From a virus: 30,597 bases of DNA. Of the stretch, positions 1 to 30,597 are shown piece after piece. Position 1 is the first letter of the stretch, and the number at the start of each line of letters is the position of its first letter. Location: positions 1-30,597 of IMG/VR virus record IMGVR_UViG_3300042516_005670. The stretch is one strand, 5' to 3'. The notes beneath the pieces are model-generated. The model was not told where the DNA came from and did no database searches. It saw only the letters and a program-made list of their open reading frames with translations. The position numbers were made by a program, and so were the translations under genes.

Positions 1-181
1 CTAATGTTTTTTCTAATGCTTTAACTACTAAATATAATTCTTTTTCATCACTAGACAAATTAGTTGTAATAAAATTACGAATAGCATCAGGCCATTGTAA
101 AGTATCTACATTTTCACTTAAACGAGAACCAGCAGTAAGCTTATTCTCTACTAAGTATTTTTTGTAATCAAAGTTGTCCAT
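1..181 (-). CDS. Hypothetical phage protein, N-terminal part only
   Basis: An ATG at 181 opens a frame that reads without a stop to the window edge, giving 60 residues beginning MDNFDYKKYLVENK. The gene runs out of the window, so its C terminus is missing. The visible part is hydrophilic and contains no motif I recognise. The start is supported by a promoter-like TATTTATAA motif 17 bases upstream and by the gene following the 219-677 gene on the same strand. Small proteins opening with a similar nFDYKKYL segment occur in marine phages as I recall, but without known function. Confidence is for the reading frame, not for a role. Confidence 0.7.
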   Translation of the reverse strand, partial: MDNFDYKKYLVENKLTAGSRLSENVDTLQWPDAIRNFITTNLSSDEKELYLVVKALEKTL

Positions 182-198
182 TGTGTCTAAATTATTTG

Positions 199-207
199 TT
201 ATAAATA
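199..207 (-). promoter_or_regulatory. Putative late promoter motif TATTTATAA
   Basis: Exact copy of the 9-mer TATTTATAA on the coding strand, 17 bases upstream of the ATG at 181 and in the short gap between two genes. It is one of six identical intergenic copies in the window. Its complement reads TTATAAATA, which contains the T4 late promoter core TATAAATA but in the antisense direction. Confidence 0.45.
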
Positions 208-218
208 TACAAATTTTA

Positions 219-677
219 CTACAATTCAATAATCTCGTGGATTTTGGTCTTCAATTGCTTTAGCTCGTTTTGTTGAGTTAACAAAATCGTGTTTTTGTAG
301 TGTTGCCAGTCAATCTGGAAACGTGTATCTACCACCCCACCATTTAAGCTTTTGATAAGCTCGTTCAGGGCGTTAATTGTGTATAGAGTGTTTGATTCTT
401 TTTTACGATGAACCAAAATCGTGTTTTCTGGGATACTAGCTATGTTAGCCATCTCAATGTTGTACGTTAAAACATACTCATTGTTATTTTTAACCTCCAA
501 TACAAATATCTTACTGTACATTACAGTATAACTTCTTTGAATAGAGTCTACCAAATCATTTACACCTTCTAATGTGGTAAATGTACAAAATAACTTATTA
601 TTCAAATCTGTGAAGTTTATGGGGTTGTCTACCCCATAAATATCATATGGTAGGTCGAAAGTCATAACTGGTTCCAT
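219..677 (-). CDS. Conserved-looking hypothetical protein (152 aa)
   Basis: About 152 residues with a mixed alpha/beta look: an N-terminal segment (MTFDLPYDIYGVDN), a hydrophobic beta-rich middle (residues about 55-75), a HRKKE-containing stretch and an amphipathic lysine-rich C terminus. I cannot assign a function. The frame stays open to a TTG at 683, but ATG codons at 677 and 665 are better starts; I chose 677. The gene overlaps the end of the polymerase-like gene by 35 bases, so the two are probably translationally coupled and may act in one process. It has no signal peptide or membrane segment. Confidence 0.7.
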   Translation of the reverse strand: MEPVMTFDLPYDIYGVDNPINFTDLNNKLFCTFTTLEGVNDLVDSIQRSYTVMYSKIFVLEVKNNNEYVLTYNIEMANIASIPENTILVHRKKESNTLYTINALNELIKSLNGGVVDTRFQIDWQHYKNTILLTQQNELKQLKTKIHEIIEL

Positions 678-1911
678 GCGCAACTTTTATATTTAATTTA
701 TACTTTTTAAATACTTTTTGAATCTCTGTTAAAACTTCGCGCTCATCGTCGCTCCAATCAAACAAAAACGAATCAAATGTATATAATACAAGTTTAGTTT
801 TTTTATCTTTTAATATCTTGAATACTTCCCACAATATATTAACGTTATATGCTGTCTCCAAGTTTTGAATCACATAATTTAACAGCTTTTGTGGGTTCAT
901 GTTTTCCAGCTTATCCTTTTTAAAGCAATATCCTGAAATTGGCACGATAACTTGCCCAGAGTTATTAAACACCTCCCATAAATCCTCTACATATACTTTT
1001 ACCTTTTTAAAAAATTCAAGGCCCTCATATTGGGGTAAAATCCCCCCATATAGTTGTTGTAGGGTTAAAATTTTTGCTTCTTGTCTATCCAACCCGTAAA
1101 TTTGCGAAAAGTGACTATAAATATCCACATCACCGAAATCATAACCAACCAATTTAGATAATAAAGTAGGGTGGTAAGCACCAATATCGAGTTCCACAAG
1201 GTTTGAATTACGCGGGATAAAAGCTTTTCTACACCCGTTTTCTTTATTAAGTGCGGCATAATTTATTTTATTGAATGTGTTTGATGGGCGTGTTGTGAGC
1301 GTTTTAAAGTTATATTGGGTATAGACCACGCCCTCCGTGCTTTGCTCAAAATACTGCTCGTATAGCGCGGTATCAACGGTTAATCCCGCTTGCTCTATAC
1401 CGTATAGCATCCAACTTACTTTATGATTATAAAACTCGTTAATAGGCTCATCTATCAAATGCTCTAATTCCTCAAAAATGGATTCACAATATTGATAGTG
1501 TTTAACTATTGGAACTAATATGTTTACATCCGGTCTACTAGAGTATTTTCTATATATAAATTCGTGAGCCGAAGTGGGTTGTATATACGTAGGGGAGGAT
1601 AGGGTTATGTCAACAAGCTGCTTAAGAGGAAAATAATGGAGAAATTCTTTTTTATCTCTACAATATATCTTATCTAATCCTTTTATAAATTTAAATACCT
1701 TATCCTCAAATAAATTTTCTTCTACCTCTGTGTGAAAAATAGGTAGTAAATATCCCTTTACATCTCTTATTGGACGGATGTAGATAGCACAGATGGAATT
1801 TTGGATTGGGTGAATAAATGGAGAGTATGGAATTATCTCCACAAACGCTTCTTTAAAACCCTTATAGCAAAACTCCTCTAGTTGACCTTTATTTTCTATT
1901 AACCAAAACAC
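643..1911 (-). CDS. Short family-A DNA polymerase-like protein with degenerate exonuclease region
   Basis: The C-terminal half carries the three polymerase-A palm/finger motifs. Motif A is LDIGAYHPTLLS with the metal-binding Asp at about 242. Motif B is RQEAKILTLQQLYGG (Arg276, Lys280, Tyr288-Gly289). Motif C is TFDSF with Asp at about 380, in place of the usual HDE. A TTRPSN segment at about 207 matches the conserved T-R-x-S-N strip before motif A. Residues about 35-115 resemble a 3'-5' exonuclease fold (DKKEFLHYFPLKQLVDITL, like the KyD...Dt part) but the first DxE metal site is not evident. At 422 aa it is much shorter than Pol I or T7 polymerase. The start is a GTG with GAGG nine bases upstream, which is unusual here. 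Its place beside tail genes is odd for a replicase. A primase-like or repair role is possible; activity is inferred from the two Asp residues only. Confidence 0.72.
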   Translation of the reverse strand: MFWLIENKGQLEEFCYKGFKEAFVEIIPYSPFIHPIQNSICAIYIRPIRDVKGYLLPIFHTEVEENLFEDKVFKFIKGLDKIYCRDKKEFLHYFPLKQLVDITLSSPTYIQPTSAHEFIYRKYSSRPDVNILVPIVKHYQYCESIFEELEHLIDEPINEFYNHKVSWMLYGIEQAGLTVDTALYEQYFEQSTEGVVYTQYNFKTLTTRPSNTFNKINYAALNKENGCRKAFIPRNSNLVELDIGAYHPTLLSKLVGYDFGDVDIYSHFSQIYGLDRQEAKILTLQQLYGGILPQYEGLEFFKKVKVYVEDLWEVFNNSGQVIVPISGYCFKKDKLENMNPQKLLNYVIQNLETAYNVNILWEVFKILKDKKTKLVLYTFDSFLFDWSDDEREVLTEIQKVFKKYKLNIKVAHGTSYDFRPTI

Positions 1912-1920
1912 TTATTTACC

Positions 1921-2592
1921 TCATTTGTAGTACTTAAGGTAATCATCCTTTAAGTATCTGCCAAGCTGTGGTAATTGAAGTCTTTTAGAAGTTAATTCTA
2001 CTATATTACGATTTATTTTTTCTACTTCTTCTTTAGTACCTGTTAATTTCCAAGGTAAGTTAAAAGGTTCGTATAATGAATATAGATATTGAATATCTTT
2101 AACTATTAATTTATCGTAAGTAGCTTTATTAATTTCTAAATATAATATTTCATTTGTCTTTTTACAAAAGTATCTTCTAAATTCTCCAATTTGATAATCT
2201 TGTTCAGTTGGGACTGAAGCTATATAGTAGGGAACTAAAGTAATGGATTCAGTAAATGTGTTTAGACTTTTTAATTGAGCATAATCTATAGGTGAATTAG
2301 AATTATTATTATCGACAATAGTATCTACAGCTTGTAATCTAGGAGAATTAAAAACAGGTGTAGATATGTTTCTTGAAGAGTCAAGTGAGTTTTGAGTTAA
2401 TCCTATTTGTTGTGAAGAAACAATTTTAATCAGTTCTTGGTTAGGCCTATCATCTGGAGTTCTTCCTGTAAAGTATTGACCTGTACTAGTAGCATAATAA
2501 TATCCTACATATGGAGCTTGAGTAGCTTGAATAACATACTCATCTCCATTTGTATATAGATTAGGTTTTATTTGAGATTTAGGATAATACAT
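1921..2592 (-). CDS. Hypothetical virion-associated protein (223 aa)
   Basis: The N-terminal 60 residues are Tyr-rich (YVGYYYATSTGQYFTGRTPDD) and look like a small beta domain of the kind seen in phage structural proteins. A low-complexity Asn/Ser segment follows at about 90-100, then an alpha/beta C-terminal part ending in basic and Tyr residues. I recognise no catalytic motif. It lies between the hub-lysozyme gene (15 bases upstream) and the polymerase-like gene (9 bases downstream), so it is the last apparent gene of the tail module. A structural role is inferred from this position and from the N-terminal composition; I do not know the family's function. Confidence 0.65.
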   Translation of the reverse strand: MYYPKSQIKPNLYTNGDEYVIQATQAPYVGYYYATSTGQYFTGRTPDDRPNQELIKIVSSQQIGLTQNSLDSSRNISTPVFNSPRLQAVDTIVDNNNSNSPIDYAQLKSLNTFTESITLVPYYIASVPTEQDYQIGEFRRYFCKKTNEILYLEINKATYDKLIVKDIQYLYSLYEPFNLPWKLTGTKEEVEKINRNIVELTSKRLQLPQLGRYLKDDYLKYYK

Positions 2593-2607
2593 TTTTATAC
2601 TTTTTAA

Positions 2608-5600
2608 TTATCTAGGAACTATAGGGGATTTCCATATAAGATTATTAAGAGTTTTCCAAGAGCTAGCTGTCGCTGGCTTAAATTTACTACCCCAAGGAGA
2701 ATTATTTACAGCTACTATAGCAGTGGTAATACCATTTTCATCCTTTATAGCCTTTATAGCTTTTATAACTTCAGTATAGTAACTAAGGTTTAAAGTATAA
2801 ATAGTTGCTTTTAATCCCTCTTCTCTAGTAGCATAGTTTCTAACATTAGCATAATTGTATATAGGTTCATCAGTTCCAAAAGTTTTTGTTGTATTAAAGG
2901 GGTTCCAAGCAGCTTTAGCTCCTTCATGTTGTCTCCAAGATTTCATAAATTGAATTTGGTATTGATTTGGATTACTAATTCCTAATCCTTTTAATATATC
3001 TGTTAAAAAGCTAACAGTTTCTTCTAAAGTAGATTCAACTGAACCTCTAAAATATGAATCTGAACCCGAAGAATTTCCACTATCACTACCTGATCTATTA
3101 TTTCCTGATCCACTACTTTGACCTGTTTGTCTTCTAGATTTAACATTTATAGTAGCATCAGATTGGACTGAATTATCTGGGGTCATAATAGTTTCTAATT
3201 CTGTAGTCCATATGTTATTTTCAACTTTATGAGCTAATTTAGAAATAACAAATAACATTGTTTCAGGGTAATTAGAAGGAAGATATGAAGTATCTACTTT
3301 AATACCATTAAGTAATTTAAGACCTGAAATTCCATCTAAAGTAAGTCCTACACTAACTGGGATAAAACCCATAGTGCCTGAACTTTTTTTCTGAGTGACT
3401 GCATTTTTAGTTTCTGTGTATTGCATTATATTAGCAAATAAGCTAGTATAACTTGAAATTTCAGCTTCATTAAGTATAGGAATATTTTTAAGGGTTTTTT
3501 CAATACCAATACTTCCTATATAACTTTCAAAATCAGCTAAAGAATCTTTAAATTGATCTTCAGCACTTTTAGTTTCAATATTAATTGTACTGTCAGCTTT
3601 AAAACCCGAAGAGGCAAAGATTTCAGGTTTAATTCTATCTTTTAAACCACGGTTTAAGGAAGTAAAAGCTGTCGCGTCTTCACCTACTATACCACCTTGG
3701 GCAGTAGCTCCAATAGAAATTATTTGAGCAAATTTTGGATCTAATTTAGATGTAAATCTAAAATTTTTAACAAATCCAGCATAACCCTGAGTTATATTAT
3801 TTGTTTGGGAATCTCTAAGATAATTATACCCATATATTTGAATTACCGGGTCATTAACTGTACTTTTACCTCCTATAGTGTCACTAGTTAGAATATCATT
3901 TCTATTAGGAAGAGCAGTTTCATCTATAATTTTAATAGTATTAGTACTAGTGTCAATAAAAGGTCTAAAAGTATTTATACCTCCTAAAGAAACTGAAAGT
4001 TTATTGCAAAGAACTTCTAAAAGAGTATAAATGCTAGTTTGGTTTTTGGGATCTCCATTAGAATTTATAATTTCTATTATAGTGTCAAAATTAATGTAAA
4101 TATTCATTATTTGACCTACTTGTGTTTTTGCTATAGTTGTTTTATAAGGGCTAGCATTTTTAGCAAAATAAAATTCTTGATTTCCATCTTTTGATTTTAC
4201 TGAGGTGCTAATTAAACAAATATTAGGATCGGCACTAATTTGCAGATTATTAGTATAACATAAATTAGTATTTACATTATAATCTATATTAATACTAGGG
4301 TATAATGTATCTCCTTTTTTTTCTTTAGGGATTAAATTAGTTTCAATAAATGCTAATAATGTGCCAAATCTAATATAGTATTTAGTTGGACTTTCATTTG
4401 AAACATTTTCTCCTGTTTTAGGAGTTTGATAGGTTTGAGAAAAGAATGATTTGATATCTGATCTATCTGAGGGTGTATAAACCCCAGAATAGTAAACAAA
4501 ATCCCATTGAATATTAGAATTAGATAGACTATTAAAAATCTGTTGAACATTATAATATAATCTACCTAAACTTGATGAATCTTTTATAACAGTTGCTGAA
4601 TTTTTTTCATCTGTTGTAGTAGTAGTGGGAGTTGTTGTTGTGTTTGAGGTTGAGGGTTTGCCTGTTTTAAAATTAGTATTTTTTATAAATTTTTGTATTT
4701 GTACTATTTTTTCGGCATCTGAAGAAGAAGTACCTTTTTTAATAAGATCCTCTACTTCTTTATTATTGTTAGTTTGTTGTTGAACTATTTCTTTAAATTC
4801 TTCATTAGTTAAAGGTTTAGGTTCAGCTATATCTGTTTTTTCACTAACTAAAACAGCAGATTTGATAGATTCAATAATATCACCTTTACTAATTAGTTTA
4901 ACAGTTATATCATAACCCCCATTTTGGTCAAGAGTCCAATCAAAATTAGTTACAATACCATAAATAGCATCGTAATTACCGTTTGATTCTAATTTATATT
5001 GTTCAATTCTAGAATATATACTATTAGGGTTAAGATTACCTGCTAAAAATTCTGATTCTAGGGTATATAAATTTTCAGGGACGTAATCTCCATTATTATC
5101 AAAATAACTTGTATTACCCCATTCAACTAAAACACTATACCCTAATCTTAAATAGAGTAAATCTATTATTTCAAATTGAATACGATTATAAGCTTTAATA
5201 TTGAGTGTAGTAGATTCAATTGAACCATAAGTACCTTGACTTGTGGTTTGCATAGACATAATACCAGGCATAGGTCTTGCACCAAATTCAGTACCTCCTA
5301 AACCATAAGCAAAATCATTTACATATTGATTAGCTCCGGTTAAAAGTTCTTGAGGGATTCCCGCTCTTAAACCTCCGCCTTCTTTAGAGGTACCATTAAA
5401 TAAAATAAAATTTTTAGCTAACTTATCCCCACCATAATTAGAGATAATAGAGGATAATTCGGGTCTAGTATTAATTATAGAACCTGTATTGTAATTTTCA
5501 ATATCGACTGAGGAAACAGCTTTAACGAAAGAAGTACGACTATTTAAATATAATATTTCTTCAGTCGTTCTATTTATAGAACCATAAATTTTTTGTCTTG

Positions 5601-5652
5601 TTCTAATTTGGTTTCCTATATTAGTTGGTAAACCCTCTCCTACTATATTCAT
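2608..5652 (-). CDS. Baseplate hub protein with C-terminal lysozyme-like domain
   Basis: A 1014-residue protein. The N-terminal roughly 330 residues, with segments such as LRLGYSVLVEWGNTSYF and WTLDQNGGYDITVKLIS, look like the beta-rich hub fold of contractile tails. A Thr-rich linker lies at about 335-350. A second beta-rich block runs to about 840. A Gly/Ser/Asn-rich linker (about 845-875) leads to a C-terminal domain of about 135 residues with FMKSWRQHEGAKAAWNPFNT, then NVRNYATREEGLKATIYTL and NSPWGS. This pattern occurs in phage and secreted lysozyme-like domains; Glu at about 910 is the likely catalytic acid. The protein would sit at the tail tip and locally open peptidoglycan during injection. 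This is the job T4 splits between gp27 and gp5. The hub assignment rests partly on position before gp53. Confidence 0.75.
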   Translation of the reverse strand: MNIVGEGLPTNIGNQIRTRQKIYGSINRTTEEILYLNSRTSFVKAVSSVDIENYNTGSIINTRPELSSIISNYGGDKLAKNFILFNGTSKEGGGLRAGIPQELLTGANQYVNDFAYGLGGTEFGARPMPGIMSMQTTSQGTYGSIESTTLNIKAYNRIQFEIIDLLYLRLGYSVLVEWGNTSYFDNNGDYVPENLYTLESEFLAGNLNPNSIYSRIEQYKLESNGNYDAIYGIVTNFDWTLDQNGGYDITVKLISKGDIIESIKSAVLVSEKTDIAEPKPLTNEEFKEIVQQQTNNNKEVEDLIKKGTSSSDAEKIVQIQKFIKNTNFKTGKPSTSNTTTTPTTTTTDEKNSATVIKDSSSLGRLYYNVQQIFNSLSNSNIQWDFVYYSGVYTPSDRSDIKSFFSQTYQTPKTGENVSNESPTKYYIRFGTLLAFIETNLIPKEKKGDTLYPSINIDYNVNTNLCYTNNLQISADPNICLISTSVKSKDGNQEFYFAKNASPYKTTIAKTQVGQIMNIYINFDTIIEIINSNGDPKNQTSIYTLLEVLCNKLSVSLGGINTFRPFIDTSTNTIKIIDETALPNRNDILTSDTIGGKSTVNDPVIQIYGYNYLRDSQTNNITQGYAGFVKNFRFTSKLDPKFAQIISIGATAQGGIVGEDATAFTSLNRGLKDRIKPEIFASSGFKADSTINIETKSAEDQFKDSLADFESYIGSIGIEKTLKNIPILNEAEISSYTSLFANIMQYTETKNAVTQKKSSGTMGFIPVSVGLTLDGISGLKLLNGIKVDTSYLPSNYPETMLFVISKLAHKVENNIWTTELETIMTPDNSVQSDATINVKSRRQTGQSSGSGNNRSGSDSGNSSGSDSYFRGSVESTLEETVSFLTDILKGLGISNPNQYQIQFMKSWRQHEGAKAAWNPFNTTKTFGTDEPIYNYANVRNYATREEGLKATIYTLNLSYYTEVIKAIKAIKDENGITTAIVAVNNSPWGSKFKPATASSWKTLNNLIWKSPIVPR

Positions 5653-5657
5653 AACAT

Positions 5658-5957
5658 TTATTGATTTATTAACTTAAACTCACTTACTATTTGTGCAAAA
5701 TTATTAGGTATACGAATTTGTACACCTTCTGGGATTACTAATGAATTAAGTCCAATGTTTGGGTTAGCTATAGAGATAACCCACCATAAAGATGAATCAC
5801 CATAATAATTTAAAGATAAAATATCATATCTATCTCCTTGAGTAGTGTAGACATAGATATCATTTTCAGATAAAGGTACTTCAGGATAACGAGATGTTAC
5901 ATAAGCTCGTTTTCCTGAGTCTTCTTTAGTGATTGGAATTCCTTGATATCTATTCAT
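5658..5957 (-). CDS. 53: Baseplate wedge protein with LysM-like fold, T4 gp53-like
   Basis: A 99-residue protein whose core reads GDRYDILSLNYYGDSSLWWV, followed by IANPNIG and LVIPEGVQIRIP. This is the LysM-like pattern of T4 gp53 and related baseplate proteins, where the domain serves baseplate assembly rather than free peptidoglycan binding. The length is shorter than T4 gp53 but usual for the short gp53-like versions in other tailed phages. Its ATG overlaps the TAA of the upstream 595-aa gene by one base, which implies coupled translation and co-assembly. It is followed 5 bases later by the hub-lysozyme gene. Confidence in the LysM-like baseplate assignment is high; the exact T4 equivalence is inferred. 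Confidence 0.82.
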   Translation of the reverse strand: MNRYQGIPITKEDSGKRAYVTSRYPEVPLSENDIYVYTTQGDRYDILSLNYYGDSSLWWVISIANPNIGLNSLVIPEGVQIRIPNNFAQIVSEFKLINQ

Positions 5958-7744
5958 TAATTATCATAATTAGAAATACCACTAGCGTCATTTAAAGCTA
6001 TATAACGTTGTGGGCCATAAGTATTCTCGTCAATTAAACTAGCTTGAGTATTTACATTTTCTACAGTTCTATTAGGATTAATAGTTCCTAAACCTTGTTT
6101 ACTTGGTACAAATGTATGAATCGGAACAAATGTAAAACTTGTAACTTTAACCATTTGAGATAATTGCTTAACAGTACCATCAACCCCACCTTCTTCATTT
6201 ATAGCAATTTCCCAAGGAGCATCGGTAATTAAATCATAAGACAAGTCCTGGATAAAGCCAGGTTGTTCATATAGATAACCTCCTACTGTTAATTTAACTA
6301 AAGGACCTCTCATATAACCAGATGGACTATAATCTGGAGTTAATTGAGAAGCTAAGTAGTTAAGTTTCTTATACATTGGGATAAGTTCCTGCTTTGATTG
6401 GGCAGCAACCGTAAAAGATAATGCAACAGTTCTAGTAAAACTATCGTAAGTGTAAAAATTTTCACCTCTTCCTAAATACTTTGTACTATTCCAACTAGCA
6501 TTGTATGAATCATTAAATGAATCTAATAATGCTCTAAAATGCATAAATGTACTAAATGCTGGATTATTGTTATCTATAGGGGCAATTACAAATTTTACAA
6601 AATCATTTGTAGTTTCAGAAATATCCATTTGGTTACTTCTATAGATAGGTAAAGCATTTATTTTATCTACTGCTCCTACTTTAGTTGTAGGGACACCATC
6701 ACCATCAGTATATTCAACTCCATTAACATAACTTACATAGGATTTACCAGCACGTTGGCCAGGATCAGTAAAGTTAAAATTTTGTTCGTAATTTTTAGTT
6801 TGATAATTAGGAGTGTCAGGAGTAGCACCTGAATTTTCAGCTGAACGAAGTGAAGTTCCTGATAGGTTATTTCTTAAGATTTTTCTAAAATCTTGAATTT
6901 TAGGGGATCTAAAATTTACTTTATTGTTTACTCCAGCTCCTACTGGGGATTGGGTGTCTTCAGTTTCAGTATTTCTAAGTAAATAACTATTATATACCCA
7001 AGTATTTTGGCTATATGATGAAGGAATATCATTAGTTCTTTGTAAAGAGAGGAATGTTTTAGAATCTTTACCAAATCTAATTATAGTTCTACCTACTCCT
7101 CTAAAAGAACCAGGACCACCATTATATCTCATAATAAAGGCATCATCTGGTCCTTGAGCGTTATTGTTAACCAAACGTCCTCCACTTAATTGGACTAAAC
7201 GGTTATCTATAATTTCTTGGTTTTTAGTAACTACTATACCATATAAACTGTCATTACCATTAGCATAAGCACCAGTTTCAGCAAATGGGTTTGCTCCTTG
7301 TTTATTTAAGTGAGTACCCTGAGAAATAACACCTGCTTGAGCTAATGTATTTAAAGGATCATAAAGTTGCCCATTTAAACCAAATCTAGGACTAGCTTGG
7401 GTTCTAACAGCTGTGGCTGATAGTTGCTCTTGTTTTAAGGTAAAAAATAAACCATTAGTAGATTTTGTATCTAAAAACATTTTAGTTAGTCTACTAACAT
7501 CTTGAGCTGAAGTTTGGATGTTATTTAATACTCCTCCTCTTAAAATATAATCTGATGGATTAGCTGTTAATTCATCAGGGATTGGGGATTTGATATAGGG
7601 TTGGTTACTTGAACCTCCTCCTTTAGTGTCATTACCATACGGAATACTTGTTTGACCAAAAGATGCAGCGTTAGAGACATGGCCCCTACCACCAGCATAA
7701 AATCTAAAATTTTGGGGGTCAGTAAGTATTTGTAATAATGACAT
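5957..7744 (-). CDS. Large tail/baseplate structural protein (595 aa)
   Basis: The N terminus (MSLLQILTDPQNF) is followed by a long Gly/Asn/Ser/Gln-rich extended region to about residue 330. The C-terminal part, from NDFVKFVIAPIDNNNPAF through YLGRGENFYTYDSFTRTVALSFT to LVKLTVGGYLYEQPGFIQDL, looks like the beta-barrel tube fold shared by tail tube and baseplate-tube initiator proteins (the T4 gp48/gp54 type). That would place it at the junction of baseplate and tube, consistent with its position between tape measure and gp53. Start and stop codons overlap its neighbours on both sides. The tube-like fold is my pattern judgement; a generic virion structural call is safer. Confidence 0.7.
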   Translation of the reverse strand: MSLLQILTDPQNFRFYAGGRGHVSNAASFGQTSIPYGNDTKGGGSSNQPYIKSPIPDELTANPSDYILRGGVLNNIQTSAQDVSRLTKMFLDTKSTNGLFFTLKQEQLSATAVRTQASPRFGLNGQLYDPLNTLAQAGVISQGTHLNKQGANPFAETGAYANGNDSLYGIVVTKNQEIIDNRLVQLSGGRLVNNNAQGPDDAFIMRYNGGPGSFRGVGRTIIRFGKDSKTFLSLQRTNDIPSSYSQNTWVYNSYLLRNTETEDTQSPVGAGVNNKVNFRSPKIQDFRKILRNNLSGTSLRSAENSGATPDTPNYQTKNYEQNFNFTDPGQRAGKSYVSYVNGVEYTDGDGVPTTKVGAVDKINALPIYRSNQMDISETTNDFVKFVIAPIDNNNPAFSTFMHFRALLDSFNDSYNASWNSTKYLGRGENFYTYDSFTRTVALSFTVAAQSKQELIPMYKKLNYLASQLTPDYSPSGYMRGPLVKLTVGGYLYEQPGFIQDLSYDLITDAPWEIAINEEGGVDGTVKQLSQMVKVTSFTFVPIHTFVPSKQGLGTINPNRTVENVNTQASLIDENTYGPQRYIALNDASGISNYDN

Positions 7745-8028
7745 TATCTAGGAGGATTATCAGAATACTTTAAAGGAGTTTTTCCGTTTAAATCTAGTTG
7801 TGATGGTTGAGGTAAAGCATTATTATAACCGTCGTTATATTCGGTATAATCTGCAGTTACTTGATTTTTAAATGAACCATCTAGAGAATATCCGGGTCTA
7901 CCCCCATCAGCATGTAGTTTAGAAGACTTAGTAGCTAATGGGTTTATAAAAGGAGTAGTCCCATAGTAGGGGGTAAGATTAGTACCCCCTACAGCATTAG
8001 GATTAAGTAATCTTTGTAATAAATCCAT
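7744..8028 (-). CDS. Small Pro/Gly/Asn-rich virion-associated protein (94 aa)
   Basis: A 94-residue protein starting MDLLQRLLNPNAVGG, with little hydrophobic core and many Gly, Pro, Asn and Tyr residues (RPGYSLDGSFKNQ, YTEYNDGYNN). Its first ten residues match the start of the next protein (MSLLQILTDP) in an M-x-L-L-Q-x-L-x-x-P pattern, which suggests a shared docking segment or a duplicated N terminus. Its stop overlaps the start of the 595-aa gene, so the two are coupled. It is probably an extended accessory subunit of the baseplate or tube end. No family is recognised. Confidence 0.62.
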   Translation of the reverse strand: MDLLQRLLNPNAVGGTNLTPYYGTTPFINPLATKSSKLHADGGRPGYSLDGSFKNQVTADYTEYNDGYNNALPQPSQLDLNGKTPLKYSDNPPR

Positions 8029-8034
8029 AATTTA

Positions 8035-8184
8035 CTATGGACGATTTGCTCCATAAGGTTTACGGTCACCGTACTTATTTTTGTCTCCTGAGTTATTATC
8101 TCCTCCCTGTGGGGGTTTTCCGTTGTTACCACGTGGGTCGTACTTAGAACCATTTTGATTGTAAATTCTGTCGATATCTGGCAT
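8035..8184 (-). CDS. Very small hydrophilic protein (49 aa)
   Basis: An ATG at 8184 (MPDIDRIYNQNGSKYDPRG) opens a 49-codon frame that ends in TAG at 8037-8035, six bases before the next ATG at 8028. The product is highly charged and rich in Gly, Asn, Pro and Lys, with no hydrophobic core. In composition it resembles the 94-aa protein that follows. A copy of the TATTTATAA motif lies 48 bases upstream in the gap after the tape measure gene. The spacing, composition and absence of a competing frame make it a likely real gene, perhaps an extended virion peptide. Function is unknown. Confidence 0.6.
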   Translation of the reverse strand: MPDIDRIYNQNGSKYDPRGNNGKPPQGGDNNSGDKNKYGDRKPYGANRP

Positions 8185-8232
8185 TTTGTTAAATATTAGG
8201 GTTAAACAATTTATTTGTGAATTTAATGTTTA

Positions 8233-8241
8233 TTATAAATA
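8233..8241 (-). promoter_or_regulatory. Putative late promoter motif TATTTATAA
   Basis: Exact motif copy just after the tape measure stop codon, 48 bases upstream of the 49-aa gene. The extended sequence ATATTTATAATAAA matches the tube and tape measure copies. It would drive the small-protein, 595-aa, gp53 and hub gene run. Confidence 0.5.
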
Positions 8242-8243
8242 TG

Positions 8244-10589
8244 TTATTTCATTGGTGTTTTACCCATAGCTGAAAATATAGCTTCACCATCTACAGCTAC
8301 TGTTACTTGTCTGCTTTGTTCTGTTGCAGAAACTAGTTTTTGTAAAAGTCCTATCATTTCTTGGTTTGATCCTCCACTTAAGTTAGTACCCCCTGCTATT
8401 ACTAGTTCATCTTTTGGGTGGGTGCGAATTGTAAAATCGTCAGCATTTATAGTTCTTCCACTTTCGGCTTGAGCTAGTGTTTTTCTAGCTTCTTCTACAC
8501 TACTATTAAAAACAGGAATTAAATCATTTGTAAATCCAAATAATCCCATTTCTCTGTTAGCAATGTCTTGAAGTTCAGCTATTCGTTCAGGTGATAATTT
8601 ATTACTTTTTTGTTCTTGAATTTTTTTAGCTTGGGTGGATTGTTGATCTAATGATTTTACTCCTGAAGTGAACCCTAAAACTTCTAAACTACGTACTAAA
8701 TCTTCTAAAGTACTTACAAGTCCATCTAAAAGACCACCATCAACCACATCAGTAAATATTTCTTTAGCTCTTTCTAAGGCTAAATTAAATTTAGCTTGAG
8801 TATCTACTGATTTTTGAGCTTGTTCTAATGATTTACCTTCAACAATTCCTTGTTCAATAGCAGCAGCTTCGGCATTTAAACGTTCAGCTTCAAATAAATT
8901 ACCTTTTTGTTCTTGTAATTTAGCTTGTTCTCTTAATTTTTTAGTAGTATCACCTGCTACTTGGTCTATAAGTTTAGATTTATATATCATATCAGCCATT
9001 TCCTCAACTTGCATGCCATAAGCTGCAGCTATGGCTTCTTGTTCAGGGCGAGTTTTGGCATTTAAGAATAACTGATCAGCTCCACTTTTTGTAATTTCTT
9101 CAGTTAATCCTGCTATATCATTGGTTAAAGCAAAATATCTAGCTCTATCTAAGTTAAGTTGTTTTCCAGTGAGTAATTCAGCTGTTAATTCAGCTTCAAT
9201 TGATTGTTCAAAATCAAGTAATGAACCAGCTATTTTATTAACTTGATTTAATGATAAACCTAATTTATTAGCTTGTAAAACAGTTTTAACTAATTCAGAT
9301 GTATTTCCTTTAAAATTAAGAAGAACTTGTTTACTAACACCTTGTACTTGTTTTAGAATTTGTCTACCATCAGCTACTATTTTATTCTGATTAGCAAAAG
9401 CTGCTATTTGATCATATACAATATCTAAACCTTTATCAGCTTCTACATTATTAACTGCAAATATACCTTGTAAAGCTTGAGCTTCTTCAACTGATTGACC
9501 TAATTGGTTAGTTAAAACAATTTGGGTTTCTAATTGTTCTTTACTACCTATAGCTGAAAATTCTGTTAAAGTAGCTATTTCACTAAATGCTTTAACTAAA
9601 TTTTCAGTAGTAGCAAATTCAGTATCTAATGTACCTTTTAAATCAGTTAAGTTATCATATATGCCACGAGCTGCTTCTTTTCCTATACTTAGATTTTTAG
9701 CTATTTCAGTTACTCGTTTATCAGCAGCAAAACTAGCTTCAACAAATAATTCAAATGCTTTTTGTATGGCTTCAGCAGCTATTAGTATTAAGCCAATAGG
9801 TCCTAAAGCTGCTTTTAAAGAAGAACCAAACGCTTTAGCTCCTACACTTAAAGTAGTAAAGGTGCTGGCACCACCTGCTTTGGTAGCTTTCATAGCTTTA
9901 TTTACAGAATCAAAATCTATTAATTTACCTATACTAGTTTTTTTTAATCCTGAGAATAAGGTACCGGTTAGGGCTTCTATTTCTTGGGATTGATCAGCCA
10001 TTCCTTGGAAATTCTTAGCTATATCACCAGTAGCAGTTTCTGCACCTTTTAAAGCATCATTAATTTCTTGTAAAGCACGTAATTTAGACTTTAAAGTATC
10101 TTTATCTGCTTCATTAGCTATTGCTATTTCTTGAGTAACCTTATTTATCTCATCTCCTATGTCACGAAGTCTTTGATCAATAGAAAATTGTAAATTTTTA
10201 GTATCAGCCACAGCTTTAGCTGCTTGACTATAATCTAATTCACCTGTAATAAGATCTTCTTGATATCTAACTAATCTATCTAATAGTTTATTTTCTTCTT
10301 TATAGATTCCAACTAATTTTTGAGATAAATCTTTATTCTTTTCAATGAAAGGTAATTGTTTTTGTAAAGCTTTACCAAATCCATCAGCTTGAAACTTTAT
10401 TTCAGAATAAATATTTAGTTGTTTTTCTAAATCATTAGTTATTTGATCAAGAGATTTACTATATTCATCTATAGAATTAACTAATTCTCTAAAAGCTTTG
10501 TTAGTAATATCCTTCGCTATTTTTCCAGCGTTAGTAAGTCTATCTCTTAAATTTTTCTCTGCCCTAGATAAATCGTCGTCTATAGCCAT
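8244..10589 (-). CDS. Tail tape measure protein
   Basis: A 781-residue, mostly helical protein. Coiled-coil-rich segments cover about 1-215, a hydrophobic stretch (ALGPIGLILIAAEAIQKAF) lies near 260-280, further helices run to about 700, and a short beta-rich tail follows with FTIRTHPKDELVIAGG and QVTVAVDGEAIF. That C-terminal pattern is common in tape measure proteins. The gene follows sheath, tube and the putative chaperone pair and precedes baseplate genes, the usual order. The protein sets tail length; at roughly 1.5 angstrom per residue the tail would be about 115-120 nm, an estimate that ignores the C-terminal domain. The ATG lies 12 bases after a TATTTATAA motif with no Shine-Dalgarno. 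T4 gp29 is the functional counterpart and is shorter. Confidence 0.85.
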   Translation of the reverse strand: MAIDDDLSRAEKNLRDRLTNAGKIAKDITNKAFRELVNSIDEYSKSLDQITNDLEKQLNIYSEIKFQADGFGKALQKQLPFIEKNKDLSQKLVGIYKEENKLLDRLVRYQEDLITGELDYSQAAKAVADTKNLQFSIDQRLRDIGDEINKVTQEIAIANEADKDTLKSKLRALQEINDALKGAETATGDIAKNFQGMADQSQEIEALTGTLFSGLKKTSIGKLIDFDSVNKAMKATKAGGASTFTTLSVGAKAFGSSLKAALGPIGLILIAAEAIQKAFELFVEASFAADKRVTEIAKNLSIGKEAARGIYDNLTDLKGTLDTEFATTENLVKAFSEIATLTEFSAIGSKEQLETQIVLTNQLGQSVEEAQALQGIFAVNNVEADKGLDIVYDQIAAFANQNKIVADGRQILKQVQGVSKQVLLNFKGNTSELVKTVLQANKLGLSLNQVNKIAGSLLDFEQSIEAELTAELLTGKQLNLDRARYFALTNDIAGLTEEITKSGADQLFLNAKTRPEQEAIAAAYGMQVEEMADMIYKSKLIDQVAGDTTKKLREQAKLQEQKGNLFEAERLNAEAAAIEQGIVEGKSLEQAQKSVDTQAKFNLALERAKEIFTDVVDGGLLDGLVSTLEDLVRSLEVLGFTSGVKSLDQQSTQAKKIQEQKSNKLSPERIAELQDIANREMGLFGFTNDLIPVFNSSVEEARKTLAQAESGRTINADDFTIRTHPKDELVIAGGTNLSGGSNQEMIGLLQKLVSATEQSRQVTVAVDGEAIFSAMGKTPMK

Positions 10590-10601
10590 AAGGATATTTT
10601 A

Positions 10602-10610
10602 TTATAAATA
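10602..10610 (-). promoter_or_regulatory. Putative late promoter motif TATTTATAA
   Basis: Exact motif copy in the 31-base gap between the small ORF and the tape measure gene, 12 bases upstream of the tape measure ATG. It is the closest of the six copies to a start codon. If it is a -10-like element, the transcript leader would be only a few bases long. Confidence 0.5.
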
Positions 10611-10620
10611 TCAGAAGGCA

Positions 10621-10866
10621 TCACTTTTTGGATGCCTTCGTAACATAAGTTGGTGGTTTTATTTTTTTATTTTTAGCTGCGTTTTCTTTAGCTTCACCTG
10701 ATAGCCAACTATTTTCATTTTTGTTGGATTTAGATTGATCATACCATTCTTTAACTTTATTAAAGGTAAACTTCCTTAACCAAATAGGCATATTATAAAT
10801 AGTTTCATAGTCATACCCACCTTGACCATGAAATATTATTTCATGAATTTGGCTAAATAAAGCCAT
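10621..10866 (-). CDS. Small protein upstream of tape measure; possible frameshifted chaperone extension
   Basis: From the ATG at 10866 this gives 81 residues: MALFSQIHEIIFHGQGGYDY, a YNMPIWLRKFTF segment, then a Lys/Asn-rich tail. The frame is open upstream to at least 10938 and overlaps the end of the 240-aa gene. The upstream in-frame residues (PFFGLTSEIIPQVR) look protein-like, and the ATG has no ribosome site. The frame is +1 relative to the 240-aa gene, and a run of seven T at 10906-10900 lies in the overlap. The position between tube and tape measure is where tail-assembly chaperone frameshift pairs sit in other phages. It is therefore either an independent small gene (gp51-like position) or the extension of a frameshift product. 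Confidence 0.65.
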   Translation of the reverse strand: MALFSQIHEIIFHGQGGYDYETIYNMPIWLRKFTFNKVKEWYDQSKSNKNENSWLSGEAKENAAKNKKIKPPTYVTKASKK

Positions 10867-10885
10867 ACGAACTTGAGGGATTATC

Positions 10886-11608
10886 TCAGATGTCAGGCCA
10901 AAAAAAGGTAAGATTAATTGGGATAGCGACCTCCTCACCGCTTTCTGTAGTAAAACTTAAATTAACATCAGGAGCTACTTCTTTAATATAGAGTCTTAAT
11001 GCTCTAGAATCAGCCGCTAATAAATTAAATTCTACAAATTCCTTAATAACATTTTTATCTTGTGAACCATCAACAGTTGTTAATTGGTACTTTAAACGAG
11101 TAGTGATTTCTGAAGATAATTCTTTGTTGAGTTTTTTAAGACCTTGAATTTCTTGATCAATTAATTCCTCATCTTTAGCTGTTAAAAGTTTAAATTCTAC
11201 TTCAGTTTTAGAAACTGGGAGGGTGAATTTAAATGTGCCCCGTGAGGTTATTAAAGAAGTATCAAATAGTTTATTATCAAGAGTTGTAAGATCTACAGTG
11301 TATTCTTTACCTCCATAAGTAAATGTATAATCTTTACCATAACCTAAGATACGTGAAGCTACAATTAAGGAGTTTTTGTCACCTGTAATCATATCTTTAA
11401 GGCTAAATTTATTCATAATTAAAGCCTCTAAAAGCTTATCTAGAACAATACCTTTTTGGATATAGTTTTGGTTAGTTAAAATATCTTCCTCTTTAGCAGT
11501 CATGTATTTCATTTCTATTTTACCACTGTGTAGGAGATGATCTGCAGGATAAATAAGACCTTGAGAAGGTAATTCTACAATTTCTGTTGGGAATTTTGTT
11601 TCGTTCAT
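10886..11608 (-). CDS. T4_baseplate-family protein (gp26-like), candidate tail-assembly chaperone
   Basis: A 240-residue protein. It opens with EIVELPSQGLIYPADH, followed by GKIEMKYMTAKEEDILTN, a helical segment with LDKLLEALI, the SLKDMITGDKNSLIVASRILGYGKDYTF strip (shown here only to mark residues about 70-100), and a C terminus ending FFWPDI. The 'lPS.G..Yp ... g.ie....ta.eE ... D ... R...yG..Y.f' pattern is that of the T4_baseplate family, which includes T4 gp26. It lies between tube and tape measure, where long-tailed phages place assembly chaperones. It is followed by an overlapping +1-frame ORF. Baseplate hub subunit versus chaperone cannot be settled from sequence. The ATG is 27 bases after a TATTTATAA motif. 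Confidence 0.75.
   Translation of the reverse strand: MNETKFPTEIVELPSQGLIYPADHLLHSGKIEMKYMTAKEEDILTNQNYIQKGIVLDKLLEALIMNKFSLKDMITGDKNSLIVASRILGYGKDYTFTYGGKEYTVDLTTLDNKLFDTSLITSRGTFKFTLPVSKTEVEFKLLTAKDEELIDQEIQGLKKLNKELSSEITTRLKYQLTTVDGSQDKNVIKEFVEFNLLAADSRALRLYIKEVAPDVNLSFTTESGEEVAIPINLTFFWPDI
10900..10906 (-). promoter_or_regulatory. Possible +1 translational slippage site (T7 run)
   Basis: Seven T on the coding strand, read TTT TTT TGG in the 240-aa frame, end 11 bases before that frame's TGA at 10888-10886. A Phe tRNA on the second TTT could slip one base forward onto TTT and enter the frame of the downstream ORF (GGC CTG ACA). An AGGAGG lies about 23 bases upstream, which is farther than in known stimulated shifts. 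This is a hypothesis. Confidence 0.3.
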
Positions 11609-11635
11609 AAATTATTTGTTATAACGGTTATATGT

Positions 11636-11644
11636 TTATAAATA
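11636..11644 (-). promoter_or_regulatory. Putative late promoter motif TATTTATAA
   Basis: Exact motif copy in the gap between the membrane protein gene and the T4_baseplate-family gene, 27 bases upstream of the ATG at 11608. Flanks differ slightly from the other copies (AGTATTTATAAACAT). Confidence 0.45.
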
Positions 11645-11673
11645 CTATAAAGGGAGGTTTTCTAACGGGTTAA

Positions 11674-11952
11674 TTAATTAGATTTAGTTGAGGTAAGATC
11701 CTTCAACTGGTTTTTTGTTTTTTCTTCAAGCTTATCCACCCTACTGTCGATATGACGGTAGATAGTTTCTAGTTCCTGCCTGAAGGTTTGGTCTAGATTG
11801 TTAGAATGATCGTATAACCTTTGTTCAACCTGTTCAAGATTTTTTATATCTTTAATAAGATTTTTGATTGTCACATAGTTCATAAACGTAACCACAACTA
11901 TTACCAGAGTAATAACAGCAGCCACACCTAAAAGAAATGATATTGTTTCCAT
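11674..11952 (-). CDS. Small membrane protein with coiled coil (92 aa)
   Basis: The first 28 residues (METISFLLGVAAVITLVIVV and onward) form one strong transmembrane helix. The rest is a charged heptad-like helix (NLEQVEQRLYDHSNNL, VDKLEEKTKNQLKDL) ending in Ser/Lys. The expected topology is a single membrane anchor with a soluble coiled coil. It lies just after the intrinsic terminator that follows the tube gene. The function is unknown. A membrane protein within a tail gene run could relate to lysis, membrane remodelling or injection, but no spanin or holin signature beyond the anchor is visible. Confidence 0.7.
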   Translation of the reverse strand: METISFLLGVAAVITLVIVVVTFMNYVTIKNLIKDIKNLEQVEQRLYDHSNNLDQTFRQELETIYRHIDSRVDKLEEKTKNQLKDLTSTKSN

Positions 11953-12010
11953 ATTTTTGAGTAGTATTAGATGTTAAAAAACCTGTCCTTTATAGATTAT
12001 ACTATAAGGT

Positions 12011-12038
12011 AAAAAAAAAGCCTGGCATAGCCAAGCTT
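12011..12038 (-). terminator. Intrinsic terminator after the tail tube gene
   Basis: The coding strand reads AAGCTTGGC TAT GCCAGGCTT followed by a run of T. The stem is nine base pairs including one G-T wobble, with a three-base loop, starting 25 bases after the tube stop codon. It would end transcripts carrying sheath and tube, the two most abundant tail proteins, before the low-copy genes that follow. Confidence 0.85.
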
Positions 12039-12063
12039 AAATTTAATTTTATTTAAATTTCTA

Positions 12064-12552
12064 TTAGAAGTTCAATACACAGTAGTCTGGTTGAACTGTC
12101 ATTGTAAGGTTAATAGCAGTATCTGGAGAGTCCCATGAGTAATCACCAAAATTAGCATCAGTAATAAATGCTCCTTTAATTATCCATTCTGATACGATAT
12201 CGCCTACAGGTCCTAATACATCAAAAGTTAAATCTTTCTTATAGAAGTCTGAGTAACCATCTCTACCAGTTACTGATTCGTGGTGTAAACGTACCCATTC
12301 CATTACTGCCTGAGCACCTGAAGGAGTGATAGGATCAAATAATGTGAACTGAATGGGGTTCCAAACTGTTTTTCCTTTCACAAAACGTTGAACGTTAATG
12401 TGGTTTAGAGGTACATTTCCTTGTGTTAAAGTTACAGCACCGATTGCTTTAATTGTATAAGATGGGATGCCATCAATATACATGATAAAACGGTTTGCCT
12501 GTTTGGGTTCAAACGCTGTGAAAAATATTTCGTTTGGATCTAATACTGCCAT
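12064..12552 (-). CDS. 19: Tail tube protein, T4 gp19-like
   Basis: A 162-residue protein, essentially the length of T4 gp19. It contains EPKQANRFIMYIDGIPSYTI near the start, QRFVKGKTVWNPIQFTLFDP, EWVRLHHESVTGRDGYSDF, and a C-terminal TAINLTMTVQPDYCVL strand. This is the conserved beta-barrel pattern of contractile tail tube subunits, which stack as hexameric rings inside the sheath. It follows the sheath gene directly and is followed by a strong terminator. The ATG has no Shine-Dalgarno but an A-rich leader (AGCAAAATG) and a TATTTATAA motif 21 bases upstream, which suits high and separate expression. Confidence 0.92.
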   Translation of the reverse strand: MAVLDPNEIFFTAFEPKQANRFIMYIDGIPSYTIKAIGAVTLTQGNVPLNHINVQRFVKGKTVWNPIQFTLFDPITPSGAQAVMEWVRLHHESVTGRDGYSDFYKKDLTFDVLGPVGDIVSEWIIKGAFITDANFGDYSWDSPDTAINLTMTVQPDYCVLNF

Positions 12553-12573
12553 TTTGCTATATTGTTTATTTTA

Positions 12574-12582
12574 TTATAAATA
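12574..12582 (-). promoter_or_regulatory. Putative late promoter motif TATTTATAA
   Basis: Exact motif copy in the sheath-tube gap, 21 bases upstream of the tube ATG. The extended form GATATTTATAATAAAATA is nearly identical to the copy before the tape measure gene. It suggests the tube gene has its own promoter and a short transcript ending at the terminator. Confidence 0.5.
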
Positions 12583-12598
12583 TCGTTAATTACAACTC

Positions 12599-14683
12599 TT
12601 ATGCTGGGAAAGTAGCTCCTGTTGGTAAAATGTTGAAATCTAGGTAAATGAATTCAGCAGTCTTAGTTGGTTGTAGATAAATCTGACCTACTAACTGATT
12701 TCTATCAATTACGTCCGGAGTGTTATTGGAATCATCCATAATTACTCTAAACGCGTACAAACCTTGACGTTGTTGAACTGATTCAAGATAAGGGTTAACT
12801 TGGCTTAAGAATTGGTTTCTTGTAGCAATTGTGTTTTGTTCAAACACTAAGTTGTTAGCTACTTGAGAAATGTAAGACTTAAGAGCAATTAACAATCTAC
12901 GTACATTTACACGATCAAGTGCAGATGCTTTTTTCTGTAGAGTTTTCTGACCATATACTACAACTCCAGTACCTGGGAATGTAGCAATTGGGTTTACATT
13001 ACCTACATATAGATCATTACGATTTGTTTGTGAAAGTTTTCTTTCCGCTCTTACTACGGTATCTAAACCACCACGGTTAATACCTGCCGGAGCGAACCAT
13101 GGTTCAGAGACACTGTCAGTAAACGCATATACTGCCGGAATCATAGTAGCAGCTGGTACCCACACTAATTGACCAGTACCTGGGTCAATAGTTTGTAACC
13201 AGGGCCAATATGTAGCCGCATATGAGTTATTAATTGCTGAAGCAGCTGTAGTAGCTTGACCTATGCTTGAATCATAAGCTACAGGATCTAAAACTACAAT
13301 TGCATCACCCCTAGACTGGATTGTGTTAGCTAAAGTAGTTAATTGAGTTGTATTATCTGTTAAGTTAAGACCTGGGGCTGTAATTACATTGAATCTATAA
13401 TCATCCTGATTAGCCATTAAAGCAATCATATCAGTATAGTCAGTAGCATTAATACCTTGTAGATTTGTAGTACCTGTGATAGCATCATAGAATTTAGCAC
13501 CACCACCATAGAATAAATTACCAGTTGCTCCAGTAAAAGTACCTTGTGATACAATTGGTATAGAAGATGTAAATTGTGCTTTAGCTGTTCCATTATTATC
13601 AAAATACAATGGTGTAGGTGAATTTACAGCACTTACATAAACATATCTTGAATTATTAGGATAATTACCAATTACTTTAACATAGTTTTCACTAGCATCA
13701 TAGGTTTGGAAACTATCACCAATTACTCTAGAAATAAAGTTTGGTTGAGTTGGATCTAACGATAAATTAGGCCAAGTCTCTAAAACAATGGGTTCTGTAG
13801 TTGTATCATCACCTTGTCTAATTAGTAAACTAAATGTGCCTGAACCTGTATCTGAGTTGGAGATTTGCCATCTTACGTTATCGGCTGAACCACTACTTAA
13901 AATACCATTAGTACCTAGTGAACCTGAGTTGTTCATGATGGTACCTTCTGAAATAGTTTTAAGAGTAAATGATGGGTTTGAAGTACCACCTGATAAAGTT
14001 GTAGTTGTACTTCCTGATATTAGTGTAAATGTATTACCTAAAACACCTACTGAGTTGGTTTTAGAGAAAATTGTAAGATTAGTTGTTGCACTACTGGCAC
14101 TCACATATAGTAATGAAGCACTATAAGGAGCTACTGAGGAGCTATTATTAATAGCAACTGATGCAGATGCTACTGAATTTGCTGCAGTAGAACCAGAAGC
14201 TACAAAGATTGTAGTAGAAGTATTAGCTGGTGGGACACTACCAGTAATAGCAATTGTAATACCATTTAATATAAATGAGCCTGTAGGATTTACAAGACCT
14301 GCAATATCTATAGTAGCAGAAGCTGTAGTAGCTATAGCATAATTAGGAATACCTAAACCACCATTAACTTCACTTGTATTTGAAGTAGCAGAAGCAAATG
14401 AACCTGAAGCTACTCTAGCTACTACTAAACTTTCTCCACCTTGTTGGAAATAGTTGTAAGCAGCAATTTGAGTTAAAAAGCTGTATTCAGCACCTCCGCT
14501 TAAAAAAGTGCCACCAAATTTATTTAGATAATCGGAGTAAGTAGTAACTACTGTAGGGATTTCTACAGGACCTTTTACAGTGGGTCCTATAAGAGCTGCG
14601 CCTACGGTTACTGGTTGTTGAGTGATAAATGAGCTATCATTTTCTCTAGCTAATACTCCAGGTGAAATTAAAGTTTCTGCCAT
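12599..14683 (-). CDS. 18: Contractile tail sheath protein, T4 gp18-like
   Basis: A 694-residue protein. The N terminus has the sheath signature MAETLISPGVLARENDSSF, with VGAALIGPTVKGPVEIPT and TYSDYLNKFGG. The C-terminal third has GVVVYGQKTLQKKASALDRV, NVRRLLIALKSYI, and a final beta strand region (EFIYLDFNILPTG), the conserved core that holds sheath hexamers around the tube. Residues about 95-290 are an unusual Ser/Thr/Ala-rich insertion likely to face outward. Length is similar to T4 gp18. The gene heads the sheath-tube transcription segment and has a TATTTATAA motif 23 bases upstream. The insertion could be a target of the modification enzymes encoded upstream, which is inference. Confidence 0.93.
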   Translation of the reverse strand: MAETLISPGVLARENDSSFITQQPVTVGAALIGPTVKGPVEIPTVVTTYSDYLNKFGGTFLSGGAEYSFLTQIAAYNYFQQGGESLVVARVASGSFASATSNTSEVNGGLGIPNYAIATTASATIDIAGLVNPTGSFILNGITIAITGSVPPANTSTTIFVASGSTAANSVASASVAINNSSSVAPYSASLLYVSASSATTNLTIFSKTNSVGVLGNTFTLISGSTTTTLSGGTSNPSFTLKTISEGTIMNNSGSLGTNGILSSGSADNVRWQISNSDTGSGTFSLLIRQGDDTTTEPIVLETWPNLSLDPTQPNFISRVIGDSFQTYDASENYVKVIGNYPNNSRYVYVSAVNSPTPLYFDNNGTAKAQFTSSIPIVSQGTFTGATGNLFYGGGAKFYDAITGTTNLQGINATDYTDMIALMANQDDYRFNVITAPGLNLTDNTTQLTTLANTIQSRGDAIVVLDPVAYDSSIGQATTAASAINNSYAATYWPWLQTIDPGTGQLVWVPAATMIPAVYAFTDSVSEPWFAPAGINRGGLDTVVRAERKLSQTNRNDLYVGNVNPIATFPGTGVVVYGQKTLQKKASALDRVNVRRLLIALKSYISQVANNLVFEQNTIATRNQFLSQVNPYLESVQQRQGLYAFRVIMDDSNNTPDVIDRNQLVGQIYLQPTKTAEFIYLDFNILPTGATFPA

Positions 14684-14706
14684 TGCAAGTTATGTTTTTG
14701 GTTTTA

Positions 14707-14715
14707 TTATAAATA
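14707..14715 (-). promoter_or_regulatory. Putative late promoter motif TATTTATAA
   Basis: Exact motif copy 23 bases upstream of the sheath ATG in the 92-base gap after the 82-aa gene. A TTGACG lies about 14 bases before a TATAAT reading of the same site; that spacing is too short for a standard sigma70 promoter. Confidence 0.5.
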
Positions 14716-14775
14716 TATGAAATTCCGTCAAAAATCTTTATAAAACCTTTAAATATAACTAAATGTTAGAAAATT

Positions 14776-15024
14776 TTATTCTATAGTAATTTCACCTGTT
14801 TCTAAATTAAGATTACCACTTCCGTACTTTTCGGTTAATTTAACCCCCAAATCAGCGCTAGTTTTTTCTAGTTCAACTATTTGTGATTTTAAAATAGCTT
14901 TGTTACTCTCTAATAAAGTAATTCTATATTCAAGTGAACCTAGACTAGCTAAAATATCATTTTGTTGATTTTGAAGATCTCTTAGTTGTGTAAGTTCTTC
15001 TTGTGTTAAAACTTTTGTTTCCAT
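14776..15024 (-). CDS. Small coiled-coil protein (82 aa)
   Basis: An 82-residue protein that is one long helix with heptad spacing (LRDLQNQQNDILASLGSLEY, SNKAILKSQIVELEKTSADL) and a short C-terminal motif KYGSGNLNLETGEITIE. Similar small proteins ending in a 'yG.G.id..tGEI' motif occur in many marine phages without known function, as I recall. It starts one base after the stop of the TibC-like gene region boundary and precedes the sheath. It is probably an oligomeric accessory or assembly factor. Confidence 0.65.
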   Translation of the reverse strand: METKVLTQEELTQLRDLQNQQNDILASLGSLEYRITLLESNKAILKSQIVELEKTSADLGVKLTEKYGSGNLNLETGEITIE

Positions 15025-15025
15025 A

Positions 15026-16234
15026 TTAATAAATATTAAGTATTTTGTTTAAAGCATTTATTACCATTTGAGGAGTAATAGTTTTAGAACATTCAAATTG
15101 ACGTTCTGTTCCTTTATGGAAAGGACACCATTCCCAGTCGCTAGCATCTAATCTAACTTTATTATAACACCCATTACATACACTAGAATTAAATACTCTT
15201 TCTACTCCAGTTGTAAATTCACTATCTGGAGTGCTAAATCCTGAGATCATTACTACAGGAGTTTCTACAGCCCATGATAACCAAGCTAACCCACTACCAA
15301 CTCCTATGTAAGCCTCAGCATGTTTAATGTCATTTATTCTATCTTCTAAAGGGTACTTATTACCTGATTTATTAAGAACACCTTTTATTGTAGAATTTAA
15401 TTTAGAATCGTGCCAAGCATCATTTAGGGGTTCATGGCTAATTAAAACTACTTTATATCCTTTTTGGTTTAGATATTTAATTACTTCTTGCCACCCATTA
15501 GGATGTAACCAGTATTTAGCATGAGCTGAAGCATGGGGAGAAATACAGACATATTTTCCTTTAATAGTAGATTTTTTATCTAAAATACTAATATTAGGTT
15601 TAATTTCTTTTTCTTCTAATCCTAAAATATTACTAGCTATTCTACCTAAATAACCTTGTCTAAAATCAATAGGAACTTTTCCAAAGTCAGGATTATCATT
15701 TTCATTATAATACCATCCTATATTATATTGAGCTATAATATCAGGAACTGAAGTTCCAGGGGTTATAAATTCTACTTCGGGGTATTGAGCAATAAACCAA
15801 TCATTATGAAAAGTAGAACAAATTACTTGGCAATTATGTTTTTTTCTAAATTCTTCAACATATGGAAACCACGCTAAAGTATCACCAATAGCTTTTGAAT
15901 CTAAATGTATATAAACTCTTCTACCTTTTAAATTTAAAGAATGATTAATAAATTCAGTAGTAGTATCATTATAGGTTTCATTTACAATAACTTTCCAAGG
16001 AATATAATACTTAGGACTGCATGAAGTCCACATATTATTGTTTATAGTAGTTTCGTATACAAGTTCATCAGTATTAGAATTTATAAACTTAACATTATAT
16101 TGTGCTTTTTTATCTCCTTTTATTTCAAAAAAAGGTCCATTACAAAAATGAAGAATAAATTCATTAGATGCTTCTTTAAAAGGAATATTTAAAGGTAGAG
16201 TAGAATTATATTCTTTAATTAAAATTTCTTTCAT
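15026..16234 (-). CDS. TibC/BAHT-type protein O-heptosyltransferase homologue
   Basis: A 402-residue protein matching the autotransporter O-heptosyltransferase family (TibC, BAHT) along most of its length. A beta-rich N-terminal region (1-100) is followed by the GT9-like core: VYIHLDSKAIGDTLAWFPYV (Asp112 likely catalytic), ISPHASAHAKYWLHPNGWQE for donor binding, and AYIGVGSGLAWLSWAVETPV. The C-terminal finger has Cys353, Cys356, Cys370 and Cys382 in the VCNGCYN, DWEWCPFHKGT, FECSKTITPQ context, which binds iron in TibC. Family enzymes transfer heptose from a nucleotide sugar to Ser of autotransporter repeats. Here it overlaps the GT2-GT4 gene by four bases (ATGA) and ends a modification operon. 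I infer a phage protein substrate, probably the Ser-rich fibre or sheath. The donor sugar is unknown. Confidence 0.85.
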   Translation of the reverse strand: MKEILIKEYNSTLPLNIPFKEASNEFILHFCNGPFFEIKGDKKAQYNVKFINSNTDELVYETTINNNMWTSCSPKYYIPWKVIVNETYNDTTTEFINHSLNLKGRRVYIHLDSKAIGDTLAWFPYVEEFRKKHNCQVICSTFHNDWFIAQYPEVEFITPGTSVPDIIAQYNIGWYYNENDNPDFGKVPIDFRQGYLGRIASNILGLEEKEIKPNISILDKKSTIKGKYVCISPHASAHAKYWLHPNGWQEVIKYLNQKGYKVVLISHEPLNDAWHDSKLNSTIKGVLNKSGNKYPLEDRINDIKHAEAYIGVGSGLAWLSWAVETPVVMISGFSTPDSEFTTGVERVFNSSVCNGCYNKVRLDASDWEWCPFHKGTERQFECSKTITPQMVINALNKILNIY

Positions 16235-18354
16235 AACATTTGTTTATACAAATTTTCGTAAAATTCCCAATGCTTTTCTGTAGTACGTTCTGTTTTTACA
16301 AACTTTCTAGCATTCTTAGAAACATTAATCCAATTATTTATAGAATAAGTAATTTTATCTTTAATATCATCAACATCTCTAACACAAGGAATAATACCCC
16401 ATATATTAGTATAGTCATCGTTTAGAGAAGATATAACAGCTAATCCACTAGAGCAAGCTTCAAGTACAGAAAGGCAAGGTTGGCCGGTTTCAATTTTTGA
16501 AGGATGAACCATTATAGTATGTTGTTTGTAAAGTTCTTTAATTTGTGATTTAGGAGTATCATATAATCTAGTAAGTTTACCCCAGTTTTGGTTAAGTTCG
16601 ATTAATTCATTTTCTATCCAATCTTCTCTTACAGGACCTACAATAGTAATAGGAATATCTAATTGTTTAGCAGCTCTTGCGGCTAAATAAAATCCTTTAC
16701 GATCATCATTAGCTCCAATACAAATAATTTTATGATTATTAAGATTTTTATTAAAATCTATCTTCCAATAATTAGTGTCAACTGGGACAAATCCTTTAAT
16801 TAGGTTGTCTTTATTATCAAACCAATCTATATAATAATCAGATAAAGATACAGTATGTTTAGAATAAAGATTAGCTTGTAATTGATCTTGGCTATTTGAA
16901 TGTTCTTTACCCCATAAAAAAGGATGAACATCATGTAAAGTATAAATTACATTTTTATAATTACGTTGTTTTAAAGAATGAATAAATACTCCTGAGTGGA
17001 TGTGGCATAAATCATATTCGGGGGTGTTTTTTAGAAAACTATCTAAAGAAATTAAGTCGATTTTATGTCCTCTTCTTTTACCTTCTAATATTAATTGACC
17101 TTGAACTTCTTCTAACCCACCCCACTTTCTAGGAGGAACTTGCATTCCATAACCTAAATCTATTTGAGCTATTTTTAAGCGATTTTTTCGGGATTTATTT
17201 ATTACATAAATTTTTCTATTATCTTGGACGCTCCAATAATGTCCATAAACACCACTTAAATATTGGTCTAATTGTTCAATTAGTTTATCTCCAGTACGAT
17301 TATTGCTGTAAAAGTGGGTGTTTTGAATAAACACAATTATTTCCCCATGAATAATATTATTTAAAGTTTGTTTGATTCGATCTAAATTAAAATTAATATC
17401 AACATTTACATAATGATAAGATATATTTTCTTCAAAAGAATCAAATAAAACAGTATGATCAAAAAATAATTCTTGAAGTTTTTGTTTTTGTCTTTCGTTT
17501 AGATTAAAATTATGAAAACAGATATTTTGTCTAAACTCTTCCCAATTCAATTTAGAAGCATAAGTACACTCAGCTACATCTATAATCTCATCAAAGTAAG
17601 TTATTTTTCTAACTGGGTCTAAAATAAGGTCTTTTCTTCTGTAAGAAGCTTGTTCAGATAAAATTGCTTCTCCTCTTTGATTCCATCTAACAAAATTTTC
17701 AGAATCAAAATGTTGCCTTACAATACAATTGCTTCTGGGGATGGTTAACCATTTTCCACGTTCTTCAAGCATTAAAACGTATTGCCCATCATTACTTAAA
17801 CAAACATCACCATCAACATGTTCTGGGAATTCGATTGGAATGTTTCTCCAACAACGAGTATACCCAAATACATTACTACGTCTACCTAAATTTAAAAATC
17901 CTTCTAAAAATGAATCGTTAGTTGAAGTAATATAAACTTGGTTTACATAATTATCTAAATGTTGTTCTTTAGATTGAGGTAAATGTTCATGGTATTTAAA
18001 ACCATTAAAATGAATTAAAAGTACTTCAGGGAATTTATTAAAATAATAATTAATTATTTCTAAACTATTAGGAAACATTTTATCATCAACATCCCAAGGT
18101 ACTACAATATCACCTGAGGCTGCTTTTTGGGGGTTCCACCAGTAATATTTTTTACTAGGAGCATCTTTTCTAATAATTCTAGAATCTCGAGCTACTAAAG
18201 AATCGATTACTTCTAAACTATTGTCCGTAGACATATCATCGCAAATAACCCATTCCCAGTTTTCATAAGGTTGAGAAAGGATACTTTCAGCTAATTCGTT
18301 AAGATAAGGAGCTCCATTATAACAAGGAGTAACTATAGATATTTTATTCTTCAT
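16231..18354 (-). CDS. GT2-GT4 bifunctional glycosyltransferase
   Basis: A 707-residue protein from the ATG at 18354; an in-frame TTG at 18363 is a less likely start. The N-terminal GT2 domain (about 1-230) has KISIVTPCYNGAPYLNE, the CDDMSTDNS nucleotide site and a DxD-like WDVDDKMFPN near residue 88. A poorly defined connector follows (about 230-390). The C-terminal GT4 domain (about 395-700) has LGYGMQVPPRKWGGLEEVQG, IGANDDRKGFYLAARAAKQL and ETGQPCLSVLEACSSGLAV. Two active sites suggest successive addition of two sugars. It overlaps the upstream gene by 11 bases and the TibC-like gene by 4, so all three are probably made together to build one glycan. Substrates are unknown. Confidence 0.85.
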   Translation of the reverse strand: MKNKISIVTPCYNGAPYLNELAESILSQPYENWEWVICDDMSTDNSLEVIDSLVARDSRIIRKDAPSKKYYWWNPQKAASGDIVVPWDVDDKMFPNSLEIINYYFNKFPEVLLIHFNGFKYHEHLPQSKEQHLDNYVNQVYITSTNDSFLEGFLNLGRRSNVFGYTRCWRNIPIEFPEHVDGDVCLSNDGQYVLMLEERGKWLTIPRSNCIVRQHFDSENFVRWNQRGEAILSEQASYRRKDLILDPVRKITYFDEIIDVAECTYASKLNWEEFRQNICFHNFNLNERQKQKLQELFFDHTVLFDSFEENISYHYVNVDINFNLDRIKQTLNNIIHGEIIVFIQNTHFYSNNRTGDKLIEQLDQYLSGVYGHYWSVQDNRKIYVINKSRKNRLKIAQIDLGYGMQVPPRKWGGLEEVQGQLILEGKRRGHKIDLISLDSFLKNTPEYDLCHIHSGVFIHSLKQRNYKNVIYTLHDVHPFLWGKEHSNSQDQLQANLYSKHTVSLSDYYIDWFDNKDNLIKGFVPVDTNYWKIDFNKNLNNHKIICIGANDDRKGFYLAARAAKQLDIPITIVGPVREDWIENELIELNQNWGKLTRLYDTPKSQIKELYKQHTIMVHPSKIETGQPCLSVLEACSSGLAVISSLNDDYTNIWGIIPCVRDVDDIKDKITYSINNWINVSKNARKFVKTERTTEKHWEFYENLYKQML

Positions 18355-20890
18355 AATCTTCAAACTTAATTTTTCCTTTATCTAATAAACTTTCCCCAGT
18401 AGTTTGTAAAGCAGCAGGAGCATTAATTATCCCTTTATTAACTATAGATACATTATATAATAAATCTGGGGTGTCCCAAGGTAGATTAAATACGTCTTTA
18501 AATAATGGGAGTTTAGAGGTAGGAATTAAAAGACAATGAGCCTCTGATTGTCTATCCATTATGCTAAAATCTTTGTCAATTTCTTGTTTTGGAGAATTTT
18601 TTATTTGTTTACCAAAATTAACCAAAGGTAAATCATATTCTTTAGCTAAATCATAAGCTTTATATACTAACTCTACAAATTCTGATTCAGGGATTTTGAT
18701 AACAGAATCACATTCATTTAATAGTATAGCATCTATACCTTCTACTGGAGTTTCTATAATGCCTTTTTTATGTGCTAAGTAACACCCATAGTGACCTGGG
18801 GCTAATTTATAGTAACCGGGTTCGAGGGAAACCTCATTAGGGCGTCTACAATTATGAGAAGGTGGAAGTTCTGTGTAAATAGGATTAACCATAGGATTAT
18901 ATTTAAATCCATAATCAATTAATTTAGTTAAACTTGCTATACTTTTTTGTTCTCTTTCAGATAAAGGATTAGTTAAAAGATGATTAATTTGAATGTTAGG
19001 TTTTGGGGTTTGCTGTTTAGCTATAAACAAATATAATCCAGCACCTTTATCTTCTAAATCAAAAGAAAAACCACACCTATTTAATTTATCTTTTAAAAAA
19101 TCAAGAAATTGGTGAGAAGTTATCCATTGGTGAATTTCTCCTTCTATAATTTGAATCTTTTTTAGATTATAGTCAGTTATAGTTTCAAAAAATGCTTTTT
19201 CTCCTCCTTCACAATCTATCTTAACGTAATCTATCTTATCTAAATTATATTGAGAAATAAAACTATTAATATTGATTGTACCTACTTGTTCACTATTAGT
19301 TGTTTTATTTGTAGTTGAATCACTTAAAGTACCTATACTGGAGGCTACATCTGAATAGTAGAATGTAAGTTGTTCATGGTCGGTATAACTTATAGCTTTA
19401 TCTATAACAACTACATTAGGGTATTTTTCTGTGTTTTTTCTTAAGTAATTTAAATTTAAAGATGAGGGTTCAAAACTATATACTTGTTTAGCTCCTTTAC
19501 TTAACATGTATAAAGTAGTTAAACCTATATTAGCTCCGATATCTAAAACTACCCTAGCATTATCAGGAACTACTGAATAATCTTCATTTAAAAATACTTC
19601 TACGTATGACCACCCCGCAGATTGATCAAAATTATCTCTGTGAACTTCTACTATTTCATCATTAATTCTTATGTAATCATTTTTGTTAAAATCTACAACA
19701 TTATAGGTTTTAATATAATTTTTATTTATATCATATAAGGTTATATTAATACCACTTATTACATTAGTTGAACCAACATTACACCAATACCACTCATTGG
19801 GATTAAAAGGACCCGCTTGATATACTGGGAGGTTTGTTTTGTAGTCAGATATAGTAATATAGAATTGTTCATCTAAATGGGCTAAGAAATGAGTTTTTTG
19901 ACTTTCGGCATCATACCAAAATTCAAGAAGTTCTGATTGAGTCATAGTTTTTATTTTGTTAAGGTTTTCTTCAAAGTTGTTAAATTCAAGATAATCTACT
20001 TTATCAAATTTATCAAAATAGTTTTGGTAAACTTCAAGATTATAAATTAATGTTGGTATTTGATAAGAAATAGCTTCACGGATAACTAAAGGCATTGTTT
20101 CTTTATCATTAGCTGAACCACGAGATGTAAATAAGAACAGATCCATTGCTTGGTAAAAAGCATCTACATCTGTTCGTTCATTCCACCAAATAACATTATC
20201 AGGTTTATTTTCTATTAAGGGTTCCCAATACCATTTAAAGTTATCAGCTTGATTGCCTAAACTATGAAATTGTACGTTAGGAAGTTGACGAGCATATTCA
20301 AAGAATTCTGCTTGGTTTTTTCTAGGGGTATATAATCCTACGTGCAATACATGACGTTTATTATGGTCTAATCCTAATTCACGTAATGCTTTTTCACGAT
20401 TAGGACGTTCTACATATTCAATAGGATATTCAACTAATGTTTTAGGAACATCAATGTCTTTATATTGATCAATTTGCCATTGAGAGACAAACATGAATTT
20501 GTCAGGAAAAAAACGTTTTTTAGTTGTATCATATGAAGAATCATGAGAAGTTTCTACTATAATATAATTTCTATCTGAGGTGTAAATTTGTTCAGATATA
20601 GTAGAATCCATAAACATCTCTGGAATTTCTTCTAGATGGATTATATCGGGTTGAATCTGATTAATGATATTAATAATTTCTTGTTTGTCTTCTCCTAGTG
20701 TAAAAATTTTATCAGGATCAATTAATTTAAGAATTTTATTACGAGTAACAACTAATACACCCCCAGTACAATCTACCCATTCTACAAGATAAATTTCAAA
20801 TTCGTTTTTAAGTAGTTCTATTTTTTTAGTAAGATATTGTGGTAGACCTCCTGTAGAAAGGTGTGGGGCTATATAAAGTAACTTTTTCAT
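18344..20890 (-). CDS. Three-domain GT4 - FkbM methyltransferase - GT25-like protein
   Basis: An 848-residue fusion. Residues 1-315 are a GT4 glycosyltransferase (PHLSTGGLPQYLTKKIE at the start, HVGLYTPRKNQAEFFEYA, and an E-x7-E pair at Glu264/Glu272 in ETMPLVIREAISYQIPT). Residues about 430-625 are an FkbM-type SAM methyltransferase (VVLDIGANIGLTTLYMLSKG, FEP at 473, and VKIDCEGGEKAFFE at 556), a family that O-methylates sugars. Residues about 630-848 resemble GT25 (LAPGHYGCYLAHKKGI, then AILLNECDSVI where GT25 enzymes have an EDD-type acidic site). One chain could therefore add a sugar, methyl-cap a sugar and add another. It is joined by ATGA overlap to the sulfotransferase gene. The GT25 call is the least certain. 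Confidence 0.82.
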   Translation of the reverse strand: MKKLLYIAPHLSTGGLPQYLTKKIELLKNEFEIYLVEWVDCTGGVLVVTRNKILKLIDPDKIFTLGEDKQEIINIINQIQPDIIHLEEIPEMFMDSTISEQIYTSDRNYIIVETSHDSSYDTTKKRFFPDKFMFVSQWQIDQYKDIDVPKTLVEYPIEYVERPNREKALRELGLDHNKRHVLHVGLYTPRKNQAEFFEYARQLPNVQFHSLGNQADNFKWYWEPLIENKPDNVIWWNERTDVDAFYQAMDLFLFTSRGSANDKETMPLVIREAISYQIPTLIYNLEVYQNYFDKFDKVDYLEFNNFEENLNKIKTMTQSELLEFWYDAESQKTHFLAHLDEQFYITISDYKTNLPVYQAGPFNPNEWYWCNVGSTNVISGINITLYDINKNYIKTYNVVDFNKNDYIRINDEIVEVHRDNFDQSAGWSYVEVFLNEDYSVVPDNARVVLDIGANIGLTTLYMLSKGAKQVYSFEPSSLNLNYLRKNTEKYPNVVVIDKAISYTDHEQLTFYYSDVASSIGTLSDSTTNKTTNSEQVGTININSFISQYNLDKIDYVKIDCEGGEKAFFETITDYNLKKIQIIEGEIHQWITSHQFLDFLKDKLNRCGFSFDLEDKGAGLYLFIAKQQTPKPNIQINHLLTNPLSEREQKSIASLTKLIDYGFKYNPMVNPIYTELPPSHNCRRPNEVSLEPGYYKLAPGHYGCYLAHKKGIIETPVEGIDAILLNECDSVIKIPESEFVELVYKAYDLAKEYDLPLVNFGKQIKNSPKQEIDKDFSIMDRQSEAHCLLIPTSKLPLFKDVFNLPWDTPDLLYNVSIVNKGIINAPAALQTTGESLLDKGKIKFEDYEE

Positions 20891-21708
20891 ATTTTATATT
20901 CAAAATATTTATAAAACCAAGGATAACTATCAGTTATAAATTTACAATTATCTGGTCCTAATACTTCTAAGTAATCTTCTTTTAAGGGTTCTAATTTATT
21001 TTTTATAATATGATCAGCTCCAAATCCTAATATTCTATCGTTTTCTTGGGTTATCTGATCAATTTTAGTAAATGTATGATTAAATCTAGGGATTTCCAAA
21101 TAATCATATACTATATTTAAAATTTCTTGAGGAGAATTTAACAAATCTTCAAATTTAAGAAATAAAATTTTATTAGCTTTACCTTGAGTTAGTATATCAT
21201 AAGTACGAGTTATATGAGTCCCAATTGGGTTATTACTCATATAAAATTTTAATCTATCATCTGTAGTGTTATTCTTAAAACTTTCCCACCCTACAATATC
21301 ATAATCTAAATAAAGATTTTTTCTATAAAATTTTTCCGTAGAAGCATAAATACTCCTTAAATCTCGTACTAACATTATCATTTTAGGATTAGGGTAAAAC
21401 CAATCTACAAAATCATAAGATATACCCCATGTTCGGTTTTTATCCAAAACATACTTTTTATCGGTTATACCTTCAAACCACCCAAATAAACCAGATTTAC
21501 AAAATGATTTAAAACCCTCGTCTACAATTTTAGTATCCTGAGCTTTAAATATTTCACTAGTAGAAAAAGATTTACGAGCATATACTAATAATCCCTGAAT
21601 ATCTGATGTTGGAGTAACATAAAAATCGGGATTTTGGGCTATTATATTTTGTAACAAGGTAGATCCTGCTCTAGGAAAAGAAGTATTAAAAAATATCTGT
21701 TGGGGCAT
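20887..21708 (-). CDS. PAPS-dependent sulfotransferase
   Basis: A 273-residue protein. The 5'-phosphosulfate loop is at residues 8-23 (NTSFPRAGSTLLQNII). The 3'-phosphate site is LVRDLRSIYAST, with Arg115 and Ser at about 119. LFLKFEDLLNSPQEILNIVYDYLEIPRF is the typical C-terminal region (residues about 185-212). These fit the Sulfotransfer_3-type cytosolic family that moves sulfate from PAPS to a hydroxyl or amine. No membrane segment is seen. It lies between glycosyltransferase genes with 1-4 base junctions, so sulfation of the same glycan or of Ser/Tyr on a virion protein is plausible. No PAPS synthesis gene is visible, so PAPS would come from the host. Confidence 0.85.
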   Translation of the reverse strand: MPQQIFFNTSFPRAGSTLLQNIIAQNPDFYVTPTSDIQGLLVYARKSFSTSEIFKAQDTKIVDEGFKSFCKSGLFGWFEGITDKKYVLDKNRTWGISYDFVDWFYPNPKMIMLVRDLRSIYASTEKFYRKNLYLDYDIVGWESFKNNTTDDRLKFYMSNNPIGTHITRTYDILTQGKANKILFLKFEDLLNSPQEILNIVYDYLEIPRFNHTFTKIDQITQENDRILGFGADHIIKNKLEPLKEDYLEVLGPDNCKFITDSYPWFYKYFEYKI

Positions 21709-21709
21709 A

Positions 21710-22648
21710 TTAAATTTTATTTATAGCTTCTATAATATTTTCTATGTGAAACATTTCTTCAATATTAGTATAGGGACATTCATGTTGTTTTCCTTCAAAA
21801 GAATAGTCAAATAAATAAGAATCTATTAATTTAGGTTTATTTGTAGGATTTCGGGATAGTAAATTGCTATGGAGATTATAACCAAAAACTTGAGGAGAAG
21901 TACCAATCCATAATACAACAGAAGGAAGGTTAAAAGCAGCTGCTATATGCTGTAAACTAGAATCTATTAAAATTCTTTTAGAAGAATTAACTATTAAAGC
22001 ACTTAATTGAAAATTACTAAGAACATAATCTACTACTTCAATATTTGGAATTTTTAAGGAATTTGGATGGCATACTTGTATTATGTGGTAATCTTTAGAA
22101 TAAATTTCAGAAAGAGAAACTGCTAATTCGTAAGGCATATCTCTAGTCCAAGAATAAGAATTAGTTGTAGATAAGGGACCACCATTAGTTTGTATAACCA
22201 TTATAGGCTTATCTCTTTCCCACATTAAAGTATTTTTCTTCTGTACGTAATTAACGTAAATTTGTGGGGTTTGTTTAGTATATTTAAGATTTAATAAATG
22301 ACACCAATTTTCAATTAAATGTTTCTTTTTATAAACATGTGAAGATTCAAAATAAGGTTCATGCCTAAAAATTATAGTATCTTTTCCTTCAATATAATCT
22401 TGGTAAAAATAAGGAGTAATACCATGTGTGTAAACACGGTATATATAAGGATTATTTAAAAATATTTCAGGATATCCTACAACTAAAATAATTTTTCTTT
22501 CATTATATTTAACAGATAAATCTTTTAATAAAGCTGTAGCTGCTATATGCTTTCCTAAACCTCCTTCTATATGAAAAATTAAATATTTTTCTTGAAAATT
22601 ATCAGATACTTCAATAGGGTCTATATCTAAAAGAAAAGATTCAATCAT
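21710..22648 (-). CDS. GT9 (heptosyltransferase-like) glycosyltransferase
   Basis: A 312-residue protein with a GT-B fold. The N-terminal Gly-rich loop is YLIFHIEGGLGKHIAATALL (residues 23-42). KIILVVGYPEIFLNNPYIYRVY follows near 52. The C-terminal acceptor-donor region includes IQVCHPNSLKIPNIEVVDYV and ILIDSSLQHIAAAFNLPSVV (about 226-246). This matches the GT9 pattern 'D s...H.Aaa...P.v.l.g' of ADP-heptose transferases and their relatives. It lacks the four-cysteine finger of the TibC-like gene in the same island, so the two GT9-type enzymes differ in acceptor. Start and stop junctions (ATGA overlap upstream) put it in the same operon. The sugar and acceptor are unknown. Confidence 0.75.
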   Translation of the reverse strand: MIESFLLDIDPIEVSDNFQEKYLIFHIEGGLGKHIAATALLKDLSVKYNERKIILVVGYPEIFLNNPYIYRVYTHGITPYFYQDYIEGKDTIIFRHEPYFESSHVYKKKHLIENWCHLLNLKYTKQTPQIYVNYVQKKNTLMWERDKPIMVIQTNGGPLSTTNSYSWTRDMPYELAVSLSEIYSKDYHIIQVCHPNSLKIPNIEVVDYVLSNFQLSALIVNSSKRILIDSSLQHIAAAFNLPSVVLWIGTSPQVFGYNLHSNLLSRNPTNKPKLIDSYLFDYSFEGKQHECPYTNIEEMFHIENIIEAINKI

Positions 22649-23292
22649 ACTAATCTGTCAAAAATTAATTCAGTTAAAGTATTTGAATCTCCTATTTTTC
22701 CTTTTGGTAAAATATTAAAAGATAAACTTTTTCTTACTTTATTTGTAGTATTTAAAGGAACTGAATGATATAAATAAGAAGGGAAGAGGAGTAGTAAATT
22801 ATTTTCACAGGTTATTTGATATTCATCTGTAGTAATTTCATTTTGGTTTTTATCTAAAGTATATTTGGGAGATAAATAAGAAGCGTTTATAGCCCCTAAA
22901 GTTTTATGGAATTTTATTGAAGGAGTATTTTCATCAAAATCACCATAATAAAAAACTCCTGAAATTAAGCTATTAGGGTGGGCATGTTGGTTATGAAATT
23001 GTCCTGGTTCTTTATGAGTGACCCAAGATTGAGAAAAACGATATTCAGAATAATCGTATTTTAAAACTTTTTTAGCAAAGTTTGTAACATTAGTTAATAT
23101 AAATTTTTTTAAATCAAAACATTCTTTATGATCTAAAACATAAGTATCTTTAGAATGTAAACCATAAGCTTGAGGCATATCTCCTATAAGTTCTAAACTA
23201 TCTAAAAATTGGGTAACAACAGAAGTATTACCTACATATTTTTGTATTAAAATAGGGGTTGGTAATATATTTAATATTTTAGCTTGTTCCAT
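22645..23292 (-). CDS. 2OG-Fe(II) oxygenase, 2OG-FeII_Oxy_5 type (215 aa)
   Basis: A 215-residue protein of the double-stranded beta-helix oxygenase type. GQFHNQHAHPNSLISGVFYY (residues 97-116) is the signature of the Oxy_5/TIGR02466 group, with metal-ligand candidates among His100, His103 and His105. LLLLFPSYLYHSVPL carries the distal His176, and Arg187 in KVRKSLSFNI is the likely 2-oxoglutarate contact. It opens a group of four oxygenase genes and overlaps the GT9 gene by four bases. Such enzymes hydroxylate proteins or small molecules; phages often carry them near structural genes with unproven substrates. I infer a virion protein or a sugar as target. Confidence 0.82.
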   Translation of the reverse strand: MEQAKILNILPTPILIQKYVGNTSVVTQFLDSLELIGDMPQAYGLHSKDTYVLDHKECFDLKKFILTNVTNFAKKVLKYDYSEYRFSQSWVTHKEPGQFHNQHAHPNSLISGVFYYGDFDENTPSIKFHKTLGAINASYLSPKYTLDKNQNEITTDEYQITCENNLLLLFPSYLYHSVPLNTTNKVRKSLSFNILPKGKIGDSNTLTELIFDRLV

Positions 23293-23313
23293 AATTACAA
23301 TATAATAAAAATC

Positions 23314-23889
23314 TTATAAAAAAACAAAATTAAAAGCTATAGATATTCTTTCTTTAGGACTTTCATTACGTTCAATATGATGTTTTAACCAACTCGGGAA
23401 TATTACAAATTTAGAAGTTTCAGGTTTAACGGTATAAGTTAAATCACTAAAAAAAGAATTATTACTATTAATAAAAAATTCAGCATTATCTCCTCTATGT
23501 AAAATTAAATCTCCCATATTATTATCAGGAACATCTACATAATATACTCCTGAAAGAATGCTTTTTTGGTGGTCATGTAATATGTTATAATTGTGTTGAT
23601 AATTAATATTAAACCAAATGTTGCCTAATTTTAAAGTTGGGATATTTAAATCTATACTAAATTCTTTAACTAAATCGTCTAATCCTTGAAAAAAAGTAGT
23701 TAATGATGGTGGGAAAGGAAATATTAATTCATTACTATGCCACCCCCCTCTATTAGAAATAGTAACTCCTTGAGTGTTTTCTTTTAAATTAAAACAATAG
23801 TCTTTTATAACATCATTATCAATGTTATTAACTTTACATTCCCATACAAAAGTAGGGAAAATTAAATCTTTTTTTATTTCAAATTCCAT
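23314..23889 (-). CDS. 2OG-Fe(II) oxygenase, 2OG-FeII_Oxy_5 type (191 aa)
   Basis: A 191-residue paralogue-like relative of the 215-aa oxygenase. The core is NIWFNINYQHNYNILHDHQK with His105, Asp106 and His107, then SILSGVYYVDVPDNNMGDLI. The distal site is FPSWLKHHIERNE (His170/His171), and Arg181 in ERISIAFNF is the likely 2-oxoglutarate contact. It contains GGWHSNELIF near residue 48, which is also usual for this group. It overlaps the preceding oxygenase gene by one base (TAATG) and lies 21 bases before the next. Two enzymes of the same fold side by side suggest two different targets or successive hydroxylations. Confidence 0.82.
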   Translation of the reverse strand: MEFEIKKDLIFPTFVWECKVNNIDNDVIKDYCFNLKENTQGVTISNRGGWHSNELIFPFPPSLTTFFQGLDDLVKEFSIDLNIPTLKLGNIWFNINYQHNYNILHDHQKSILSGVYYVDVPDNNMGDLILHRGDNAEFFINSNNSFFSDLTYTVKPETSKFVIFPSWLKHHIERNESPKERISIAFNFVFL

Positions 23890-24497
23890 TATTTAAAAGG
23901 TTCACCACCTACCCAAAATACTAATGCTTTTCTTTGACCTTGAATTACAGGTTTAATTCTATGCATTAAAAATGAAGGAAATATAATTACATCTCCTTGT
24001 TGACGAGGTAATTCTACAAAACTATCGTTTTTTCCATACCAAATTTCAAATTCACCTCCTTGGTATTCTGAGGGATCACTTAATTGAATTGTAAGAGAGA
24101 GTTTTCTTCTGTTAACTGCACCATATCCTATATCCATATGCCAGTCTAAATGACCACCATTTTCAGGATAAATTACATAATGAATAGCATCTGTTACATA
24201 TTTAATATCAAAATTAAATAAGTTTTCATTAGCTTCTATAACTAAGGGCTCTAAAATTTTATAAAGCCATTGAGAATCATTACTTGGAACTATATATGCT
24301 ATATCTCTATTATTGTATATGCTAGAATCAAGATTATTTAATTCGGCAGATCCAACTTTTCCTTTTTCAAAAGTATAATTATTATAAACTAAATTTTCTA
24401 GTTTATTAATCATTTCCTTAGTAAAAAATTTTGGAAAAACATAAAAATCACTAAAATTACTTTTAATAGGTGTATCTAATATAGCTCCGTAAAACAT
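23889..24497 (-). CDS. 2OG-Fe(II) oxygenase, PiuC/prolyl-hydroxylase-like (202 aa)
   Basis: A 202-residue P4Hc-type oxygenase. ENGGHLDWHMDIGYGAVNRR (residues 112-131) supplies the HxD pair His120/Asp122. KLSLTIQLSDPSEYQGGEFE is the conserved strand segment after it. GDVIIFPSFLMHRIKPV holds the distal His179, and Arg189 the 2-oxoglutarate contact. All catalytic residues are present. This group includes PKHD-type hydroxylases of bacteria and many phage proteins. It forms one transcription unit with the three other oxygenase genes. The neighbouring collagen-like fibre has no proline, so the prolyl-hydroxylase likeness does not by itself identify a target. Confidence 0.87.
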   Translation of the reverse strand: MFYGAILDTPIKSNFSDFYVFPKFFTKEMINKLENLVYNNYTFEKGKVGSAELNNLDSSIYNNRDIAYIVPSNDSQWLYKILEPLVIEANENLFNFDIKYVTDAIHYVIYPENGGHLDWHMDIGYGAVNRRKLSLTIQLSDPSEYQGGEFEIWYGKNDSFVELPRQQGDVIIFPSFLMHRIKPVIQGQRKALVFWVGGEPFK

Positions 24498-24500
24498 AAC

Positions 24501-25088
24501 TTAATTCCATTCATTATAATTAAACCAACCAGTTATTATATACTTGGTTTGTGTAAAAGAAGATAAACCTCTATGCATATGTGTCCAATCTGTGGGCCAT
24601 ATTATTAATTTACCTTCTTCTGGTTTTTCTTTATGGTCTTGATAATAAAATTGGGTTTCTCCCCCATCAGTTAAAGTATTTAAATAAATTAACCATACTA
24701 AAGACCTATAAGCTGTTTCTTTTCCACCTCTTTCATAATGGTAATTATGGTAAGCTTCCCCAGGAGTATATCTTTGAATATTAAAAAGAGTATCTATTTT
24801 TAGTGGTTGCATTCCACTTATAGATTCATAAAATTTAAATTTATAGTGTTGTAATCCTAATTCTAAAACATTAATTACGTGAGATAAAACACTACCCCAT
24901 TCAGGATCTTGAAGAAATGAAGGATCAAAAGCCAGATCAGTAGAAGCTTTATACTTTTTATCAACAGTATGTTGTCCTCCTCTAGAAATACCTCCTTCTT
25001 GTTTGTATGGAGAATCTTCAAATTTATTAATTAATTCTTTACAAATAAAAGGAGATAAAGCTTCTTTATTTTGATATATAAATTGCAT
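24501..25088 (-). CDS. 2OG-Fe(II) oxygenase with HxE metal site (195 aa)
   Basis: A 195-residue oxygenase: FNIQRYTPGEAYHNYHYERG (residues 102-121), SLVWLIYLNTLTDGGETQFY, GKLIIWPTDWTHMHRGLSSF, then KYIITGWFNYNEW. The metal site reads His117-Tyr-Glu119, so a Glu replaces the usual Asp; the distal His is 170 or 172 and Lys182 takes the place of the usual Arg for 2-oxoglutarate. The HxE form is known in phage members and normally still binds iron. It heads the four-oxygenase group, one base after the stop of the unknown coiled-coil gene. Substrate unknown. Confidence 0.85.
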   Translation of the reverse strand: MQFIYQNKEALSPFICKELINKFEDSPYKQEGGISRGGQHTVDKKYKASTDLAFDPSFLQDPEWGSVLSHVINVLELGLQHYKFKFYESISGMQPLKIDTLFNIQRYTPGEAYHNYHYERGGKETAYRSLVWLIYLNTLTDGGETQFYYQDHKEKPEEGKLIIWPTDWTHMHRGLSSFTQTKYIITGWFNYNEWN

Positions 25089-25089
25089 T

Positions 25090-25770
25090 CTATTGTATAG
25101 ATTTAAGTTGTTCTGGTTCTTTCAATTCGGGGGGTAGTGTAATAACTCCTTTTTCTTTAAGTCTTTCTAGAGTACTTAATGATCCTAAAGTATTTACAAT
25201 ATCAGCCATACCTGAGTGTTCGGTTAATGTATTAGCTCTATGATAAAGTTTTAATTGGAGAGATTCTGCTTGGTGGGTATTAACATTTTGAATGTCAAAA
25301 GATCCATCGTCTAATTCATTTTTAAGTTTAGACCATAAATTTAATTCTCTAATTCTATCTTTAGCTTCTTGTTCTAAAGAAGCTTTAGTAAATAAATTTT
25401 CGTCTAAATCTACTTGTATTTCAGCTTTTTTTAATGAATCTGTTGTTGATTCATATTTTTTATAAAGTTTTTGTCTTTTTATTTCATTTCGTCTTATAGA
25501 AAACGATAATATCATTAATTGTTCAAAATGACTACTTTGTTCTCTAACAGCTTGCCAATATTTAGAAGCATCTGTAGGGTGGTGAGCATCATTTAATACT
25601 GAAATTCTCATTTCTGTTTCGGTTCTAAAAATTTGTTTTTTAGTCCAAGTATCAGAAAGTTCATTTTTAAGTTTTAGTAAAGATTCAGCATCTTCTAATG
25701 TAAGTACATTTAAAACCGGAGTTAAATCACCAACGGGGATTAGATTAGTGTTTAAATTTGAAAGGGTCAT
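25090..25770 (-). CDS. Conserved phage protein with coiled coil, function unknown (226 aa)
   Basis: A 226-residue, mainly helical and highly charged protein. A LTLEDAESLLKLKNELSDTW segment leads to KKQIFRTETEMRISVLNDAH and DASKYWQAVREQSSHFEQLM, which read like a conserved block. A long helix follows (about 105-165) and a Pro/Glu-rich end. I recognise the block from T4-like marine phages but know no function. It lies one base upstream of the oxygenase genes and after a 56-base AT-only gap, so it may be the first gene of the modification operon. No catalytic motif or membrane segment is present. Confidence 0.65.
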   Translation of the reverse strand: MTLSNLNTNLIPVGDLTPVLNVLTLEDAESLLKLKNELSDTWTKKQIFRTETEMRISVLNDAHHPTDASKYWQAVREQSSHFEQLMILSFSIRRNEIKRQKLYKKYESTTDSLKKAEIQVDLDENLFTKASLEQEAKDRIRELNLWSKLKNELDDGSFDIQNVNTHQAESLQLKLYHRANTLTEHSGMADIVNTLGSLSTLERLKEKGVITLPPELKEPEQLKSIQ

Positions 25771-25826
25771 AAATTAATTGATTTAGATATAACATAATAT
25801 AATAAAACTTTTTTAAAAAAGCAAGT

Positions 25827-26081
25827 TTAAGGTAAAGTAACTACTATAGGCTGGCCTATTAAATTTATATCGGCGTATTCACCATAGGTTAGCCCCTCAA
25901 GAGAAGAATTTATAAGATTTTGAGCTTCTTCTTTAGTTTTTTCAATTCCTCCTTTACTTATAGCCCATTCGTAATTATCTGTAACAAAAATATCACCTAG
26001 GTATTCTTCTATGTGGTGATTGTTAGATTCTTCGTGAGTGATAAATGGATTATCTCTAAAAGTTATTAAATAGTATTTCAT
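25827..26081 (-). CDS. Small hypothetical protein (84 aa)
   Basis: An 84-residue alpha/beta protein: MKYYLITFRDNPF, a His-rich ESNNHHIEEYLGDI segment, EWAISKGGIEKTKEEAQNLI helix, and a C-terminal strand QPIVVTLP. No family is recognised. Its start lies six bases after the kelch-like gene, so it belongs to the adhesin transcript. Small soluble proteins placed after fibre genes are sometimes assembly chaperones, but nothing in the sequence shows this. Confidence 0.6.
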   Translation of the reverse strand: MKYYLITFRDNPFITHEESNNHHIEEYLGDIFVTDNYEWAISKGGIEKTKEEAQNLINSSLEGLTYGEYADINLIGQPIVVTLP

Positions 26082-26087
26082 ATATAA

Positions 26088-27158
26088 TTAAGCTAAACAT
26101 AAATATTTAAATTTAACAACTTCAGCACCGCTTAAACAAAACCTAGCTCCAGTAGCGATTGAGGGGTTATTTCCTCCCCAAGCTCCTCCATCTTGGTAAC
26201 AACCAAAAGCTATATGTCCAAACCTTCCAGCTGGCATAGCTGGTCCTGTAGACCATGTATCTGTAATCCCATTATATATCCGAGTTGTAGTACAAGTTGT
26301 ATTGTTAGCAGGAGAATTTGCCCTACCCCCAACAGCAACCGAAGCGTTAGCATCAATACCCCACCCATAAGCATTTCTCATAGCTACAGGGGCTGCGGCT
26401 TTAGCTGACCAAGCTGCTCCTGAGTAGCATTCAGTACAAGTTACTCCATTAGCGGCGGTTGTACCAAAAGATAAAGCGGAATTAGAACATCCTGCTCCTC
26501 CTCTACCGTTATCAGAAAAATTAGTACTATTTGCGGCTGCATAATTAGTACCATTATATGTTAAAGATGTTGCAGTATTAGCACCCCCACCCCAAGTAAT
26601 AACATCATTTTGAGAACTTCCTGCGGCGGCCCCAGCATTCCATGTTTGAGGGGTAGCAGTAACAGTAGACCAATTGGTACCATTATATTCTTCGGTACAG
26701 CAGCTTGCTACACCAGGAGCGACATTTCCCCCTAGAACTACTGATGAATTTTGAGATCCGGCACCAGCACCAAAATAACGAGCTGTAGCCATAGCATTGC
26801 CGCCTACCCAATTGGTACCATTATATTCTTCTGAAGTAGTTGTTCTGGCACCAGGTGCTGCGAGAATACCTCCTGCAGCTAATCCTGAAGCACCACTTGC
26901 TCCTGCAGAAGCTCCCAATCTTCGAGCATTGTTCATGCTGTTGGCAGAAGTCCATGCTGGTTCTTGTTCGTTTACTGCTATACCTATTTTTTGTATACAG
27001 GAATTTAACCATATAGAACCTGTAGGAATTGAGGTAGTAGGAGGATTTCCTGTGGGAGTACTATAAAGGGGTAATACAAAACGCATATTCCCTGTGGGGG
27101 TTTGGGGGCGAAGATAAAAACAACTATTGTTTAATTCAATATCTGTAAATTGTGCCAT
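26088..27158 (-). CDS. Kelch-like beta-propeller tail fibre/adhesin protein
   Basis: A 356-residue protein. After a non-repeated N terminus (1-60; SCFYLRPQTPTGNMRFVLPL) it has about five repeats of 43-50 residues. Each is marked by a Y-N/S-G-x-x-W/Y strand: EYNGTNW at 111 and 157, YNGTNY at 201, CYSGAAW at 244 and IYNGITDTW at 294. Between them lie small-residue segments with paired Gly (ARYFGAGAG, DVITWGGGA, SVAVGGRA). This is the kelch motif spacing and suggests a five-bladed or incomplete propeller. Phage kelch-like proteins are usually surface-exposed receptor-binding or decoration parts. It lies between two small proteins and downstream of the collagen-like fibre, consistent with an adhesin set. 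The two Cys pairs are unusual for an exposed fibre. Confidence 0.75.
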   Translation of the reverse strand: MAQFTDIELNNSCFYLRPQTPTGNMRFVLPLYSTPTGNPPTTSIPTGSIWLNSCIQKIGIAVNEQEPAWTSANSMNNARRLGASAGASGASGLAAGGILAAPGARTTTSEEYNGTNWVGGNAMATARYFGAGAGSQNSSVVLGGNVAPGVASCCTEEYNGTNWSTVTATPQTWNAGAAAGSSQNDVITWGGGANTATSLTYNGTNYAAANSTNFSDNGRGGAGCSNSALSFGTTAANGVTCTECYSGAAWSAKAAAPVAMRNAYGWGIDANASVAVGGRANSPANNTTCTTTRIYNGITDTWSTGPAMPAGRFGHIAFGCYQDGGAWGGNNPSIATGARFCLSGAEVVKFKYLCLA

Positions 27159-27167
27159 AATAAAAAT

Positions 27168-27395
27168 TTAAACTGCTTCTAAAGCTTGCCATGTAAAAGG
27201 AGGACCACCACCATCATCTATACTGAAATACATAAGGCCGTCACTTGCATTATAGGCTAATACTCCTACATAATCAGGGTTTTCACCAGTATTTGCTATT
27301 GTACCAACTATAAAGGATGTATCAAATGTTTCAGTAACATCACGATTAACTGTAAGTGAACCGCATGTAGTATCGTTATCGCTTTCTAATGTCAT
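27168..27395 (-). CDS. Small beta-rich protein, adhesin region (75 aa)
   Basis: A 75-residue acidic protein with alternating strands (GSLTVNRDVTETFDTSFIVG, YVGVLAYNASDGLMYFSIDD) ending GGGPPFTWQALEAV. The form 'VGVLAYNaSDGlMYfS..' followed by W-x-x-L is like the short tip modules of tail fibres. It lies 10 bases after the previous small gene and 9 before the kelch-like gene. Structural accessory or fibre tip is the likely role; no specific family is assigned. Confidence 0.62.
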   Translation of the reverse strand: MTLESDNDTTCGSLTVNRDVTETFDTSFIVGTIANTGENPDYVGVLAYNASDGLMYFSIDDGGGPPFTWQALEAV

Positions 27396-27405
27396 AATTT
27401 ATTTT

Positions 27406-27642
27406 TTAAGGTGTTGGGTAAAGTCGTATTTCAAATACAGTAGAATTTCCTAAAAATTGAACAAGTCCCCTACCACTATTCCAACAAATAGCTCCATCTG
27501 TACTTAACATATTAGAAAGAGTAGTACCACCAGCCCGTCTATTAGGTAAAACACATTTTCCACCATTATTTACTTTAAACTGGTTAGCATTGCTTATATT
27601 ATTATATGCGGTGACATTGCTTTGATTAATAGTAGTACTCAT
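27406..27642 (-). CDS. Small beta-rich protein, adhesin region (78 aa)
   Basis: A 78-residue protein starting MSTTINQSNVTAYNNISNAN, then QFKVNNGGKCVLPNRRAGG, SNMLSTDGAICWNSGRGLVQ, and a final strand VFEIRLYPTP. The 'G.icWNs..g.vq' style resembles the tip module seen in its neighbour (GVLAYNASDGLMYF), so the two may be divergent copies. Its ATG lies next to the stop of the collagen-like fibre gene, implying coupling. It may be a fibre tip or decoration subunit. Function is not known. Confidence 0.62.
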   Translation of the reverse strand: MSTTINQSNVTAYNNISNANQFKVNNGGKCVLPNRRAGGTTLSNMLSTDGAICWNSGRGLVQFLGNSTVFEIRLYPTP

Positions 27643-27643
27643 A

Positions 27644-30597
27644 TTATTTATTTTCTAATTTAATTATTCTATCTAGTAATTCCTTAATAAATATAGTTTG
27701 ATTTTCAATTTTTATATTTAACTCTTTCATAGCTTCAATTAAAATTGCTACTACACGTGAGTATTCTACACCTTGAACTTCACCATTTTTATTAAAGCTT
27801 ACTAGTTCTGGGAATATCTGGTAAATTTCTTCAGCTATTAAACCAATTTCTTTAACGTCATTTCCAATTCTGTTGTAAGTTACACCTCTTAATTTTAATA
27901 AACTATTTAGAGGTTCTGGAATTGTTACAATATTTTCTTTGATTTTCTGAGTTGAAGTTTCAACAATATTACCTGTAACTGTTAAAGTAGTACCATCAAA
28001 TGTTAAATTAGTTTCACCATTGAATGGGGTACTGGAGTTACCAGTCATAGTAACTACGTTGTTGTTTACGTTACCACCCACGATTGCTGAAGTTGAGTTA
28101 CCTGAAGAGCCTGAAGTGCCTGAGTTTCCTGAGTTACCTGAAGAGCCTGAGGTACCATTGTTTCCTGAGTTACCGCTTGAGCCCGAGGTACCGTTGTTTC
28201 CTGAGTTACCTGAAGAACCAGAAGTACCGTTGTTTCCTGAGTTACCTGATGAGCCTGAGGTACCATTGTTTCCTGAGTTACCTGTTGAGCCTGAGGTTCC
28301 TGAGTTTCCTGAGTTACCTGAAGAGCCTGAGGTACCATTGTTTCCTGAGTTACCTGTTGAGCCTGAGGTTCCTGAGTTTCCTGAGTTACCTGAAGAGCCT
28401 GAGGTACCGTTGTTTCCTGAGTTACCTGATGAACCTGAAGTACCGCTGTTTCCTGAGTTACCTGTTGAACCTGAAGTTCCTGAGTTACCTGAGTTACCTG
28501 TTGAGCCTGAAGTTCCTGAGTTACCTGAGTTACCTGTTGAGCCTGAAGTTCCTGAGTTACCTGAGTTACCTGTTGAGCCTGAAGTTCCTGAGGCACCTGA
28601 TGAACCTGAAGTACCGCTGTTTCCTGAGTTACCTGTTGAACCCGAGGTTCCTGAGGCACCTGATGAACCTGAAGTTCCTGAGTTTCCTGAGTTACCTGTT
28701 GAACCCGAGGTTCCTGAGGCACCTGATGAACCTGAAGTACCGCTGTTTCCTGAGTTACCTGAAGAGCCTGAGGTACCATTGTTTCCTGAGTTACCTGTTG
28801 AGCCTGAGGTTCCTGAGTTACCGCTTGAACCAGAGGTACCATTATTGCCTGAGTTACCTGTTGAGCCTGAGGTTCCTGAGTTTCCTGAGTTACCTGAAGA
28901 GCCTGAGGTACCGTTGTTTCCTGAGTTACCTGATGAACCTGAAGTACCGCTGTTTCCTGAGTTACCTGAAGAGCCTGAGGTACCATTGTTTCCTGAGTTA
29001 CCTGTTGAGCCTGAGGTTCCTGAGTTACCTGAGTTACCTGTTGAGCCTGAAGTTCCTGAGTTTCCTGTTGAGCCTGAAGTACCACGTGAACCCGAAGAAC
29101 CTGCTGAGCCTGAAGTTCCTGAGTTACCGCTTGAACCAGAGGTACCATTGTTGCCTGAGGCACCTGATGAACCTGAAGTGCCAGCTGAACCTGAAGTTCC
29201 AGAGTTACCGGTTGAACCTGAAGTACCCTGTGAACCTGAAGTACCTGCTGAGCCTGAAGTACCAGTTGAACCAGATGTACCTGTTGAGCCTGAAGTTCCT
29301 GAGTTACCTGAAGAGCCTGAGGTACCATTGTTTCCTGAGTTACCTGTTGAGCCTGAAGTTCCTGAGTTACCTGAAGAGCCTGAGGTACCATTGTTTCCTG
29401 AGTTACCTGATGAGCCTGAGGTACCATTGTTTCCTGAGTTACCGCTTGAGCCCGAGGTACCGTTGTTTCCTGAGTTACCTGAAGAGCCTGAGGTACCATT
29501 GTTTCCTGAGTTACCTGTTGAGCCTGAGGTTCCTGAGTTACCGCTTGAACCAGAAGTACCATTGTTGCCTGAAACACCTGATGAGCCTGAAGTGCCTGCC
29601 GAACCCGAAGTGCCTGAGTTACCGCTTGAACCAGAGGTACCATTGTTTCCTGAGGCACCTGATGATCCTGAAGTGCCTGCTGAACCCGATGTACCCGAGT
29701 TACCGGTTGAGCCTGAAGTACCACGTGAGCCTGATGTTCCAGTTGAACCTGAGGTACCACCTGAACCCGAAGTACCGGATGAGCCTGAAGTACCTACTGA
29801 ACCTGAGGTTCCTGAGTTACCTGATGAGCCTGAAGTACCCTGTGAGCCTGAAGTACCTGCTGAGCCTGAAGTGCCTGAATTACCTGATGAGCCTGAGGTA
29901 CCATTGTTGCCTGAGGCACCTGATGAGCCTGAAGTGCCTGCTGAACCCGATGTACCCGAGTTACCGGTTGAGCCTGAAGTACCCTGTGAACCCGAAGTAC
30001 CTGCTGAGCCTGAAGTACCAGTTGAACCAGATGTACCTGTTGAGCCTGAGGTTCCTGTTGAACCTGAGGTTCCAGAATTACCTGTTGAGCCTGAAGTACC
30101 TGCTGAGCCTGAAGATCCTGCTGAGCCTGAAGTGCCTGAGTTACCACTTGAACCAGAGGTACCATTATTTCCTGAAACACCTGATGAGCCTGAAGTGCCT
30201 GCTGAACCCGAAGTGCCTGAATTACCGGATGAACCAGAGGTACCATTATTTCCTGAAACACCTGATGAGCCTGAAGTTCCAGTTGAACCAGAGGTTCCAG
30301 AGTTACCTGTTGAACCTGAAGTACCTGCTGAGCCTGAAGTACCTGAATTACCTGATGAGCCCGAAGTACCTACTGAACCTGAGGTTCCTGAGTTACCTGA
30401 TGAGCCTGAGGTACCAGTTGAACCAGATGTACCAGTTGAACCAGATGTGCCTGAGTTACCGGATGAACCAGAGGTACCAGTTGAACCAGAAGAACCGGCT
30501 GAGCCTGAAGTGCCAGTTGAACCAGATGTTCCAGCTGAGCCTGAAGTGCCAGTTGAACCAGATGTACCACCTGAACCTGAGGTTCCTATTGAACCTG
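27644..30597 (-). CDS. Collagen-like Gly-X-Y tail fibre with C-terminal S74 self-cleaving chaperone (5' end outside window)
   Basis: One frame is open from the window edge to the stop at 27644, at least 983 residues. The first about 834 visible residues are Gly-X-Y triplets ([15 protein letters not shown]), then [13 protein letters not shown], a short beta module ([18 protein letters not shown]) and an S74 intramolecular chaperone domain ([54 protein letters not shown]) ending in a coiled coil. Aligned to the SSxxxKxNI site of the family, cleavage is expected before the Ser coded at about 27955, freeing a fragment of about 103 residues after trimer folding. A GTG at 28081 inside the gene is not the start. 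Long proteins reported in other frames here are artefacts of the repeat. It should be a long trimeric fibre; receptor binding is inferred. Confidence 0.88.
28094..30595 (-). repeat. Gly-X-Y coding repeat array, 9-base unit
   Basis: Exactly 2502 bases, or 278 units of 9 bases, with Gly codons (GGT/GGC/GGA) in phase from end to end. X is mostly Ser, Thr or Asn; Y is mostly Ser, Asn, Thr or Ala, with rare Val, Ile and Gly. I saw no Pro or Lys. The part nearer the C terminus has a 36-base higher-order period (GTS GSx GNS GNx); the part near the window edge is mainly an 18-base period (GTS GSx). It continues beyond the window. Confidence 0.9.

Follow-up and report, generated by a model that had tools for sequence, protein, structure and literature searches.

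The window (the whole stretch of DNA that was analysed, 30,597 nucleotides) is a 30.6-kb IMG/VR virus fragment of a tailed phage, and its gene content is described within that fragment. All features given below lie on the minus strand. Nine genes occupy the 10,063 bases from 15026 to 25088, between the tail sheath (12599..14683; PF04984 54.8 bits, PF17482 44.6 bits) and a collagen-like fibre. Their spacings of -20 to +21 bases bore out the nearly gapless gene set of about 10 kb described in an earlier note on this DNA. The island encodes a TibC-family enzyme, a GT2+GT4 protein, a GT4+FkbM+GT25-like protein, a sulfotransferase, a second GT9-fold protein, and four 2OG-Fe(II) oxygenases. Between TibC and the sheath stands a small coiled-coil-like gene (14776..15024), in conserved order as judged by synteny.

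The gene at 15026..16234 encodes a 402-aa protein of the TibC/BAHT family of protein O-heptosyltransferases, which is the probable initiating enzyme. It matched TIGR04414, a protein glycosyltransferase family (PMC4358343), with 334.7 bits (cut-off 200), and the solved TibC structure 4rap with E=3.8e-68. The catalytic base (D110 of TibC) and the sugar-binding residues K230, R286, and W305 were kept as D118, K240, R299, and W318 of the window enzyme (PMC4358343), and T226 was replaced by Ser. The four-Cys iron finger was intact as well, with C353, C356, C370, and C382 aligned to C339, C342, C358, and C370 of TibC. One relative, L060, had lost the finger. Since P300 of TibC, a determinant of donor stereochemistry, is Gly here, the sugar used by the window enzyme may differ from that of TibC. 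No autotransporter substrate was recognised near the enzyme within the window.

Adjoining TibC, 16231..18363 encodes a 710-aa two-domain glycosyltransferase with a GT2 (PF00535, 63.7 bits) and a GT4 (PF00534, 36.5 bits) domain, the GT4 half of which corresponds by synteny to the conserved gene next to TibC in relatives. The 848-aa product of 18344..20890 combines a GT4 domain (PF00534, 43 bits), an FkbM methyltransferase (PF05050, 66.4 bits; the FkbM domain reached 83 bits with a cut-off of 37.7), and a C-terminal GT25-like domain, for which COLGALT1 was the top solved fold (E=7.7e-8) and PF01755 (GT25) was matched by 13 of the 15 relatives. A 273-aa sulfotransferase follows (20887..21708; PF13469 48.4 bits, cut-off 27; PHROG 27463). 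The next protein, of 312 aa (21710..22648), scored 18 bits with PF01075, below the cut-off, and was assigned by predicted fold: the best solved folds for its AlphaFold model (pLDDT 66) were GT9/heptosyltransferases. The four oxygenases were found at 22645..23292 (PF13759 66 bits; PHROG 81), 23314..23889 (PF13759 78.9 bits; PHROG 81), 23889..24497 (PKHD/YbiX-like; PF13640 56.2 bits; NF003974 71 bits, below its cut-off), and 24501..25088 (PF13640 44.6 bits; PHROG 61). A PDB sequence search with one of these oxygenases returned no match. Domain searches supported six glycosyltransferase domains in the island (TibC/GT9, GT2, GT4, GT4, GT25-like, and the second GT9-fold) rather than the "at least seven" counted previously; the FkbM methyltransferase, the sulfotransferase, and the four oxygenases listed with them all stood above curated cut-offs. 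The sulfotransferase, FkbM, and GT2, like most of the 2OG genes, varied among relatives and so seem to be optional additions, not part of the core.

The C-terminal part of the fibre (27644..28093) carries a Peptidase_S74 intramolecular chaperone (PF13884 38.8 bits, cut-off 22), and the probable acceptor, on the basis of its composition and of the same tract in relatives, is the Gly-X-Y tract at 28094..30595. Its 834 residues form 278 consecutive Gly-X-Y triplets with no break, mostly GTS, GNS, GSS, and GST; this unbroken repeat and the trimerising end make the fibre collagen-like. The fibre runs off the contig, and its frame reaches at least 1,720 aa in a near-identical record. We counted 298 Ser, 122 Thr, and 103 Asn in the tract (50% Ser/Thr), in agreement with the hundreds of Ser/Thr/Asn sites noted before, and P, K, D, E, and aromatic residues were absent from it. 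As the tract is without Pro, it is uncertain whether it forms an actual triple helix. Collagen-type hydroxylation of the fibre, which had also been considered, was set aside: with 0 Pro and 0 Lys in 834 residues, the 2OG enzymes were rejected as collagen prolyl/lysyl hydroxylases of the tract.

The gene order fibre - GT4 - GT4 - TibC - sheath was kept in many diverse contigs. The co-occurrence of the island with Gly-X-Y fibres in related genomes, which the earlier note had offered as a check, was examined with the sheath as marker, and relatives were sampled blind to TibC. A strict tract was found in 7 of 12 TibC-positive records versus 0 of 27 TibC-negative ones, and along the sheath tree the TibC state changed at least 6-11 times; the Fisher tests on co-occurrence treat related records as independent. 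When contigs were picked by the tract, TibC was present in 18 of 50, and when they were picked by Pro-rich Gly-X-Y without the Gly-Ser/Thr tract, in 0 of 40. We found that TibC and the tract go together, but the tract does not imply TibC (32 of the 50 tract contigs were without it in their available sequence). In L042, L043, and L046, three relatives with most of the island retained, the tract is present as well, with 80-470 strict matches per record, contrary to the pattern of a retained island without a Ser/Thr-rich fibre that had been named as speaking against virion self-glycosylation.

The tree of the TibC family resolved two groups, the canonical autotransporter enzymes (57 rows) and a second clade that held all phage copies together with chromosomal copies of Gammaproteobacteria and Burkholderiales. 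A Gly-Ser/Thr tract lay nearby in 38 of the 77 rows of the phage-containing clade versus 0 of the 57 canonical rows. The carriers of the tract in the second clade were phage fibres or small bacterial lipoproteins, and the bacterial copies adjoined lipoproteins or an exported protein bearing the same tract. In 6 of 7 bacterial genomes with strict tracts, every strict tract was located no more than 2.5 kb from the enzyme. The HldE domain of ADP-heptose synthesis was detected in 11 of 15 bacteria with a second-clade enzyme. A heptose supply made by the phage was rejected as a general feature: among 26 records, a GmhA-like protein was seen in 2 and a weak match to the HldE domain in 1, all below cut-off. 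In the isolated phage Mel-JY01, a gene product near TibC that is named "cytidylyltransferase like protein" was not HldE-like.

Since a TibC relative and a Gly-Ser/Thr-Ser/Thr protein co-occur in many phages and in some unrelated bacteria, the phage probably coats its own fibre with sugar. We consider it likely, from gene content and comparison, that the collagen-like fibre receives an O-linked sugar on Ser (perhaps Thr) from the TibC-like enzyme and that the other enzymes elaborate the glycan. The part of the earlier claim of virion self-glycosylation that concerns a TibC-initiated glycan on the fibre therefore gained strong comparative support, because the tract follows the enzyme across phages and, independently, bacterial chromosomes; the sheath as target, the seven glycosyltransferase domains, and the benefits suggested earlier (hiding from host defence, tuning of receptor binding) did not gain support. 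Glycosylation of the fibre would precede assembly and take place in the cytoplasm of the host. The first sugar, probably heptose from host ADP-heptose, would be placed on Ser, perhaps also Thr, of the Gly-Ser/Thr-Ser/Thr repeat, and the two GT4 domains of the conserved core would extend it. GT2, GT25-like, the second GT9, FkbM, and the sulfotransferase would add lineage-specific decoration, and virions would carry the glycan. The most likely benefit would be that a fibre without proline becomes stiffer, more soluble, and better protected. Points against the fibre as acceptor are these: TibC modification has been demonstrated on Ser, not Thr, and the tract has both; and the acceptor TibA, like natural TibC substrates generally, is an autotransporter beta-helix, not a Gly-X-Y repeat.

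It is unlikely that the island instead remodels the lipopolysaccharide or capsule of the host surface to block superinfection, the usual reading of such aquatic-myophage clusters and the one given for pelagimyophages in PMC7029224. GT9, GT2, GT4, and GT25 enzymes build lipopolysaccharide too, but TIGR04414 is a protein glycosyltransferase family, and the enzyme follows a protein repeat in both phages and bacteria. As the earlier note had remarked, no flippase, polymerase, or clear membrane glycosyltransferase was recognised among the island proteins with Pfam, NCBIfam, and PHROGs; the lone contrary lead is a weak PHROG GtrB-like match of the GT2 domain (E=3e-6). Single decorating genes could act on the host. 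We also think it quite unlikely that the acceptor is another virion or host protein, such as the sheath, a kelch-like fibre, or a host autotransporter. Autotransporters are the natural partners of TibC, and the window sheath does have a Ser/Thr-rich insertion (about 695 aa with it, about 577-580 aa without); however, long and short sheaths both occurred with and without TibC, TibC-bearing relatives with short sheaths were common, and the tract was the common element of phage and bacterial loci of the second clade. Fibre regions are exchanged in blocks and the island adjoins the fibre, so TibC and the tract might hitch-hike as a mobile tail-fibre cassette without any enzyme-substrate relation; this is very unlikely, as the two are also paired on bacterial chromosomes, where unrelated proteins carry the tract, and are not paired in Pro-rich collagen-like phage contigs. 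Hypermodification of phage DNA, known for other phage glycosyltransferases (literature cited in PMC12619734) and conceivable for 2OG enzymes, some of which use nucleic acids as substrates, is scarcely credible, since the TibC family glycosylates proteins, the 30.6-kb window showed no recognisable base-modification gene, and the enzyme-tract link would be left unexplained.

Many aquatic phages have glycosyltransferase clusters, whose usual assignment is to modification of the host surface or of DNA; glycosylation of the fibre would give them a specific, testable substrate. It matches a clade of enzymes to a repeat that would accept the sugar, points to an enzyme O-glycosylating Gly-Ser/Thr repeats, and leads one to expect sugars on phage fibres and on bacterial lipoproteins. 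It also suggests a way for a collagen-like repeat to work without proline. More tentatively, and with some doubt on our part, the distinct phage/bacterial TibC clade might be specialised in O-glycosylating Gly-Ser/Thr-Ser/Thr tracts that have no proline. Dense O-glycans on these tracts would then replace the role of proline/hydroxyproline in animal collagen, so that a long fibre or a lipoprotein of the cell surface stays rigid, soluble, and resistant to proteases.

A search of the available literature returned nothing joining phage, collagen-like, glycosyltransferase, and heptosyltransferase; one paper, on Cronobacter autoaggregation, joined collagen-like and heptosyltransferase. Glycosyltransferase genes likewise lie among tail-fibre genes in the host-recognition regions of aquatic myophages; these clusters were interpreted as host O-chain modification, and no TibC or tract link was found in the available text (PMC7029224). 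In mycobacteriophages, phage-encoded glycosyltransferases act on virion proteins (Freeman et al. 2023, as cited in PMC12619734), as is predicted for the window, where such enzymes adjoin virion genes in conserved order. The modified sites there are the C-termini of capsid and tail-tube proteins, whereas here a collagen-like fibre is combined with a TibC-type initiator. BclA of Bacillus has a Gly-X-Y repeat with Thr/Ser-linked sugars, and the likeness is one of repeat type, with a predicted glycan in the window; repeats of the BclA type include Pro and come from the spore coat of a Gram-positive bacterium, whereas the window tract is without Pro and goes with a TibC-clade enzyme (PMC8968730). 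Mimivirus, too, encodes collagen-like proteins along with enzymes that hydroxylate and glycosylate them, but it modifies Lys, which is absent from the window tract, and its initiating enzyme is unrelated (PMC8968730). The closest in enzyme are the BAHT proteins (TibC, AAH; TIGR04414), which share fold, catalytic residues, and the four-Cys iron finger with the window enzyme and, judging from genes, probably also the O-glycosylation, in the cytoplasm, of Ser-rich proteins with repeats. The phage-type enzymes separate from them at 100% SH-aLRT, are often fused to GT4 or FkbM, and have Gly at P300 of TibC; the BAHT partner is an autotransporter beta-helix, whereas the phage clade has as its partner a Gly-Ser/Thr-Ser/Thr tract, carried by phage fibres or lipoproteins.

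The source is a fragment, an IMG/VR virus record of 30,597 bases, whose myovirus tail region holds the tail sheath gene (12599-14683) and genes that look tube-, tape-measure- and baseplate-like from position and appearance. Nine genes between the sheath and the fibres, with spacings of -20 to +21 bases, form a block 10,063 bases long. Starting at the sheath, it encodes a TibC-like enzyme (15026-16234), a GT2+GT4 protein, a GT4+FkbM+GT25-like protein, a sulfotransferase (20887-21708), a GT9-fold protein (21710-22648) and four 2OG-Fe(II) oxygenases, with six glycosyltransferase (GT) domains in total. The collagen-like fibre reading frame (27644-30595) starts at the contig end, where it opens with 278 unbroken, consecutive Gly-X-Y triplets, and a Peptidase_S74 chaperone forms its C-terminal end. 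The tract contains 298 Ser, 122 Thr and 103 Asn, and zero Pro, Lys, Asp, Glu or aromatics. In a near-identical record the frame is at least 1,720 aa long, and a stretch of non-collagenous sequence separates tract segments. Because the tract has no Pro and no Lys, hydroxylation of it by the 2OG enzymes in the manner of collagen prolyl or lysyl hydroxylases was ruled out.

The 402-aa TibC-like enzyme scored 334.7 bits against TIGR04414 (cut-off 200) and matched solved TibC with E=3.8e-68; by sequence, it is a member of this family. Counterparts of the TibC catalytic base D110, of K230, R286 and W305, and of all four iron-finger cysteines, which are required for TibC activity (PMC4358343), were kept. 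TibC T226 is replaced by Ser and P300, a determinant of donor stereochemistry, by Gly; the donor sugar is uncertain. Pfam gave no GT25 match on the window's GT4+FkbM+GT25-like protein itself, and 13 of 15 rows in the alignment of its GT25-like domain matched GT25. The best solved fold for the domain model (pLDDT 80.5) was human collagen galactosyltransferase COLGALT1 (TM ~0.53); lower among the matches came Mimivirus R655 and GT25 enzymes of bacteria. Since COLGALT1 is itself a GT25 member, this match speaks to family, not substrate. The 312-aa protein appeared GT9-like by fold, from a weak model.

Across 79 viral loci found by TibC protein search, the recurring order was Gly-X-Y fibre, GT4 protein (often with an FkbM or GT25-like domain), GT4, TibC, a small coiled-coil-like gene, sheath and tube. 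The sulfotransferase, GT2, second GT9 and most 2OG genes were found in only some relatives, which leaves the fibre, two GT4 and TibC as the conserved core. GT4-TibC fusions were common; Microcystis phage Mel-JY01 (L081:4750-8430; PP395634.1, WWT39291.1) encodes a GT4, methyltransferase and TibC fusion annotated as FkbM methyltransferase only, and this isolated phage is suited to testing the fibre-glycosylation idea. Relatives of one 2OG oxygenase (23889-24497) recurred near Ser/Thr Gly-X-Y fibres, even without other island genes (loci L067-L076, L105, L152, L258, L285, L293). GT9-fold and sulfotransferase genes were paired in other phages (L329:5621-6511 and 7796; L130:4658-6360), with no TibC in the available L130 sequence. 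Tail-sheath genes were duplicated in tandem in L100, L106, L110, L126 and L127, all relatives of this phage lineage. A 422-aa gene of the window (643-1911) resembles a DNA polymerase fragment by eye, with no Pfam match; its homologues lie directly downstream of TibC in L036, L037, L038, L056 and L060, relatives without a sheath there, which suggests module shuffling.

Relatives were also drawn by sheath, blind to TibC; 39 of the records reached 10 kb or more, and 12 of these carried TibC. The strict tract, a G[ST][ST]x4 DNA pattern, occurred in 7 of these 12 versus 0 of the 27 TibC-negative records (p=5e-5, Fisher, related records taken as independent). Some TibC-positive exceptions were cut contigs or had a tract by looser residue count (L124, L152), and TibC-negative L137 had a looser 111-residue tract. 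On the sheath tree, which mixes both search sets, the distribution of TibC requires 11 changes, at least six on well-supported branches. Strict matches were present in 27 of 41 whole TibC-phage records, including nearly all above 35 kb. When contigs were instead chosen by tract, TibC was found in 18 of 50 contigs above 20 kb chosen by Ser/Thr tract versus 1 of 41 chosen by Pro-rich Gly-X-Y, and that single contig also has a Ser/Thr tract. TibC thus follows Ser/Thr composition rather than collagen-likeness itself, with host or GC bias possible in the Pro-rich control; as contigs are fragments, absences are weak evidence.

The phage TibC alignment served as the query for a scan of 84,980 species genomes. 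The resulting TibC-family tree (134 rows) was split in two at 100% SH-aLRT. The canonical side comprised 57 rows including solved TibC, many adjoining large Gly/Ser/Thr/Asn-rich proteins as expected for autotransporters, and in 0 of 57 was a Gly-Ser/Thr tract near the enzyme. The other 77 rows were made up of every phage copy together with copies from Methylococcaceae, Polaromonas, Oxalobacteraceae and uncultured Gammaproteobacteria. Here 12 of 15 chromosomal loci above 340 bits had the tract, a count that leaves out the phage-like loci L170 and L174 and two phage-like contigs binned with Flavobacteriia (L162, L163). Checked flanks were chromosomal (pyruvate kinase, LysR, histidine kinase, Rieske oxygenase, helicase). 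In L175-L178 and L191 the tract was carried by small lipoproteins whose lipobox is of the LAGCGGG type, and in L164 by a 293-aa exported protein. Among 12 whole genomes (1.9-5.5 Mb), seven contained the strict six-triplet pattern, and in six of these no match lay more than about 2.5 kb from TibC; the seventh had its strict matches ~17 kb off on the same contig, with a looser tract adjoining the enzyme. Of 321 gammaproteobacterial genomes drawn, only two had the phage-side TibC clade, both with an adjoining tract, and only two of the rest had genuine Gly-Ser/Thr tracts (p=1e-4, Fisher, related records taken as independent); remaining matches were short DNA repeats encoding other residues. The draw was centred on genome G088, and G391 probably comes from the same organism as L179, so these numbers estimate the background and do not supply new cases. 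The strongest argument for the repeat as the substrate is its presence on unrelated carrier proteins beside one and the same enzyme clade. At three gammaproteobacterial loci, a gene for DUF6502 (PF20112, unknown function) lay directly upstream of tract-clade TibC, beside tract lipoproteins (L178:9075-9917, L177:9120-9950, L191:9181-10017); it may be a third component of the bacterial set.

Most likely, before the virion is assembled, the TibC-like enzyme would attach the first sugar of an O-glycan to serines of the tract; the GT4s would then lengthen this glycan, and other island enzymes would decorate it. The donor sugar would probably be supplied by the host; the HldE cytidylyltransferase domain was over cut-off in 11 of 15 genomes with the phage-side TibC clade. 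GmhA-like SIS-domain proteins, just under cut-off, occurred in two large TibC phage records (L239:1480-2064, in the 330-kb record of L065; L240, the 121-kb record of L063), a possible phage input to heptose supply. By analogy, the glycan could plausibly stiffen, solubilise and protect the proline-less repeat. Some natural collagens carry glycosylated Thr. In BclA, sugars give hydration (PMC8968730). Shielding or receptor effects are possible.

In pelagimyophages, GT clusters of the host recognition region were interpreted as serving host O-chain modification (PMC7029224). Among the open-licence papers searched, we found none uniting TibC-type protein heptosylation, phage virion glycosylation and collagen-like phage fibres, each of which is already known singly.
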